Below are positions 1-64,000 of a stretch of 64,000 nucleotides of DNA, piece after piece. Origin of the DNA: Fabrea salina (lineage: Eukaryota; Ciliophora; Heterotrichea; Heterotrichida; Fabreidae). Made by a program: the position numbers and the translations under genes. Below the pieces are notes generated by a model. That model ran no database searches. It saw only the letters and a list, made by a program, of their open reading frames with translations, and was not told the DNA's origin. The stretch's first letter is position 1; every line of letters begins with the position of its first letter. The DNA lies in assembly GCA_022984795.1 (NCBI GenBank), contig JALIHJ010000010.1, positions 62,001 to 126,000 on the forward strand, written 5' to 3'.

Positions 1-470
1 CTTTAAAGTTGCAGATGTGGGACACTGCAGGTCAAGAAAGCTTTTTAAGCATTACAAGGTCTTACTATCGAGGAGCAGTGGCTGCTCTGTTACTCTACGA
101 CATCACTAGCCGGGAGTCCTTTGAAAGCTTGGGCAGGTGGCTTAATGAAGCCAGAAACAATGCTAATAGAAACATCTGCATCATGCTTGTAGGCAACAAA
201 ACTGACTTAGAAGGCCAAAGACAAGTTTCTGAGGCGGAAGCCAAAGCCTTTGCAGAGGAGAATCAAATGCTTTGGATGGAAGCGAGTGCAAAGACTGGAC
301 ACAACGTGGATAACTGCTTTTTGGAACTGGCGAAGACTGTGTTGGAGAAACTTGAAAGTGGGGAGTACGACCTAAACAACGAACAGTGCGGAATCAAAGT
401 GGGCAACGCGAACTTCAAGAACAGTCTTATGCGCAGCTCAATGGAAAACAAGCAAAAGTGCAACTGCTAA
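1..470 (+). CDS. RAB2: Rab2 small GTPase, 5'-truncated by window edge
   Basis: Frame opens at base 3 and reads LKLQMWDTAGQESF, the G3 switch II of Rab2, followed by SYYRGA, the G4 motif GNKTDL and the G5 motif ASAKT. It ends GIKVGNANF...CNC, which matches the Rab2 tail (GIKIG then terminal cysteines). The P-loop and switch I lie upstream of the window. Rab2 acts in ER-Golgi and autophagic or lysosomal trafficking, and the terminal CNC fits double geranylgeranylation. The TAA stop at 468-470 overlaps the stop codon of the convergent gene by 4 nt. Family assignment is strong; the exact paralogue is inferred. Confidence 0.93.
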   Translation, partial: LKLQMWDTAGQESFLSITRSYYRGAVAALLLYDITSRESFESLGRWLNEARNNANRNICIMLVGNKTDLEGQRQVSEAEAKAFAEENQMLWMEASAKTGHNVDNCFLELAKTVLEKLESGEYDLNNEQCGIKVGNANFKNSLMRSSMENKQKCNC

Positions 471-1222
471 CAGATAATGTTATTAAATTTTTTACCAAAA
501 GATAAAACCTGGGCATTTTCTGCAGTCACATCTCCGAAGGACATTTCTTGGGGTTCAACTTCTTCTTGGACTTTGGTGGATTTTCTGAGTATTCTTCTGA
601 GTTTGTTGTAAGTTAGTTTGGATTCTCGAGTTTCGGAGGCTTCGTTGCTTAGGGTAGACTCGCTTCCCATAGAGTCACCGGTTCCCTTTTTTACAGGACA
701 AATATTGAAAGCAGGAGTCTTGATAGTTCTTTTAGTATATACAGGACTCCTAACTACCTTAGTGAAGTTTCTTCTTATCTGGAAAGGCGTGTTGGGCAAA
801 GAGTTGGACTTGCCAGTTAGTTTTTTACATGAGTTGAATATGCACTGGTTCGAATTAGTAAGTGAAGACTGGAAGTGGGCCCGAGAGAGCAGGTTTGCAG
901 CAGAAGCATTGCTCTGCAGGGAAGGTGGGGCTTTTCTGCAGGACTCAGGAGGCCTGGAAGACTTAGGACCCATGGGAGGGAGTTGTGCGTGCGAAGCTGA
1001 AGTAGGAGTGCCTCTCCGTAGGATAGTTGGACGCAGACGCAGGTTGTGTTTTCCCTCCTTCTTCATATTGAGGAAAGGGTCATTGCTGGGGGATTGTGTT
1101 CCTTGGGTGCCTGCTCTGGGAGAACTAACTGTTGGAAGGGAGGGGTAGTATACTTTGCTCCTCAGAGTTTCCGATGGGTCTTTTCTAATCCTTAGAAAAG
1201 AGTTTCGCTGAGAATCCTTCAT
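467..1222 (-). CDS. Hypothetical basic, low-complexity protein (251 aa)
   Basis: Starts at the ATG at 1222 and ends in TAG at 467-469. The product is rich in Ser, Pro, Arg and Lys with no membrane segment or recognisable domain, so it is probably largely disordered. The C-terminal fifth is acidic and then short (QEEVEPQEMSFGDV, ending NNIIC). It converges on RAB2, the two stop codons sharing bases 467-470. A 162-bp spacer separates it from the divergent secreted-protein gene. I do not recognise a family and assign no function. Confidence 0.75.
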   Translation of the reverse strand: MKDSQRNSFLRIRKDPSETLRSKVYYPSLPTVSSPRAGTQGTQSPSNDPFLNMKKEGKHNLRLRPTILRRGTPTSASHAQLPPMGPKSSRPPESCRKAPPSLQSNASAANLLSRAHFQSSLTNSNQCIFNSCKKLTGKSNSLPNTPFQIRRNFTKVVRSPVYTKRTIKTPAFNICPVKKGTGDSMGSESTLSNEASETRESKLTYNKLRRILRKSTKVQEEVEPQEMSFGDVTAENAQVLSFGKKFNNIIC

Positions 1223-1384
1223 TTTTGTTTACAAGTTATTGAATCTTTTTCGGTTCTGAATTTGATATTTAGGCTACTTCGGGCATTAACCGTTTTAAAA
1301 TGGAATGAATAGTTTATAATTGAGTTTTCATGGAAATTTATTTACAATTTAATATTTGGGGCATAATTCCTACTTTATACAAAT

Positions 1385-2248
1385 ATGAAGTTTGCAGGTC
1401 TGATGCTAGTATTAGGACTAGTTTGGGGACTCCAGCCTGAGTTTGCACAGCAGCCTAGTTTCCCGAACCAACTAGCTGAAGGAATTCTTAAAGGACTTAA
1501 AGTTAGTTCAGAAACCTGTCCGAACCACTACCGAAACACCAGAGACCAACTAAGTGCAGCACTGATGTACACTCCCAAAGCCCTCCAAGGAGACGTTAAA
1601 GCCCAGCAGCTCCTAACAGTTGCTTTAGCTGGATTCGAGAGTTCTTTCAACCAACTAGACTCTGAATGCCAGGTCCTCAAAAACACTGTTATGGTGTCTC
1701 ATCTGTTTCCTTTGACAAGCAACTTGATAAGCAAGTGTGGTGAAGACTTTAGAGTCTGTGGAACTTACATTGGAGACTTGCTGAAGTACTTGATGGAACT
1801 AGACCTAACAGAAACAGGCGAGAAGGCCATAGAGTTCATGAACGGACTCCTGCAAGGCTTACAGAACTACCAAACCCAGTACCACGAGTGCGTAGTGAAT
1901 GTAAATAACATCGAAAAAACTTCCCAGGACATGTGGGAGAAAGTAGAAAAGTTCAAAGAAGGAGACTACCTGGTTGTATTCAAGATGTTTGAAGACTTTG
2001 AGGTTATTTTTAGCGGACTCAAAGAACTTGAAGGCAAGTGCAACTTGGACGAGTTGGGCCAGGTAATGGAGACTCTAGTGACCCGGGAAGGACTTGAGGA
2101 GGTAGTGGCTAACTACCTTGACAACCAAGAAGTAGTTGACAAAGACATTGGCGCCTTGAGGTATTGTTCTCAAGACCTCAACAGGTGCGGGTTTAAAGTT
2201 GGAGAAATTTTTAAGTTCCTCACAGGGTGGACTATAGACTCTAAGTAA
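1385..2248 (+). CDS. Secreted or lumenal protein with internal cysteine repeat (287 aa)
   Basis: The first 17-21 residues (MKFAGLMLVLGLVWG...) form a classic signal peptide; no other membrane segment is visible. The mature part is helical in appearance. It contains a diverged duplication: KCGEDFRVCGTYIGDLLKYL near residue 118 and YCSQDLNRCGFKVGEIFKFL near residue 260, with matching Cys spacing. It probably enters the secretory pathway or a secretory granule. No family is recognised. The ATG lies just after TTATACAAAT, and the stop is 10 bp from the convergent GAS2-domain gene. Confidence 0.8.
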   Translation: MKFAGLMLVLGLVWGLQPEFAQQPSFPNQLAEGILKGLKVSSETCPNHYRNTRDQLSAALMYTPKALQGDVKAQQLLTVALAGFESSFNQLDSECQVLKNTVMVSHLFPLTSNLISKCGEDFRVCGTYIGDLLKYLMELDLTETGEKAIEFMNGLLQGLQNYQTQYHECVVNVNNIEKTSQDMWEKVEKFKEGDYLVVFKMFEDFEVIFSGLKELEGKCNLDELGQVMETLVTREGLEEVVANYLDNQEVVDKDIGALRYCSQDLNRCGFKVGEIFKFLTGWTIDSK

Positions 2249-2258
2249 TCCATTTACA

Positions 2259-3857
2259 CTATAAGATTTGGCGGCGGGTTCTTGCTACAGGGGTGGACTC
2301 GCGACTGGGGACCTTTTTCATGAGGCTGCTTTTGGTAGGGCGCGAAAGGTCTCTTTTGGTAGCGCTGCGTCTGAGAGGAGAGGAGTTGCTGATGTCGCCC
2401 ATGATATCTTCATAGAAGGCAGTGCCGGCTTTTTTGAAGTCAGGCTCTACACTGGAGGGTCTTGAAGATTCTTCTTTCTTGCCAATGCCTAAGTAGATGC
2501 GTAGGAACTCGTTAATAAACATGTACCCGCCTCCTACACGGACCACTGGGACGCCGTTGCGGAGGCTGATGGTGACCTTTTTGTTGTTGACGGTGTAGAG
2601 ACCCTGGGATATTTTTTGGAAAGGGTTTTTGATGTTGTTTTCTTTCATGTACTTTTCAACCAAAGCGTCGATGTCTGGTTGTTTTTCTCTGAACCTAGGT
2701 TTGGTTTCGCTTTCCTGGAGTTTTTGGTTTTCGCTTTTTAAGGACTGAAGTGCTTTTTTGAGTTCTTCGTTTTCGTTAAGTACAGTTTGGTGTTGGGAGT
2801 TGAGTGTATCGTTCTTTTCTTGGGCTTCACAGAGCTGAGTTGAGAGTTTAGCAATTCTGTTGGAAAGGGTGTTTTCTTTTTGGGTTTCTTGGTTTTCAGC
2901 TTGGGTTCTGAGTTCGGAGATGGTTTTTTCTGAGTGGGAGAGTTTTTCTTGGAGGGTTTCTACTTGGGAAAGCAAAGATCTGTTTTCTTTTTCTAGAAAA
3001 GCCTCAGTTGACCGGTTCACACAGAGGTTCTCCCACTTGTAATAAGCGTTTTGCAAAGCTTGTTGGAGTTCTCTGCGTTTGTCTTCTGACTCCTTAAGTT
3101 TGTTTCTTAGGTCGTTGAGTTCATTGGTGGAGGGTTGGTCCGAAATAAGCTGTAGTCTGTTGATTTGTTGTTTGGCCATAAAGTGTTCTTGTCTGAGTTC
3201 CTCCATTTCAAGTTCAAGCATTTCTTTGGCAGACTGGGTTTGCAAAGCTCTGTTTTCAACTAGTTTGAGTTCTTGTAGGAGTTTGTTTTCAGTTTGTTGT
3301 TTTTCTTCTAAAAGGTTCTGGAGTTGTTCGTAAACTTTGCTGTAACTGCTGGCCATTTCTTGCAGCCTTGCTTTGAGACTTTCAATTTGACTTTTGAATC
3401 CGGCAATTGCAGTGTCTTTTTGGCGCATTTCAGCAGTGAGTGCATTGTGGTAGATGTCCTCTCGGTGGGGAGAAGGAACTTCCGGACTGGGGAAGTAGGA
3501 GCACTCTGAAGCTTCTCGTCTTTCAATCACAGGAGACAGTATGGTTTGCTCCTGAATGACTAACAAAGCATAGGGTTCTTGGGCTTCTTCTGAAAGCTCC
3601 GTAAGTAGTTGTGGGGAGTTACTTAGCGGAGCTTTTAGTTGAGTAGCTTTGTGAAGCAGTTGCAGAGGAAAGCAAGTGGCGCCCTTTTCTTCTTGGTTAA
3701 CGTAAACTGTTAGAGTGAACTGTCCTTCCCCGTATATTTCAAAAGTGTCTGTATCAGAAAGGAACTGTTCCATAGAGTCAAGGCTGATTTTGTACTTGAA
3801 AGGTCCTTCGCCCAGTCCTTTTATCTCTGATATAGTTATTTCAAACTTGTATTTCAT
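2259..3857 (-). CDS. Coiled-coil protein with C-terminal GAS2-like domain (532 aa)
   Basis: Residues 1-70 look like a beta-rich C2-type domain. Residues about 135-385 are a long coiled coil (heptads rich in Leu, Gln, Glu). Residues about 390-455 match the GAS2 (GAR) domain: DIDALVEKYMKENN, GLYTVNNKKVTI, then the signature VRVGGGYMFINEFL. The tail is basic with SP/TP sites. GAS2 domains bind microtubules, so a cortical or basal-body microtubule role is inferred. It follows, on the same strand, another coiled-coil gene 27 bp away. Stop is TAG at 2259-2261. Confidence 0.8.
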   Translation of the reverse strand: MKYKFEITISEIKGLGEGPFKYKISLDSMEQFLSDTDTFEIYGEGQFTLTVYVNQEEKGATCFPLQLLHKATQLKAPLSNSPQLLTELSEEAQEPYALLVIQEQTILSPVIERREASECSYFPSPEVPSPHREDIYHNALTAEMRQKDTAIAGFKSQIESLKARLQEMASSYSKVYEQLQNLLEEKQQTENKLLQELKLVENRALQTQSAKEMLELEMEELRQEHFMAKQQINRLQLISDQPSTNELNDLRNKLKESEDKRRELQQALQNAYYKWENLCVNRSTEAFLEKENRSLLSQVETLQEKLSHSEKTISELRTQAENQETQKENTLSNRIAKLSTQLCEAQEKNDTLNSQHQTVLNENEELKKALQSLKSENQKLQESETKPRFREKQPDIDALVEKYMKENNIKNPFQKISQGLYTVNNKKVTISLRNGVPVVRVGGGYMFINEFLRIYLGIGKKEESSRPSSVEPDFKKAGTAFYEDIMGDISNSSPLRRSATKRDLSRPTKSSLMKKVPSRESTPVARTRRQIL

Positions 3858-3884
3858 TTTTAACGATTATCATTAACACACCAC

Positions 3885-5510
3885 TTAAATAAGTAGTCCT
3901 TCAGTAGATGACCTTTTAACATGTCGGGGTTGAGGCTTGGTAGGACTGAACAGGTCAACTATAGAACAGTTCTTGTCTGAGTTTTTGCTACTGGTTGAGT
4001 TAGAGTCTTCGTAAATGGACTGTCTAACTTTCAAGCAGCTTTTAGAGTCCCTGTGTTCCCACTGCTTTTCAATAGTGTTCATAAGTGACTTGAGTCGGCT
4101 AGGCCTTCTTTCGGATTCAATGATGGCGTTTTTAGAACGTACTTTGGTGAGTTGAGTTTTCAACCTTATTAGTTCGATTTGGAGTTGTTCAGAGTTTCCT
4201 TGGAGTTTAATTTTGTCTTCAAGAGTTTTAATTTTTTGCTGGATATTTTGTTCGTCGGTTAGGTTTTGTGGTTTGTTAGAATTGGTTTTTTTGAGTTGTT
4301 CAAGTTGCTCTTGCATAGAGTTGAGTTTTTGTCTTTGGTTAGTTAGTTTAGTTTGGGTTTCTAGTTCGTAGTCTTTGAACTTCTTTTTTTCGAAAGTTAA
4401 GTTCTCCCAGTCTTCTTCTAGTTTGGCTTTTTCTTTTACGAGTTGGATGTTTTTGGTTTTGATGAGCAGTGCTTGTTTTTCAAAGAATTCTTTTTTGTGG
4501 TTTAACTCTGAAACTAACTTTTGGTACTTGTTTTTGGCAATCTGGGACTCAGTTATTTCCCAGTCGAGTTTCTGCTGTAAGTGCTGGTTGGTTTTTTGGA
4601 TTGCTTTGAGTTTCTTGTTTTGGAGTTCTGTTGAAGCAGGACTGTAAATAGGGCCTTCTTCAAAGTCTTTATTGATTTTTTGGAAAGCAGTTTCCATGCT
4701 TTGCTTGAGTTGAGAGTCGAACTCACGAATGGAGTCAGGAATGCTAACTCTGGACTGCAGGTCCTCGACTTCGTTCAAGAGTTGCTGGATAAGGGCGTCT
4801 TTTTGAGAGTAGGGTTCAGTAGTAGAGAGTGGCTGCATTGTACCTAAAACATTTTTGTCAGCCAGGGGTATGTAAGTAGATGTTACTTTAAGAGGAATTG
4901 AATTGTTGGGGAAGGAAAGAACTCCTTCGTAAGAAATGTCTTGTTCAACAAAGTTTATTATTTTGGAAATGTCTTGGCCTAGTCTGTACAGGTCTTCTAA
5001 ACTCACTTCAACTGGACTTTGGAAGTGAGACTTAATAACACTAGCTATTCTGCTAGTTGAGTCAGTTGGCAGTGCAAGTCCCAAAGAGGACCCTAAGTCT
5101 GCTGCAAAGTTTTTAAAAGACACTTGGTTTGGCCTTTTATTGAATTCTCTCGAAGCATAGTCTTCTGCAGTCATTTGTGCTCTTTCTAGTTGAAGCAGCA
5201 AATCTTCAATATAAACGTCTTCTTGGAAGTTAGAAGAAGTTTCTGAGTAGTTGTCTTCAAAACACTTGTTGATGCTAGTGCCCTCCAAACTCATTTCCTC
5301 TGAGTTAACTGTATTTGATAAGAAGTCTATGGACATAACTTTTTTGTTAGACTCGATTCCACCCATCATGTCCTTGATAGCGTTGTTCAAGCGGTCAATT
5401 TGGTCGTCAATGGTTTCACCAAAGTCCTTGTTAAAGTCTTCAGCAGACCCTGAAAAGGTGTGAACTTTTCTGCTTGGTGAAGTTGCGCTAAATTTAAGTT
5501 CTGTTGCCAT
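3885..5510 (-). CDS. Coiled-coil protein, uncharacterised (541 aa)
   Basis: Starts at the ATG of MATELKFSATSPSRK at 5510; a longer frame upstream lacks an ATG. Residues 1-260 are acidic and mostly non-repetitive; residues about 260-500 form coiled coil with typical Leu/Gln/Lys heptads; the C-terminus is Ser-rich and basic. No domain is recognised. A cytoskeletal role is plausible from composition and from the adjacent GAS2-domain gene, but this is only inference. Its ATG lies 16 bp from the divergent ATG at 5527. Confidence 0.8.
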   Translation of the reverse strand: MATELKFSATSPSRKVHTFSGSAEDFNKDFGETIDDQIDRLNNAIKDMMGGIESNKKVMSIDFLSNTVNSEEMSLEGTSINKCFEDNYSETSSNFQEDVYIEDLLLQLERAQMTAEDYASREFNKRPNQVSFKNFAADLGSSLGLALPTDSTSRIASVIKSHFQSPVEVSLEDLYRLGQDISKIINFVEQDISYEGVLSFPNNSIPLKVTSTYIPLADKNVLGTMQPLSTTEPYSQKDALIQQLLNEVEDLQSRVSIPDSIREFDSQLKQSMETAFQKINKDFEEGPIYSPASTELQNKKLKAIQKTNQHLQQKLDWEITESQIAKNKYQKLVSELNHKKEFFEKQALLIKTKNIQLVKEKAKLEEDWENLTFEKKKFKDYELETQTKLTNQRQKLNSMQEQLEQLKKTNSNKPQNLTDEQNIQQKIKTLEDKIKLQGNSEQLQIELIRLKTQLTKVRSKNAIIESERRPSRLKSLMNTIEKQWEHRDSKSCLKVRQSIYEDSNSTSSKNSDKNCSIVDLFSPTKPQPRHVKRSSTEGLLI

Positions 5511-5526
5511 GAATTTTGTAATATAA
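5511..5526. promoter_or_regulatory. 16-bp divergent start spacer
   Basis: The sequence gaattttgtaatataa is all that separates the start codons of the coiled-coil gene (minus) and the TraB-like gene (plus). It contains TATA-like steps on both strands, so both transcription starts must lie in or very near it or inside the opposite coding sequence. Confidence 0.6.
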
Positions 5527-6756
5527 ATGCTTAGGAGGTTCCTCAAAAGGTACTACAAAGTTATGAGTCGGGACGAGTACAGAGACAACCAAAAACTAGC
5601 AGTTCTTTCTAAACAAGTAGACCGACTAGAAATGCCTGACTTACTGGCCCCTGACGGAGGTCCTTTGAAGCGCGAAGAGAAAGTTCTTCTCCACGCTGTG
5701 CCCGAAAACCCAGTTTCTTCTGAAGAAATCAGTGAGGACCCCTTTTACTCTACTCTTTTTGAGTACAAACCTGACTTAATCTACCTGCAGTTCAACCCTA
5801 TGCACTATATTGCTAGACAACGCTACGTGTCACACCAGCTCGCTATGAATAACGAAGAGGAGTACAATAAAAAGGCCACTTACGCCATTGACTACCCTGT
5901 GCCTTTGTCTTGGGACGAGTGTGCAGTTAACCTTGTAACTCTAGACATGGTGCGGCTCAACAAGTCCCACCACGATTTAGACTTGTCTAGGTCACTTGCT
6001 ACCTACTCCTACCACAACATCCAGCCCCACGACGCCCACACTGAGCTGACCGAGCCTTTCATCAAGGCCATTGCAGAACACGTAGCTGGCAACGAGTGGA
6101 GTAAGTACCACTACATCAACAACATTCTGCACTTAGCACTGATGGGCAAAAGCAAAGTAGTGCTGGGAGACATGCCCGAACCTTTGTGCCGAATGCAGCT
6201 AGGCAACACAATACCCCTAGAGACTGCCAGGGACATTTTTAACTTCGTGACTGAAAAGATGAACGAACACTACAGAGAGAACCCAAATGTGCTCGTTACT
6301 ATGGAAGAAATGACTCTTATGTACTTCCCTCATATCTTTTTGATGCCTAAGGACCTATACCTCACAGCTATGCTCAAAGAAGCTTTTCCTGCTGCCAACC
6401 AAACAGCTGCTTTTGTAGGAGCTCCTCACTACATCCCTATGCAGAGGTACTGGGTAGGTCCTCCAGCAGGCATTAACTACACCCAAGCTACTTACGTTCC
6501 TCCTAAGATTCCCAACGAAACCGAAGAAATGCTAGTGGAAAAACAAGCACTTTTTGACTTGTTGCTGGACACTAAGGTTTGGTCTGCTAAGTACTTGACT
6601 AACCCCTTTATGTACATGACTGAGTCTATCGAGGACATGTCGGCCAAAGACAGAGAGTACTTTAAAGACTATTTCAAAAAAGCAATCCAAAGCTACTCTA
6701 AACTCAGAGACGAAAAACTTCAACTGCCCATGAAAGAAATAGACTCAGCTAAGTAG
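5527..6756 (+). CDS. TraB-like protein, probably mitochondrial (409 aa)
   Basis: The N-terminus (MLRRFLKRYYKVMSR) is basic and lacks acidic residues for 15 positions, as in mitochondrial presequences. The middle and C-terminal parts resemble the TraB/PrgY fold: SKVVLGDMPEPLCRMQ near residue 217, in place of the usual GDRP..T...R, and AAFVGAPHYIPMQRYW near residue 296, in place of the conserved VVGxxHxxGI. No membrane anchor is evident. TraB proteins are known from outer mitochondrial membranes of some eukaryotes. The assignment rests on these two motifs and is moderate. Stop is TAG. Confidence 0.6.
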   Translation: MLRRFLKRYYKVMSRDEYRDNQKLAVLSKQVDRLEMPDLLAPDGGPLKREEKVLLHAVPENPVSSEEISEDPFYSTLFEYKPDLIYLQFNPMHYIARQRYVSHQLAMNNEEEYNKKATYAIDYPVPLSWDECAVNLVTLDMVRLNKSHHDLDLSRSLATYSYHNIQPHDAHTELTEPFIKAIAEHVAGNEWSKYHYINNILHLALMGKSKVVLGDMPEPLCRMQLGNTIPLETARDIFNFVTEKMNEHYRENPNVLVTMEEMTLMYFPHIFLMPKDLYLTAMLKEAFPAANQTAAFVGAPHYIPMQRYWVGPPAGINYTQATYVPPKIPNETEEMLVEKQALFDLLLDTKVWSAKYLTNPFMYMTESIEDMSAKDREYFKDYFKKAIQSYSKLRDEKLQLPMKEIDSAK

Positions 6757-6775
6757 TAAAATTAATAATACCACA

Positions 6776-8305
6776 ATGGCAGACCTAGAAGGAACAATTT
6801 ACATCAGTTTGAGTCACGGCAAAATCCTGAAAAGAAGTGGATTTGGAACACTTAAGCCTTACGTGATATTTTTCATAGGTAACAGCAGTGTACGCACAGT
6901 CGAAGCTTCAAGCAAAAACCCTACCTGGGGAATCTGTGTTGACTTAAAACGCAAAAAGGAAGGAGCTCTGTTATTTAAAGTTTTTGATAAAGGAATGATA
7001 TCAGACTCCTTTATAGGAGAAGGAGCTATTCAACTGGGCAACTTACTTACCAATAAAAAAGAAAAATCCAACTACCCTGTTTACAAGCATGATAAAAAAG
7101 TAGGAGAGTTAGCTATTTCTTTGGAGTTCGAACCTGTTGCTCCTATTCAAAGAACCCAGTCTACTCCTTACTCCCAACCAATCAACCCCCAGTTTCCCAA
7201 CCCGCACTCTATGACTCCTCAATATGCTCCTATGCAACCCTACATGCAAGCCCCCATGCAGCCTATGCAGCCTTACATGCAAGCCCCCATACAACCTATG
7301 CAGCCTATGCAGCCTATGCAGCCTATGCAGCCTATGCAGCCTATGCAGCCTATGCAAGCTCCTATGCAAGCTCCTATGCAAGCTCCTATGCAAGCCCAAC
7401 CTCAGCAGCCTCCACAAGTGCAGCAAACCCGTCCATCTTCAAGTGTAGACATTCTTACTCACGGAATTAAACTTTCAGACATCAGGTTCGACAAAAAAAT
7501 ATACCAAAGCCAAAACGGCAAACAAGAAATCCACATGGGCCTTATAGTTCCAGCCGACCTTAAAGTGGCTGTTAAAGTGAACTACTGCTCAAACAACGAC
7601 GAGTTCAACCAGGTCCAAAGAGAAGCCTTAACGATGTGCCAGGTCAGACACCCAAACATCTGCAAAGTCTACACAACGCTGCTTGACAACAGAAACGGAC
7701 AGCTCAACAACTTAATAGTGATGGAGAAGTGCGAAGGCTCAGACCTAGGCAAAGAAATAGAAGCCAGGGCTAAAAAAGGCCAGTTCTGGACAGAACAAGA
7801 ACTTTGGTGCCACTTCACTTCGCTATTAAGTGCTTTCAAAGAAATCCAGTCAAAGCACATAGTGCATTCAGACGTGAAGCCCCAAAACATAGTGATGACT
7901 CCAGAAAGGGTAGCTAAGGTGATTGACTTCGGAATATCCCTGCAGAGCTACACTGAGTTCTTTGCAAACACCCAAACTTACAAAGTAGGGGGCACTGTTC
8001 CTTACTTCAGTCCTTTGCAGATGCAAGGCTACATGGCTTTTCTGAAAGGAGAGAGGCAAGAAGCCACTGTCAGGCACAACCCTTCTAAGTCAGACGTGTT
8101 TGCTTTGGGGCTTACTTTTTACCACATGGCTTCTTTAAAGCAGCCTTCAGGGCTGAACGACTTGAGTCCTGACCTCGAACAAAGAATTTCTAACGCTGTG
8201 AATTCTCTGAACTACAGTCAAAAACTAAAAAGCTTAATCTCAGCTATGCTAACTATTGACGAAAATAGAAGACCTGACTTTTTAGAGTTAAATAACTCCT
8301 CTTAA
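6776..8305 (+). CDS. C2 domain / MQP-repeat linker / atypical protein kinase (509 aa)
   Basis: Residues 1-120 look like a C2 domain, which binds membranes and often calcium. Residues about 149-213 are a Pro-Met-Gln repeat linker. Residues about 230-505 are a protein kinase: VAVK lysine near 266, HSDVKPQN near 363, DFG within KVIDFGIS near 384, and SDVFALGLTFYHM for subdomain IX. Two features are odd: the HRD arginine is Ser (a non-RD kinase), and no GxGxxG loop is visible. The catalytic Lys and both Asp residues remain, so activity is possible. It is followed after 17 bp by the RCC1 gene on the same strand. Confidence 0.85.
   Translation: MADLEGTIYISLSHGKILKRSGFGTLKPYVIFFIGNSSVRTVEASSKNPTWGICVDLKRKKEGALLFKVFDKGMISDSFIGEGAIQLGNLLTNKKEKSNYPVYKHDKKVGELAISLEFEPVAPIQRTQSTPYSQPINPQFPNPHSMTPQYAPMQPYMQAPMQPMQPYMQAPIQPMQPMQPMQPMQPMQPMQPMQAPMQAPMQAPMQAQPQQPPQVQQTRPSSSVDILTHGIKLSDIRFDKKIYQSQNGKQEIHMGLIVPADLKVAVKVNYCSNNDEFNQVQREALTMCQVRHPNICKVYTTLLDNRNGQLNNLIVMEKCEGSDLGKEIEARAKKGQFWTEQELWCHFTSLLSAFKEIQSKHIVHSDVKPQNIVMTPERVAKVIDFGISLQSYTEFFANTQTYKVGGTVPYFSPLQMQGYMAFLKGERQEATVRHNPSKSDVFALGLTFYHMASLKQPSGLNDLSPDLEQRISNAVNSLNYSQKLKSLISAMLTIDENRRPDFLELNNSS
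7228..7397 (+). repeat. In-frame minisatellite encoding PMQ / PMQA repeats
   Basis: Two related arrays lie head to tail. A pure 9-nt unit, cctatgcag, repeats about six to seven times from 7295. A 12-nt unit, cctatgcaagct, repeats three to four times to about 7397. They are preceded by imperfect PYMQAPMQP units. All are multiples of 3, so length changes would alter the kinase linker without breaking the frame. Confidence 0.95.
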
Positions 8306-8322
8306 GTTTAGTAACCTTATAA

Positions 8323-9468
8323 ATGAGTTTTATAAAGCAACAGAGTACTGGAAAGTCCAAACAAGTCGAGTTCAAGCCTATAGTAATAGCTTCTAGACCT
8401 AGGCACCTACACATACTCGGAAGCAACCTAAAAGGTCAGTGCTCGCCCCCAAACACCAAGTTTTTAAGTGTAAAAGGTGGGCTTTTGCACAATGTAGGTA
8501 TTTCAGAAGAAGGAAAAATTCTAACCTGGGGGTGCAATGAGTTCGGCCAGCTAGGTAGCTACACTCCTTGGCTTAAGTCTATTATCTTTAGCTCTCCTAA
8601 GCACTACTCTTTGAAGTTTAAAGCCAAGGTCAAAAGTGTCTCAGCAGGAAGCTGGCACACAGCAGCCCTTACAGAACAAGGAGACTTGTTTACTTGGGGA
8701 AGGGGTTCCGAAGGGCAGTTGGGGTACTTCACTTCCAAAAAAACTAACTACGTTCCAACTTTAGTGATGGGCTTGGTTTCAGAAGTTTCATGTGGAAGTG
8801 ACTTTACTTTTGTGGTGTTGCAAGACTCCAGGGTGGCTGGCTTCGGAAACGGAAAAAAGTGTGTGTTAGGAAGAGCTCTTCAAAGCTACTGCTGCACTCC
8901 TTGTTTCGCAAACGAATTCCAAAACTTAGGAATTTCTACAATAGAGTGTGGGTGGTCGCACTGCTTAGCTATTGACGACAAGAGTCAAGTTTATATGTGG
9001 GGAGACCCTTACTCAGAAGTGTCTTCTTTTGAGCCCTTTTTTGAGCCAGTTTTGGTTTTCCAGGGAGCTAAAAAGGTATCCTGTGGAGACTACCACTCAG
9101 CATTAGTTACTAAAGAAGGGACTCTTTTCACTTGGGGAGGAAACGGGTACGGCCAACTGGGCTACCAAACTGAGGACTTTTTAAGTCCAGAGCCTAGCCA
9201 AGTAAACTTGGGCGAAAGTATAGTAGATGTTAAGTGCGGGGGAATATACACAGTGTGCTTAAGCAGTGAAGGAAACGTGTTTGGCTGGGGAAGCAACAGG
9301 TACTCTCAGTTAGGAAAGGGCCAACTTGAGTACCAAAGAGTAGTGGAAGTGGAAGACTCCTGTAATAACAAGATCACTTCTATTGAGTGTGGCCACTCGC
9401 ACACAATTCTTCTTCTGAAGCAACCTTATGTGTGCTCTGACTTAGGTGAAAACTATCTAGTTGACTAA
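8323..9468 (+). CDS. RCC1-repeat protein (381 aa)
   Basis: Contains a series of RCC1-type blades: LTWGCNEFGQLGSY, FTWGRGSEGQLGYF, YMWGDPYSEVSSF, FTWGGNGYGQLGYQ and FGWGSNRYSQLGKG, each about 50 residues apart and preceded by a CGxxHT/S element (SAGSWHTAALTEQG, CGDYHSALVTKEG, CGHSHTILLL). This gives five to six blades of a beta-propeller. RCC1 repeats occur in Ran exchange factors and many unrelated regulators; no other domain shows which. The start follows TTATAA directly (cttataaATG). Confidence 0.9.
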   Translation: MSFIKQQSTGKSKQVEFKPIVIASRPRHLHILGSNLKGQCSPPNTKFLSVKGGLLHNVGISEEGKILTWGCNEFGQLGSYTPWLKSIIFSSPKHYSLKFKAKVKSVSAGSWHTAALTEQGDLFTWGRGSEGQLGYFTSKKTNYVPTLVMGLVSEVSCGSDFTFVVLQDSRVAGFGNGKKCVLGRALQSYCCTPCFANEFQNLGISTIECGWSHCLAIDDKSQVYMWGDPYSEVSSFEPFFEPVLVFQGAKKVSCGDYHSALVTKEGTLFTWGGNGYGQLGYQTEDFLSPEPSQVNLGESIVDVKCGGIYTVCLSSEGNVFGWGSNRYSQLGKGQLEYQRVVEVEDSCNNKITSIECGHSHTILLLKQPYVCSDLGENYLVD

Positions 9469-9477
9469 GTAATTTAA

Positions 9478-10956
9478 ATGTTACCAAGAGGAGCTTTTTT
9501 AGTTTCAGCAGGACTGGGAAGCTGGAAAGCAATCAGGAACTCCGAAGAGTTCAAAGCAGGCTTGTACAAAGAAGGACTTCCTGACTACACCTGGGAGCAG
9601 ATCGCCCAGCATAAAGATAAGAACGAATCTGTGTGGGTCGCGTTTGGAGACGGAGTGTACGACGTAACTAACTTCGTAGTTAACCACCCAGGTGGCGAAA
9701 AGATTCTGCTTGGAGCAGGAGGCTCTGTGGAACCTTACTGGAACCTTTACAGAGTGCACCACAAGCAAATGGTTTACCAAATGTTAGAGTCTATGCGCGT
9801 GGGGAACCTTAAACCCACTGAAAAGAAAGTTGAGCTTGACGACCCTTACTTAAAAGACCCTGAGCGGAGCCAAAACCTTGTGGCTTTTTCCCAGAAGCCT
9901 TTTAACGCAGAGACTCAAAGCGAGATCCTTACAGAGAACTTTGTCACTCCGAACTCAGAGTTCTTTGTAAGGAACCACCTTCCTGTTCCCCAAGTGGACC
10001 CTCAAACTTACAGGTTCGAGTTGAGTTTTGAGGAAGGGTCTTTAGAGTTCAGTTTGGACTACCTAAAGAACAACTTTGAGTTCGTAGAAGTAACTACTTC
10101 TCTGCAGTGTGCAGGAAACAGAAGAACGGGGTTTCGGGAGCACGGAGAACTCAGGGGAGTTCCTTGGACAGCTGGAGCTATTGGAACAGCTGTGTGGAGA
10201 GGCATAAGGTTGAGGGATGTGATCAAGTCTGCAGGAATAGACACTTCCAAGTACAAACACCTGCACGTTGAAGCCCTTGACTCAGATGCCAACGGTCCTT
10301 TTGGCACAAACATTCCTTTGGACAAAGCTATGTCTGAAGAAGGAGACGTGATTCTGGCTTTTGAAATGAATGGCCAAGAGCTCCCAAGGGACCACGGCTA
10401 CCCAATGCGGCTGATTGTTCCTGGGTACGTTGGAAAGCGCAACATCAAGTGGGTCAAAAAAATAACTTTAAGCGACAAAGAAAGCGAGTTAGTGTGGCAT
10501 GCTCGGGACTACAGAATATTTTCGCAACACGACAGCTTAACTAACATTGACTTTGAAAGGGCTCTGCCAGCTTACGAGATGCCAGTGACTTCAGTCATTA
10601 CAGAGCCACTTGACTCTTCTGGGTTTGAGTTGGAACAAGAAGAAATCACACTTAAGGGCTACGCTTATAGCGGAGGAGGCAGAGGAATCGCAAGGGTAGA
10701 TGTAACTACTAACGGAGGCGAAGACTGGGAAACTGCAGAGTTGCACCGCAGACCGATTGGAACTAACAATAACTGGACTTGGTCTTTGTGGGAAAAGAAG
10801 GTTGAGATTCCTGACAAGCAGGGATTTGAAGTCTGCGTAAGGGCCTTTGACACCTCTGGAAACACTCAGCCTGAGAACGGCAAGCACATTTGGAACTTCA
10901 GAGGAACGTTTAACAATGCGTGGCACTGCATTAAGCTGAACCCTCGGAACTATTAA
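9478..10956 (+). CDS. SUOX: Sulfite oxidase (492 aa)
   Basis: Oxidises sulfite to sulfate with electrons passed through heme b5 to cytochrome c, in the mitochondrial intermembrane space. Residues about 35-110 form the cytochrome b5 domain, with heme ligands in NHPGGEK (His near 71) and YRVHH (near 94). The molybdopterin domain follows, with the Moco-binding cysteine in SLQCAGNRR near residue 211 and motifs GVPWTAGAIGTAVW and GYVGKRNIKW. The C-terminal part is the dimerisation domain (SVITEPLD...WTWSLWEKKVEIP). Domain order and length match animal sulfite oxidase rather than the heme-free plant form. The N-terminal 30 residues may serve targeting. Confidence 0.97.
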   Translation: MLPRGAFLVSAGLGSWKAIRNSEEFKAGLYKEGLPDYTWEQIAQHKDKNESVWVAFGDGVYDVTNFVVNHPGGEKILLGAGGSVEPYWNLYRVHHKQMVYQMLESMRVGNLKPTEKKVELDDPYLKDPERSQNLVAFSQKPFNAETQSEILTENFVTPNSEFFVRNHLPVPQVDPQTYRFELSFEEGSLEFSLDYLKNNFEFVEVTTSLQCAGNRRTGFREHGELRGVPWTAGAIGTAVWRGIRLRDVIKSAGIDTSKYKHLHVEALDSDANGPFGTNIPLDKAMSEEGDVILAFEMNGQELPRDHGYPMRLIVPGYVGKRNIKWVKKITLSDKESELVWHARDYRIFSQHDSLTNIDFERALPAYEMPVTSVITEPLDSSGFELEQEEITLKGYAYSGGGRGIARVDVTTNGGEDWETAELHRRPIGTNNNWTWSLWEKKVEIPDKQGFEVCVRAFDTSGNTQPENGKHIWNFRGTFNNAWHCIKLNPRNY

Positions 10957-10966
10957 TTTAATTAAA

Positions 10967-13900
10967 ATGGCTACGAAGAGACAGCCTCTTTCTTTAGGGA
11001 AAAACCACCTTAGTTTGCAAAGCCTGTCTTCAGAGTTCAAGAAAACCCAGACTCACTTGCAAGACTTGTTTCCAGAGTTGAGTTCTAAGTCTACAGATTT
11101 CAAATCGCAGTCAGGGGCTTTGTCGACCCTTTTAAGTCACTACAAAGTGCTGGCATCCAAACTTGAAGAACTGAATTCTTGGGTTTACAGAGACTCTTTG
11201 GGCGACTCCTTTATGAAGCTGCAAAGAGAGTACTCTGAGTTGCTTAAGAACTACAACCAAGCTAAGTCAACTATTGAAAAACTGTCCCACGAAAACAACT
11301 ACTACCTTAAACAACTCAGTCTCCTCAAAGACTCAGCAGTCCAAAGCCCTCGGTTGAAAAGTGCACAGCTGCAAGAAGCCCAAGAGTTCCAAAAAAGACA
11401 ATCAACCCCCGGGAAAATAGAAGAAGTTCCTAGATACCTAGAGACTCAGGCAAAAGCTCTAGAGTCTGCACTTAGTTCGCCAAGTGCTTCTAAAAGCCAA
11501 CTCCAAAAAGCTTTAGAAGACTCACTTAAACGGGAAGAAGCCCTTAAGCAGCAGTGCGACCAACTCTTAGAAACTTTGAAGTCTGCTATGTCAGAAGACG
11601 AGAAGTACGCAGAAATCATGAGCAACATGGAAAACAAAGAACTAGGCTACCAACAAACCATAGCCCACCTGAACGAGGAACTAAGCAAGTTCAGAAAGAC
11701 TCCTTACTTAAGTGACCACGAGTCAGCCCGCCTCAAAGCTCTCTACGAAGAAGGCAACTTGCAAAGGTTCCAAGAAGAGTGGGCTCAAAAAGCTTACAAG
11801 TCTCTGAAAAGAAGTGACAACTCTGAAATGCTCAGAAAAGTAGTGGAACTCAAAGACAAAGAAATCAGGAACTTAAAACACCCCTCCTCCAGAGAACAAG
11901 AGCTGTTGAACCAACTCAAGCAAAAAGAATCTGAAATTGACGTTCTTAAAAACACTCTTCTGGGCAACGGAAACCAAACCCAAGTTGAACTCCAAAAAGA
12001 ACTTAAAGAAAAAGAAAGCGACATTAAAGAGTTATTGTTAGAGTATGAAAGGCTCCAGGAGTCTTATGATTTCATTAAGGAACAAAAACAAGTCACTGAC
12101 AAAGAAGTTTCTTCTTTAAGAATGCAACTAGCCAACAAGCACTCAGAACTCAGCAATTACTATGGGTCCTCCAAGTTCAAAGAGTCCACCGAAACCCAAG
12201 CTGACTACGACGAAAACTTAGCTAGCCAACTGGCCCAGGCCAGAACTAACTTAGACTTCTACCAAAACCAAGTAAAGCTCCTTAAGTCTTACAAAGCTGA
12301 CCTCACTTACGACTTGCGGGAAACCATTAAGCAGTTGGCTCCTAAAGAAAAACACTTTTTGCAGATCCAAACTAAGTTTGAAGAACTCCTTCAATCGAAA
12401 GTAGCAGAGGGACTCCAAGACATCCAAAGAGCTTTAGAAACCATTTTGCAAACTAAAGTAGAACAAGCTCACAGGAAAGCAGTTAACTCAGAACTCCAAG
12501 AAAGAAGAACTAAATACGAACTAAACAAACTCAAACAAGAAACCCAAGACCAGCACTGGCTGAACTCTGAACTTAGAAAAAGAGAAAAAACACCCGAGTC
12601 AGTAGACATGTGGAAGAAACTCGGAAAAGACTACGCTGCAAGGGTAGAAAGGAACTATGAAAAGGAACTCCAAGGCCTCAAAAACCTTCTCCAAGACTAC
12701 GAAGCCAAACTAACCGAAAAAGACACCCAACTAGCTAGTTTTGAAGAAAGGTACTCCTACGACACTAGAGAACTCAAAAACAAACTCAAACGCGAACACG
12801 AAGCCAAGAAACAAATAGCTGAGTTCTGCGCCAAAGAAAAAAAACTCTTCGAAGAAACCAAAAACAAACTCCAACAAAGCTGGGCTCAAGAAGAAGACAG
12901 AACCCAAGAAAAACACAACTACTTTAAACAAGCACTTGAGGAAAGCCAAACTAACATTTACCAACTACAACAAGAAATAAACCGCCTGCACTCAGAAGTA
13001 AAGAATGCTCTGAACCAAAAACAAGAAACCGAAGACTTGCTAGAAGAAGCCCAGTCTACCAAACAAGAACTCTACTCAGAAATCACAAGACTCCACAAAC
13101 AACTTGAAGAATACCGCAGCGAAACCTACGAAGAACTTAAGTCAGCCCAACAAGAGTCCACCCAAATTCAAAGCGAGTACCAAAGACTAGCCTCAGAAGT
13201 CCAAGAAAAAGAACAAGAAATAAACAGCTTACTCGAAGACAGAAACAAACTAAGAGACCAAATTCTAAAACAAGACTACTCAATGAAAGCCCTCGAACTC
13301 GAGTTAGAAAAACTCCAAAACTTCAAAGAAGAACGCAACGTCCTTTCAGAGCTCCAAAGCGAAAACAACCACCTCCAAAGAACCAACCAAGACCTAGAAC
13401 AAAAAGTGTTTTACTTAGAAAAAGAAAACAAAAACATGCACACTAAAGTCTCTGAACTCAACGACCAACTGTGTGAAGTTTCTTTCCAGTTAAAGGAAAC
13501 CAGACAAGACCTAGACAACTCCAGAAAAAGCTACTCCTCAGAAGTAAAGTCTTTGCAAGAAAGCATGTACGCTGAAGAGTCCTCTAAACTCCAAAAACTA
13601 CAAAGAAGAGTCAACGAAATCAGCAAAAAGTACGAGTGCATCAAAAACGACCTAGAAAATGTTAAGTCTCAGAAACAACAGTATGAAGTTGAAAACGACT
13701 ACCTCAAAAAACAACTTGAAGAAGCCCAACAAAACTCCACTTACTTCAAGTGCCACTTTGAAGAACTCAAAGAAAACACCAAACAAGAACTCACTCAAAA
13801 GAACTCCACCATCAAAAGTCTCAAGCAAAGAGTCAGTGAGTTGGAGTTGGAAGACCAAACTCCTCTCATCAAGAAAATCCAAGAAAAGCTACAAGCTTTC

Positions 13901-15499
13901 GAGTCCAAGTATGAAGAGCTAGAAACTTCCCAGCAAGAAATGGTGGAGTGCTTTAGGGAGGCTTACTCTGAGTGGGTGGACTTAACTCCCTTCGTTAGTT
14001 CCCAACGCCTTTCTGTCAAAAAAGGCATTTCTAAAGAAGCTGTTTCTGAAGCTACTTCTTACTTCAAAGCTTTGTTCCAAGAAGCCAAAGAAGTAGCTTG
14101 TCCTGACTTAGGCGAGTCTCAGATCGGTGCTGCTTCACAAAGCGACTACTCTAGCTTCATGCACGCTCCCAGTGAGTTCCAAGAAGCTGTTTCTAGAATC
14201 AACAACTTACTTGACCAAGTCACTCCTGAAGAACACCCTGACTCCCAAGAACTCTTGAGTCTAGCTAAAGAGAACTTAGAACTGCACCGCGAAGTACTTA
14301 ACTTAAAAGAACAAGGCCGCAAACCTTTGATTCCTTCACACGTTAAAAGCGCAAAAGACATCAACAAACAACTGATTGCTAAACTCAAAGAAGCTGAAGA
14401 AGAAACTACAGAACTCAGGAAACAAATAGTCAAACTCAAAGAAGCAGTTGTTAAAAGCAGGCAAAAACGAACTAACGAGCACGCACTCAGAGAACAACTC
14501 AACAAAGCTGTGGACCAAATCACTAACCTCCAAGACGCAGTTAACTACTTGCAGTCTCAAAAACAAGAAGAAACCCTTAAAAAAGAACTCGAGAAAACCA
14601 AAACCCAACGAGATGAACTCTACGAAACCATTTCCAAAATAAACTCTGAACAAAAAGCTTCCCAAGAAATAACTGAAAACTTCAAAAACGAAGCAGAAAC
14701 CTGGAAGTCTTCTATGAAAAAGATCCTGGAGACCCTTGAAAGCTCAAGCAAGCACAGAGTCACAGACCCCAACAACCCCCAAGCAGTGTCCAAAACCATA
14801 GTTGACTTCATAGAGTACTACAAAGACCTCAACCACCAGTTCTGGCAGTCAAGGGAACAAGAGTACACTTCCAGAATCGAACAATTAGTGCTTGAAAAAC
14901 AAAAACTAGTTGAAAACCTAGACGCTTACGAAAACGAAAACTTCAGACTCCGCAAAAACCTAGACTACTACAGGTCTGCTTCTGACACCCAAGAAGAAGA
15001 ACTCCACCAACTCAAAATGCGCACCCAAAAAATTAACGAAGAAGTCCTCAAAAACGAACAACAAGCAAAAGAAAACTACGAACTAGGACACAAAGAAGGC
15101 TTTGAAGAAGGCCAGAAAAGAGAAAGAGAAGTCCTGGAAGCCGAAAACAAACGCCTCCAAGAAATCCTTCAGGAGTACAGAGAAGCCAAAGAAGACCTAC
15201 ACACTAAGTTCCAAGAACTCCACGACAAACTCAACCAAGAAAAAGCCTGGGAAGACAAAGACCTAGTTGAAGGCATGATGGAAGAAAAAAGAGTCAGGGA
15301 AGCCCTTGAACAAGAACTAACTGCTAAGTGCGACCTTATAGAAAACCTACTTAAGGAACTCCAAACCAAACGCAACTACATCCAAAGGTAAACTCTAAGT
15401 AGCCGCGAACACGAGTACCAAGAGCTAATCACTTTGAAGGATGAAGAAATCCTCAGACTTAGGTGCATGATTGACAGGGAGTTTGAAACCCGTCACTAA
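10967..15499 (+). CDS. Giant coiled-coil protein (1,505 aa, one 15-nt intron)
   Basis: Almost the whole protein from residue 60 to the end is coiled coil, rich in Glu, Lys, Gln and Leu, with short breaks near residues 995-1090, where a non-coiled segment (ECFREAYSEWVDLTPF) occurs. No head domain is recognisable. The first frame would stop at 15389-15391. Removing the 15-nt intron at 15388-15402 extends it by 32 codons, including HEYQELITLKDEEILRLR, which continues the coiled coil and ends TRH at TAA 15497-15499. A centriolar, rootlet or cortical structural role is likely from composition alone. Confidence 0.9.
15388..15402 (+). other. 15-nt intron
   Basis: GTAAACTCTAAGTAG, phase 2. Without splicing, the frame meets TAA at once; with splicing, the coiled coil continues to a TAA at 15497. 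There is an A at position -6 from the 3' end. Confidence 0.9.
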
Positions 15500-15524
15500 C
15501 TTAGTATCTTCAAGAGGTTATAGG

Positions 15525-15821
15525 TTAAATGGTTTTAGGAGTGAACTCTGAAGCTTGGATGTTAAGTGCAGGTATGAATTCTTTGACCTGAGTGTTGAAC
15601 TTGGGAGTGAATTCATTTGCGTTTACGTTCATAGATTGTTTAGTTCGGAAGGTTCTTTTCTTGTTGTGAGTAAATCTTTTAGGAAGCTTAGGTTTTTTGG
15701 GAACAACCTCTTCTTCACTTAGGTAAGTCACTTGGTCTGACTAGAAGTTACCGTCTGAAAGTTGTAAAAACTCTTCTTCGCTCTCAGTCACTTCATTCCT
15801 CTTCCCAAACCCATTTTGCAT
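15525..15821 (-). CDS. Small basic protein with repeated EFTPK motif (93 aa, one intron)
   Basis: The ATG at 15821 opens MQNGFGKRNEVTESEEEF. A 15-nt intron at 15737-15751 joins it to VTYLSEEEVVPKKPK and the rest. The C-terminal half repeats a short motif: ANEFTPKFNTQ, VKEFIPALNIQ, ASEFTPKTI, about 11-13 residues apart. No domain is known. It is divergent from SCC2 by 20 bp and convergent with the long coiled-coil gene by 25 bp. The splice restores an uninterrupted 93-codon frame, which supports a real gene. Confidence 0.75.
15737..15751 (-). other. 15-nt intron
   Basis: Minus-strand sequence GTAACTTCTAGTCAG, phase 1. It carries an in-frame TAG if retained and an A at position -6. Confidence 0.85.
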
Positions 15822-15841
15822 TTTAAATAAGCCCCCTATAA
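15822..15841. promoter_or_regulatory. 20-bp divergent start spacer
   Basis: tttaaataagccccctataa lies between the ATGs at 15821 (minus) and 15842 (plus). It holds a TATAA directly before the plus ATG and a TTTAAA directly before the minus one. Confidence 0.6.
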
Positions 15842-18800
15842 ATGGAAAGCGTAGAAGTGTTTACTCCACAAAGCAAGTTAACTCCTAGTAGGGTCTACAA
15901 ACTCCCTAGGTCCTTAGCTAGGTCTCAACCTAAACTCCACAACGACAAGTTGCTTTTGAACAAACTAATATCCAGCATCAATTCGCTCCAAGACACCAAA
16001 GAGTTCTTAAGAGTAGAAAACTTGCTTACTAAACTCAAGCAAAGACTCCTACTTAACTACCTGAACTCCGATCTTCTTTTAGAACTTACTTACAAAATTA
16101 ACTCTCAGCTTAAAAAAGTGAGCTTTGATTTTACAAAAAGCGCGGTAGACCTTAGCAAGGACTTACTCAAAGCACTAGAACCCTCCAGAGTCTACCTTAA
16201 CCTTGCTGGAACTCCTGGAATCGACTCTAGAGTTCTTATGGACGAAACTCTAGAAAGCATCATGGGAATCCTCAAAGACTCCTGTGAAAAAGTAATTTTA
16301 GTTGCTGCCAAACAGAACTCAAAAGCTTTTAAGTCCTCTGTTTTCAAAGAGCTTTTGGCTAGTGTGTGTGCTGTTTTGGAGTACTTAGCTGAGCTCATCC
16401 AGAGAGGGATCCTGCAGGACTCTTGGTTTGCTACTACTTCAGACCTTCTACTCAAACTGATCTTTTGCAAAGAAACTGAAATGGTCAAAATGGCAGCTAC
16501 TTGTGCTTTAGGTGCTATATACTCTTGTTTCCCCAAACTAAGCAACTACATCATTGAAGAGATAGTTAACAACTTGCCTCTGCTCACCTACAACCCTGAC
16601 CAAGTCTTGAGCTCCAAAGCTAAAAAACTCAACAGCACTGCTTACTTGGTTTCTGAAGAAGTGTGTATGAACTTCAGTTCCTTTTTAGTGATTTACATCA
16701 CTCAGAGTTACTCCACCCTTGAAAAGCCTTTAAGACTAGAGGGCAAAGTTGACTTGCAAAGAGCTGTTTCTTTGTACCAAGAAACCATTAAGCTTGCTGA
16801 AGAGCTCATGACACAAATCCTGAGTTGTTGTGTTAAGTCTCAAAGCGACTCTCAAGACTACAGAGTTTTTCTAGACTCCTTTATAGAGGACCTACTTAAA
16901 GTTAAGTACTATCCCCAGTTTCCTTTGTGTGGTTTATTTCTTTCAAGCATTGTGTTGCAGTTGTTTGCTTTGCTTACTAAAAACACTTACTCAGTGTCAG
17001 TTAGGAACTTTGCCATTGACAAACTCAGCCAAATAGCACAGAGTCTACGGGAAGACATAAAGCAAGTTAGGGAGTACCCTTTGTACCCCCACAGCATTTT
17101 CCAAGTAAACAAAACCAGCAACCCCTTTGAAGACCCTTTGACTTCTAAGTGCGTCTGTAACAAAGGAAGCAAACCCAAGTATGGAGCAATGCTGCAGTGC
17201 TGTTCTTGCTACAGGTGGTTCCACGAAAAGTGTGTTGACGCCCAAGAAGAAGACTGGACCTGTGATAACTGCAAAGTCACTGAAGCTGCTAAAGAAACTC
17301 TGACTCACTCACAAGTTACAGGCCAGTCAGTATTAGTAACCCAAGAAATTGACGAGTTAACTCACAGGTACCAAGAAAGCTTTAAGCACTTAGTTTGCAA
17401 CTTTTTGGTTTCAGAAAACAAAATGTTTGCCAATGCAAGGTCAATATTAATCAGTGAGTGGAGTTCAGAAGCCCTTGAAAACAAAGAGTTCCTTGAAACC
17501 CTTTGGCTGACTCCTAACACTAGTGAAGTTAAGAAGCTTTCAGAAAAAGGAACCCTGAAGCTGAACAGACAACTCCGCATAAACCAAGACCTAGGCTCAG
17601 CGTTTTACCACATTCTAAATAAGATCCTGGGACTCCTAGGAGCCAACCAGCCCTTGATTAGAGCTAGGGCTCTTAAAGGCCTGTCCGGAATAGTTGAAAG
17701 TGACCCCCAAATCCTTGAAGAGAATGTTATTGAAGAAGCTATAACAGCAAGACTCATGGACTCAGCCATTTCGGTGCGGGAGTCCTGTGTAGAACTCATA
17801 GGCAAGTTCATCAACAAGTACGGAAACTTCAAAGGCACTTTTTACGACGCACTCATTAAGCGACTTAAAGACAAAGGTCCTAGTGTGAGGAAGAGAGTTA
17901 TTAAGATCCTAAAAGACATTGCTTTGAAAGACCCCAGCCACGAAAGGATGACTCTGATCTTAAGTGAGCTCCTCAAAAGAATTGCAGACGACACTGAAGG
18001 CATCAAGGATGTAGTCATTAGGACTTTCCACCACATTTGGTTTTCAGGAGACAAAAGTCCTCTGGATACCATCACTAAGATGCTCCACGTAGTTTCTCAA
18101 GACGAGTACTTTGTCCAGGTGCTCCAAGAAATCCTTAAAAGTTACCCCAATGAAAGAAAAGGTTTAGTTGCACTTGCAGACCAAGCTTCAAGGACTCTTT
18201 TTGAAAGTCGCAGTTTGGGACTTAGGATTGTGCAGGCCAGACTGCTTGAAGTGATTGCTAGGACTGACGCATCGGCAACAGCAACTCACATAAGCACGAT
18301 TTCGCACTTTTTAACACCTACTTTGCACTCAGTCGAAGAAACCAACTTAATTATACATATTTGCAACATAATTCACAAAACTGCTAGATACCTGTCAGGA
18401 AAGTACTCTTCAAGGTACTCTAAAGTGGAAAAAAGCTTACTGAACTTAGTTTACACTCACGGTTCCCAAGTGATGTCTAGAGCTTTAGCTGCCCTGTGTA
18501 ATACTATCAAGCACATCACTAACAACCAAGCACTTGTTCTGAAACTCATCAAGAACTGCTTTGCTTTAATAAGTTCTCAAAGCAGAGTCCAAGTACTTGA
18601 AGAGTCCAAAATCCCTTCTCTGAAAAGAGCCATGTTAATACTTTCACTTACAGTCAAATACTACGATGTTAACATTTACCTCAACTTTCAACTGGAACCT
18701 AGTAAGTCTTTCCAAGACTCCTTGTTTGAAGTTTTTAAAAACTACTACCAAATAACTCCACTCAAAGAAGTAGCCCTTGAGTCACTGAGTTATCTGTGGG

Positions 18801-19867
18801 TGCGCTTTCCGCAGTTGCTGTTGAAGTCTGAGTTTTTAGTTCGCAACGCTTGGAAAGAAACTAAGGAAACCAGTGCAAAACTCCACTTGTTAGGAATATT
18901 CCAAGAATTCCTAGAACACTGCGACACTCAGTTAGTGCAGAGCTCAGAAGACTTTGGAAACGTTCTGGGAGCAATGCAAAGTTACATCCACTACATAATG
19001 GATTTAACTAAGGACCCTGACACTGGAGTTAGGGAAATCACTGCAGAGGTACTTAAACTAGTCCAAACTCAAGGCCAAGTAAACCCTAACCTTTTGATTC
19101 CCAAGCTCATAGCTCAACTTGCAGACACCAGTCTTTATGTCAGAGAAGTTGCTTTTAGTTGCTTAGAAAGCATCCACAACAAAAACTCAGACTTGATCAT
19201 AGTGGGACTCTCAGGAGCTCTATACGAAATGTATGACTTCCAACTCAGAATCTTAAAAGGAACCAAAACTGCTTTTGAAGAGTCTTTGCTCAGCAGACTT
19301 TACGGACTCATCAAGCAAAAAAAATCCCAAAGAAATAAATTTCTGAACTGTGTGTGCAGGTTACTGGAACCCTCTGCTGACCCAGGGTTTACTTGTTTTA
19401 TAGCTGAGTTGCTTTCAGGTCTCCAGTACACTTCTCACGAAGAACTCAGCACTGTACTCAACTACCTGCACTCTAAAATAGAAACATCAGCTTACAAGTT
19501 ACTCAGACTCATCAAACTAAGTCTTGAAAGCAAAGAAGTTTTTCCCCACGAAGACACTATAGAAGCTATTTTAACTGCCCAACTAGTAGTGCTTAAGAAC
19601 TACTTAGTTAACTTGTACCAAGTTAAACCTGGAGAATCCAAACAAGACAAGCCCGTGCATGCCCAACCAGAAGACACTCAGAGTTTCAAGCAACTCTACA
19701 CTGAGTTTGAAAGGTTCCACTACTTAGAAAGAATCCAAGGAGACCAACTCAAAGACTTCAAAAAGAAGTTCAAAAACCACTTAGAAAGCCCAACAGTTTT
19801 GAAAAAAAGACCTGTGTCCAGAAGTGAAGCTGTGGAGTTACTTATAAGCAAAGCCATGCTGCTGTAA
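15842..19867 (+). CDS. SCC2: Cohesin loader SCC2/NIPBL with embedded PHD finger (1,341 aa)
   Basis: SCC2 loads cohesin onto chromatin. HEAT repeats fill most of the protein. The conserved core reads DSAISVRESCVELIGKFI (near residue 640), PSVRKRVIKILKDIA (near 682) and GIKDVVIRTFHHIWF (near 720), which closely parallels NIPBL. Residues about 436-477 are a PHD zinc finger: C-x-C, CC-x2-CYRWFHEKC, DWTCDNC. A PHD in SCC2 is known from plants, where it reads histone marks, but is absent from animal and yeast orthologues. Stop TAA; the convergent LRR gene ends 6 bp away. Confidence 0.93.
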   Translation: MESVEVFTPQSKLTPSRVYKLPRSLARSQPKLHNDKLLLNKLISSINSLQDTKEFLRVENLLTKLKQRLLLNYLNSDLLLELTYKINSQLKKVSFDFTKSAVDLSKDLLKALEPSRVYLNLAGTPGIDSRVLMDETLESIMGILKDSCEKVILVAAKQNSKAFKSSVFKELLASVCAVLEYLAELIQRGILQDSWFATTSDLLLKLIFCKETEMVKMAATCALGAIYSCFPKLSNYIIEEIVNNLPLLTYNPDQVLSSKAKKLNSTAYLVSEEVCMNFSSFLVIYITQSYSTLEKPLRLEGKVDLQRAVSLYQETIKLAEELMTQILSCCVKSQSDSQDYRVFLDSFIEDLLKVKYYPQFPLCGLFLSSIVLQLFALLTKNTYSVSVRNFAIDKLSQIAQSLREDIKQVREYPLYPHSIFQVNKTSNPFEDPLTSKCVCNKGSKPKYGAMLQCCSCYRWFHEKCVDAQEEDWTCDNCKVTEAAKETLTHSQVTGQSVLVTQEIDELTHRYQESFKHLVCNFLVSENKMFANARSILISEWSSEALENKEFLETLWLTPNTSEVKKLSEKGTLKLNRQLRINQDLGSAFYHILNKILGLLGANQPLIRARALKGLSGIVESDPQILEENVIEEAITARLMDSAISVRESCVELIGKFINKYGNFKGTFYDALIKRLKDKGPSVRKRVIKILKDIALKDPSHERMTLILSELLKRIADDTEGIKDVVIRTFHHIWFSGDKSPLDTITKMLHVVSQDEYFVQVLQEILKSYPNERKGLVALADQASRTLFESRSLGLRIVQARLLEVIARTDASATATHISTISHFLTPTLHSVEETNLIIHICNIIHKTARYLSGKYSSRYSKVEKSLLNLVYTHGSQVMSRALAALCNTIKHITNNQALVLKLIKNCFALISSQSRVQVLEESKIPSLKRAMLILSLTVKYYDVNIYLNFQLEPSKSFQDSLFEVFKNYYQITPLKEVALESLSYLWVRFPQLLLKSEFLVRNAWKETKETSAKLHLLGIFQEFLEHCDTQLVQSSEDFGNVLGAMQSYIHYIMDLTKDPDTGVREITAEVLKLVQTQGQVNPNLLIPKLIAQLADTSLYVREVAFSCLESIHNKNSDLIIVGLSGALYEMYDFQLRILKGTKTAFEESLLSRLYGLIKQKKSQRNKFLNCVCRLLEPSADPGFTCFIAELLSGLQYTSHEELSTVLNYLHSKIETSAYKLLRLIKLSLESKEVFPHEDTIEAILTAQLVVLKNYLVNLYQVKPGESKQDKPVHAQPEDTQSFKQLYTEFERFHYLERIQGDQLKDFKKKFKNHLESPTVLKKRPVSRSEAVELLISKAMLL

Positions 19868-19873
19868 GTTATA

Positions 19874-22162
19874 TTAACAAAACTTGCTCTTTTCCCCAAA
19901 ACAAAATCCTCTTGCCATCAGGAACTCCTGGAGTTCTTGGCTGGGGTAAGTTTCTTCTTTAAGGTTGTCCATTCTGTTGAAGGTGTCTAAGTTAGACCTG
20001 AAAGGACCGTTGATGCTGTCAGTTAGTTTGTGACTGTTGACTCTTTCAGCCAGTTCACTCATAACTAAGTTCTCAGCTTCTCCAGGAACATAAGAACTCC
20101 AGTCTCTTCTTCGGTTTTTGGGGGAAAATAGTTGTCTTTGAGTGTTGAGGCCTTCGATAGGAGAGGAGTCGTGGTGCCTTCTGGAAGGAGTAGGTCTGTC
20201 TTCTTTTAAGTGGCTTTCAAAGAGTTTTTTAGTTCCTTTGTTAGTTTGGATCTGGTTGAATTGGGAGTTTAGGTTCTCAACTTTCTTTTTGAGCGAAGAA
20301 ACTTGACTAGAGGACTTTTCGAGCTTGCCTAGTCTTTCGTCGTGGACTTCGAGTTTCCGAATGAGGACTTTTGTCTGCTCTTGGGAAAAGTCTTGACTAG
20401 AGTTGTTTTCTAAGTAAGCTAGTCTTTTCTCAAGTCTTTTTAGTTTTAGTTGGAGTTCTTCGTTTACAGCTGACCTTTCACTTGAAGGGCCTACTAACTT
20501 AGAAGCTACAATTGCAATTTTGTGGTTGACTTTTTTGTCAAGGGCTTTAAAAAGCCACTTAAGTTGTTTTTCACTGGGTTCAATTGTGCCTTTTTCTTCC
20601 ATGTAAGTGTTTTTCATGAGCTGGATTTGGTCTAGGCAGTTTTTGAGGGTGGAGTCTCTGGTTGTTTCTTGGTTTTCTATAGCAAGTACCCTTTCTAGTA
20701 GGTCTTTTAAAGAGTTTTGGTGGGAGTCTTCTAGGTTGCTTAGTTGTTGGTTGAGTGTCAGAACTTTGCTTGAGAACTCAGACTCGATAGTTTCGATTTT
20801 GTTAGTGATTCTTTCTAGGTACTTGATTATGGCGTTGTCTTCTTCTGACTTGATTAAAGCACTCAGTCCTTCTTTTCCAAAAGACATTTCTTTGTAAGCT
20901 CTGTTTGCACTTTCTGTTTGGGTGCTGACTTCTGAAGGAAGTTTTTGCTTGAACTGGTTTTTGGCTTGTGAGTCAGTGAACTGAGGAGTTAAGGCAGACT
21001 GGAGGTCAGCCCCAGTGTTGAGTTCTTCTATGCAAAGAGTCCGGCTTGTGGAGTTTCTGGGAGAAAAAGGCTCTGACTTAGAAATAGAACAAGTGCTGGT
21101 GTCTCTTTTTAAGTGCCTTTCAAAAGACCCCGAAACGTCAAAGAAGCTCTCAGTAGGTGTCTGGGACCTTTTAATTATGTTGTTGATCTTCAAACGGATG
21201 GCTCCTTCTAGGTCCTTTTCAGGCTCTGCTTCGCCTGCTCTAAAAGCTGTTTCGTGTTTGTTGAGCCAGGAGTTAGCCTTAATTGCTCTTCTAATTCCTT
21301 CTAAGCACCGAGGGAGTTCCCCGGTCCAGTCAATTGTTTCTGAGTCTATCTGTAGAAGAGTCCTGTTGTACTTAAGCAGAGCTTTTTCTAGTTCACCTAA
21401 CTGCAAAACAGCTGACTGGTCAAGTTCTACTCCAAGGCTGGAGATGCTTGAGTGCCTCAAAACATTAGCCAACTGAAGAATCACGGCTTCGTTGCTTGTG
21501 AGGTGGCCGCTTAAGTTTTCTTTGATAGGAGCTGAGCCTTCGAAAGTGATTCCTTTAATGCTTAAGTGTGAAAGGCCTTGGTTGCAACTAAGGGCCTTCA
21601 ACAAAGCCAAGGTGCTTTCAGAAGAAAGTGGGTTGTGAGCTATAGATAAGTGACTCAGAACGCCGTTGAGCTTAATGGGCTTGTCCAAACTGCAGTTGAC
21701 AATGTTGTTGTGGTCTAGTTTCAAAACTTTCAAAGAAGCATTCGTTTCAAGCATTTCGGAAATGAACTCAGCAGCTTGGTCGTTGACTTGGGAGTCGCTG
21801 AGGTCCAGAAGCTCCACACTTCTATTCCAGTGAAGAGCTTCAGCTAGAGCTCTGACGCCTGAAACACTTACAGAGTTGCCTCTGAGGACTAATCTTTTTA
21901 AGTAGAAGTTTTCACAGAGCTTTTCGGAAAAGCAAGTAAGTGCAGCTTCAGAAAGGTCCTGACCGGTGATGTTGACTTCCTCTAAGAAAGTGTGGTTTTC
22001 TTGCAAGAGTTTAGCAATGGCTTGTATGTTGTTGGCGACCTGTTTGGGTGTTACTAGTTGGGGTTTGCTTCTGTGGATGTACAAGGTTTGGCCTTTGCCT
22101 TCGAGGATTTTGCTTATTTCAGGGATGTCTTCTTCAGACCTGTTGTATTTTCTCGAACTCAT
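19874..22162 (-). CDS. Leucine-rich-repeat plus coiled-coil protein (762 aa)
   Basis: Residues about 55-290 carry ribonuclease-inhibitor-type LRRs, for example LKRLVLRGNSVSVSGVRAL, VELLDLSDSQVND and LKVLKLDHNNIVN. Residues about 290-420 are linker with SP and TP sites. Residues about 430-660 are coiled coil. The C-terminal part is basic and acidic in patches and ends EKSKFC. This RI-type LRR plus coiled-coil layout is common in ciliary or basal-body proteins of protists, but no specific orthologue is recognised. The ATG at 22162 is separated from the divergent Rab-like gene by 102 bp of AT-rich sequence. Confidence 0.88.
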   Translation of the reverse strand: MSSRKYNRSEEDIPEISKILEGKGQTLYIHRSKPQLVTPKQVANNIQAIAKLLQENHTFLEEVNITGQDLSEAALTCFSEKLCENFYLKRLVLRGNSVSVSGVRALAEALHWNRSVELLDLSDSQVNDQAAEFISEMLETNASLKVLKLDHNNIVNCSLDKPIKLNGVLSHLSIAHNPLSSESTLALLKALSCNQGLSHLSIKGITFEGSAPIKENLSGHLTSNEAVILQLANVLRHSSISSLGVELDQSAVLQLGELEKALLKYNRTLLQIDSETIDWTGELPRCLEGIRRAIKANSWLNKHETAFRAGEAEPEKDLEGAIRLKINNIIKRSQTPTESFFDVSGSFERHLKRDTSTCSISKSEPFSPRNSTSRTLCIEELNTGADLQSALTPQFTDSQAKNQFKQKLPSEVSTQTESANRAYKEMSFGKEGLSALIKSEEDNAIIKYLERITNKIETIESEFSSKVLTLNQQLSNLEDSHQNSLKDLLERVLAIENQETTRDSTLKNCLDQIQLMKNTYMEEKGTIEPSEKQLKWLFKALDKKVNHKIAIVASKLVGPSSERSAVNEELQLKLKRLEKRLAYLENNSSQDFSQEQTKVLIRKLEVHDERLGKLEKSSSQVSSLKKKVENLNSQFNQIQTNKGTKKLFESHLKEDRPTPSRRHHDSSPIEGLNTQRQLFSPKNRRRDWSSYVPGEAENLVMSELAERVNSHKLTDSINGPFRSNLDTFNRMDNLKEETYPSQELQEFLMARGFCFGEKSKFC

Positions 22163-22264
22163 TTAAATGTTAAATATTCAAATTCTTAGACAGTTAAGAC
22201 TCAGATTAATCTTAAATTGTAAAATGAAAAAAAGTTTTGATGACATATTTTTGGAGCATAAATT

Positions 22265-22888
22265 ATGCACTCGGAAAGCAATAACTCAGTCCCTTGTGAG
22301 TACAAAGTGACCATTCTGGGGACTTACGGGGTCGGGAAAACCAGCTTGATAAGACGTTGCTGCCATGACACCTTTTCTTTAACTGTACCCGAAACACGTG
22401 GCATAGCTGACTGTCGGAAAGAACTTACAGTATACAACCAAAAGGTCTTGATGCACTTATCAGACACTGCAGGCACTGAGAAGTATAGGGCAGTTAATTC
22501 GTTGTTTGTGCGGAATGCATGTGGTGCAGCTTTGGTGTACGATGTCACCAGGCGTGAAAGCTTCGAAGACCTTAAGTACTGGCACAAGCAGGTGAAGAGT
22601 TACGCAGAAGACGCTGTAGTAGTTGTGGTGGGCAACAAAATAGACCAAGTTGAAAAAAGAACTGTTTCTCGTGAAGAAGGCGAAGAGTACGCTAGGTCTA
22701 TTGGAGCTGAGCACATAGAGTCTTCGGCTATGCACGACATCTGTGTTTCGCAGGTTTTTGAAAAGGTTTCTGAACTGGTACTTGCGAAAAGCCTCAGGAA
22801 GCGGTTGTCTACGTTTGAAGACAACTCCACAGGTAGGAAGTTTTCTTTGATGAAGCCTAAGAGAAAAAAAAGGTTTTTTAAATGCTAA
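22265..22888 (+). CDS. Divergent Rab-like small GTPase with single C-terminal Cys (207 aa)
   Basis: The GTPase motifs are present: G1 GTYGVGKTS (residues 19-27), G3 DTAGTEKY (Gln replaced by Thr at the catalytic position of DTAGQE), G4 GNKID and G5 ESSAM. The switch I threonine region is poorly conserved (TVPETRG). The tail is very basic and ends KKRFFKC with a single terminal cysteine. DTAGTE instead of DTAGQE predicts weak intrinsic hydrolysis. It may belong to a ciliate-specific Rab class. Its last 11 nt overlap the coding sequence of the convergent gene. Confidence 0.88.
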   Translation: MHSESNNSVPCEYKVTILGTYGVGKTSLIRRCCHDTFSLTVPETRGIADCRKELTVYNQKVLMHLSDTAGTEKYRAVNSLFVRNACGAALVYDVTRRESFEDLKYWHKQVKSYAEDAVVVVVGNKIDQVEKRTVSREEGEEYARSIGAEHIESSAMHDICVSQVFEKVSELVLAKSLRKRLSTFEDNSTGRKFSLMKPKRKKRFFKC

Positions 22889-23429
22889 TTGATAAGTTTT
22901 CTATTTGGGTCTGCAGGTCGTAAGCTAAGCAAGAGTCGAAGTAGGGTTGGCTCTGCAGTTCCAGCAACTGGGCTTTTAAAGCACTGCACAGCAAACCCAC
23001 TAACTGGGACTTTTCTAACTTAACTAAGTTGTTGTATGTAGGTGCAGTTTCGTAGGGTCTTAAGTCGTAGATAACTTCTTTGGAGTCCATAAACAACCCA
23101 GGGTACCCAGGGACTTCTTTGGGCTCAGAAAGTCCTAACTCAGCTAGTTTGCTTGAGTAGTTGTAGTCCTCAGGAGGCCATTCTTTGAAAACGTACCACC
23201 ACCTACACAGAATCCTTTTTACAAGTTGGGTTTTTTCGGACTTACTAGTTTGTTTCTTTTTGGGTTTACGGAGTTTGTTGAGCAGGGCTCTGAGTTTTTT
23301 CTTTGCTTTGTTGTTTGTGTTGAAGATGTTGGTGCTTACGTAGTTGGAATTTTCTGAGTAGTCCCAGTCACTTGAAGAACTAGTGTGCTCACTGCATTCT
23401 TCGTAGAACTCTAATACACTGCCGAGCAT
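22878..23429 (-). CDS. Uncharacterised protein with RWWYVFKEWPP motif (183 aa)
   Basis: The N-terminus is acidic and Ser-rich, then a strongly basic stretch (KAKKKLRALLNKLRKPKKKQ), then a compact aromatic module RILCRWWYVFKEWPPEDYNY...VPGYPGLFMDS..VIYDLRP, then an amphipathic C-terminus. I believe this Trp-Pro module recurs in ciliate proteins of unknown function, but cannot confirm it here. The stop TAA at 22878-22880 lies inside the 3' end of the Rab-like gene. No function is assigned. Confidence 0.75.
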   Translation of the reverse strand: MLGSVLEFYEECSEHTSSSSDWDYSENSNYVSTNIFNTNNKAKKKLRALLNKLRKPKKKQTSKSEKTQLVKRILCRWWYVFKEWPPEDYNYSSKLAELGLSEPKEVPGYPGLFMDSKEVIYDLRPYETAPTYNNLVKLEKSQLVGLLCSALKAQLLELQSQPYFDSCLAYDLQTQIENLSISI

Positions 23430-23475
23430 TGGGGGGTTTATTATCTAAGTTTTAAATTTTTTTAATAATTAGTGG

Positions 23476-24543
23476 ATGCTGGGCTGGATAAAACTAGCAC
23501 TAGTCTTATTAAGTGCAGCAGAGAGCTTTGCTGGTATATGTCCTGATTACACCATACGCAACCTTACTACTGGAACCGATGTGTGTGTAGTTTATGACTC
23601 TACTTTACTGACTTATTATGTAGATACCTCTGTATGCAATGCTACAAAGGAATGCTACTACAAAGGGTTTGGAATTAACCCAGAAACAAACATAATGTGC
23701 AAACCAAAACCTCAGCCTAAAACTCCTATGAAGAGTCCTAAGTTCCCAGGTGAAAAGTGTGATGGTACTACCAAGTGTGACTCTACCTATGCTCCTTTTG
23801 GTTGCAAGCAAGGCAAGTGCTTTGGGTACTCAGAGAACGAAGCCTTCCCAAAGGTTCCATTTAACCCTAGTTATGCTTGCAATCCTGGACTGTATTTTGA
23901 GGGAAATTACTGTGTGAAACAACTACCAGCAGGCAACAACTGCACTGCTGACTACCAGTGCAAAAACAGTTATGTGTGTGTAAACTCAGTTTGCACAAAA
24001 GTAGGGTCTATTAAAAATGGGACTGTTTTTGACTCAAGTAAGTCGGCTCAGCCGCACTTAGCTTGTGAAACGCTTATAAACTCTTGGATAAACTCAACCC
24101 ATTCTAAGTGCGTTAACCCAGTTACTTTAAAAGGCCAAGCAGCCTCTTGCAACTCTAACCAAGACTGTTTAGGTTCCAATGGGCAAACTACAACTTGCAA
24201 CTGCGGACTAAGTGGTGGTTCTTACTGCATGCTGCACTTAGGTGACAAGTTGTTCCAGCAAGCAACTAACTGCCTTAAAAACTGGTTCTTGAATGAAGCG
24301 CACCAGTGCAATACTTTAAGAAGGGACTCCGAATACTGCAAGCAAGACTACTGGGAAGAAAAACAAAACTACCAATACTACTTCTACAAAGCTTCTTTTT
24401 ACCCCTGGCTCAAAGGAGCCCGACCTGAAGTGATTCAAGTGTTTCAGCAGAACTACTACCAAATGCAAGAGAACTATACTCAAGACTCAACTGGAGTTCT
24501 CTGCGTTAGTTCTTTGGTTCTTTTTTTGCTAAGTAACTCATAA
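23476..24543 (+). CDS. Cysteine-rich, probably GPI-anchored surface protein, single unit (355 aa)
   Basis: Signal peptide at residues 1-19 (MLGWIKLALVLLSAAESFA). It carries one copy of the about 320-residue cysteine-rich unit also seen at 32213-36239 and 59319-60401. Landmarks: KFPGEKC, YACNPGLYFEGNYCVKQL, CKNSYVCV, CGLSGGSYC, CNTLRRDSEYC and a Tyr-rich FQQNYYQM. It ends in a short hydrophobic tail (VLCVSSLVLFLLSNS) typical of a GPI signal. N-glycosylation sites (NXT/S) are frequent. Cell-surface exposure is inferred from both termini. It is the most diverged family member here. Confidence 0.85.
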   Translation: MLGWIKLALVLLSAAESFAGICPDYTIRNLTTGTDVCVVYDSTLLTYYVDTSVCNATKECYYKGFGINPETNIMCKPKPQPKTPMKSPKFPGEKCDGTTKCDSTYAPFGCKQGKCFGYSENEAFPKVPFNPSYACNPGLYFEGNYCVKQLPAGNNCTADYQCKNSYVCVNSVCTKVGSIKNGTVFDSSKSAQPHLACETLINSWINSTHSKCVNPVTLKGQAASCNSNQDCLGSNGQTTTCNCGLSGGSYCMLHLGDKLFQQATNCLKNWFLNEAHQCNTLRRDSEYCKQDYWEEKQNYQYYFYKASFYPWLKGARPEVIQVFQQNYYQMQENYTQDSTGVLCVSSLVLFLLSNS

Positions 24544-24552
24544 AGAGATTAA

Positions 24553-25173
24553 ATGGAACCCGGAAATAAAAAACCCGAACGAAAACCAAACAAACCAAAC
24601 CAACAAGAAAAGCCTTACAAAAGGTACCCTTGCAAAAACGGAAAGAAATGCAGCAACCCTTACTGTAAAGACTACCACTTTTTAGGCGAAAGAATCAGAA
24701 AAACTCCCTTTGAGCCCATTCCTTGTCCGCACAATTACAACTGCAAAAACATTGACACCTGCAAATTTTCTCACTCAGTCAACGAAATTCTTTACCACAC
24801 AAAGAACCACAGAGCAACTATTTGTTCGTACCCACCTGAAAAAAACTTTTGCTTACTAAGGGACCAGTGTCACTGCCTGCACGGGTCTTCTGAAGAGCTT
24901 AAAACCAAAATTAAACTTACTCAAGAAGCAAATGCCCTACTTAAAGAGTCTTTTCAAAAAGAACAAGAACTCAGAACTCTGCTTAACAACTTAGAAGTCC
25001 TCAAAGTTAAGTCAAAAGAACTCAGAGAAAAAGCTACTTGCAACCAGTGCCTTAAAGCAATTAAACAAGTGCTGTTTTACCCATGCTTGCACACAACCTG
25101 TCCAGGGTGTGTGAGTGAAGAACTCTGCCCAGTGTGCTTTAAGTCAACTAAAATGTTTAACATTAACTTTTAG
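24553..25173 (+). CDS. CCCH zinc finger / RING protein, Unkempt-like (206 aa)
   Basis: N-terminal half: CCCH-type fingers around CKNGKKCSNPYCKDYH (residues about 26-41), CPHNYNCKNIDTCKFSH (about 60-76) and a third C...CLLRDQCHCLH. Then a short coiled coil (residues 115-160) and a C-terminal C3HC4-type RING beginning CNQCLKAIKQVLFYPCLH and ending CPVC. The order CCCH, coiled coil, RING is that of Unkempt-like RNA-binding proteins. It probably binds mRNA and may recruit ubiquitin enzymes. The stop TAG (25171-25173) overlaps the stop codon of the convergent gene by three to four bases. Confidence 0.85.
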   Translation: MEPGNKKPERKPNKPNQQEKPYKRYPCKNGKKCSNPYCKDYHFLGERIRKTPFEPIPCPHNYNCKNIDTCKFSHSVNEILYHTKNHRATICSYPPEKNFCLLRDQCHCLHGSSEELKTKIKLTQEANALLKESFQKEQELRTLLNNLEVLKVKSKELREKATCNQCLKAIKQVLFYPCLHTTCPGCVSEELCPVCFKSTKMFNINF

Positions 25174-26804
25174 AAGTGTGAAGACCTTCTTTTAGTGTTA
25201 ACAGTCATTACGTTTCTTCTATAAGATTCTCTTTTAACATTCATAGTGTCTTCGTTGGGCGGAGAAGCAGTTTTGTTTTTGAAACTAGAGTTAAACATCA
25301 ACGAAGTAAACCTTAAACTGTCGCTGAAGGACTCGTTTTGTTTCTTAATTATTGAAAACAAGGAGTTCAGAATAGCTGTGCAGTTCTGGAGGAGTTCAAG
25401 TCGTCGGTTGTTTCTGGAGCCCAAAGTGTCAGGTTTCCGTAGCATAGTTTTTATAGACTCAGCCAAAATAGCTACTGACTGGTGGAAGTTAAGAGTGACT
25501 TTTTCGACTTGTTTTTTGAGTTCTTCTAAATCTTTTTTGTTGCCAGTGTGGTCAGCTAGTGTGTAGACTTCGGACTTGTCTGCTTTGAACTTAACTTCTT
25601 CTTTGATTTCTTCGAGTTCTGAAACTAGTGCGTTTAAGTTCTTGTCTTCGCTCTTTTTAGGCTGCTCATTAAGGGGCTGGTTTAGGAGTTGCTCCTTTAG
25701 GTTCTGGATGTGTCTCAAGTTTTCTTCATTTTTTGAGTCTAAACCACTCATTGTTAGTTTGAGTTCGTTTAAGTCTGAGTTAACTTGCTCTTTGAGTGCG
25801 AAGTTAGTGCTGTGTTGCTTGAACACTTTGAAGTCGTCTTTAGAAGCTTTTTGGAGAATTACTTCGTCAAACCTAGCTAAGGCTTTTTCGAAGTACTCAA
25901 TGCTTTTACTGAAACTAGTGATGTTTTCTCCAAAAACACTGATTTTAGAACTCACGAACTCTTTTAAATCAGCAATGTCTTCAAAACTTACTTTGGTGTA
26001 CACTTCGTTTTGCAGTAAACTAAGGTCTTGTTTCCAGGGCTTCGACTTAAGGTTCCTGTCCAAGCCATCAACTTTGTAGTTAACTTTTTTGATTTCGCTG
26101 TTGGTTTTGGTTCTAAAGCTTTCAATTCGGTTGTCCAAGTTGTCGGACTTACTTAGAATTTCTCTGTGTTTCTCTTCAAAGTCTTCTTTTTTCAAGCACT
26201 TAAAAAACAGTTGCTCAGTGTAAGAACTTAAGGAGTCGTTTAACTTTTGCAAAGACTCAGTAGTTGGGAGAGCTTTAAGTTGTGACTGCAAGTTGCTCAC
26301 TTCATTTTTGAGTCTGTTCAACTCGTTCAAACTGGCTAACTTGGTTATTTTTTCTGAGAGTTCGTCAAATTCAGTAAAGGTTACGAAGTTGTTGAGTCTT
26401 GAAAGTACCATGTTCATTTCGGAATTTTCAGCTTTAGTAGCAACTTGTTCTTGAACTTCTTCTAACAAAGCATGGTCTTTAGGGCACTGTTCAAGTAACT
26501 TCTCAAGTTCAGCTTTGGAGTTTGCGTATTCGCCTGTTACTGACTCAAGGTTGGTTTTGTTTTCTTCTACTTGGTCGTAAACTCTGTACAAGTTTTCTTG
26601 TAGGGAGTCCTGCCAAATCCGAGTTTCTTCAGCTTCAGAAGCTTTCATTCTTTTGACTTCTTCAATGACTTCTTTCCTGATCTCCTTTTTTAACGTCTCC
26701 AAGAAAGACACTTCGTATTCTTTTCCGTGACTGATTTTTTGGTAGTAGTCTACTAGTTGCTTAACTATAGTAGTTTCAGCAACGTTTTCAGAAGACTCAC
26801 TCAT
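25170..26804 (-). CDS. Coiled-coil protein, uncharacterised (544 aa)
   Basis: Starts at MSESSENVAETT (ATG at 26804); the longer open frame upstream has no ATG. From residue 30 to about 440 it is coiled coil with heptads broken into segments. The C-terminus is basic and Ser/Thr-rich and ends RRSSHF. No globular domain is evident. The ATG is only 7 bp from the divergent zinc-knuckle gene. A structural cytoskeletal role is a guess from composition. Confidence 0.82.
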   Translation of the reverse strand: MSESSENVAETTIVKQLVDYYQKISHGKEYEVSFLETLKKEIRKEVIEEVKRMKASEAEETRIWQDSLQENLYRVYDQVEENKTNLESVTGEYANSKAELEKLLEQCPKDHALLEEVQEQVATKAENSEMNMVLSRLNNFVTFTEFDELSEKITKLASLNELNRLKNEVSNLQSQLKALPTTESLQKLNDSLSSYTEQLFFKCLKKEDFEEKHREILSKSDNLDNRIESFRTKTNSEIKKVNYKVDGLDRNLKSKPWKQDLSLLQNEVYTKVSFEDIADLKEFVSSKISVFGENITSFSKSIEYFEKALARFDEVILQKASKDDFKVFKQHSTNFALKEQVNSDLNELKLTMSGLDSKNEENLRHIQNLKEQLLNQPLNEQPKKSEDKNLNALVSELEEIKEEVKFKADKSEVYTLADHTGNKKDLEELKKQVEKVTLNFHQSVAILAESIKTMLRKPDTLGSRNNRRLELLQNCTAILNSLFSIIKKQNESFSDSLRFTSLMFNSSFKNKTASPPNEDTMNVKRESYRRNVMTVNTKRRSSHF

Positions 26805-26811
26805 ATTATAT
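26805..26811. promoter_or_regulatory. 7-bp divergent start spacer
   Basis: Only attatat separates the ATG at 26804 (minus) from the ATG at 26812 (plus). Any promoter element beyond this lies inside coding sequence. Confidence 0.6.
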
Positions 26812-27483
26812 ATGGATAACTTGTTTTTTTTTGACACTGAGCCTCAAGAAACACAAAGCACCGTTGTCCAGGAAACCAAAACTTCTCAAAGGTACTTCCA
26901 AGAACCTGACCCTACTCTTAAGTGCTTCAACTGCAACAACTTCGGGCACATGAGTTTTAGTTGCCCCAATCAACAAAAAGTCAAGAACTGCATATTCTGT
27001 GCGTCTCGTCACAAATTTGTGGACTGCAAAGAAGTGCTGTGCCACCGCTGCTCCACAGTAGGTCACATTGCTAGGGCCTGCACAGCAGGCTTCCAAAAAA
27101 GATGCAACTTGTGCAAGAAGTCCACTCACTTAGAAAAGACCTGCATGCTCAGAAAAGACCTTAAAGTACAAAAAGTAGTTAAGTACTTAAAGTGCATTAC
27201 CTGCCAGAAATCAGGCCACCTTAACTGCAGCAAACCAAAAGCAGCTATTTTGGCTTACTGCCACAAATGCGGAGGACAAGGACACAATGCTGCTTTGTGT
27301 CCTGGGAAAGGCAAGTCCACTCGGGACTTGTTTAAAACCCACGTGAAACTAGCTGAAAGTGCTGACTTAAAAAACACAAACAGGCCTATGAACAAAAAGG
27401 AAAAAAGGTACTGGACTAAGGTCGAAAACAAAGCTTTTAAAAACCTCCTCAAAAGAGCTAAGCGAAAAAATAAACATAATTAA
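26812..27483 (+). CDS. CCHC zinc-knuckle protein, AIR1/2-ZCCHC7-like (223 aa)
   Basis: Five CCHC-type knuckles in a row: CFNCNNFGHMSFSC (residue about 38), CIFCASRHKFVDC, CHRCSTVGHIARAC, CNLCKKSTHLEKTC and, after a variant CITCQKSGHLNC, CHKCGGQGHNAALC. The tail is Lys-rich. Multiple adjacent knuckles without other domains are the hallmark of AIR1/AIR2/ZCCHC7, the RNA-binding subunit of the TRAMP complex in nuclear RNA surveillance. No polymerase, protease or integrase region is nearby, so a Gag origin is unlikely. Orthology is inferred from architecture. Confidence 0.75.
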   Translation: MDNLFFFDTEPQETQSTVVQETKTSQRYFQEPDPTLKCFNCNNFGHMSFSCPNQQKVKNCIFCASRHKFVDCKEVLCHRCSTVGHIARACTAGFQKRCNLCKKSTHLEKTCMLRKDLKVQKVVKYLKCITCQKSGHLNCSKPKAAILAYCHKCGGQGHNAALCPGKGKSTRDLFKTHVKLAESADLKNTNRPMNKKEKRYWTKVENKAFKNLLKRAKRKNKHN

Positions 27484-27492
27484 TAAATTTGA

Positions 27493-28152
27493 ATGCAAAA
27501 TAAGGAAAAAACGTGCTGTGGGTGCTTGGCTTTTTTGTTCTGTAAAAAGAAAAACTCGCAGAATAACCCTCAAGAGTCCAACTCCAACATCGCAAGTCAA
27601 AACTCACAGGGCTCCAGAGTTTCCAGAAAAGTCAACCCTGAGACCGTATTTAAATGCTCTGGAAGCACCAACCCCAGTAGTCCTCAAGACAAAAACTTAG
27701 CTGCTTCAGCCCAAACCTTCAGAGCCCGTTCTACTATTGTGACTGGCTCAGAACCTCTGCATGCTTCTTCGCCTATGAAGTTCCCTTCACAAGGTTTGCG
27801 CAAAAAGCCCCTTTCAGACATTATAAATCATGAGGTTACACTTCCGCACAACTTATCTATCAGCTTAAGCACTATCAAGTCTGAAAAAAGCCGGGAAGTC
27901 TCAGACGGAAGCTCGTTTGCCTCAGGCTTGACTTTTGACGAGAAAAACAAAGAAAGCGAAGATGCTCCAAACCACCCTGCAGTAGAGGTTCCTAAGGTGT
28001 TTGACAACTTCAAGACCAACAACAAAAAACTACCCCAACTCAAACCTACTACTCCAAGCCACAACACTCGGAGGAAGTCCCAGCAATTCACTAAAGCGTC
28101 TACTCACTTTGTGCTGGAAGACTTGAGAAAAGAACTTGAACAAGAGTTTTAA
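27493..28152 (+). CDS. Hypothetical Ser/Pro-rich protein with N-terminal Cys cluster (219 aa)
   Basis: The N-terminus has a Cys/aromatic cluster followed by lysines (CCGCLAFLFCKKK), which resembles a palmitoylated membrane-contact site. The rest is low-complexity, Ser/Pro/Lys-rich and probably disordered, with several SP sites. No domain is recognised. It follows the zinc-knuckle gene after 9 bp on the same strand. Membrane association is inferred, not shown. Confidence 0.7.
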   Translation: MQNKEKTCCGCLAFLFCKKKNSQNNPQESNSNIASQNSQGSRVSRKVNPETVFKCSGSTNPSSPQDKNLAASAQTFRARSTIVTGSEPLHASSPMKFPSQGLRKKPLSDIINHEVTLPHNLSISLSTIKSEKSREVSDGSSFASGLTFDEKNKESEDAPNHPAVEVPKVFDNFKTNNKKLPQLKPTTPSHNTRRKSQQFTKASTHFVLEDLRKELEQEF

Positions 28153-28182
28153 CAAAGTGTATATTTAAATGTAACAACTTAA

Positions 28183-28956
28183 TTACTCTATTTCAAATAA
28201 AGAATAGTTAGAGTTGCTTTCTTTCTCAAAGTAAGGTTCGTTGCCTCTGTATAAAATGTAGTGCTGGATCATAAATATCACGTCAAAAAACATAGAAACG
28301 AACCCCAGCAAAAACTTAGCAATGTTAAAAGTTCCTCCGTTGCCAAAAACGTTCCAGTTCCCTGTATTAGCACCGTCTATGAATATCTGCAACACAGACA
28401 AGGACCCTCCTGTGAAGTCCAGCAAAATGTTCAGTATGCTCCACCCTACTGTGCTTTTGCGTCTCCAGTTGCGATAGACTTGCGGAAGGTACTTCATAAG
28501 CGTAATGAGTACTTTAATGTACCCCAGTGCCAAGCACCCGTTCCAGTCTTTGTGCTCAGCCATCTTCCCACTGAACTGCACAGCTGCACACACTGTTCCG
28601 AATACAAAGAAGCACCCCACTGAGATGTAAACCCACTTGTCTGTGCGTCTCCACAAGTCATCATAGTAAGCACACTGGATCATAGTTACGGTCATAAGCA
28701 CAAAAGCATGAAAAGCAAATGTTATGTCTTGGATTTGCACTGAGCCTGGCATGATGCCTGGGTCTAGGTACCCCCATATGTTGTATAATGAATACGCAAA
28801 AAAGCCTACCCAATTCAGGACTCCAAAGTTGAAGGAATAACCCTTTACTTCCTTTAACCTGTAATTCAGGAATACTTGGGGATAGAAACTTACTGACCAT
28901 GCTGCAAAGTACATCCAACCTACTATTTGCGATAGTATCGACAGGAACTGGGACAT
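28183..28956 (-). CDS. CTNS: Cystinosin-like PQ-loop transporter (257 aa)
   Basis: Proton-coupled cystine exporter of lysosomes. Two PQ-loop motifs are present: VSFYPQVFLNYRLKEVKGYS (residues about 22-41) and MKYLPQVYRNWRRKSTVGWS (about 153-172), followed by LLDFTGGSLSVLQ, which is highly specific for cystinosin. Seven membrane segments are visible. It lacks the long glycosylated lumenal N-terminus of human cystinosin (367 aa), beginning almost directly at TM1. The C-terminus (SNSNYSLFEIE) has a YSLF motif that fits a tyrosine-type lysosomal sorting signal (YxxΦ). Confidence 0.92.
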   Translation of the reverse strand: MSQFLSILSQIVGWMYFAAWSVSFYPQVFLNYRLKEVKGYSFNFGVLNWVGFFAYSLYNIWGYLDPGIMPGSVQIQDITFAFHAFVLMTVTMIQCAYYDDLWRRTDKWVYISVGCFFVFGTVCAAVQFSGKMAEHKDWNGCLALGYIKVLITLMKYLPQVYRNWRRKSTVGWSILNILLDFTGGSLSVLQIFIDGANTGNWNVFGNGGTFNIAKFLLGFVSMFFDVIFMIQHYILYRGNEPYFEKESNSNYSLFEIE

Positions 28957-29088
28957 TTTTTTTGTCTCCTATTTAGTAGTTGGGATAAAGTTATTATGTT
29001 AAAGCTGCGTAAGTACACTGAACCATTAAATGAAAGTTTTAAACAAACTTAGCTAAGAATTAAACTTAACGGTTCCATAACAATGAAT

Positions 29089-31770
29089 TTAAATCCTTGG
29101 TTGGTAAGGGTAATAGTTTGGCTGGTATGTATGGTACTCCCTAGGTTGCTGACTAAGCACTCCAACTAGTTTTTCGCAAAGGGGGTTGGTATTGCCTGTT
29201 GCGTTTCTTCTGTTCAAGTTGTACAACTCAAACATTCCGTTGTTTCTTTGCTGCTCAATTTCTAACCCTGAAGGAACTGCTGTAACCCCCAAAAAAGGAT
29301 TGATTCCTATTTGGTTTCTAGCAGTGTAGTTGTGGATGGCTTTAGAAGTCCCTATGTAGTTACTCATCACGCTTTTGAACTTGGTTACTGGGCTGTCTGT
29401 TTCTGGGTCTTCAAACAAAGCAAACCAGTTACTCCAGCCCCTTTCTTGTGTAACTGGGTTTTCTCGTTCGTAGTCAGTGTGGAAGTTTTTGACTTGGGTG
29501 TAGTAGTCGTTCTCTGGGTCGTCTTTAATCATTCCTTCAAGGTACTCCAAAGTGTGGTCTTTGATGCAGAACCCGAAGAAGTAGTTAAGAGGAGTTAAAA
29601 AGTACAAACCTGCAGCAATCAAGTGCACAAAAGAAACTGTTTCGTCAAGGCCTTCAAGTCTCACAAAGAACACAAAAGCTCCTAAAGCGTGGAAAAACAT
29701 CATCACTTCTACCCACTTTGCCATTTCCATGGCTAAACTTTCGTTGTGTCTTCTAGGACGCGAGTACACATTCACTATTAAGTACTTAGAAACTACCCAG
29801 TCCAAAGTCAGCCCGAAAAATGTCACTATCAGTCCTAGTGGGAGAAGTGGCGAGTAGGCCAAAGTCACCAGTGAAGTTTTAATGATATTTGCATAGAGGT
29901 TGGCCAGGTCTATTTCTGGGCCTTCGTAAAGTTTGTTAGCCTCGAACTGACTTATTCTAATGCTTTCAAGGTCTTTTTTCTCAAGAAAGTGTATTTTGAT
30001 CTTTCTAAGTACATTGGCAGCTTTCAAAAGCTGGAACAAAGGCCTAAAAAAGGCGTCAGCTACTAGAATCCAGAAAATATCCTCTGCAAGTCCTCCAGGC
30101 ACAAACCACCTTTCACTTACATTGTAGTTCACAAGCAAAGGCACTACACCAGTGTTTATTGCCATAGCAGTTACTAGTTTGTTAGCCACAGACTCGTTGT
30201 AGTCAGTCCAAGTAAGGTGTTTCTCAAGTGACGCAAACAGTCGAATGATGCGTCCTATTAAAAAGTTAATCAGCACTACTATAAAAGAAGGCAAGATAGA
30301 AGCTAGCCGTATAGCTGACAAGGTCCCTGCGTCTTCGTCTTCTTTGTAGTTGGAGTAAAGTTCTTCTTGCCAGTTGCCTATGTAGTACAAACAAACAAAC
30401 GAAACCAACAACAAAAAACAAGTTGCCACAAAAGTCCAAGTTTTGTGGACCAGTCTTTTGAAGTAAGTGGAGTCTAAGTTTTCCCAAAACACGTCAGAAG
30501 GCTCAGGCGCAACGCTCACTTCTATGTACTTCCCACTGAACTGCCTCCAGGTTTCTTTGCCACAGGTCATCAGCACTTTGTCCCAGAACCTTTGCACAGG
30601 GGACTTGGACCAGATTTCGTCTACTTGTCTAGTTTGGATTTGAGTGGAAAAAGAAACAAACGCTATAGGGGCTAAGTGGTACTTTTCAAGGTCTTCAGAA
30701 AGTTCTTTTTCTTGGTTTTTGAGTTCTTCAAGTTTATTTTGGCAGTCTTCTAAACTCATGTAGTGTTTTTTCACACAACAAACTCTGTAAGTTGGGTCGT
30801 CTCCAGGGTACTCTGTTAAGAAGTTTTTGGTTCTCTCAAGTTTAAGTACCTCTGATGACAACTTAGTATGCTCTGAAATATTGTATGTAGGCACTACTTT
30901 GGTTACTTTGCAGTTTTCGAATGTGTTGTTCTTTTCGAAGTACTCAGTTAGTTCTTCTTCACTGTAGTTAGGAGGGAGTCCTTTCACCCACACTGTGAAG
31001 TCTGAAGGAGTAGTGTTGAAGATGTCTATTTCAACAGCTGTTTCTTTGACCTTGTTCTTAATCCAAGGGTAAAATGCCATCAGACATACTCCTGCAGCTA
31101 AGTGCAAAATTGGCTGCCATATGGGTACGTTTTTTTCGCTCCCAAAGTCTCCAGTCTCTCTTTCAGAGTCCGAAAGAGAAGGGTCTCCGTAGTTACCGGG
31201 AGTAGTTCTGACTATAACTGAGTCTTCATCGCCCCACTCTTCAACCCTTCCAGCGAGTAAGTTGCCTATCAGACACCCTACTCCCGCTACAACAAGAACT
31301 AGTAAGCATGCTGTTTGAAGGTACTTGATCATTTTGAAGTACAGTGGAAAACTTGACCCCAGTTCTCCAAGTTCGTTTATCTCTCCACAGAACTCAAACT
31401 TTTCGGCTTCCTAAGTAAAGCTTACAACTGGGAGCATACAACAAGGACAGTGTTCTTCTTTCTGGATATCAGGAGCGTCTTCGCCTTTGAGCTTGCGTAT
31501 TCTTTTGGCTTTCTGAGTAAGAATTACTCCATGAAGTTGGGCTTTTGAAAGGTCGGCTTTTTGAGTGAGTTTAAGGTCAAGTTGCTTCATAGGGTTTTCT
31601 GGAGGGTCTTTTTCTTCAAGTGCAGGGTAGCTTTCTTTGGTTTGGTTCAATTGAGTTAGTTGTGGAGGTAGAGGTTGTTGGTAAGTTTTGTTGCTTGGGA
31701 TTGTGTGTTGGTTTTCGTGCAGGATGTTTTCGTCCGACCCTTCTTCATATTCTGAGTCTGGTTTTTTCAT
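29089..31770 (-). CDS. OSCA/TMEM63-like membrane channel (888 aa, one intron)
   Basis: Two frames are joined by a 15-nt intron at 31411-31425. Exon 1 encodes a 115-residue hydrophilic cytosolic N-terminus ending CPCCMLPV; exon 2 begins EAEKFEFCGEINELG and SSFPLYFKMIKYL. TM0 follows, then a cytosolic RRM-like domain (TVWVKGLPPNYSEEELTEYF ... PIAFVSFSTQ), as in OSCA/TMEM63 (PHM7_cyt), and about eight to ten further TM segments. The pore region (LASILPSFIVVLINFLIGRI) resembles the wider TMEM16/TMC/OSCA superfamily. The likely role is a mechanosensitive or lipid-gated cation channel. Subfamily placement between OSCA and anoctamin needs a profile search. Confidence 0.85.
31411..31425 (-). other. 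15-nt intron
   Basis: Minus-strand GTAAGCTTTACTTAG, phase 0, with an in-frame TAG if retained and an A at -6. It joins the CPCC-ending N-terminal exon to the FPLYF-containing channel exon. Confidence 0.9.
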
Positions 31771-31783
31771 AATTGCTAATTAA

Positions 31784-32224
31784 TATAGTTGTTGAGAAAT
31801 TGTTTGCTTCAGTTTTATTGGGCACTTACAAGTGCCAGTAACAACACTTTGAGGCAAGCATTTAACCAAAAAAGCCAAAGAGAACTAGGAATTGAGTGCA
31901 GTTCTGACAGTGATTGCACTTGGCTAAAAAGGAATTTGTGTGTGAACTTAGCAGGAAGTCATACTATCAACTGCACAAACACGAGGATTTGTAAATAACT
32001 ACTTAAAGAACTTACTTTAAAAAGGTTCTGAACAATGAAATGCATGAGGAACTACTCAGAAGACTTAAAGAAAAAAATACTACAATTACAAGGCTACTCA
32101 CTATCCTTGGGTCAAAGACTCTGGCGAAACTCTTTTAAAGGCGTTTCAAAACACATGCTGCCAACTTGAACAAGACTCTGCTGTAGCTTTTGTTTTAAGG
32201 TTAGTATGTTTTTTAGTGGCTTAA
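31784..32224 (+). pseudogene. Decayed copy of the cysteine-rich surface protein
   Basis: Plus-strand remnants of the family lie in order but not in one frame. First is a hydrophobic N-terminal-like stretch (LLQFYWALTSASNN) followed by ECSSDSDCTW...LCVN, to a stop near 31998. Further on, 32091-32224 encodes YYNYKATHYPWVKDSGETL...KAFQN and a hydrophobic end, aligning with YYFYKASFYPWLKGARPEV and the GPI-like tail of the 23476 gene. At least one frame change and a large internal deletion separate them, and the total is under half a normal unit. No ATG is seen at the expected start. Its end overlaps the convergent array by 12 nt. Confidence 0.7.
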
Positions 32225-33310
32225 GATAAGAACTAGTGAAGCCCAGATAGGGTAAATGAGAAAGGCTGAGTCATCATTGTCATTATCATTGTCATTGTCA
32301 TTGTCATCTATATCTTCGTAGTCGTTCCTAGCGATATAGTAATCTCTTCTAAACACCTCTACTGCACAGTCAGGTGCGTTGTAAACAAGTGGGAAGTTAC
32401 CTGCGTATGTAGCATAGTAGTTGTACTCAATGTAGTCGTCTCCCCAGAAGTCAGCTTGACAGTCGTCTTTGTTTCTTCTTCCAGTGTTGCAGTTTTGGGA
32501 GTAGTCATAGTACCACTCTTTTAAGAGTTTAAGAGTTTGGAGTCTAGGTTGGTCACCAGCATACAATGTGCAGTAACTTTCTCCACTGAGTCCACACATG
32601 CACCTCGAAGGATATTCTGCACCACTTTCTACTTTGCAGTCATCATTACTATCGCATTTCTGAGTATAGTCTGGGTGCTTATCTGCTGCAGCACAAACTG
32701 AGTTTCCACTCTGATTTTCTGTGCAGTAACCTTCTTCACACAAGTTAGAAACATGGCTACTTGGGCAGCTATAGATCTGATCGCCTTTCTTAAGTGAGTA
32801 AATCTGTTGACAGATTTGATAGCCTGACGTATTCTTTTCACAAACAGCGTCGTTCTGGCATTCGTTAGTTCTTGTGCAGTTCTGATCTAAGCTCTTCTGT
32901 TCCACACACTCTGTGCCATCGTAGTAGAGTCCAGGGTTGCAGTAGTAGTCTCCAGGCTTTCCAGAAGGCACATCAAAAGGCACTCCCTTACCTTTTCCTT
33001 GACACCTGTTGTTTTCACACTTGCCAGTGGTGTACTCTCCACAGTCACTGTCTTGCTGGCACTTTTCGCCCGGGAACTTTTTGGTAGTGATGAACTCAAC
33101 AGCTGAACTTTCACTGCAAGTCACGTTTGCTTGAGGGTCCAGTGAGATACTATTTATGCAGTCCATTCCAGTAGCACAGTTGGAAGTATCAATGGAATAG
33201 GAGTTTGAATTAGAGTCGTACATAACGCACACTGGAGGGTTAGAAGTAGAGTCGAAGTTATTACAACTGTATTGAGGGCATTTGGGTTGATAGTCTTCCT
33301 TTAGTTTCAT
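32213..33310 (-). CDS. Fourth unit of cysteine-rich surface protein array
   Basis: Encodes a complete cysteine-rich unit: KCPQYSCNNFDS, KFPGEKCQQDSDCGEYTTG, YYCNPGLYYDGTECVEQ, CQNDAVC, CGLSGESYC, CNTGRRNKDDC, then an Asp-Asn repeat and a hydrophobic GPI-type tail (IYPIWASLVLILSH). The possible ATG at 33310 gives MKLKEDYQPKCPQYSC and no signal peptide. It lies in the +1 frame relative to units 1-3 and overlaps their frame by 50 nt. Most likely it is the C-terminal part of the same protein, displaced by a one-base change or sequence error. A separate gene is less likely. Confidence 0.75.
   Translation of the reverse strand: MKLKEDYQPKCPQYSCNNFDSTSNPPVCVMYDSNSNSYSIDTSNCATGMDCINSISLDPQANVTCSESSAVEFITTKKFPGEKCQQDSDCGEYTTGKCENNRCQGKGKGVPFDVPSGKPGDYYCNPGLYYDGTECVEQKSLDQNCTRTNECQNDAVCEKNTSGYQICQQIYSLKKGDQIYSCPSSHVSNLCEEGYCTENQSGNSVCAAADKHPDYTQKCDSNDDCKVESGAEYPSRCMCGLSGESYCTLYAGDQPRLQTLKLLKEWYYDYSQNCNTGRRNKDDCQADFWGDDYIEYNYYATYAGNFPLVYNAPDCAVEVFRRDYYIARNDYEDIDDNDNDNDNDNDDSAFLIYPIWASLVLILSH
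32271..32308 (-). repeat. Asp-Asn coding simple repeat
   Basis: On the plus strand an imperfect cattgt/cattat hexamer array; on the minus strand it encodes alternating Asp and Asn before the hydrophobic C-terminus. It probably forms an extended acidic stem ahead of the membrane anchor and is prone to length change. Confidence 0.9.
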
Positions 33311-36239
33311 AGTAGTTTTTCTGGAACACTTTCAAGACACAGTCAACTGATTTATGAACGTAGGGGAAAAGACTTGCGTATGTAGCATAGTAGTTGTACT
33401 CAATGTAGTCGTCTCCCCAGAAGTCAGCTTTGCAGTCGTCTTTGTTTCTTCTTCCAGTGTTGCAGTTTTGGGAGTAGTCATAGAACCACTCTTTTGTAAG
33501 TTCGAATACCTTCATTCTAGGTTGGTCACCAGCATACAATGTGCAGTAGCTTTCTCCACTGAGTCCACACATGCACCTCGAAGGGAACTCGAGGCTACCA
33601 GTTGATTTGCAGTCTTCATCATCAGAGCATTCATTTAGGTATCCTTGCACATTTTTATCTGCTGCAGCACAAACTGAGTTTCCACTCTGATTTTCTGTGC
33701 AGTAACCTTCTTCGCACAAGTTAGAAATTCGACTGTTGGAGCAACTGTGAATCTGATCGCCTGTCTTAACTGAGTAAATCTTTTGACAGACTTGGTTGGC
33801 TGTTCGGTTGTAGTCACAAACAGCGTCGTTCTGGCATTCGTTAGTTCTTGTGCAGTTCTGATCTAAGCTCTTCTGCTCGACACACTCTGTGCCATTGTAG
33901 TAGAGTTTAGGGTTGCAGTAGTAGTCTCCAGGCTTTCCAGGAGGCACGTCAAAAGGCACTCCCTTACCTTTTCCTTGACACCTGTTGTTTTCACACTTGC
34001 CAGTGGTGTACTCTCCACAGTCACTGTCTTGCTGGCACTTTTCGCCTGGGAACTTTTTGGTAGTGATGAACTCAACAGCTGAACTTCCACTGCAAGTCAC
34101 GTTCATTTCAGGCTCTAATGAGTTACTGATACACTCCGTTCCAGTAGCACAGTTAGAGGAATCAATGGTATATGAGTTTGACAAAGGATCATAAAGAATG
34201 CACATTTGGGAATCAGAGTCAAAGTAACCACAACTGTACTGAGGGCACTTGCGATTGTTTCTGGCTTCATAGTAGCTGTTTTCAAATACTTTGACTGCAC
34301 AGTCAAGTGCATTGTGCACGTAAGGGAAGTTGACTGAGTACGAAAAGTAATAGTTGTATTCAAGGAAGCCATCTCCCCAGAAGTCAGCTTGACAGTCTGG
34401 TTTATCTCTTCTTGCAGTGTTGCAGTTTTGGGAATAGTCATAGTACCATATTTTCAGAAGCTGAAAAGCTTTCATTCTGGGTCCGTCTCCCATGTAAAGA
34501 GTGCAGTAACTGTCTCCACTGAGTCCACACTTACACTGTGAAGGGAACTCAGCATTGCTGTTGGTTGAATTGCATTCGCTGTTTTTGGTGCATCCTAGTT
34601 TGTAGTCTTGATGTTTGTCTGCTTCCACGCAAACGGGTTTACCATTGCTGTTTTCCATGCAGTGTCTGTGCTCACACAAGTTAGAAACATGACTGTTGGA
34701 ACAACTGTGGATCTCTTCTCCGATTTTAACTGAGTAAATCTTTTGACAGACTTGGTTGCCTGCTAGGTTGTAGTCACAAACAGCGTCGTTCTGGCATTCG
34801 TTAGTTCTTGTGCAACTGCCTCCTAAGCTCTTCTGCTCGACACACTCTGTGCCATTGTAGTAGAGTTTAGGGTTGCAGTAGTAGTCTGCAGGTTGAAGGG
34901 TTGGAGTAAAAGGCACTCCCTTACCTTTTCCTTGACACCTGTTGTTTTCACACTTACCAGTGGTGTAATCTCCGCAGTCACTGTCTTGCTGGCACTTTTC
35001 GCCTGGGAACTTTTTGTTAGTAATAGGCCCAGCAGCTGAACTTTCAATGCAAGTCACGTTTGCTTGAGGGTCTAGTGAGTTACTGATACACTCCGTTCCA
35101 GTAGCACAGTTAGAGGCATCAATGGTATATGAGTTTGAATTAGAGTCGTACATAACGCACACTGGAGGGTTAGAAGTAGAGTCGAAGTCATAGCAGTCGT
35201 ATTCAGGACATTCAACTCTTTCCTCGTCTCTGTAGTACTCGTACTGGAAGATTTCAATGATTTCGTCTTGAGCGTTTTTGAAATAAGGAAGGAAGTTGGC
35301 CTTATAATTTTTGAGCTTAAATTCCTCATACTCATCCCAAAAGTCATTCATGCAGACTTCTGAGTTCCTTCTGTGGGTATTGCATTTCTGAGAAATGTTT
35401 CTGTACCAGTCAATTAGCATTTGATTTGCTTTTTGGTGAGAAGGGTCTCCTTTGTGAGGCATGCAGTAAGATTTACCACTGAGTCCGCACAGACACAAAG
35501 AGTTACTCCATCCATAGGCACCACAGTCATCGTTAGAGTCGCACTCTGAAGCTTCTCCATTGCTACTAACTGGCCCAATGCATGTTCCAGTATTTAAGTC
35601 AGAACCAATGTTAATGTCAAGGGTTTTACAGGCTAAGTAAGGAAGAGTTGAACCTGGGATGTTTATTTGAGTTCCATTGCTGACTGAGCCTATTTCAGTG
35701 CACTTAGAGTCAATACAAACATGGCTGTTTACGCACTCCCAGTCACTTTTGCAGGCTTCTCCATTACCAAGTTGCTTCACACACCAGTCAGTAGTGCCAT
35801 TGTAAAACAAGCCTGGGTTGCACGCATAGTTTATTTTGTTTGTGACGTTTTTAAATGCCTGGCCTTCTGAGTAGCCTTGGCAAATTCCATTTTGGCAGCC
35901 AAATGGGGCGTATATTTCACTACAGTCACTGTCAACGCCACACTTCTCTCCTGGGAACTTAACTTCTTTTTGAGGAACTGGTTCTTCTTTGCAGGCCACG
36001 TCACTACGCGGATCTATTCCAAAGAATCCATCGTAAATGCACATTTGGTCTTCTGGACACACAGAGTAGTCCACAAGGTAAGTGGTATTATCACTGAAAA
36101 ACTTAACACAGGTCCCTGGAGACGAACTCTGGTCTATTTTCCCTGGTAAGTATTGAGGGCAAACTCGCGAGGAGTAACTTAAAGCGTTAGCCATTCCAAA
36201 CACCGAAAGAAGTCCTAGAAGAATTTTCTCTCCTTTCAT
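33261..36239 (-). CDS. Cysteine-rich surface protein, units 1-3 of a tandem array (992 aa)
   Basis: Signal peptide at residues 1-19 (MKGEKILLGLLSVFGMANA). Unit 1 spans about residues 20-342, unit 2 about 343-661 and unit 3 about 662-980. Each repeats KFPGEKC...DSDC, YxCNPxLYYNGTxCVxQ, CGLSGxSYC and CNTxRRxxxxC with conserved cysteine spacing. Units 2 and 3 are near copies of unit 4; unit 1 is more diverged and resembles the single-unit gene at 23476. There is no membrane tail in this frame: it ends within the unit 3/4 junction at TAA 33261. N-glycosylation sites are frequent. It is likely a tandem surface antigen whose anchor lies in the next frame. Confidence 0.85.
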   Translation of the reverse strand: MKGEKILLGLLSVFGMANALSYSSRVCPQYLPGKIDQSSSPGTCVKFFSDNTTYLVDYSVCPEDQMCIYDGFFGIDPRSDVACKEEPVPQKEVKFPGEKCGVDSDCSEIYAPFGCQNGICQGYSEGQAFKNVTNKINYACNPGLFYNGTTDWCVKQLGNGEACKSDWECVNSHVCIDSKCTEIGSVSNGTQINIPGSTLPYLACKTLDINIGSDLNTGTCIGPVSSNGEASECDSNDDCGAYGWSNSLCLCGLSGKSYCMPHKGDPSHQKANQMLIDWYRNISQKCNTHRRNSEVCMNDFWDEYEEFKLKNYKANFLPYFKNAQDEIIEIFQYEYYRDEERVECPEYDCYDFDSTSNPPVCVMYDSNSNSYTIDASNCATGTECISNSLDPQANVTCIESSAAGPITNKKFPGEKCQQDSDCGDYTTGKCENNRCQGKGKGVPFTPTLQPADYYCNPKLYYNGTECVEQKSLGGSCTRTNECQNDAVCDYNLAGNQVCQKIYSVKIGEEIHSCSNSHVSNLCEHRHCMENSNGKPVCVEADKHQDYKLGCTKNSECNSTNSNAEFPSQCKCGLSGDSYCTLYMGDGPRMKAFQLLKIWYYDYSQNCNTARRDKPDCQADFWGDGFLEYNYYFSYSVNFPYVHNALDCAVKVFENSYYEARNNRKCPQYSCGYFDSDSQMCILYDPLSNSYTIDSSNCATGTECISNSLEPEMNVTCSGSSAVEFITTKKFPGEKCQQDSDCGEYTTGKCENNRCQGKGKGVPFDVPPGKPGDYYCNPKLYYNGTECVEQKSLDQNCTRTNECQNDAVCDYNRTANQVCQKIYSVKTGDQIHSCSNSRISNLCEEGYCTENQSGNSVCAAADKNVQGYLNECSDDEDCKSTGSLEFPSRCMCGLSGESYCTLYAGDQPRMKVFELTKEWFYDYSQNCNTGRRNKDDCKADFWGDDYIEYNYYATYASLFPYVHKSVDCVLKVFQKNYYETKGRLSTQMPSIQL

Positions 36240-36389
36240 ATTTATAAGTGGCTTAGACGACCAGTATGATTTTTCAACAGTTACTTAATGTAGCTCCAGT
36301 GAAATCACCAGAGCGTTGCTTTAGCGCACTACCCAAAGACCAGCCCTGATCTCTAACAGTGTGCATTCAATTATTATAAATACCATTTA
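36240..36389. other. 150-bp spacer upstream of the surface-protein array
   Basis: Noncoding sequence between the array ATG (36239, minus) and the 3' end of the next minus-strand gene. CTTATAAAT lies immediately before the ATG. I see no RNA gene or repeat in it. It is one of the longer spacers here, which may reflect regulated expression. Confidence 0.5.
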
Positions 36390-37334
36390 TTAAAGCCTTT
36401 TGCACCTGGTTTCTTCAGTGTGCTTTTTTCTGCCGTTAAGACGCTGGAGTTTAAGTTCGCGTTCTTGCATCTTTTTCTGGAGTTGTTCTAGTATGTTTGA
36501 GGGTTCTTGGGTTTTGTTGTCGACTTTACACAGTACTTTTTCGAAAAAGGTTTCTAGTTTAGGAGTAAGTACAGTTTCTTCCCAGTGTTTAATGTGTTGG
36601 TTAAACATTGCAGTGAACTCAGACTGTTCTTGTTCAACTTGGTTCTTAGACTGGACAAACTGAGTTAAGGAATTAACTTGTTGGGTGAGAAGCCCAAGTG
36701 TTTCTTTGAGTTCTTCTATGTTTTGGGTCCAGTTGTTAACTTCTTGTTTGAGATTTTGTATTTCTTGGTTTGAAGGAGTTTTTCGGTAGGCTGGAGAAGG
36801 TGTGTACTCCAAAGAGTTTTCAGCTAACTTAAAAGGGGAACCCGTTAGGTTCTTAAGGTCCTGGTTAAGGTCTACTAGTTGGGTTTCAAGCTTGTCTTCT
36901 AGTTTTTCGTACAAAAAGACCTGGTTCATGTAAGTTCTGTTGGCCCCAAAGCACTCGTTGACCACTACTTTTAAGTAGTTAACAGTTTGGTCGAGGGGAG
37001 TGATCTTAAAGACCTGACACCCACTTTGGGACTCAGCGTGGAACGAGCCCCACTTTTTCCAAGAGTTGAGTTCTTGGGCTGCATAAAGGTCGACTTGGGA
37101 AGGGTTGGAGTTGTAGAAGTGCCAGCAGTACCAGCCGAACTCCCCAAATTCTTTAGGTCTTTCTGTTAAGTTAGAAATGTCCAGAGTGATTTCTTGAGGC
37201 AAGTTCCTTTCTGAAAGCCAAAGCTTGCGTTCCATAGAGCAGAGTACGTTTTCTGCATAACAGCCTCTTTCTTCAGAAGAACTGCTTAAAACTTTAGCTC
37301 CGTTTTCTGCTGTTAAGTAGTTTTGCACAGACAT
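36390..37334 (-). CDS. Jelly-roll (SUN/discoidin-like) plus coiled-coil protein (314 aa)
   Basis: Starts at MSVQNYLTAENGAKVL (ATG 37334); the longer open frame upstream has no supporting homology and would overlap POLE. Residues about 5-150 look like a galactose-binding jelly-roll of the SUN/discoidin/CEP104 type: GAKVLSSSSEERGCYAENVL, ITLDISNL, FGWYCWHFYNSNPSQVDLYA, and closing CFGANRTYMNQVFLYE. The remainder is coiled coil with a basic end. Such modules in ciliates occur in ciliary and nuclear-envelope proteins; no membrane segment is present. Only 6 bp separate it from the divergent POLE ATG. Confidence 0.6.
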   Translation of the reverse strand: MSVQNYLTAENGAKVLSSSSEERGCYAENVLCSMERKLWLSERNLPQEITLDISNLTERPKEFGEFGWYCWHFYNSNPSQVDLYAAQELNSWKKWGSFHAESQSGCQVFKITPLDQTVNYLKVVVNECFGANRTYMNQVFLYEKLEDKLETQLVDLNQDLKNLTGSPFKLAENSLEYTPSPAYRKTPSNQEIQNLKQEVNNWTQNIEELKETLGLLTQQVNSLTQFVQSKNQVEQEQSEFTAMFNQHIKHWEETVLTPKLETFFEKVLCKVDNKTQEPSNILEQLQKKMQERELKLQRLNGRKKHTEETRCKRL

Positions 37335-37340
37335 ACTTAA
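37335..37340. promoter_or_regulatory. 6-bp divergent start spacer
   Basis: Only acttaa separates the minus ATG (37334) from the POLE ATG (37341). Confidence 0.6.
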
Positions 37341-40300
37341 ATGGAAAAAGCGCGAAACCAAACCCAGGAAGAATTTGAGAACCTGATGGAGTGGGAAACA
37401 CTTACTGAAGGAAGCAAAGTAGGTTACCTGTTCAACATCAAGCCTCACAAAGTTCTTGACGAAAACAGGAAAGAAGTAGCTTGTGTGCTTCTTTACATGG
37501 TTGATGAAGCTTGCAATGCTTTCAAGGTAGTGCTTCGTTACGACCCTTACTTCTACGTGCTTGCTCACGAAGAGTTCCGCAGCGAAGTGCTCTACGCAAT
37601 CACCAGGCGCTTCGGAGGAATGCTTAAAACTGCAGAAATCGTTGAAAAAGTTGACTTGGACTTACCAAATCACTTAGCAGGCTTAAAACAAACTTACATT
37701 AAACTCACTTTTGCAAGCATTAACGACTTAATTTCAGTGAGAAACACTATCAAGCAGAAAATGAGACTGAACGCCCGGAGCAACTTCCAAGACTACCTAG
37801 AGAGCATACAAGATACCAGGGAACACGACGTGATTTACTACACGCGCGTAGCAATAGACTTGGACTTAAGGTGCGGAAAGTGGTACCAAGTTTCTTTTAG
37901 GAACTCCCAACCCCAACTTAACTCCCTTCCTGAAAAGCTTACTAACCCCAGACTTAGAGTCCTAGCTTTTGACATCGAAACTGTAAAGTCGCCTTTTAAG
38001 TTCCCTGACGCAAGAGTTGACCCCATTATGATGATTTCTTACATGATTGACGGAGTGGGATTCCTCATAGTTAACCGGGAAGTAGTTAGTGAGGACATAG
38101 AAGACTTCGAGTACACTCCCAAACCTGAGTTCAAAGGAGAATTTACTGTGCTTAACGAAGCCAACGAGTTCCAAGTCCTCACTGCGTTTTTTTACCACAT
38201 CAAAAAAACTAAGCCTTTCATTTTTTCAACTTTTAACGGAGACTACTTTGACTGGCCTTACATAAAGACCAGGGCTAGCATAAACGGACTAGACATGGAA
38301 AAAGAAATAGGAGTTTACGAAGAAGCAGGCGAGTTCAAAGGACGTCTTTCAGTCCACATGGACTGTCTTTACTGGGTCAAAAGAGACGCCTACCTGCCTC
38401 AAGGGTCACATGGACTCAAAAAAGTCACCAAAGCAAAGCTAGGCTATGAACCAGTTGAACTGGACCCTGAAGAAATGGTTCCTTTTGCAAAAAACAACCC
38501 ACAAGGTTTAGCTGTGTACTCAGTGTCAGACGCAGTTGCTACTTACTACTTGTACAAAACGCACATCCACGACTTTATTTTTGCACTGTGTTCAATAGTT
38601 CCTTTGTACCCAGACGACGTGCTTAGAAAGGGTAGTGGAACTCTTTGCGAGCAACTGCTAATGGCCCAAGCCTACTCAAGAAACATTATTTTCCCCAACA
38701 AAATGACAGAGAAGAGCGAAAGTTTCTACCAAGGGCACTTAATTGAAAGCGAAACTTACATTGGAGGCCACGTAGAGTGCCTTGAAGTAGGAGTTTACAG
38801 ATGCGACTTTCCTGTACAGTTCAAACTTGACTCTGAAGCTTACCAGGAACTGATTGGCCAAGTAGAAGCCTCAGTGGACTTTTGTGCACAGATAGAAAAC
38901 GGAGTGTCTCCTCAAGACATAGTTAACAAACAAGAAGTCTGCAACTCTATAAAAGAACACCTTCAGGAATTAAGGGACTCAGGACCTTTAGAAATAAAAC
39001 CTCTCATTTACCACTTAGACGTAGCAGCTATGTACCCCAACATTATTTTGTCAAACAGACTGCAACCCACTGCTATTGTTTCTGAGAAAAACTGCGCAAG
39101 CTGCATCTACAACAACCCTTCTAACAACTGCAAACGCAACTTGTCCTGGGAGTGGCGAGGAGAACTTTTCCCCCTTAAAAAAGGAGAGTACGAAGGGATC
39201 AAGTCCCAGCTTGAACAAGACGTTTTTGACGGAGTCCCTTTCAGCCATCATTCAGCTGACTCCCAACAGTCGAAAATCAAAACCCGAGTCAAAGAGTACT
39301 GCAAACGAGCTTACAACCAAGTGCACTTCACCAAAACCGAACTAAAAACTGACACTGTGTGCATGCGGGAAAACTCTTTTTACGTTGACACTGTGCGTGC
39401 TTTTAGGGACCGTCGTTACGACTTTAAGCACAAAGTTAAACTTGAGTTAAACAACTTAAAGTCTGTCCAGTCAGACTCAGTTGAAGCCAAAGAAGCAGAG
39501 GAAAGAATGAACTTGTTTGAGTCACTGCAGCTAGCACACAAAATCATTCTGAACTCTTTTTACGGCTACGTAATGAGGAAAGGCGCTAGATGGTACTCTA
39601 TGGAAATGGCGGGCATGGTGACTCACATGGGAGGCACGATTATAAGACAAGCCAGAAAGCTCATAGAAAGAATTGGAAAACCTTTAGAGTTAGACACTGA
39701 TGGAATATGGTGCTTGCTTCCTGGAGGCTTTCCTGAGAACTTTTACTTGGAAACTCATTCAGGGAAAAGGATCAGCATGGCTTACCCCTGCACAATGCTT
39801 AACGTGCTTATTTACGACTCGTTCAAGAACCCTCAGTACCAAACCCTTTCAGAAGACGGGTCTTACAAAACCCACACAGAGATGTCTGTGTTTTTCGAGA
39901 TTGACGGGCCTTACCGCTGCATGATGATTCCTGCTTCTACTGAAGAAAACAAGATGCTCAAGAAAAGGTACGCTGTGTTCAACATGGCAGGCAAAATGAC
40001 TGAACTCAAAGGCTTTGAACTCAAAAGAAGGGGAGAACTCAAACTCATCAAGGTGTTCCAGGAAGAAATCTTCGACAAGTACCTTCAAGGCACTAACTTG
40101 GAAGAGTGCTACTCAGCCATAGCCCAAGTTGCTGACAAGTGGTGGGACATGCTTGAACTCAAAGGTTCCAATGTAGCCAACGAAGAACTTATAGAGTACT
40201 TGTGCGAAGACAGAATTCTTTCAAAGTCACTCAGTGAGTATGGAGCGCAGAAGTCCACAGCCATAACTACAGCCAAAAGAATGGGAGACTTGCTAGGAAA

Positions 40301-43300
40301 AGAAACTGTTGAAGAAAAAGGACTTAACTGCAAGTTCCTTATATCGCGCAAACCTGAAGGAGCCTCTGTGACAGAGCGAGCAGTTCCAGCAGTAGTGTTT
40401 AGCATGGAACCAGAAGTCAGATTGAAATACCTTAAGCTGTGGCTGAAAGACCCAGGCTTGAAGCAGGCCAGTTTAGAGTCGGTCATTGACTGGGACTACT
40501 ACAAAGAAAGACTTGCTGGAGCTATTCGCAAAGTCATCACTATTCCAGCTATAATTCAGAAACTCTCGAACCCCACTCCAAGGATTCCTTTGCCTGACTG
40601 GCTTTCTAGGAAAATCAAAGAAATGCAGTCTAACAGCAAGCAACAAAACATCACAGCACACTTCAAACCTGCTCCAAGGCCACAGCACCCTGTAGTAGAG
40701 GTGAAGCTCAAAGTTCTTGAGATTCCTCCTTTGTTAGACATGAACCAAGCTCCTGACTTATATAGTGAAGGTTGGCTGGCTACCCAGCAACAGGCTTGGC
40801 GCCAAAGACGTAAACACAACCTTGCACTGAAGAAGTTCAGAAAAGAACGTGTAAGCAAAAACATAAGTGGATACTTAAAAGGAAAAGACAAAGGACTTCT
40901 CTACACAGACTGGCAAGTCATAGGGTGCTACCAGTTTGAAGGGAGTTTGTTTAAGATGTGGATTTACACAGAGCTGGGCGAAATGCAGTGTTTGAACCTT
41001 GAAGTTAAAAGACAAGTCTATATAAGCAGTTCTACTTCAAGAGTAAACAACTTTTTTAAGTCTGTTAAAATGAAACTGCCTCACAACAAAAGCTGCAACC
41101 ACTTGTATGAGTACTCCATCACAGAAACTGAGTTCCAGGAAAAGTCCTTTTTGCTAAGCAACGCTTTAGCTGACTCTGAAATTGAGGGAGTGTACGAAAC
41201 CAAAATTCCTATCCAAGACTTAGCAAACATCAAAATGAGTTGTGTTTTAAAACCCAAAACAGAGGACCTTGAGCGGTTCCTTGAACAAAAAGGCAACTTA
41301 GTGGGCCACACTTTTCAATTTGAGAACTTTGAAGTCAAAAAAGACCCTTACTACCTTAACGACTTCCAGTTGTTTAACAAGTTTTATTTGCTGCATGTTA
41401 AAACTGGAGTCAGGAGTGTGTGGATGCTTTTCAACTCCGATAGTTTCAGCATAGATACCTTTGTTTTGGTCCCTGGTCACTCAGAAAAACCTTCTTTAGC
41501 TAAGTTCGTGAAAGAAGCTGTTAAAAGCCAGGACTGGTCAGTAGAAACTCACTACCCCAAAAACGAAACTCTAGCTTTAAAAGCCATAGAAAAAACTATC
41601 CAAGAAAAAAAACTCAGCAATTCAGTTATACTGGTTTGTTCTGTGTACTCTTTGGAGGAACTCAGAACTAAGGGGCTTAAGTCCTTAGTCCAGGAACTGC
41701 CTGTTATACAACTAACTAAACCTAGTTTTGTTCTGCCTGCTCTTAACTGGCAAAAAGAAGCTATAGACTACCTCTGCTCTGTTTACGAAGAGTCTTTTGC
41801 CAAAACCCAAGAAAAACTAGGCTTTGCTAGGTACGCAAACTTACCTATAGGAAACGTTCCTGAGGACGCAAGCAGTTACTTATGTGACATCTTGTTTGCT
41901 AGGAGTTTAAAAGCTTCTAGAAACATACTGTGGTGGAGCAAAGAGTCAGTAGGCGACTTTGGAGGCGATGAAGACCCTGAGTCCCACCTAGAAGACAAAG
42001 ACTTCTACGGAACCGAACTGTGCAACCCTGGGCTTTACTCAGACATTGTGATAGAACTTGACTTGGGTGTTTTGCCCATCAATGCAATTCTGTGCTACAA
42101 GCATCTGCACTCAGGCGAAGTCATTGAAGACAATCCTAACGACGAAAGAGTAGTGTGTTTGGACTCCTTCAGACGAATCAGAAACATAGTAAACACTTGG
42201 GTAGAGGATGTTCAGAAGTACAACAACAGGTACGCAGACGCCCTGGTAATGAACTGCTACAGGTGGCTGGCTTCTAGGAGTTCAGGCATGTACGACCCCT
42301 TACTACACCTCACTATGCACAAGCTTGTAGAACAGCTGTTTAAAACGCTTTTAACTGAAATCAAAAAACTAGGAGCCAAAGTAGTTTACGCACACTCTGA
42401 CAAGCTGATTGTTAACACTGGAAAAGCTAACTTGGAAGAAGCAAAACAGTACTGCCAATTCTTGATAAGGAACTTAACAAGCACACCTACTTTTGCTTAC
42501 TTGTCTTTAGAACCAACTAAGTACTGGAGAGTGCTTTTGTGGAAAGACAGTGTGAACTACGCTGGAATTGAAATCTCGGAGCAAAACTTTAAAATATCTT
42601 CTCAGTGGCATTTGTTAGAACTGCTTCCGGAGGAACTGGGCCAGCTTTGCTTAGTTATTCTTGCACAGCTTCTGCAAAGGACTTATGAGTACCTGGACAC
42701 TGCAATGGAGCCCAAAAGAATAGTTTTGTTACAAAACATCAAACAAATGCTGAGCAACGAAATAGCTCCTAAACTGTTTGAGTCTATACACAGCATTCTT
42801 CAATCCTTAGAGTCCTTTGAGTTTCCCTACTTAGTAGGTAAGTCACTCCAAACAACTAACCCTGCCTTGGAGTTTGTAAAGATAGCTACTCACATACTGA
42901 GTTTAGAGTCTGACTTATCCCAAGAAGTTGAGTCTCTGAGAAAGAACCTTTTGCGTTTGCTGAACTACAGCGACTTTTCAAGCGAAGCTGAGTACAAAGA
43001 ACCTTTTAACTCCTTGATGCTGCCAGAAGTGATTTGCAGTAACTGTTTGTACACTCGCGACATTGACCTGTGCAGAGACCCCAGACTTAGCAAAGGAGAG
43101 TGGAACTGCTACTTGTGTAACTCCAGCTTCGAAAAAACTACTTTTGAAATGAAACTAGTTAGACTGCTGCAGAGGAAAATAAAAGTTTTCCAAAACCAAG
43201 ACTTGAAGTGCGCTAAGTGCAGACTCAACAAAGGAAGTCTCTTAGCTAGAAGGTGTGCTTGTTCAGGCGAGTATATCTACACTATTTCGAGAGAAAGCTT

Positions 43301-43382
43301 TACTAAGTTCCTTGGCACTCTGAGTGAAGTAGCTGAGTTCCATGAAATGAAGTACTTGCAAACCCTAATTCCGAATAATTAA
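37341..43382 (+). CDS. POLE: DNA polymerase epsilon catalytic subunit (2,013 aa)
   Basis: Leading-strand replicative polymerase. The exonuclease motifs are intact: FDIET near residue 211, FNGDYFDWPYI near 300 and YSVSDAVATYYLY near 395. The iron-sulfur cluster cysteines specific to Pol epsilon appear as CASC...NNCKRN near 585-598 and VCMRENSF near 673. Polymerase motif A is DVAAMYPNIILSNR near 560 and motif C is LDTDGIW near 783. The inactive second polymerase half follows, then two C-terminal cysteine clusters (CSNC...CYLC near 1898-1924; CAKC...CACSG near 1955-1973). It is somewhat shorter than yeast or human (about 2,220-2,290 aa) but has all parts. It is the longest single open frame in the window and supports the standard code. 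Confidence 0.97.
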   Translation: MEKARNQTQEEFENLMEWETLTEGSKVGYLFNIKPHKVLDENRKEVACVLLYMVDEACNAFKVVLRYDPYFYVLAHEEFRSEVLYAITRRFGGMLKTAEIVEKVDLDLPNHLAGLKQTYIKLTFASINDLISVRNTIKQKMRLNARSNFQDYLESIQDTREHDVIYYTRVAIDLDLRCGKWYQVSFRNSQPQLNSLPEKLTNPRLRVLAFDIETVKSPFKFPDARVDPIMMISYMIDGVGFLIVNREVVSEDIEDFEYTPKPEFKGEFTVLNEANEFQVLTAFFYHIKKTKPFIFSTFNGDYFDWPYIKTRASINGLDMEKEIGVYEEAGEFKGRLSVHMDCLYWVKRDAYLPQGSHGLKKVTKAKLGYEPVELDPEEMVPFAKNNPQGLAVYSVSDAVATYYLYKTHIHDFIFALCSIVPLYPDDVLRKGSGTLCEQLLMAQAYSRNIIFPNKMTEKSESFYQGHLIESETYIGGHVECLEVGVYRCDFPVQFKLDSEAYQELIGQVEASVDFCAQIENGVSPQDIVNKQEVCNSIKEHLQELRDSGPLEIKPLIYHLDVAAMYPNIILSNRLQPTAIVSEKNCASCIYNNPSNNCKRNLSWEWRGELFPLKKGEYEGIKSQLEQDVFDGVPFSHHSADSQQSKIKTRVKEYCKRAYNQVHFTKTELKTDTVCMRENSFYVDTVRAFRDRRYDFKHKVKLELNNLKSVQSDSVEAKEAEERMNLFESLQLAHKIILNSFYGYVMRKGARWYSMEMAGMVTHMGGTIIRQARKLIERIGKPLELDTDGIWCLLPGGFPENFYLETHSGKRISMAYPCTMLNVLIYDSFKNPQYQTLSEDGSYKTHTEMSVFFEIDGPYRCMMIPASTEENKMLKKRYAVFNMAGKMTELKGFELKRRGELKLIKVFQEEIFDKYLQGTNLEECYSAIAQVADKWWDMLELKGSNVANEELIEYLCEDRILSKSLSEYGAQKSTAITTAKRMGDLLGKETVEEKGLNCKFLISRKPEGASVTERAVPAVVFSMEPEVRLKYLKLWLKDPGLKQASLESVIDWDYYKERLAGAIRKVITIPAIIQKLSNPTPRIPLPDWLSRKIKEMQSNSKQQNITAHFKPAPRPQHPVVEVKLKVLEIPPLLDMNQAPDLYSEGWLATQQQAWRQRRKHNLALKKFRKERVSKNISGYLKGKDKGLLYTDWQVIGCYQFEGSLFKMWIYTELGEMQCLNLEVKRQVYISSSTSRVNNFFKSVKMKLPHNKSCNHLYEYSITETEFQEKSFLLSNALADSEIEGVYETKIPIQDLANIKMSCVLKPKTEDLERFLEQKGNLVGHTFQFENFEVKKDPYYLNDFQLFNKFYLLHVKTGVRSVWMLFNSDSFSIDTFVLVPGHSEKPSLAKFVKEAVKSQDWSVETHYPKNETLALKAIEKTIQEKKLSNSVILVCSVYSLEELRTKGLKSLVQELPVIQLTKPSFVLPALNWQKEAIDYLCSVYEESFAKTQEKLGFARYANLPIGNVPEDASSYLCDILFARSLKASRNILWWSKESVGDFGGDEDPESHLEDKDFYGTELCNPGLYSDIVIELDLGVLPINAILCYKHLHSGEVIEDNPNDERVVCLDSFRRIRNIVNTWVEDVQKYNNRYADALVMNCYRWLASRSSGMYDPLLHLTMHKLVEQLFKTLLTEIKKLGAKVVYAHSDKLIVNTGKANLEEAKQYCQFLIRNLTSTPTFAYLSLEPTKYWRVLLWKDSVNYAGIEISEQNFKISSQWHLLELLPEELGQLCLVILAQLLQRTYEYLDTAMEPKRIVLLQNIKQMLSNEIAPKLFESIHSILQSLESFEFPYLVGKSLQTTNPALEFVKIATHILSLESDLSQEVESLRKNLLRLLNYSDFSSEAEYKEPFNSLMLPEVICSNCLYTRDIDLCRDPRLSKGEWNCYLCNSSFEKTTFEMKLVRLLQRKIKVFQNQDLKCAKCRLNKGSLLARRCACSGEYIYTISRESFTKFLGTLSEVAEFHEMKYLQTLIPNN

Positions 43383-43387
43383 TATAC

Positions 43388-43792
43388 TTACTGCGTTTCA
43401 TCGTCGCTGTCCGGCAGAACAATGTGGGTTCCTACTTCTTCTTCGCACTGCTTAACTCTTCTCTGGAGCAAAGCAGAGTCCTGTTGAAGTTTTTGTTTTT
43501 CGTGAGCTAGGCTCTGCAGGTGTTGTTTCATAGTACTAAGTTCGTTTTTGCTTTTGAGTAAAATCTTTTCAAGGTCCTTGTTTAAGTCTTCAATGCTCTG
43601 CATAGTGGAGTCTGTTAGCTCTTGACACTGGTTATCGCAACTGTGCTTAAGATGCTGAGCTTCTGAGTACAGTTGAGAAGAAGCATTTCTGTTCAGTTGG
43701 AGTTCTTCCTTCAAAACGTTTGCTTTTTGCTAAGTGTTTGTTACATGCAGCCTTGCAAAGAATTTCTTTATGTCAATAGGTGATTCTTCCAT
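43388..43792 (-). CDS. Small coiled-coil protein (129 aa, one intron)
   Basis: Exon 1 (ATG 43792) encodes MEESPIDIKKFFARLH. A 15-nt intron at 43730-43744 joins it to QKANVLKEELQLNRN and a coiled coil through most of the protein. The end is acidic (VLPDSDDETQ). No domain is recognised; it is too short for a known kinetochore or tethering family to be assigned. It converges on POLE with 5 bp between stop codons. Confidence 0.75.
43730..43744 (-). other. 15-nt intron
   Basis: Minus-strand GTAACAAACACTTAG, phase 0, with an in-frame TAG if retained and an A at -6. It links a short N-terminal exon with an ATG to a frame that otherwise lacks one. Confidence 0.88.
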
Positions 43793-43809
43793 GATTACTT
43801 ATATTACAC

Positions 43810-44163
43810 TTAGCCTAAAACAGCTTCAGAAGAATAAGTGATGTATAAAAACCCGTCAGGGTCTTTAAGTTCGGAGTAGATTTGCTTGATTGTTTTGTTC
43901 ATAGCTGGCATATGTGCATTCCCAACTACTATGTAAAGGGACTCATTGCTGCTCATCTGGAGCTTTTTTCTTAGGTGGAAAAGAAATTCATGGAAAGTGT
44001 ACAGCATAGGTACCAAAAACTTGTTTTGGGGAATCCTTAAAGTGTTTTGGGGGATGTTTGAAGGCTGGATGATTATTGGAGCTTTATTAGGGTGGTTTTG
44101 GCACAGGTTTTGGGATTCTTGCTTTCTGGTTTGTAAGTCGGGTACTTCTTTTCTGAAATCCAT
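43810..44163 (-). CDS. ATG8: ATG8/LC3-family ubiquitin-like protein ending in glycine (117 aa)
   Basis: Lipidated autophagosome protein. The family pattern runs throughout: RKQESQNLCQNHPNKAPIII (versus RKxEAxxIRxKYPDRIPVIV), NKFLVP, FHLRKKLQMSSNESLYIVVGN (versus IRKRIxLxxExAIFxFVxN), IYSELKDPDGFLYITYSSE and the final VLG. The C-terminal Gly is the last residue, so no ATG4 cleavage would be needed for lipidation. The LxxGPxx region before it is normal, but N-terminal helices are shortened and the sequence is diverged. It is divergent from a small Tim gene by 11 bp. Confidence 0.88.
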   Translation of the reverse strand: MDFRKEVPDLQTRKQESQNLCQNHPNKAPIIIQPSNIPQNTLRIPQNKFLVPMLYTFHEFLFHLRKKLQMSSNESLYIVVGNAHMPAMNKTIKQIYSELKDPDGFLYITYSSEAVLG

Positions 44164-44174
44164 TACTAATATAC
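44164..44174. promoter_or_regulatory. 11-bp divergent start spacer
   Basis: tactaatatac separates the ATG8 (minus, 44163) and small Tim (plus, 44175) start codons. Confidence 0.6.
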
Positions 44175-44390
44175 ATGGCAACTGAGTACGACTTATACCA
44201 CCACCCAGAACTCAACCAAGAAATCCAGAGAAAGGTAAGTAAGTCCCTGCACAACCTGTCTAGACTCTGCTTGAAGGTCTGCTACAAAGACAAACCCCCC
44301 ACAGACAAGTGCTTGAACAACTGTTTGTCTTCTTATGTGGAAGCTTTTGACTTAGTTCTTGAAACTTTAGACCCAAACTTAAAAACTTAA
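44175..44390 (+). CDS. Small Tim-type twin CX3C chaperone (71 aa)
   Basis: Cysteines at residues 32, 36, 46 and 50 form two CX3C motifs (CLKVC and CLNNC), the defining feature of the Tim8/9/10/13 family, flanked by amphipathic helices. These hexameric chaperones escort membrane proteins across the mitochondrial intermembrane space. The spacing between the motifs (9 residues) is slightly shorter than usual. Which member it represents cannot be decided. It is followed after 21 bp by the mannosidase gene. Confidence 0.85.
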   Translation: MATEYDLYHHPELNQEIQRKVSKSLHNLSRLCLKVCYKDKPPTDKCLNNCLSSYVEAFDLVLETLDPNLKT

Positions 44391-44411
44391 AGTCAGTTAA
44401 TATGTAATATA

Positions 44412-47297
44412 ATGTGGTTAGCATTGCTTTTTCAAGTCAGTTTGGGACTAGAAATATTCTTAGTTCCGCATTCCCACTGCGATCCAGGCTGGATAGAGCC
44501 TATAGACTGGTACTACGACAGGCAAGTCCGAGGGATTTTCAACAACATTTTGGCTCTGTTTGAGGAGAACCCAAACAGAAAGATTGTATGGTCCGAAACC
44601 TTTTTCTTGAAGATGTTTATGGAAGAAACTGATGAAGCCAACCGGGAAAAACTAAGAGACTACGTGAACTCAGGACGCATTGAGTTTGTGGGTGGCGGCT
44701 TTTCCCAAAGTGATGAGGCCAACTCAGACCTAGAAAGTGTAATCAGGCAAATTGAAAACGGCCACAAGTACTTGCAAGAAGAATTTGGAATTGAAAGAGT
44801 TAAAGTTGGCTGGCAAATTGACCCCTTTGGGCACTCTGCCATGACTCCTAGTTTGTGGGAAAAGTTCGGGTACGAGTATCTTGTGATCAATAGAATAGAC
44901 ACTGAATTCAGGGACCAACTTAGAAGAGAAAAGTCGCTTGAGTTCCTTTGGAAAGGAGCAAACATAGGAACTACCAATGGAATCTTTACACATGTTCTTT
45001 ACGAGCACTACGATCCCCCCGACATGCTTAATCCTCAAAACTCAGGACAGTGCTTGCGTGGCAACTACGACGACTCTAAAGTGGAAAACTGTGCTCAGAA
45101 ACTAAAAGAGTACGCCACCAAGCACGGGTCTGCTTACCAAACAGATAAAGTCATGATTCTTTACGGAGACGATTTTACTTACATGAAGTGGGACCAAGCC
45201 AAACAAATGTACGAAAAGGCCGAAAAACTCAGGGACTACATTAACTCAGGCAAACTCGGAAACATCACTATGAAAATAGCAACAGCATCTGAGTACTTTG
45301 AAGCCGTAAAGCAAGCTAGCCCTGTAGTTCCTCTATACAAAGGAGACTTTTTCCCTTACGTTACGTCAGGGTACTACTGGACAGGGTTCTACACTACTTG
45401 GCCTGAGTTCAAACAAGAAGTTTTTGAAACACACAGGCTTCTAAGGGGAGCCGAGTTAGCATTAGCCATAGAGGAACAAGAAGACATAGTGCCTCAGGAA
45501 GCTTCGGTGGTTCTGCACCACGACGGAATCACAGGGACCTGCAGGCCCCACGTTTTGTCGGACTACAGCAGAAGACTCAAAATTGACAAAGCAAAAGCAC
45601 TAAAAGCCTTGCAGAAAGTGCTTAAAAAAACTAAGTCAGAAGAAGGGATTAAGGTCCCGGGAGAATTCAGAGTGTTGGAACTCTATAACTCTTTAAACTG
45701 GGAAAGAGAAGAATTGTTGCACGTGGAGTCTGCTAATCCTTACATTGAAATAATGGACTGGAATCTGCAAATCGTTCCTTCACAAGCTGTTTTTGATAAT
45801 GTGAGTGGCAGGTTTTTGGTTTACTTCAAACTTAAATTGCCAGCACTTTCTTTCTTAAGTGTTTTTGTGAAAGAACACTCAGAAAGATGCCCAGACTGTG
45901 CTGTGATGAGTGAAAAAAGTGAGGACAATATTAAGGTCAGTGACAAATACAACACAATACTTTTGAACACAGAAGGTTATGTTGAGTACATTAAGAACGA
46001 AAAAACTTTTGAACTCAAACAAAAACTAGTGAAGTACCAAGGAGACCAAGGAGGAGCATACATCTACCGACCCAGTTCTTGGAGTGAAGAACTCTCTGAC
46101 CTTTCTTTAGACCAAGTTACTGTTTCCAAAGGACCGATAGTTACTTTTCTCCAGGTTGTTTGGAGAAGAGAAAGGTCCTATCCATCTTCGAAGTACTACT
46201 ACCAAAACATCATTCTGCATAACTCGCCTTCTTTCATTTGGAAGGTGGGCACTTATGCCACTCGCAACGAAGAAATACTTATGAGACTAACCAACTCTGA
46301 AATGGCAGATGAACCTTGGTTCATTACCTCCAATTCAGGCGACTTGAGGTACAGAAAGTTCTACAGTCCTGAAAATTCTAAACAAATTGGAATGAACATG
46401 TACCCTATTCCTGGAGGGATTCTTGTTAAGTCAAGTGATTGTTTTTTAAGACTGCACTCTAAGTCCTTTATTGGGGCTGGAATGCACTCTAAAGATTCTT
46501 TTGAGTTGCTTCTTCACAGGAACTTAGCCCAGGATGACAGTCGCGGTTTAGCCCACGGAGTAAACGACAATACTTTTGTGGAGCACGAGTTTGAAGTAGA
46601 GCTGGCTGAGAGTTTTTCACAGGAGCACTTTTGGGAATCCTACTACAGAAAAACAGCTCCTGTGTTGGAATTTGGCGTGGTGAGCAAAAGTGACTTTGAG
46701 CTGTCTTTAAGGGGTTTGGAAGACTCTGTTAAAGTCAGAGACACTTGGATGTTTAAAACATCTCACAGTTTAGGAATTTCGGATAAAAACGTTTACTTGA
46801 TGGGAGCTTTAGTGAAGAACAAAGAAGTTATACTGAAGGTTAAAAACTTCAGTTCAAAGTTCCAAGCAATAGGCTGGAAAGGCCTGGAGTTCAAACAAAA
46901 AATGACTATTAACGGGTTTGAAGTCCCAGAGTCAGTGCATTCGTGGATAACAAGTACTGACATGGAATATTCAAAAAAGCCAGACTCAGGGTTTGCCTAC
47001 AATCTGCCTTCTGAAGCAGAAGAAACCTTTACTGGAAAAGTGCTGTTGGAACCCAACGAACTAGTAGCTTACAAAGTAGAATTTGGAGAAGCACCAGCTT
47101 ACTCAGAAGACCCACCTTTAAGACTAGACATGAAAATTGACAGTTTCTTAGCAGAGAAGTCAATTGAGAATTCAGTAGCTGAAACTACAGAGACAGAGTT
47201 CAAAACTTTTGAGTACGCTCTAGTGATGGTGGTTTCGTATGCAACAGTTTTTGCACTGTGTGTATACTACGTGAAGAAGAAGGTTAGAAGAGATTAA
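44412..47297 (+). CDS. GH38 alpha-mannosidase with C-terminal membrane anchor (961 aa)
   Basis: Glycoside hydrolase family 38. A short signal peptide (MWLALLFQVSLGLEIFL) leads directly into VPHSHCDPGW, the first metal-binding motif. WQIDPFGHSAMTPSLW near residue 134 carries the nucleophile Asp, and VLHHDGITGTCRPHV near 365 the further metal and substrate contacts. The C-terminal domains are typical for the family. A hydrophobic segment YALVMVVSYATVFALCVYYV precedes a basic tail KKKVRRD. Golgi mannosidase II is normally a type II protein with an N-terminal anchor, and lysosomal MAN2B1 is soluble; here the anchor appears C-terminal (type I). N-glycan trimming or turnover is likely. Confidence 0.93.
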   Translation: MWLALLFQVSLGLEIFLVPHSHCDPGWIEPIDWYYDRQVRGIFNNILALFEENPNRKIVWSETFFLKMFMEETDEANREKLRDYVNSGRIEFVGGGFSQSDEANSDLESVIRQIENGHKYLQEEFGIERVKVGWQIDPFGHSAMTPSLWEKFGYEYLVINRIDTEFRDQLRREKSLEFLWKGANIGTTNGIFTHVLYEHYDPPDMLNPQNSGQCLRGNYDDSKVENCAQKLKEYATKHGSAYQTDKVMILYGDDFTYMKWDQAKQMYEKAEKLRDYINSGKLGNITMKIATASEYFEAVKQASPVVPLYKGDFFPYVTSGYYWTGFYTTWPEFKQEVFETHRLLRGAELALAIEEQEDIVPQEASVVLHHDGITGTCRPHVLSDYSRRLKIDKAKALKALQKVLKKTKSEEGIKVPGEFRVLELYNSLNWEREELLHVESANPYIEIMDWNLQIVPSQAVFDNVSGRFLVYFKLKLPALSFLSVFVKEHSERCPDCAVMSEKSEDNIKVSDKYNTILLNTEGYVEYIKNEKTFELKQKLVKYQGDQGGAYIYRPSSWSEELSDLSLDQVTVSKGPIVTFLQVVWRRERSYPSSKYYYQNIILHNSPSFIWKVGTYATRNEEILMRLTNSEMADEPWFITSNSGDLRYRKFYSPENSKQIGMNMYPIPGGILVKSSDCFLRLHSKSFIGAGMHSKDSFELLLHRNLAQDDSRGLAHGVNDNTFVEHEFEVELAESFSQEHFWESYYRKTAPVLEFGVVSKSDFELSLRGLEDSVKVRDTWMFKTSHSLGISDKNVYLMGALVKNKEVILKVKNFSSKFQAIGWKGLEFKQKMTINGFEVPESVHSWITSTDMEYSKKPDSGFAYNLPSEAEETFTGKVLLEPNELVAYKVEFGEAPAYSEDPPLRLDMKIDSFLAEKSIENSVAETTETEFKTFEYALVMVVSYATVFALCVYYVKKKVRRD

Positions 47298-47302
47298 TAA
47301 AT

Positions 47303-48785
47303 ATGGTAAACAACTACGAAAAAATTCAAAAAGTTCAAAAGGACATTCTTAAACTCCACAAAGACCTTAACAAAGTCTTTAAAAACATCCAACCTGAAAA
47401 CTGTAAAGTAAGAGTCTAGTAAGGAAGCTAACAAAGTACTCATCAGTGTAAGTGACTACGAAGAAATTGCAAGTCTAGTTTCAATGATTTATAAAAAAGA
47501 AAGAACCATTGCCAAACTCCACAGACAAAACTCAACTTTGGTCAAGCCTGTTTTAGAAATAACCAAACACCTAAACTCAGAACTCCAAACTATCAAAAAA
47601 GCTTTTAACTACCAGTCCAAAAAACTCAAAAGAGACATGCAAAGAATGAGTTTAGTCACCAAGGAATACAAAGAGTCCTGCAGAAAAGGCTTTGTGAAGT
47701 TCCTCAAAACAACTGACACTGAAATGCGAAAAGCTCTAAGTTCACTAGTTCCAGCACACGTTATGGAAGAACAAATCAAGTACAAACCCCTTGAAGAAGG
47801 CGAAGAGTTCCTGAGTTCCTTCAACTCAACTCTTGAAAACAAAGAAAACGCCTCAAGCAAAGACTCTCCTGACCTAAAAACTCCTGAACAAAACACCATT
47901 GAAAAACTCAACGAGCACATCCAACTACTGATCACTACTCTAGAAGGCGTAGCCAAAAACCTCATTTCGATAACCAAAGCCACAGACGAAAAGTACTATG
48001 AACTAGTAGACCCAAACGAACTCTACACAGAACCCCCCTCTCCCCTAGCAGCTCCTCTTCCAGAGTACTTTTCTTATAACGTGCCTCACTCAGAAGAACA
48101 AATCAGGTTCCCCTACATTCCTTCACCAAGCGTTTTTGACCAACAAACTAAAATTCGCCTTTTCAACAAACTACTTAACTTGCAAGACCAAACTACCAAC
48201 AACTCACTTACACCCAACAAAGCTTCTCGCATCAAAAACAAAGTTGAAAAACTAATGCAAAAAGACATGAGGGAAATCGACCTTTTAGAAATCTTTAAGC
48301 AAGAAGGAATCCCGGTTAGCGAGCGCGAGAACCTTGTATTTGAACTGATTAACACTGAAAGGTGCTATGAACCCAACCACGTGACTTTAAAAGACCTTAT
48401 GGAAACTGGAGAAGTCCGCAAACAAAGCGAATTGGAAGTTTCAGCAAGCAACTACACCCAAGTCTTAAAAGAAATGCAAGGAAAAGACTTAACAGACGGA
48501 CTTGAAGAACCAGAACAAGAAGAATTCAAGTCACTTGACAGCTCAATCGATGACAAACTAGTTAAAGTCCCACTACCCCAGCCTACCAAGCAACCTGTCA
48601 AAGTTTTTAACTCTGTGAAGAGTCTTAAAAGCCTGCCTCCTTTAAACAGACTAGAAAACAAGCAACGCAACTCTAGAAAGTCTGAAAAAAGCATTCGGTA
48701 CCGCTCAATTACTCCAGGAAAGCCTAAAGACCGCAAGTTACTAGCCAAAAGGTCAGGAACTCCTGGTACAAAAAAACGTAAGTAG
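47303..48785 (+). CDS. Coiled-coil and disordered protein (488 aa, one 16-nt intron)
   Basis: Exon 1 (ATG 47303) encodes MVNNYEKIQKVQKDILKLHK. The 16-nt intron at 47408-47423 joins it to EANKVLISVSDYEEIASLVS and the long exon. Residues about 30-115 are helical or coiled; the rest is acidic linker with TP/SP sites, and the C-terminus is very basic (RSITPGKPKDRKLLAKRSG). No family is recognised. It starts 5 bp after the mannosidase stop. Stop TAG. Confidence 0.82.
47408..47423 (+). other. 16-nt intron
   Basis: GTAAGAGTCTAGTAAG. It is the only one here that is not 15 nt. Removing exactly 16 nt joins AAA to GAA GCT AAC and continues in the frame of the long exon. An A sits at -6, so the 3' part has the same geometry as in the 15-nt introns. 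Confidence 0.88.
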
Positions 48786-48794
48786 TTAATTAAT

Positions 48795-49088
48795 ATGGAG
48801 AACTCGGACTTTAGACTTCCAACTGTAAATTTCAAATAGGGAAAAGAAATACTCATCATCTTGGAAAGGGACCGCAGAAAGCGTCTGGGGAAGTCTGAAG
48901 ATACCAGGAACGAAATTACTGAAATTCACGAGGGGGAACTGGATAACTCAAACAGTGCAGATAAAACTCTAGAGGTGCAAAATAAATCCTTCAACAACAT
49001 GTGCAAAAGTTTTTTCAGGGCTATGTGCTGCTTCTGTAGAACTAAAAAACAACCCAAAGTTCAGGAAAACCCTAGTCAACACTCCTAA
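48795..49088 (+). CDS. Small Cys-cluster protein (92 aa, one intron)
   Basis: Exon 1 encodes MENSDFRLPT (ATG 48795). The 15-nt intron at 48825-48839 joins it to GKEILIILERDRRKRLGKS and onward to NNMCKSFFRAMCCFCRTKKQ. The Cys/aromatic cluster followed by lysines resembles a palmitoylation site, as in the gene at 27493. No family is recognised. It begins 9 bp after the previous stop codon on the same strand. Confidence 0.72.
48825..48839 (+). other. 15-nt intron
   Basis: GTAAATTTCAAATAG, phase 0, with an in-frame TAG if retained and an A at -6. Confidence 0.88.
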
Positions 49089-49171
49089 AAACTCTGTAAT
49101 AGTTAACTGCGCTCTAAGCATTCTGTCTGACCACTAAATATAAAGTTATTCTAAAGTATACATCATTATGG

Positions 49172-49558
49172 TTAAATTGTTGAAAAATCAGGACATGACC
49201 TTGTTGTGCGCAACTTTTGTTGTCTATGAGACGAGTCGTCAAAGCTATCCTCAGAATAACTGTCATCAGAGGACGAAGCACTAACATTCAGCCACTTCAG
49301 CATAGCAAAAGAAGCAGCACCTAGGACTTCGAGAGTCTAAGTAAATCTCACCGTGGCTAAACCCGAAACTAAGTTTGAGACTTTCTGGGTTCTTTCTTGG
49401 TAGTCATACCACTCTTCGTAAGCGTAGGGGGGATAGCACACCATCTCAGGGTCTTCGCTGCACCACATTAAATCGTCTCTGTAGTAATCTTGGTCCATCA
49501 TATTGTATTCTTGTTCAAAGGAGTCTTCTCCCTCGCTTCTCGATTCTGAGTTTCCCAT
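49172..49558 (-). CDS. Small acidic protein with N-myristoylation motif (123 aa, one intron)
   Basis: Exon 1 (ATG 49558) begins MGNSESRSEGED, a good MGxxxS myristoylation consensus, then a Tyr/Asp/Glu-rich stretch. A 15-nt intron at 49337-49351 joins it to TLEVLGAASFAMLKWLNV, a Ser/Asp-rich segment and RTTRSCPDFSTI. No domain is recognised. It lies 56 bp downstream of the PKG-type kinase gene on the same strand, and that kinase also starts MGN. Membrane attachment is inferred from the motif. Confidence 0.78.
49337..49351 (-). other. 15-nt intron with GTGAG donor
   Basis: Minus-strand GTGAGATTTACTTAG, phase 0, with an in-frame TAG if retained and an A at -6. It is the only one of the ten with GTG rather than GTA at the donor. 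Confidence 0.87.
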
Positions 49559-49614
49559 TTGATTAGATTACTAAGACTCTGATTACGTCATTAATTAGAA
49601 TATTTATAGAAACC

Positions 49615-52320
49615 TTAGAAGTCAGCATCCCAGTCAGGTTTGGGGGGCTTGGGTTTATGGGGAGGGATTTCTGCAACGTCTTTCATTTCTTCCTTTTTGA
49701 TTTCTTGTCTTAACTCTTTTTTGCTTTTGAAGGCAGACTTAATCACGTTATTGAGTTTAGGCAGCGAAGGAACGTGTGGAGGCCTAAACTGCTTTCCAAG
49801 CAAGTAGTCCCAATTGAACCCTTTGAACCACTGGTGGTGCTTGATGCTTTCGTAGTTCCCCCTCATTGCTGGGTTTTTGCTGAGTAGTTGTTCTATGAAG
49901 GGCTTAGCAATGAGTTTGTTGACGTAAGTTGGGTAGATAAGTCTTCTTTCTAAAACTTTTTGGTAGATCCTGTAGGGGTCTTCTTCGTCTTCCCCGAAAG
50001 GAACACAGCCGCACAAGAACTCATAAAGCATGATGCCTAAACTCCAGTAGTCTGCAGCAAGTCCGTAGCCTTTGCCCACAATCACCTCTGGGGCCATGTA
50101 GTGAGGTGTGCCCACGACAGTGTAGGTTCTGCCTTGGAGGATCTTGGCAGTTCCAAAGTCAATGAGTTTGGGGTAGCCTTCGTCATCAATCATAATGTTT
50201 TCAGGTTTAAGGTCTCTATAGATGATTTTCCTTTCGTGCAGGTGTTCCAGCATCAAAACTATCCCTCCAACGTAGAACTTTGACTGCTCGTCGGTAAGCA
50301 AGTTCAGAACTCTTAAGACGTCAAACAAGTCTTCTCCGCGCACGTACTCAGTTAAGAAGTAAATCCGGTCTGGGTCTTTGAAGGTCTTTACGAGTTTCAT
50401 GATGAAGGGGTGGTCTAGTTGCAACAGGATCTGCCTTTCCAAAACAAGATTATCGTATATGTCAAAACCTTCAATCTTGCGTCTTTGAACTGACTTAACT
50501 GCGTAGGGTTTCTTGGTGTTGGAGTTAACTGTAAGAAAAACGTTTCCAAACATGCCCTTGCCTAGCAACTTGACAGGCTTTAAGTCATCAAGGATCACGC
50601 TTTCGTCTTGGAGTTCAATTCGTTTCATGAGTTGGTTCCTAATTCCTTCGTCTAAAAGGTTCCAAAAGTCCTGTTTATTCAGAACCCAACAAAAAGAGTC
50701 TCCGTTTGAAACCACAGTGGCTGTTCTGTTTTCTTGGAATATAATTGACCTTTCTCCGAAGTAGTCGTGCTTAGTGATCGTTCTGATTTTAACTCCCTCT
50801 TTCATAATGTTCACACTGCCTTCTTTAACTAGGTAGAAACGGTCCCCTGGGTCGTTTTCACTGAATATCAGTTCTTGATTCCTGAAACTCTTTATCTGGA
50901 GGGCACTTGCTAGTGCTTGGATCTTGTGGTACGGCAGTGCTCTGAACAAATGCACTCGCTTCAAAACGTCAAAGACCACGTTTTGTGAGCACACAAAAGC
51001 CAGTGTTCCGCCAATGGTTTCTTCGAAATTGGTTCTCTCTATCACTGCAACTACAGACTCTTCTTGGGCAAAAAAGTTTTCTTCAAAGTTTCCGGGTTGG
51101 CCTTCGTTCAACTCAGAGTCGCCAATGCACTCAAAAACTCCCAAAGAGTTCCCTGCATCTGACTTAAGGGCTCCCTGAACTATTATCCAGAGTTTGTTTT
51201 TTTCAGTGCCTGCTTCAACTACAGACTCTCCTTCTCCGAACTTTACAATTTGCATTTTTTCAATCACAGAGTCTGTTTGAAACTTGTTTAGTCCATTCAA
51301 GAACTTGGACCTTTCAATTGCAATTCTTTGGGAGTTCTTATATACAATTCTCTGCATTTGCTCTCCGTAGACCCTAACTAGGTCTTCTCTTCCCACTGAA
51401 AGCACCACAACTCTTCCAATTGCAGTCACAGTGGCAGTTCTTTGGGTTCCGTAGATTAAAGCTTGTTCTCCGAAGAAGTCTCCTTTGGTCATTTGTCTGA
51501 TTTCGATTTTTTTGCTTGTGCAGCTGACTCTTCCTTCTTTGATAGCGTAAAACACGTCTCCAGGGTCTCCTTCAATAACTATCTTCTGTCCGTCGCTGTA
51601 CTCTTGAGAAACCGCCACAGACAGCAGTAGTTCTTTTTGAGTTTGCGTCAGTATAGAGAACATGGGCACAGTCTCCACAAACTGCTTGTTTTCAAGGTAC
51701 TTCTGGTCACTCATGCTTTTCACCGCGGACCTAAAAGCTTTTCTGTCGATTCCCCATAAAGTGACGCGGTCAATCGTACTTATAGTGGCTGTTCTGTGGG
51801 AATCGTGCATAAGAGCTAGTTCTCCGAAGCCTTGTCCTTTGGTTAAGAATCCTTTTGTAACTCCATTGACTACGATTTCAACGCGTCCAGAAGCAACGAT
51901 GAAAAAGTTATGTCCTGTTTCTCCTTGTTGGAAAATCACTTCTCTGGGGCCTAAGGAGTAGTGCTTCATTTCCTCTATGACCAGTTCCACGTTTTCAGAC
52001 GAAAGGGAGCTAAACAGAAAGTGCGAACTCAAAGCCATCCGTAAGTCCTGCACTTCTCGCGAAGATTTTTTGCGTGTGGAAACCTGGGCTGTGGGGGCGT
52101 CCATATCGTCTGATATTTCTTTGCGGACGTCTCCTACAGGGGCTTTTCTTTTTTCTTGTTTTCGAGCAGGACGCATTCCTCTGTTGGGGCCTTTTCCTTC
52201 TTCAGTTTGCGGTGAAGAAACGTTCTGTGACTGGGAAGAGCCTTTTTTTATAGTTATAGGGTTCCCAGGTCCTAATTCGGTTTTGGAGTTTGATTTACTG
52301 CAACTTATACAGTTTCCCAT
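49615..52320 (-). CDS. cGMP-dependent protein kinase-like AGC kinase, four cNMP-binding domains (901 aa)
   Basis: N-terminus MGNCISCSKSNS predicts myristoylation plus palmitoylation. Four cyclic-nucleotide-binding domains follow: 1 (residues about 105-220; FGELALMHDSHRTATI), 2 (about 222-340; FFGEQALIYGTQRTATV), 3 (about 345-460; no FGE..RxA cassette, degenerate) and 4 (about 465-585; YFGERSIIFQENRTATV). The kinase domain spans about 590-850: GKGMFGNVFL, AVKSV, IYRDLKPENIMID, LIDFGTAK, VVGTPHYMAPEV, then an AGC tail (PDWDADF). Four domains with a degenerate third match the apicomplexan/ciliate PKG layout. It probably acts at membranes under cGMP control. Confidence 0.93.
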   Translation of the reverse strand: MGNCISCSKSNSKTELGPGNPITIKKGSSQSQNVSSPQTEEGKGPNRGMRPARKQEKRKAPVGDVRKEISDDMDAPTAQVSTRKKSSREVQDLRMALSSHFLFSSLSSENVELVIEEMKHYSLGPREVIFQQGETGHNFFIVASGRVEIVVNGVTKGFLTKGQGFGELALMHDSHRTATISTIDRVTLWGIDRKAFRSAVKSMSDQKYLENKQFVETVPMFSILTQTQKELLLSVAVSQEYSDGQKIVIEGDPGDVFYAIKEGRVSCTSKKIEIRQMTKGDFFGEQALIYGTQRTATVTAIGRVVVLSVGREDLVRVYGEQMQRIVYKNSQRIAIERSKFLNGLNKFQTDSVIEKMQIVKFGEGESVVEAGTEKNKLWIIVQGALKSDAGNSLGVFECIGDSELNEGQPGNFEENFFAQEESVVAVIERTNFEETIGGTLAFVCSQNVVFDVLKRVHLFRALPYHKIQALASALQIKSFRNQELIFSENDPGDRFYLVKEGSVNIMKEGVKIRTITKHDYFGERSIIFQENRTATVVSNGDSFCWVLNKQDFWNLLDEGIRNQLMKRIELQDESVILDDLKPVKLLGKGMFGNVFLTVNSNTKKPYAVKSVQRRKIEGFDIYDNLVLERQILLQLDHPFIMKLVKTFKDPDRIYFLTEYVRGEDLFDVLRVLNLLTDEQSKFYVGGIVLMLEHLHERKIIYRDLKPENIMIDDEGYPKLIDFGTAKILQGRTYTVVGTPHYMAPEVIVGKGYGLAADYWSLGIMLYEFLCGCVPFGEDEEDPYRIYQKVLERRLIYPTYVNKLIAKPFIEQLLSKNPAMRGNYESIKHHQWFKGFNWDYLLGKQFRPPHVPSLPKLNNVIKSAFKSKKELRQEIKKEEMKDVAEIPPHKPKPPKPDWDADF

Positions 52321-52601
52321 TTAAAGGTTTTTAAGGGTAATATGAAAGAATTTGGATGCCGACCTAGTTTCAAAGGTCTTGATAAGGCTTTTATTTTGTA
52401 GTCTTCGCATGATTGGGAAGATTAAAAGAATTCTCTGATGTTGCAATAATCAAGCCTGTTTCAAGAAACTGGTAAATTTCTTCCATTTAAGGTTTATGGC
52501 GAAAATTTGATGAAGATTTTAGAATTCTAATATACTCGACATAGTTTAGTTATTTAAATATTGTGTTTAATCCATTACAATTAATAAATCCAATACAAAA
52601 A
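52321..52601. other. 281-bp spacer
   Basis: AT-rich noncoding sequence between divergent PKG and RING genes. There is a short open stretch after an ATG near 52340 that ends within 20 codons. Nothing recognisable is seen. Confidence 0.5.
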
Positions 52602-53024
52602 ATGCAAAATCAATCGTGCAACATTTGTGGCAGAGAAATAAGGGATAATAACCTAGACCAAAACTGCTGTCCGTACTGCAACTCTCCTTTATTCGTTATA
52701 CTACCTTCACACTTAGCTATGCATTTGCCGCGAAACCCTCATTTCTTACTTCCGAGTGTACTTCCCGAGGACCCTAAAGAACTGGTCCAGTTCATCAAAA
52801 AGCAAAAACGCTGCAGAGCCAAAGCTCTCTTGCAAAGATGCACCAAAGTCAAGCTTGAAGACCTTTCGGACCAAACCAGCGAGTGTGCAATATGTCAGTA
52901 CGTTTTTCACAAACGCAGAGACATCAGAAATTTACCTTGTGGGCACCTGTACCACAGAAACTGCATCGAGAAATGGTTTCTCGAAAAAGACAGTTGTCCT
53001 TCATGCAGGTATATTATTAAATAA
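52602..53024 (+). CDS. RING-H2 finger protein, probable E3 ubiquitin ligase (140 aa)
   Basis: Start chosen at MQNQSCNICG (ATG 52602); the longer frame upstream lacks an ATG. The N-terminus has a small zinc-ribbon-like pair (CNIC...CCPYC). The C-terminal RING-H2 reads CAICQYVF...CGHLYHRNCIEKW...CPSC (residues about 93-133) with the Cys3-His2-Cys3 pattern and the Trp expected for E2 contact. No transmembrane segment. Substrate unknown. Confidence 0.88.
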   Translation: MQNQSCNICGREIRDNNLDQNCCPYCNSPLFVILPSHLAMHLPRNPHFLLPSVLPEDPKELVQFIKKQKRCRAKALLQRCTKVKLEDLSDQTSECAICQYVFHKRRDIRNLPCGHLYHRNCIEKWFLEKDSCPSCRYIIK

Positions 53025-53096
53025 ACCCTTTACGTACGTACTGACTCCTTTTTAAAAGATCTGGATACGAATTAGTTAGTTTAAGCCTAGTTACAA

Positions 53097-54125
53097 ATGG
53101 TTGTTCTGTGCAAAGAGGAAGATTTACAAAAAGTCCTTTCTAAGATCCCAGAGTGGAGCGATGAAAGCCAGATGAATTACTACACTCAGCCTTATCGAAG
53201 AAGAACTGCAGAGGAACAAAAACTCAGGTTCTGGGAAAACACAATCAACACTGTCCTGGAAGATGCCTTAATGGGACTAAGTGTAAAACCTGAGGACTTA
53301 CATAAGGCCTTAAAAGCCCCAGCCCTGAAAGGAGTTTTAGAAGAACTTACTACCAGAGGCAGCTTAGTAAAAGTTTCAGACATCAAGAAGAAAGCTCAGA
53401 GAAAGCGTCAGAAAAACCAAGGATGGAGTTCATGGGTAGGGGGCTTCTTCAAAAGCGTAATTCAGAAGCAACCTCTGGATTCTAGAATTATAAGCAAGCA
53501 CCTCATAGTTCAAACTACTCAGAAGCTACTGGAATGGACCAGAAAGCAAGGAAGAAATTTGTTTTTAGAAAGCGAAGTTTGGAATGAGTATTGCAAACTC
53601 AACTCACTGCAGAACGACTACAGTATTTTATTAGACTTTTTAAATGGCGAAGAAGTACTTGACGCATTCCAAATAAACTACCAAGGGCAACAAGTAAAAG
53701 TTTTTAAGTTTAAGCAGTTCCAGAGTGAACACTTAGAACTGACCCAACAAGAAATAAACGCTTGTGTGTGCATACAGTTAAAAGAAGAACTTGAAAGAGT
53801 TCTTTTGAATTTAGAAGAGGCGCTTGAAGTTACCAAGTCCAAAAAAATTCAACAGGGCACCTTAGAGGCCAAGTACTTACTTTGCAAAAAAAGCCTCCAA
53901 AGTACTAAGGTCAAAAAAGTTAGAAAGTTACTGGATGACTTAGAGGAGTGCTTAGTGACTGGTGAAAACGTTCAGAAGGTTGCAAGTGACACTTTTGAGG
54001 AAACAAAAAGATTGCTTGCAAAACAAACTAAGTATAGCAGTTTAGTTTTAGACAGAAAGGATCATATTTTTATGAAGAAGAAAATTGAAAACTTTGAAAA
54101 ATTCTACAGCAGCGGATTTAAATAA
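53097..54125 (+). CDS. CHMP7: CHMP7-like ESCRT protein (342 aa)
   Basis: N-terminal winged-helix (ESCRT-II-like) half: an IPEWSDESQMNYY opening, YRRRTAEEQKLRFWENTI, and GWSSWVGGFFKSVIQK near residue 115, matching the CHMP7 membrane-binding region (SWISWGVGVF). The C-terminal half is helical, Snf7-like (ELTQQEINACVCIQLKEELERVLLNLEEAL). CHMP7 recruits ESCRT-III to the nuclear envelope. The C-terminal acidic MIM part seems short. Similarity is spread over the whole length, so the call is good though not certain. Confidence 0.75.
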   Translation: MVVLCKEEDLQKVLSKIPEWSDESQMNYYTQPYRRRTAEEQKLRFWENTINTVLEDALMGLSVKPEDLHKALKAPALKGVLEELTTRGSLVKVSDIKKKAQRKRQKNQGWSSWVGGFFKSVIQKQPLDSRIISKHLIVQTTQKLLEWTRKQGRNLFLESEVWNEYCKLNSLQNDYSILLDFLNGEEVLDAFQINYQGQQVKVFKFKQFQSEHLELTQQEINACVCIQLKEELERVLLNLEEALEVTKSKKIQQGTLEAKYLLCKKSLQSTKVKKVRKLLDDLEECLVTGENVQKVASDTFEETKRLLAKQTKYSSLVLDRKDHIFMKKKIENFEKFYSSGFK

Positions 54126-54541
54126 GTGATTACTAAATTAATTAAATATGGACCGCAAACTATATTTAGTTTCGGGCGGGAGTTTTTTTTTAGATTATAA
54201 AACTTATTGGTTTGCTTGTTTTTTCACATCCAGCTCAGTTCTGTGGACTTCGCAGGACCCCGGCTAGATGAGAAGAAATTCGACGAATTTCTGATCAAAA
54301 AGGGCGTGGTGAAGCATGTCAGTCAACTGATGTGAACGAAGGCTTCCTAGGTGGCTGCAACATGGGGACTCAAAGAAGTGCTGATGTACCTGGATAATCG
54401 ATTTCATGGCGGCGCAGGTCCATAAAAACCGTCAGGCCTGGATGCTTATACTCATATGTATAGCGGTAATGCGACGCGAGGTGAAGGCTTGAGAGGTATT
54501 GGGGTATCCATGAGACGTTTAATTAAATTAAAATAAGCTAT
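54126..54541. other. Unexplained noncoding block, not AT-rich
   Basis: This follows the CHMP7 stop. From about 54225 to 54515 base composition is clearly more GC-rich than neighbouring spacers. Open stretches in three plus-strand frames are each under about 55 codons and interrupted. It contains a short hairpin (agaaattcgacgaatttct at 54274-54292). I compared it by eye with 5S, U1-U6, SRP and RNase P/MRP signatures and saw none. It could be a decayed gene, a foreign remnant or an unrecognised RNA. Confidence 0.4.
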
Positions 54542-54558
54542 TACTAAGAATTTTAAAA
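54542..54558 (+). repeat. Left 17-bp direct repeat (target-site duplication)
   Basis: TACTAAGAATTTTAAAA, repeated perfectly at 54862-54878. The pair flanks a T-poor block. Confidence 0.85.
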
Positions 54559-54861
54559 AAGAGCAACGAGGGAAAGAAGCGAAAAAAAAGCTCCAAGACA
54601 GCAAAAACAAAGCCCAAACAACCTTCGAAGAAACAAGACTGGACACAATAAAACAAAGAAGGAAGCTCTCACAAAAACAGAAAGAACCACAACTACCCAG
54701 AAGCACAAAAATGGACACCAGACAAACAACAAACACAAAAAAACCCAAACGACTGTGCCCGGAAGAAGAAGAAATGCAAGCGAAACAAAGGACCCGCGAA
54801 GCAAACCCCTCTCACTGTAACTCTAAAAAGGCCCAAGGGCTTGATAACGTAATAATAATAA
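54559..54861 (+). mobile_element. Short LINE-like (non-LTR) insertion, 5'-truncated
   Basis: A 303-bp block flanked by perfect 17-bp direct repeats and ending in (TAA)n just before the right repeat. This is the signature of target-primed reverse transcription, with variable-length duplications and a simple 3' tail. The plus strand is almost free of T. One plus frame reads a basic, Lys/Asn/Gln-rich peptide (for example ARKKKKCKRNKGPAKQ) to a stop just before the tail, with one internal TAA upstream, so it may be the end of an ORF2. No reverse transcriptase motif lies in so short a piece. A SINE or retrocopy is the alternative. Confidence 0.6.
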
Positions 54862-54878
54862 TACTAAGAATTTTAAAA
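54862..54878 (+). repeat. Right 17-bp direct repeat (target-site duplication)
   Basis: Perfect copy of 54542-54558, directly after the (TAA)n tail. Confidence 0.85.
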
Positions 54879-54966
54879 GTTTTTAGGGTTTTTAAGGGTT
54901 TTTATACAATTATGGTGGAAATTAACTAAACTTTCTTAATGCGTAATTAAAGAGAAATAAAATTAG

Positions 54967-56223
54967 TTACTTCAGAGGAGTTTCTAGTACAGATTTATCC
55001 TGTTGTGACCTTTTGAGTTCTTGCTTGCAGAAAACCATAGCTATTACTCCAGCAAAAATTCCTGCAGCACATATGTAACTTATGACTTCAGGGTTGTTGG
55101 ACATCACATACGACAGAAGGATTTCAATAATCCCCATCAGTTGTCCTCCTGAGTTCATTAACCCCACAGCTGTTGCTTCTGCTACGGGAAAAGCCAACTC
55201 GCAACCTAGTTCGAAAGACAAGGGCAGAATAGGGTTGAGTAAGAACCCTATCATTACACAGAAAATAGAAGAAACTCCTAGGGACTCTACTGGCAGCGTC
55301 AGCACAAACAGCACTATTGAGGTTGCACTTCCTACCAAAAGAATCATAATAAACAATCTGTACCTTTGAGTGCAACCTACGACAGAGCCAAATAAACTAG
55401 ACCCTGTAATTCCTGATATGATAATTAGCACACCAAACAAACTGCTTTCAGCTGTAGAGAATCCATAGGGCTTGCTCATCTGTTCTATCAAAGTAGTTGA
55501 AGAGTTAAGGGCGCCTTCGCCAAACGCAAAAGCTACCCAAAGCATCATAAAAGACTTGTTTTTGAGACAAGTTTTAAAAGACCCACTGAAACTCTGTCTT
55601 CGCATTGAAGCTGTTTGACTAGGAGCTACACTTGGCTTTTCCTCGAAAAACACTATAACGCACAAAGCCACACTGCAAATCATGATTGCCTGCACAAGTA
55701 ACAAAAGACCCATGTCACTTTTACTCGAGCCTTCTTGTACAAAAATAGTCGGCAACACAAACCCTAAAGCTATTCCTATAGGGTTCGAAATAGATCCCAT
55801 CGTCGTTGCAAAAGCTCTCTAATTTTCCATTACTTTTTCTGCTCTGAACCAATAAGCTGCTAGTTTCGCCGGTGCGCTCAGTAAAAAAGGCTGTCCTAAA
55901 GCAGCAACAGAGTTTCCTGCTAAAATGTACCAAATCTCAGAGTAACCCCCAATCCGCAGAAGACCCCCTGCAGCAGTAAGAACTACTCCAATAGTTACTC
56001 CTACTTTAAGTCCATATTCGTCTAGAATAAAATTCGAAGGAAACACAACTGGTAAGTAAAACAACATGTATACCAAAGCACAGGCTTCTACCCAAAACTC
56101 ATCTACATCATAGATTTTGTGGACTGTTGTAGCAATAGGTGCAGTAGTTATCCATACCATGGCATTAGTGCTTACTGCTAAGCAGAACATAACTAGGATT
56201 CCCCATCTTTTCCTCACTTCCAT
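54967..56223 (-). CDS. SLC49/FLVCR-like major facilitator transporter (413 aa, one intron)
   Basis: Two frames are joined by a 15-nt intron at 55819-55833. Exon 1 (130 codons) covers TM1-4; exon 2 (283 codons) continues AFATTMGSISNPIGIALGFV, the TM5 motif region that in FLVCR/DIRC2-type proteins reads ATAxGxxxNxLGxAxGF. About twelve TM segments in all. The family carries choline, heme or related cargo at plasma membrane, ER or lysosome; substrate here is unknown. The ATG lies 6 bp from the divergent EngB gene. Confidence 0.88.
55819..55833 (-). other. 15-nt intron
   Basis: Minus-strand GTAATGGAAAATTAG, phase 0, with an in-frame TAG if retained and an A at -6. Removal restores one continuous transporter frame. 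Confidence 0.92.
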
Positions 56224-56229
56224 TTTATA
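56224..56229. promoter_or_regulatory. 6-bp divergent start spacer
   Basis: Only tttata lies between the transporter ATG (56223, minus) and the EngB ATG (56230, plus). Confidence 0.6.
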
Positions 56230-57021
56230 ATGGGACTCAGAAAACTGAACTTGCAGCCCTTCCTAAACATTTCAAGTGAGGCCACTGTAAACGCAGACCC
56301 TCTAAACCTAGAAGTCTACCCATTCAATCAAGTGCAATACGTAAGATTATAGCAGTACTCCATTGGCAAACTCTTCGAAAAAAGTCCTACAGCATGCGAC
56401 TTCCTCACTCACGAAAACATCAAAGAAAAACTTAAAGCAGAGTTCTTTTTGCAAAGCCACTTAAAACAAGTAGCTGTGGTAGGCAGAAGCAACGTAGGCA
56501 AGTCAAGCTTCATCAATGCTTTTACAAACCAAAAAATAGCAGTCACCAGCAAAACCCCTGGTAGGACTCAGTCCTTAGTTTGCTACGACTTAGGCTTTAA
56601 ACAACCTTTTTACGTAAACATAGTTGACTTTCCTGGTTACGGTTTTGCCAAAGCTCCTGGAAAAGAAGTTGAGAAGTGGAAGAAACTCACTACGGCTTAC
56701 TTCGACCACTCTAGCACTCTAGACACCACAGTCGTGTTAGTTGACTCTAGAAGAGGCTTGGGGGACTTAGACAAAATGCTTTTCGAGATGCTTGAAGACA
56801 TGCAAAAGAAGTACGTAATGGTGCTTACTAAAGCAGACAGAATAAACTCTACACAACTCAAAGAAACAATCCTCAGCTGTGGAAAAGAACTCAAAGACTT
56901 CAAGTTCTTGCTGCCGTTTGTGTTTGCAACCAGTGCAAAGTAAGGTACATATAGAACTCGCTTTGGGATTATAGAGTTCCAAGCTTTTTTGGCTTTTTCT
57001 CTATTCGCCACTCTTAGCTAA
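56230..57021 (+). CDS. GTPBP8: EngB/YihA-type GTPase, GTPBP8-like (253 aa, two introns)
   Basis: Organellar ribosome-assembly GTPase. Exon 1 (37 codons) begins MGLRKLNLQPF; exon 2 carries G1 GRSNVGKSSFI, the switch I region KTPGRTQSL, G3 DFPGYGFAKAP and G4 LTKAD; exon 3 completes G5 (TSAK, split by intron 2) and the final helix GIIEFQAFLAFSL. Introns are at 56341-56355 and 56940-56954. Without them the frame opens only within exon 2 and ends at TSAK. A mitochondrial location is likely. It ends 5 bp before the next gene on the same strand. Confidence 0.93.
56341..56355 (+). other. 15-nt intron
   Basis: GTAAGATTATAGCAG, phase 0. It is the only one of the ten without an A at -6 (A at -7 and -5 instead). 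An alternative 12-nt splice ending at the earlier TAG would also keep the frame, adding one Gln. Confidence 0.82.
56940..56954 (+). other. 15-nt intron
   Basis: GTAAGGTACATATAG, phase 2, with an in-frame TAA if retained and an A at -6. Removal continues the EngB frame through its C-terminal helix. Confidence 0.9.
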
Positions 57022-57026
57022 CCTTA

Positions 57027-57620
57027 ATGGTAAAAAATATGCTTAGCAAAAGCTTCCGTTCGGCTATGAGGACTCCTCTCCTCAGGTACAAGTACAAAGA
57101 CAGACCTGAGCTTGATGCAGACTTTGTAAGGTACCCTTACGGAAACCCTCCCAACCACATTCAAGGTTTTTGGAAGATCGACCACGGCTATGATTTTGGC
57201 TCAGAGCAACTGGATTACGAAGACCACTCAATGCACATGCTCCATCAACGCTATTCCCACAATAGATCTTTTGGTATAGTGTTTGCAGCAGTTGCAGGTT
57301 TATCCCTTATGTACTACGTTTGGCTTGAAGTTCCTAACACTGGAGTGGTATTTGGACACTACAATTTGGACATTGAAATGAATGCTATTAAAAGCGCTAA
57401 TGACAATGAATTTTATCACGACTGGGAAAAAATAAGAGAAGAGTATAGAGAAGCCCAAGCTAAACTTGAGGAGGAAGATGAAGAAGACGAAGATGAAGAC
57501 GAAGATGATGAATCTGAGGAGTCTGAAGATTCAGAAGACTCAGAAGAATCAGAAGAATCAGAAGACTCAGAAGACTCAGAAGAATCAGAAGAATCAGAAG
57601 AGGCTGATGAAGAGGACTAA
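57027..57620 (+). CDS. Mitochondrial-type single-TM protein with acidic tail (197 aa)
   Basis: The N-terminus (MVKNMLSKSFRSAMRTPLLR) is basic and amphipathic, as in mitochondrial presequences. Then a soluble part (YPYGNPPNHIQGFWKIDHGY), one membrane segment (SFGIVFAAVAGLSLMYYVWL, residues about 82-101) and a domain containing FYHDWEKIREEYREAQAKLE. The last about 50 residues are almost only Glu, Asp and Ser. The layout resembles accessory subunits of respiratory complexes, but I recognise no specific one. It begins 5 bp after the EngB stop. Confidence 0.75.
   Translation: MVKNMLSKSFRSAMRTPLLRYKYKDRPELDADFVRYPYGNPPNHIQGFWKIDHGYDFGSEQLDYEDHSMHMLHQRYSHNRSFGIVFAAVAGLSLMYYVWLEVPNTGVVFGHYNLDIEMNAIKSANDNEFYHDWEKIREEYREAQAKLEEEDEEDEDEDEDDESEESEDSEDSEESEESEDSEDSEESEESEEADEED
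57469..57614 (+). repeat. Acidic-tail coding microsatellite
   Basis: Interleaved gaagac, gaatca and gactca hexamers encode (E/D)n and (SE)n/(SED)n runs. All steps are multiples of three. Length polymorphism would change the acidic tail only. Confidence 0.9.
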
Positions 57621-57644
57621 CTTTAATCCAGTCCTTTATTTATA

Positions 57645-59096
57645 TTATGCAAAGGTTTTGTTTGTGCGTTTTTTGACTCGGGTATTTTTCAAGAACCGTT
57701 CTTGAGAAGACGACCTAGCTTTTTTGAAACTTTTGGGTAGAATTGGTTCTGGAGTGGAGGGTTTGGGTTTTTTAGTGCGAACTGAGTTTCCACTGGAAAT
57801 GGTGTTTTCTATGATGATGGTGTTAGCAGAACTGAAGAACCACTTGTAGACTAGAAAACTTGCCAGCAACACATTAGCTCCAATGAGCAAAGAGGTTTTG
57901 AATTCGAGTTTGTCAATGAGTTCTGACTTTTGGAACTGCTCGCTTAAAAGTCCGTCTAGCGACTGCTTAAGAACAGTAATTTGGTTCCTGAGGTGCATAA
58001 CTTCGAATTCCTTGTTGTAAAGTTCGTTGTTAAGGTTATTTACAATTTTCCTGTGGGACTTTTTCATAGTTTCAATTTTCTTTTCTAGTTCGTTGGTTCT
58101 AGAGTTGCCAGTTTCTGCGTAGTCGGAAAAAAGACTTTGGAGTTTTTCAATGTACTCTATTTTCACCTCAGTTTGGGCCATGTGTTCAATCATAGCTCGA
58201 AAAACAATGGACTTGTTGTTTTTTTCGATGTCTTCAATCTTTTCTGTGATTTGGGGTACGTAGAAGTCCAGAACTGCGTCTTGGGGTAAACTTTGTTCAG
58301 TGAGGTTCATGTAGTTGCTTGGAAAGCAGAACTTGGTGTCTTCCCAGGGGTAGTAGCACATGTCCATCTCTAGTTTTTCTGAGTTTTTGTTTCCAAGGTA
58401 CTTTTCTTTGAGTTCTTTCATCTTTTTGACTAAGTTCTGAGATGGGTCTTCTTGTTCAGGAAAGCTGTAGTCTTCACTCATTTGTTCTTTTTGTTTCTTG
58501 ACTTCTTCTCGTTTTGCTTGGTAGTCCTCGTTAAACGCTTCAAGCATGTTGTTTCCGTGCACTGAGAGTTTAGTCAGCGTGCAGTAGTACTCTTCTCCGT
58601 AGTGAGTTTCTAGTTCTAGTCTCAAAAACCTCACCCAAACAGACCCTATGTAGAGCTTTTGGGCTTTATCTGAATTCTTGAGAGTAAAGTTCCCAAGGGG
58701 CTGCCAGCTCTGGGGCGGGTAACTAGTAGCTCCCCAGAGACGAATGTCTTTGAACCAGGAAGAGTAGATTTCTCCTTGCTTTATAACTAGCGTGTCCATC
58801 AGTATGTCTTCGTTGAGTCCTATTTCTATCCACTTGTCAGCTGAATGGCAAGGCACCACCATGTATTTGTCCCGACTCGGGTGGAGTATGCCTTTGGACC
58901 CTTTGATTTGGGAGCTAGAGTCTAGTATCTTTCCACCAGAGTCAATTGAGGCGTAGTCGTAACGTGGGGGTTCTTTACTAGCTGGGGAGTTATTCGAGGG
59001 TTTTAGATAAAAGGGAAGAGGAAGTAGAAACCTCAGCACGATCAAAAGACACAACGGAACTATAAGTGTGGGCAGGAATGTTTCTTTTTTGTACAT
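57645..59096 (-). CDS. SUN-domain protein of SUCO/Slp1 type (483 aa)
   Basis: N-terminal hydrophobic anchor (residues about 9-30). SUN-like domain about 47-185: YDYASIDSGGKILDSSSQIK, YMVVPCHSADKWIEIGLNED, LVIKQGEIYSSWFKDIRLWG, YIGSVWVRFLRLEL, THYGEEYYCTLTKLSVHGNN, which follows SUCO/Slp1/osteopotentia. Then a linker, a coiled coil (about 310-390) and a second TM segment (LLIGANVLLASFLVYKWFF), ending in a basic tail. Slp1-type proteins act in the ER in membrane-protein quality control, unlike nuclear-envelope SUN proteins. Stop is 24 bp from the convergent gene. Confidence 0.88.
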   Translation of the reverse strand: MYKKETFLPTLIVPLCLLIVLRFLLPLPFYLKPSNNSPASKEPPRYDYASIDSGGKILDSSSQIKGSKGILHPSRDKYMVVPCHSADKWIEIGLNEDILMDTLVIKQGEIYSSWFKDIRLWGATSYPPQSWQPLGNFTLKNSDKAQKLYIGSVWVRFLRLELETHYGEEYYCTLTKLSVHGNNMLEAFNEDYQAKREEVKKQKEQMSEDYSFPEQEDPSQNLVKKMKELKEKYLGNKNSEKLEMDMCYYPWEDTKFCFPSNYMNLTEQSLPQDAVLDFYVPQITEKIEDIEKNNKSIVFRAMIEHMAQTEVKIEYIEKLQSLFSDYAETGNSRTNELEKKIETMKKSHRKIVNNLNNELYNKEFEVMHLRNQITVLKQSLDGLLSEQFQKSELIDKLEFKTSLLIGANVLLASFLVYKWFFSSANTIIIENTISSGNSVRTKKPKPSTPEPILPKSFKKARSSSQERFLKNTRVKKRTNKTFA

Positions 59097-59318
59097 TATA
59101 AGTGACTTCAGATTTTAACTCATTTTTCTGAGTCATTATATTCAAGGCTATTTGTAATGGCCTTAAGTATTAGAACTCAATTTGTTGTTAAACTAATTTT
59201 TCAGTTGGCGAACGTTTTCCAATGTTGTGATTAAGTAGTCAATACAAAAGCTCTTAGGTTTTAGTACTGAAAATTCGTTTAAAGCAATTAACTTAAACGT
59301 TTGAATCTCGCCATAATA
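59097..59318. other. 222-bp spacer upstream of a surface-protein gene
   Basis: Noncoding, AT-rich, between divergent SUCO-like and cysteine-rich genes. It contains a 7-bp inverted repeat, CGTTTAA...TTAAACG, at 59276-59299. No RNA gene is recognised. It is unusually long for this window. Confidence 0.45.
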
Positions 59319-60401
59319 ATGGGTGAAAAAATTCTTAGTGGATTGCTGCTAGTTTTGGGCTTTTTTGGAGCTTATGGAGTTGGGATGAAGTGCCCAAGCT
59401 ATAAAGTTGGAAACATCACCGGCACCACTACTTGTGTGACCTACAATAACTCTACCGATGAGTATACTGTGGATCCTTCAAAGTGCAGCCTTGGATCCAA
59501 TTGCATCTCCTACAATATCAAACCTAAGGAAGATGTTAATTGCACCGTAGCTGGGCCGGACCAGTTCATCAGCTATCAAAAATTCCCAGGCGAAAAGTGC
59601 CGGGTCGATAAAGATTGCGGTGAGTATACCACCGGAGTTTGCAAAAACAATAAGTGCGGAGGAATGGCTGAAGGAGTGGCTTTTAATGCAACTTACAGGC
59701 CTGCAGATTACTACTGTAATCCTGGACTCTACTACAATGGTACAGCATGTGTCAAGCAATTAAGCACAGGAGCTAAATGCAATGACACCTTGAAATGCCA
59801 AAATGACACTGTTTGCGAAAATAACACCCAAGGAGAAATGGTATGCCAAAAGATTTACTCAGTCAAAAATGGAGACAATATCTATGATTGTTCTTCTAGT
59901 GGGGTTTCTAACTTATGCGAAGAGGGATACTGCACAAAAAGTGGGAAAACTCCAACTTGTGCAAAGGCAGACTCTCATACAGACTACACAAAGGAATGCT
60001 CTGGTGACACCGACTGCTCGAACACCCAAACTTCTAGTAACTCAAAATGCGTTTGCGGACTTAGTGGAACTAGTTACTGCACTTTATATCACGGAGATGG
60101 CCCCAGAATGAAGGCCTTTGAACTTCTGAAAGAGTGGTACTATGACCACTCCCAAAACTGCAACACTGGAAGAAGAAACAAAGACGACTGCAAAGCTGAC
60201 TTCTGGGGAGACGACTACCTTGAGTACAACTACTATGCTACATACGCAGGCAACTTCCCACTTGTTTACAACGCAGATGACTCGGTAGTAGAGGTGTTTA
60301 GAAAAGACTACTATGATGCTAGGAACGACTACGAAGATGTAGATGAGAACAACTCAGCTTCAAGCATCTATTTATCTCTTTTAGGCTTTATCTTATCTTA
60401 A
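59319..60401 (+). CDS. Cysteine-rich, probably GPI-anchored surface protein, single unit (360 aa)
   Basis: Start at MGEKILSGLLLVLGFF (ATG 59319), a clear signal peptide. One family unit follows: KFPGEKCRVDKDCGEYTTG, YYCNPGLYYNGTACVKQL, CQNDTVC, CGLSGTSYC and CNTGRRNKDDC. It ends NNSASSIYLSLLGFILS, a GPI-type tail. The last about 240 coding bases are nearly the same DNA as unit 4 at 32300-32530, while the N-terminal two-thirds differ at many silent positions. This patchiness suggests partial gene conversion. Surface location is inferred from both termini. The convergent phosphoesterase ends 6 bp away. Confidence 0.87.
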   Translation: MGEKILSGLLLVLGFFGAYGVGMKCPSYKVGNITGTTTCVTYNNSTDEYTVDPSKCSLGSNCISYNIKPKEDVNCTVAGPDQFISYQKFPGEKCRVDKDCGEYTTGVCKNNKCGGMAEGVAFNATYRPADYYCNPGLYYNGTACVKQLSTGAKCNDTLKCQNDTVCENNTQGEMVCQKIYSVKNGDNIYDCSSSGVSNLCEEGYCTKSGKTPTCAKADSHTDYTKECSGDTDCSNTQTSSNSKCVCGLSGTSYCTLYHGDGPRMKAFELLKEWYYDHSQNCNTGRRNKDDCKADFWGDDYLEYNYYATYAGNFPLVYNADDSVVEVFRKDYYDARNDYEDVDENNSASSIYLSLLGFILS

Positions 60402-60407
60402 GAGTCT

Positions 60408-61163
60408 TCAATTCTTGGTTAAGAAGTTTACAGAGTCCACTTTCCAGACGTCATTGAGTTTCTTCAGGGTAATTTTAGCATATCTTCCGATAGAGGCAGT
60501 TCCAGGATTCACTACAGTAAGGGTTTCGTCCCTTAGTGAGCACAGCCCGAAGGCATGGTGTGTGTGCCCATGCAAGTTAAGGAACACTTGTTGTTTACTC
60601 ATAAGCATTTGGTAAAGACCTTCGCTGCCTGACTCTATTACAGTTCCATCTTGAGTTACGTAGGAAGTTGTGCTGCTAGGTTTAGGTCCGAAATGGGTCA
60701 AAGCAATGTATTGGCCTCTAGCAGAGACCTGGGGTTCAAGTACTTCCTTTACGGCTTGGTCGCACTCTTCCCTGGTTCTGTATGGGAAGCCGTTCCAAAT
60801 TTGAGTTTCTTCCTGAAAACCCGGTGGAGAACCTCCCAGACCCACTATAAACAGTCCCTGGCTTAGTTCAAAAGCTTCTTTTCCTAAAAGGTACACATGA
60901 GGCAGTTCTAAGTCATACTCTTCTAAGTGTTTGAAGCATTTAAGTGGGTCGTGGTTGCCTGGAACTAGGACTACAGGTTTGCTGAGTTTCGATAAAATAC
61001 TGAGTTGGGACTTGAAAGAAGGCAAAGCTTCTTCTTCTCCGTTCCACACGTTACAGAGGTCCCCAGGGTGTATTATAACGTCAGGGTTCTCAGAATCAAC
61101 TATCTTTTGAATCTGTTCCTCTGCTTCGTGGGTGTCGCTAATTACCAGCAGACTTAATTCCAT
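60408..61163 (-). CDS. Calcineurin-like metallophosphoesterase (251 aa)
   Basis: All five metal-binding blocks are present: SDTH (residues 9-12), PGDLC (33-37), GNHD (69-72), an ALTHFGP block near 155 and LHGHTH near 196. The protein consists only of the catalytic domain, with no signal or anchor, so it is cytosolic. Substrate unknown (a small class III phosphoesterase). The catalytic domain begins at the fifth residue, so the ATG at 61163 must be close to correct. It lies 1 nt after the stop codon of the upstream DHHC gene. Stop is TGA (60408-60410), the only TGA stop seen here. Confidence 0.92.
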   Translation of the reverse strand: MELSLLVISDTHEAEEQIQKIVDSENPDVIIHPGDLCNVWNGEEEALPSFKSQLSILSKLSKPVVLVPGNHDPLKCFKHLEEYDLELPHVYLLGKEAFELSQGLFIVGLGGSPPGFQEETQIWNGFPYRTREECDQAVKEVLEPQVSARGQYIALTHFGPKPSSTTSYVTQDGTVIESGSEGLYQMLMSKQQVFLNLHGHTHHAFGLCSLRDETLTVVNPGTASIGRYAKITLKKLNDVWKVDSVNFLTKN

Positions 61164-61164
61164 C

Positions 61165-62001
61165 TTAAATTAAATACTTGTTTTCAACTACTGTGTAGCC
61201 TCCTGTTTTGTTCCTTATTTTGACAGGAAATAAGAGCCCCTCAACTTGGTTAGAAGGACCTGGCAAAAACCAACACAACTTGCTTTTTCCAAAAACTTGA
61301 GTAAAGTTTTGGTACTTTCCTAAGTCGTATATGTTGAAGTCCCTCCAGTTAAGTTCTAAACTAGTGCAGTTCCTAACCACCAGCCACACGTGAAAACAAG
61401 CAAACCCAAAAAGAGTAAAGAAAAGCCCTATTCCTCCTATCCCAGCAACTAGCACCTTCCAGTCACTTGTGTCTTCTTGCAAAACAAAAGACAGTACTTG
61501 GGCCCCCATAACTGCTAACGAAATTCCACTGTAACCTAGAAACAGAATAAAAGCTTTGTGGTTCCTCAGACCCACACAGTTAGCTACATAGGGACAGTGA
61601 TGGTCATACCTCAAAATGCACCTTTCGCAGTAACTGCAGTGGTGTGCCCGACTAGGTCTATAAGTTCCACACTTGCTGCAGTAAGTAACTTTTCCTAAAC
61701 AGTGGTCTATTTCTCGCATATCGTCAGAAAGACTTTGGGTGTTTTCTGAAGGAATATTTTCTAAGCAGAAGTCATCCGGAACACATCCTGGGTCAAGTGC
61801 TATGCAGTAAACAAGACTCACTGCGCCTAGTGCTGCAAAAAGGTTCCAAATAACTACCACTGCTTGGTCAGCAGGCCCAATATCAGCCTTCTGGTAAAAG
61901 CCTGCAAAAAAGCAGTAGTAAAACAAAGCATACAAACCTATTGTAAGAACTAGGGGAAGTCCGCACTTAACTTTGCCTTTGAAAGAACTGTGGTGAATCA
62001 T
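61165..62001 (-). CDS. DHHC palmitoyltransferase (278 aa)
   Basis: Protein S-acyltransferase. Four membrane segments, two before and two after the cysteine-rich domain: YCSKCGTYRPSRAHHCSYC, CILRYDHHCPYVANCVG, with the catalytic Cys of DHHC near residue 136. The usual TTxE motif after TM4 appears as CTSLE, and a C-terminal aromatic-Asn motif (YQNFTQVFG) fits the PaCCT region. Candidate substrates in this window with Cys clusters (27493, 48795, PKG) are only speculation. It is 7 bp downstream of the previous minus-strand gene. Confidence 0.95.
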   Translation of the reverse strand: MIHHSSFKGKVKCGLPLVLTIGLYALFYYCFFAGFYQKADIGPADQAVVVIWNLFAALGAVSLVYCIALDPGCVPDDFCLENIPSENTQSLSDDMREIDHCLGKVTYCSKCGTYRPSRAHHCSYCERCILRYDHHCPYVANCVGLRNHKAFILFLGYSGISLAVMGAQVLSFVLQEDTSDWKVLVAGIGGIGLFFTLFGFACFHVWLVVRNCTSLELNWRDFNIYDLGKYQNFTQVFGKSKLCWFLPGPSNQVEGLLFPVKIRNKTGGYTVVENKYLI

Positions 62002-62008
62002 CTTTATA

Positions 62009-62944
62009 TTAATTATTCCAAGACTTTTTCAAGTTTTCGATCTCAACCTTCCTTTTGGCATCCAGTTCCTGAGTTAATTTAGAGATTTCTTCGTTCATTT
62101 GAGTTTTCATTTGGTCCACAATCATGTTCATGATTCCTCCCTGACCTTCCATTTCTCTGATTTGGGACTCATAGTTCACCTTGATCTCTGCTATCTTAGC
62201 AGCCTTTTCAGCAAAGTTCTTTTCCATGATTTCTTCTAGTTTGTGCTCCAGTCCCTGTTTAGACAACTTAGGTCCGCCACTTCGGTCACTTTCAATGGTT
62301 AAACTCAATTCGTCATCTCCCACCTCTGAAAAAGAGTCAAACTCAAAGTACCCAGAGGTGCTGAGTGGACTAGCTGGCAGTGAAAGCATGTCGTAGGTGT
62401 TGTTGATCTTTTTTTGTTTGCGTGAAGCAAGTCTGCGTTCTAAGGCGGTTTCTTGGGACTGGAAGTCTTTTACAGCTCTGCCAGCAACTCTTTTGGTATT
62501 AGAACTGTGCCTCGAAACAAGTTTTGAAGTGTTGCGCCGAGTTTGGTGAGTAGAAGGCATTCGGTTTGTAAGTTCAGCTGCCATGAGTTGGCGTTTGCGT
62601 TCAGTTTGCTTCTTTTTTGACTTCAAAGAGCGCTTAGGACTGCAGGGTGTGGAGTGCGCTTGGGGTTTTTTTTCAGATTGCATTAGTTTCAGAATTTCAG
62701 GTCGCACTAGGATTTTATGGAGTCTGTCTTGGAAGTCGTAGTATTTGGGGTCTTGGACGTGCTCGTAGTACTCTATAGCTTGGCTGTATAAGTTCACCAG
62801 TTCGTTGAGTACTTCTAGTGAACAGTCGCTTTCCAGTTGCAGCTCCTTTTCGATGAGATTTGTTGCAAAGTTATTAGGCAACGCAGGGGTTTTCTTTGGC
62901 AGACGACGCAGAGACCTTAAGTCTCCTTTTTCTCTTCTCGACAT
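62009..62944 (-). CDS. Uncharacterised basic and coiled-coil protein (311 aa)
   Basis: Residues about 28-90 form a helical, conserved-looking module (LNELVNLYSQAIEYYEHVQDP, FQDRLHKILVRPEILKLM). A strongly basic, Ser/Thr-rich linker follows to about 185, then an acidic patch and a C-terminal coiled coil (about 230-311). I believe the N-terminal YxxAIEYYE module recurs in ciliate proteins of unknown function but cannot confirm this here. Nuclear or cytoskeletal roles are possible. The ATG follows TCTTATAA directly. Confidence 0.75.
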   Translation of the reverse strand: MSRREKGDLRSLRRLPKKTPALPNNFATNLIEKELQLESDCSLEVLNELVNLYSQAIEYYEHVQDPKYYDFQDRLHKILVRPEILKLMQSEKKPQAHSTPCSPKRSLKSKKKQTERKRQLMAAELTNRMPSTHQTRRNTSKLVSRHSSNTKRVAGRAVKDFQSQETALERRLASRKQKKINNTYDMLSLPASPLSTSGYFEFDSFSEVGDDELSLTIESDRSGGPKLSKQGLEHKLEEIMEKNFAEKAAKIAEIKVNYESQIREMEGQGGIMNMIVDQMKTQMNEEISKLTQELDAKRKVEIENLKKSWNN

Positions 62945-62981
62945 TTATAAGACTTTCTTAGTTTGGCATATTGTTGAAGAA

Positions 62982-63383
62982 TTACTTACCTTTGTTTTTA
63001 ATGTTTTCAAAGTTTTCGTGGGCCCACTTCATGAACTCAGGTTTGTTTTGGACGCCTTTAGTGTAAAACCAAGTAAAGTCTTCTACGTTCCTAACGAGAC
63101 GCTTTGCTATTTCTGCCTTAATGAAATCGTCTTCAGACCTAAGGGCTCTTTTCAGCTTTTCTTCGTCAACTGGTTTCTGGTCCATGTGTCCAACTAACTC
63201 GTCTGGGTTTAGAGGTTTGTAATCCACTGCCATTTGTTTGCGTTTAGCTTCTGAACGCATAAAAACTTTGTAAGCTCCGTATCCAGTGATCAGTGTCATT
63301 CCTAAGGTTATCAAAACACTTGACAACGTGCTGCTTTTATGAGTAGTTCCGTAGAAAGGGTACCTGTGCGGACCTTGAGACAT
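62982..63383 (-). CDS. Uncharacterised single-membrane-segment protein (133 aa)
   Basis: The N-terminus is short and polar, followed by one hydrophobic segment at about residues 22-42 (SVLITLGMTLITGYGAYKVF) and a soluble helical domain with VEDFTWFYTKGVQNKPEFMKW. Basic residues directly follow the membrane segment. No family recognised; size and layout resemble mitochondrial inner-membrane accessory proteins. The ATG lies only 5 bp from that of RPA1. Confidence 0.72.
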   Translation of the reverse strand: MSQGPHRYPFYGTTHKSSTLSSVLITLGMTLITGYGAYKVFMRSEAKRKQMAVDYKPLNPDELVGHMDQKPVDEEKLKRALRSEDDFIKAEIAKRLVRNVEDFTWFYTKGVQNKPEFMKWAHENFENIKNKGK

Positions 63384-63388
63384 AATAA
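63384..63388. promoter_or_regulatory. 5-bp divergent start spacer
   Basis: Only aataa separates the ATG at 63383 (minus) from the RPA1 ATG at 63389 (plus), the shortest divergent spacer in the window. Confidence 0.6.
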
Positions 63389-64000
63389 ATGGAAGCTACT
63401 GTACCAGCTAAACTACACAACCTGCAGTTTTCATTTTACACACCTGAAGAAGCTTCTTCGCTTTCCCACGTAAAGATAACTTCTGGTTTAGCTTACGACT
63501 CAAGCAAACAACCACTTAAAGGAGGACTCCACGACCCCTCTATGGGAGTGTCTCCTCACAACTTACGTGAAGCCTGTGTAGTATGTGGGTGGGAGGCTTC
63601 GGCTTGTCAAGGCCACTTAGGTCACATAAACCTTCCTGTTGCAATCTACAACCCCTTCTTGTTCGAAACGATTTACAAATTGATGAAGGCTAAATGTGCT
63701 TTCTGCCACAAGTTAAGGATTCCTACCGACAAAGCTGAAATGCTAAGTATGAAGCTCAGAATGGTTTGCAAGGGAAAGATCGTTGACTCACTTGGAGTAG
63801 AACAGATTCTAGCACAACGCACATTGGGAGACAAGTGGATGGACAAGGCCGAAGACTTAAGAAACGCCTTAATAGAACAAAAAGAAACTTACAAACAAAT
63901 AGCTGACTTCACAAGCACTCGAGGCACCCTACACAAGCACGGAACCTACGTAAAAGTAAAGCGGGAAGCCCAAAAAGAGTTCTGGAAACACATAGTTACA
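63389..64000 (+). CDS. RPA1: RNA polymerase I largest subunit, N-terminal part (cut by window end)
   Basis: An open frame of 204 codons runs off the window. It has the clamp zinc-binding module of RNA polymerase largest subunits: GGLHDPSMGVSP, CVVCGWEASACQGHLGHINL, and then CAFCHKLR. The wording CxGHLGHIxLPxxxYNPxLF and the paired C-x2-C that follows fit Pol I (A190/RPA1) better than Pol II (CPGHFGHIEL) or Pol III. It transcribes pre-rRNA in the nucleolus. The catalytic region lies beyond the window. Confidence 0.88.
   Translation, partial: MEATVPAKLHNLQFSFYTPEEASSLSHVKITSGLAYDSSKQPLKGGLHDPSMGVSPHNLREACVVCGWEASACQGHLGHINLPVAIYNPFLFETIYKLMKAKCAFCHKLRIPTDKAEMLSMKLRMVCKGKIVDSLGVEQILAQRTLGDKWMDKAEDLRNALIEQKETYKQIADFTSTRGTLHKHGTYVKVKREAQKEFWKHIVT

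Follow-up and report, generated by a model that had tools for sequence, protein, structure and literature searches.

Short gaps between head-to-head genes as part of genome-wide compaction in the ciliate Fabrea salina

Short gaps between the start codons of head-to-head genes are real in Fabrea salina, yet they are not exceptional for this genome and form part of a genome-wide compaction. What these pairs show holds generally for this genome, whose type has already been described as streamlined, and at least half of the starts in question are firm. The window, that is the whole stretch of DNA analyzed, comprises 64,000 nt of contig JALIHJ010000010.1 (positions 62,001-126,000, forward strand) in an assembly of 18,328,466 bases (18.33 Mb) and 103 contigs, and is most likely a piece of the highly compacted macronuclear genome of this heterotrich ciliate. 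The published macronuclear genome of F. salina is reportedly about 18.35 Mb in size, with a high gene density and tiny introns, and the title of the corresponding paper speaks of an extremely streamlined macronuclear genome (Zhang et al. 2022, Mol Biol Evol msac062). Of 37 introns called with our own caller, 32 have a length of 15 nt and the consensus is GTAA...A...AG, with A at position 10 in 87%; the caller permitted 15-17 nt only and learned its pattern from its own calls, so that this length is partly built in. Introns of 15 nt with an A at position 10 are common to F. salina and Stentor, for which lengths of 15-16 nt are given and 90.9% of the introns are said to have their branch-point A at this position (PMC9505925). 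As in Stentor, the standard genetic code applies, under which the ORFs of the window reach 2013 aa, and the stops of the called genes are distributed as TAA 131, TAG 27 and TGA 7.

Two further features of the window emerged alongside. The two adjacent ORFs at 54967-56223 (-) are probably a single transporter-like gene joined via a 15-nt intron at 55819, which contains an in-frame stop, and plain lists of ORFs split this gene. The window also encodes a family of proteins that are rich in cysteine and probably secreted (23476-24543, 32213-33223, 33261-36239 and 59319-60401); they share the phrases KFPGEKC and CNPGLYY/F, the gene at 33261-36239 having about three repeat units.

Seven head-to-head pairs and their start codons

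A sequence-only reading of the window had listed seven head-to-head pairs with ATG-to-ATG gaps of 16, 20, 7, 6, 11, 6 and 5 bp, and on re-measuring all seven values were matched exactly. The range of 5-7 bp under which they had been grouped holds for four of the gaps but not for the other three (11, 16 and 20 bp). The pairs are:

5511-5526, GAATTTTGTAATATAA, 16 bp: coiled-coil-like gene 3885-5510 (-) and conserved unannotated gene 5527-6756 (+)
15822-15841, TTTAAATAAGCCCCCTATAA, 20 bp: 93-aa gene 15525-15821 (-) and NIPBL/SCC2-like cohesin loader 15842-19867 (+)
26805-26811, ATTATAT, 7 bp: coiled-coil-like gene 25170-26804 (-) and zinc-knuckle gene 26812-27483 (+)
37335-37340, ACTTAA, 6 bp: gene weakly like IFT25 36390-37334 (-) and DNA polymerase epsilon (POLE) 37341-43382 (+)
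44164-44174, TACTAATATAC, 11 bp: ATG8 43810-44163 (-) and Tim10/DDP-like gene 44175-44390 (+)
56224-56229, TTTATA, 6 bp: transporter-like gene 54967-56223 (-) and EngB/YsxC 56230-57021 (+)
63384-63388, AATAA, 5 bp: small gene 62982-63383 (-) and RPA1, the largest subunit of RNA polymerase I, 63389 onward (+)

The focal gap, ATTATAT (26805-26811), lies between CAT (26802-26804) on its left and ATG (26812-26814) on its right. The names coiled-coil-like, for the gene at 3885-5510 (no match in a Pfam scan), and transporter-like, for that at 54967-56223, were judged from the sequence. The 93-aa gene has one called 15-nt intron, and EngB/YsxC has called introns at 56341 and 56940. With our own caller (both genes of at least 60 aa and score >20) the window contains 11 divergent pairs, of which these seven have gaps of at most 20 bp, the remaining four gaps measuring 46, 102, 222 and 281 bp. 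A search with the gap pattern gave no match in viral contigs and two exact matches in genome contigs (257 billion bases), both in contigs of bacterial MAGs; by a rough estimate chance would yield about as many for an AT-rich pattern of 21 letters that is partly degenerate.

Were some of the starts misplaced, with translation beginning at later in-frame ATGs, the gaps would be normal-sized. Later methionines that could serve in this way are present in the 5527 gene (residue 13), POLE (16), the transporter-like gene (12 and 22), the 62982 gene (29) and the IFT25-like gene (34). Nevertheless, we consider this explanation very improbable, as five starts are forced, there being either no other methionine or a next methionine only within the matched domain, and homologues agree with two more. 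In ATG8 the alignment to solved ATG8/LC3 chains sets in at residue 2-4 and no further methionine follows until residue 53, while the Tim10/DDP-like gene opposite to it has a single methionine in its ORF, making the 44164 pair (11 bp) the sole pair with both starts forced. The alignment of RPA1 to polymerase I subunits begins at residue 5, with the next methionine at 52; in EngB the next methionine, 178, falls within the domain; and in the zinc-knuckle gene it is residue 47, inside the best-scoring knuckle (residues 37-53), with the sole homologue found (97% identical) having the same start methionine. The two starts with which homologues agree are those of the IFT25-like gene, whose weak alignment to IFT25 (E 0.065) begins at residue 2 and whose start methionine is shared by both of its database homologues, and of the 5527 gene, where 12 of 16 homologues begin at most one residue from M1. 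Two of the other homologues of the latter extend further upstream and two begin at M13, namely P0001, which is the closest (99% identical), and P0014; a start at M13 would yield a gap of 52 bp. Misplacement is thus excluded for the five genes with forced starts and unlikely for these two. For three of the genes under study the protein database has near-identical entries, at 97-99% identity (P0001, P0017 and P0018). In POLE the alignment begins at residue 7 and is compatible with both M1 and M16, of which the latter would give a gap of 51 bp. The NIPBL-like gene has no further methionine before residue 133, its matched domains lying far downstream. No homology support was found for the starts of the minus-strand genes ending at 5510, 15821, 26804, 56223 and 63383, three of which were scanned against Pfam with no match. 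The earlier judgement that the starts are credible therefore stands for at least seven of the 14, by homology or methionine position, the remaining seven being less supported; the conserved N-terminus that had been adduced for EngB does not survive, given that homology begins only at residue 65.

The 5527-6756 gene encodes a 409-aa protein that matches nothing in Pfam or NCBIfam but has the 16 database homologues mentioned above. Its conserved N-terminus, MxRxLRRxFKVMNR, is perhaps a mitochondrial targeting sequence.

Spacing of neighboring genes across the genome sample

The spacing of neighboring genes was measured in 234 kb of the 18.33 Mb, comprising the window and 170 kb from four other contigs, with L001-L008 left out of the counts. 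Genes were called solely with our own caller, without an RNA check; it was trained on this genome and uses 15/16-nt introns, its first versions having also taken 17-nt introns. The 214 calls, some of which are surely spurious, span 95% of the sample, and they yielded 165 pairs once those with a gene <60 aa or a score <=20 had been removed ahead of the distance counts. Divergent gaps (n=40) have a median of 32.5 bp, with 7/40 at most 7 bp and 16/40 at most 20 bp; tandem gaps (n=89) have a median of 23 bp, with 15/89 at most 7 bp; and convergent gaps (n=36) have a median of 8 bp, with 14/36 at most 7 bp, including two overlaps. Divergent and tandem gaps do not differ clearly (p=0.20), whereas convergent gaps are shorter than both the divergent (p=0.0002) and the tandem ones (p=0.0004). 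A stricter filter (100 aa and score 30) left 139 pairs with the medians unchanged at 32.5, 23 and 8 bp for the divergent, tandem and convergent orientations. These medians are roughly additive, as a contribution of ~16 bp from each start and ~4 bp from each stop predicts 20 bp for tandem pairs, where 23 bp are found. Divergent gaps of at most 20 bp are somewhat more frequent in the window (7/11) than in the rest of the sample (9/29). When every gene in the first 214-kb sample was extended to the most distant in-frame ATG upstream of it, four of 28 divergent gaps turned negative, indicating that the exact gap of some of the sampled pairs depends on the caller.

Since gaps of at most 7 bp are equally frequent in the tandem and divergent orientations, the head-to-head pairs are not special. 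This bears directly on the view that a dedicated, tiny bidirectional promoter, a single AT-rich element that evolved as a unit, drives each pair in a co-regulated fashion. Such a promoter would be consistent with the gaps of the shortest pairs, which are AT-only or nearly so, with a T at position -5 that is enriched solely in divergent starts, and with the situation in Giardia, in which some adjacent genes initiate in both directions at the same nucleotide (PMC3792122). However, tandem genes begin at equally short distances from the stop codon before them and bear the same AT tract (83.7%, against 83.6% in divergent gaps), divergent gaps are not shorter than tandem ones, and POLE with the IFT25-like gene, or ATG8 with the Tim10-like gene, are in our judgement pairs with no obvious common function. 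We consequently hold a dedicated bidirectional promoter to be improbable, and the special element invoked by the sequence-only reading is not supported. A normal-sized polymerase initiation complex exceeds 5-20 bp and so would cover the codons of the neighbor; at this complex size the gaps offer no room for the two separate complexes of a classical bidirectional promoter.

Five of the 27 short convergent (stop-to-stop) gaps contain TTTACA, which reads TGTAAA on the opposite strand and may be a 3'-end signal fitted into the narrow space between two genes.

Sequence marks at the starts and models of initiation

In gaps of 1-25 bp the AT content is 83.6% for divergent pairs (19 gaps, 244 bp) and 83.7% for tandem pairs (46 gaps, 545 bp) as against 72.1% for convergent pairs (27 gaps, 262 bp; divergent versus convergent p=0.002). 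The lower value of the convergent gaps implies that the AT excess is tied to starts and is not merely a feature of non-coding DNA. We further gathered statistics for 168 starts (from the window and L009-L025), dropping those with a gene <100 aa, a score <=30 or too little upstream sequence. An AT-only run of at least five is present in the last 12 nt before the ATG in 137/168 starts, compared to 43/168 in a control segment at -100 to -89. A is common at positions -1 to -4 (51-65% of 144 starts), and TATAA abuts the ATG in 14/168 starts where 5.6 are expected (p=0.0017). Of the features we looked at, only this AT tract next to the ATG marks starts consistently; an attempt to read the transcription start from TA steps revealed no clear excess.

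Two smaller biases accompany it. TAA, an in-frame stop, abuts the ATG in 43/168 starts, with 23.4 expected from the column frequencies (p=7e-5), and among the seven head-to-head pairs the plus-strand gene shows it in four. T at -5 is found in 49/80 divergent starts versus 32/88 tandem starts, and its enrichment in divergent starts persists at gaps >30 bp (22/38); in short gaps part of it may come from the A-rich context of the partner. As tandem starts lack the enrichment, T at -5 is not a universal start signal; a special signal confined to divergent starts was considered and rejected.

Upstream ATGs provide a handle on the length of the leaders. Out-of-frame ATGs are absent at -3..-7 (0/504), a weak contrast with the 4.2 expected from column frequencies. 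Over -8..-60 they amount to 54/5880 (0.92%) versus 103/9744 (1.06%) at -61..-147, and no clear avoidance is seen beyond -8 in these 168 starts, a number of limited power. Leaders of 30-60 nt would be expected to entail such avoidance, and the near-background density found argues against their being usual. Leaders of 10-20 nt are possible; they would overlap the first codons of the neighbor.

An alternative to be weighed at this point is that ordinary ciliate leaders of about 20-50 nt begin within the coding sequence of the neighbor, with the promoter elements buried there and no special role for the gap. Gaps of 5-20 bp would indeed force an initiation complex of the usual full size over the neighbor. 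The count of upstream ATGs at -8..-20 (12/1512) is compatible with a moderate depletion, and the density falls at -31..-45 (10/1680 = 0.60%). In Paramecium the median leader determined by Cap-seq is 19 nt (PMC5485702), which would already enter the neighbor. On the other hand, upstream ATGs are not avoided overall at -21..-60 (42/4368 = 0.96%, versus 1.06% far upstream), and the neighbor's codons show little that resembles a promoter. In divergent pairs whose gap is at most 25 bp (34 starts), TATA[A/T] occurs in 0/816 positions at -25..-48 and 2/3468 at -49..-150, and embedded TATA boxes were accordingly rejected for want of enrichment. AT content at third positions in the first codons does not rise consistently in short-gap divergent genes relative to tandem genes, while AT-only 7-mers upstream of the short-gap divergent starts have a slightly higher frequency at -25..-36 (6/408) than at -73..-150 (11/2652). 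Taken together, we regard buried promoters as unlikely, but as deserving real weight.

The addition of leaders by spliced-leader trans-splicing would render the length of the genomic leader irrelevant. An AG acceptor is present in at least one direction in three of the seven gaps; by eye, the other four (16, 7 and 5 bp, and the 6 bp at 56224) have none in either direction, on which ground we think trans-splicing very unlikely. An Rfam search of the window returned no match, and to our knowledge no spliced leader is known in ciliates.

The explanation that we favor as the probable one, judging from the sequence, is that the mRNAs are nearly leaderless and start at the AT tract adjoining the ATG, and that the footprint of the polymerase covers codons of the neighbor. 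Each gene would then need almost no private upstream DNA. The 5' end of its mRNA would be situated within about 20 nt, and often a few nt, of the ATG, with initiation at a short AT-rich tract that has A at -1 to -4 and often takes the form TATAA or TTAAAT. In divergent pairs the two AT tracts would adjoin each other or fuse into a single tract of 5-20 bp, and the polymerase of each gene would assemble over the first codons of its partner, which implies that both genes could hardly fire together on one DNA copy. The many DNA copies of the macronucleus would make such mutual exclusion harmless, though an alternation among copies is speculative. The sequence-only reading had opposed leaderless mRNAs from a bidirectional element to promoters inside the other gene; this is probably a false choice, as near-zero leaders and an overlying complex are compatible.

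For the shortest pairs (4-7 bp) near-leaderless initiation could be taken a step further, although we would put this forward only tentatively: a single AT-rich patch might be the initiation site of both strands, giving leaders of 0-5 nt from overlapping bases without any dedicated promoter DNA. If this were true, promoter information would be carried by the start-codon region genome-wide, and the polyploid macronuclear copies would alternate between the two directions.

Parallels in other eukaryotes and significance

The earlier description of these gaps as extreme among nuclear genomes is broadly justified, but has to be tempered by the published streamlined genome of this kind and by the short leaders reported from other ciliates (PMC5485702, PMC7858049) and Giardia (PMC3792122). 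In Halteria leaders are given as about 18 bp on average, and as ~10 bp elsewhere in the same paper; unlike here, its genome consists mostly of gene-sized nanochromosomes (PMC7858049). The median of 88 nt quoted for Tetrahymena (PMC5485702) is longer and shows that not every ciliate has short leaders. The heterotrich Blepharisma shares with F. salina short intergenic regions and introns of 15-16 bp, but differs in reading UGA as Trp (PMC9942806). No divergent spacing of 4-7 bp appears in the passages of the Paramecium, Halteria and Blepharisma papers drawn on here, and our literature search, in the portions of the papers it covered, found no report of divergent start spacing in a heterotrich.

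An AT-rich tract against the start codon, which is said to define near-leaderless initiation of the Giardia type, is present in F. salina, and the initiation element of Giardia is itself reportedly AT-rich. By analogy, Giardia may be regarded as the nearest measured parallel, combining near-leaderless mRNAs with closely spaced divergent starts: its leaders go down to 1 nt, bidirectional initiation is frequent and some pairs start from the same nucleotide (PMC3792122). The starts of Giardia have been measured, whereas those of F. salina are deduced from the sequence. Mammals possess the element TISU. This translation element is specific to mRNAs with very short leaders (PMC2518114). Microsporidia have strongly reduced 5'UTRs, and in Encephalitozoon cuniculi two ribosomal protein genes lying head to head have a short common spacer that carries an AAATTT signal; the spacer length of 35 bp, the CCC- or GGG-like start signals and the parasitic habit set this organism apart from the present case (PMC2803860).

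In F. salina we would very probably be dealing with a free-living eukaryote in which the starts of transcription and translation are situated within a handful of bases. The minimum of DNA needed for starting a nuclear gene would thereby become directly measurable. This raises the question of how two polymerase II assemblies might use the same few bases, and whether the many-copy macronucleus could be what enables them to do so.
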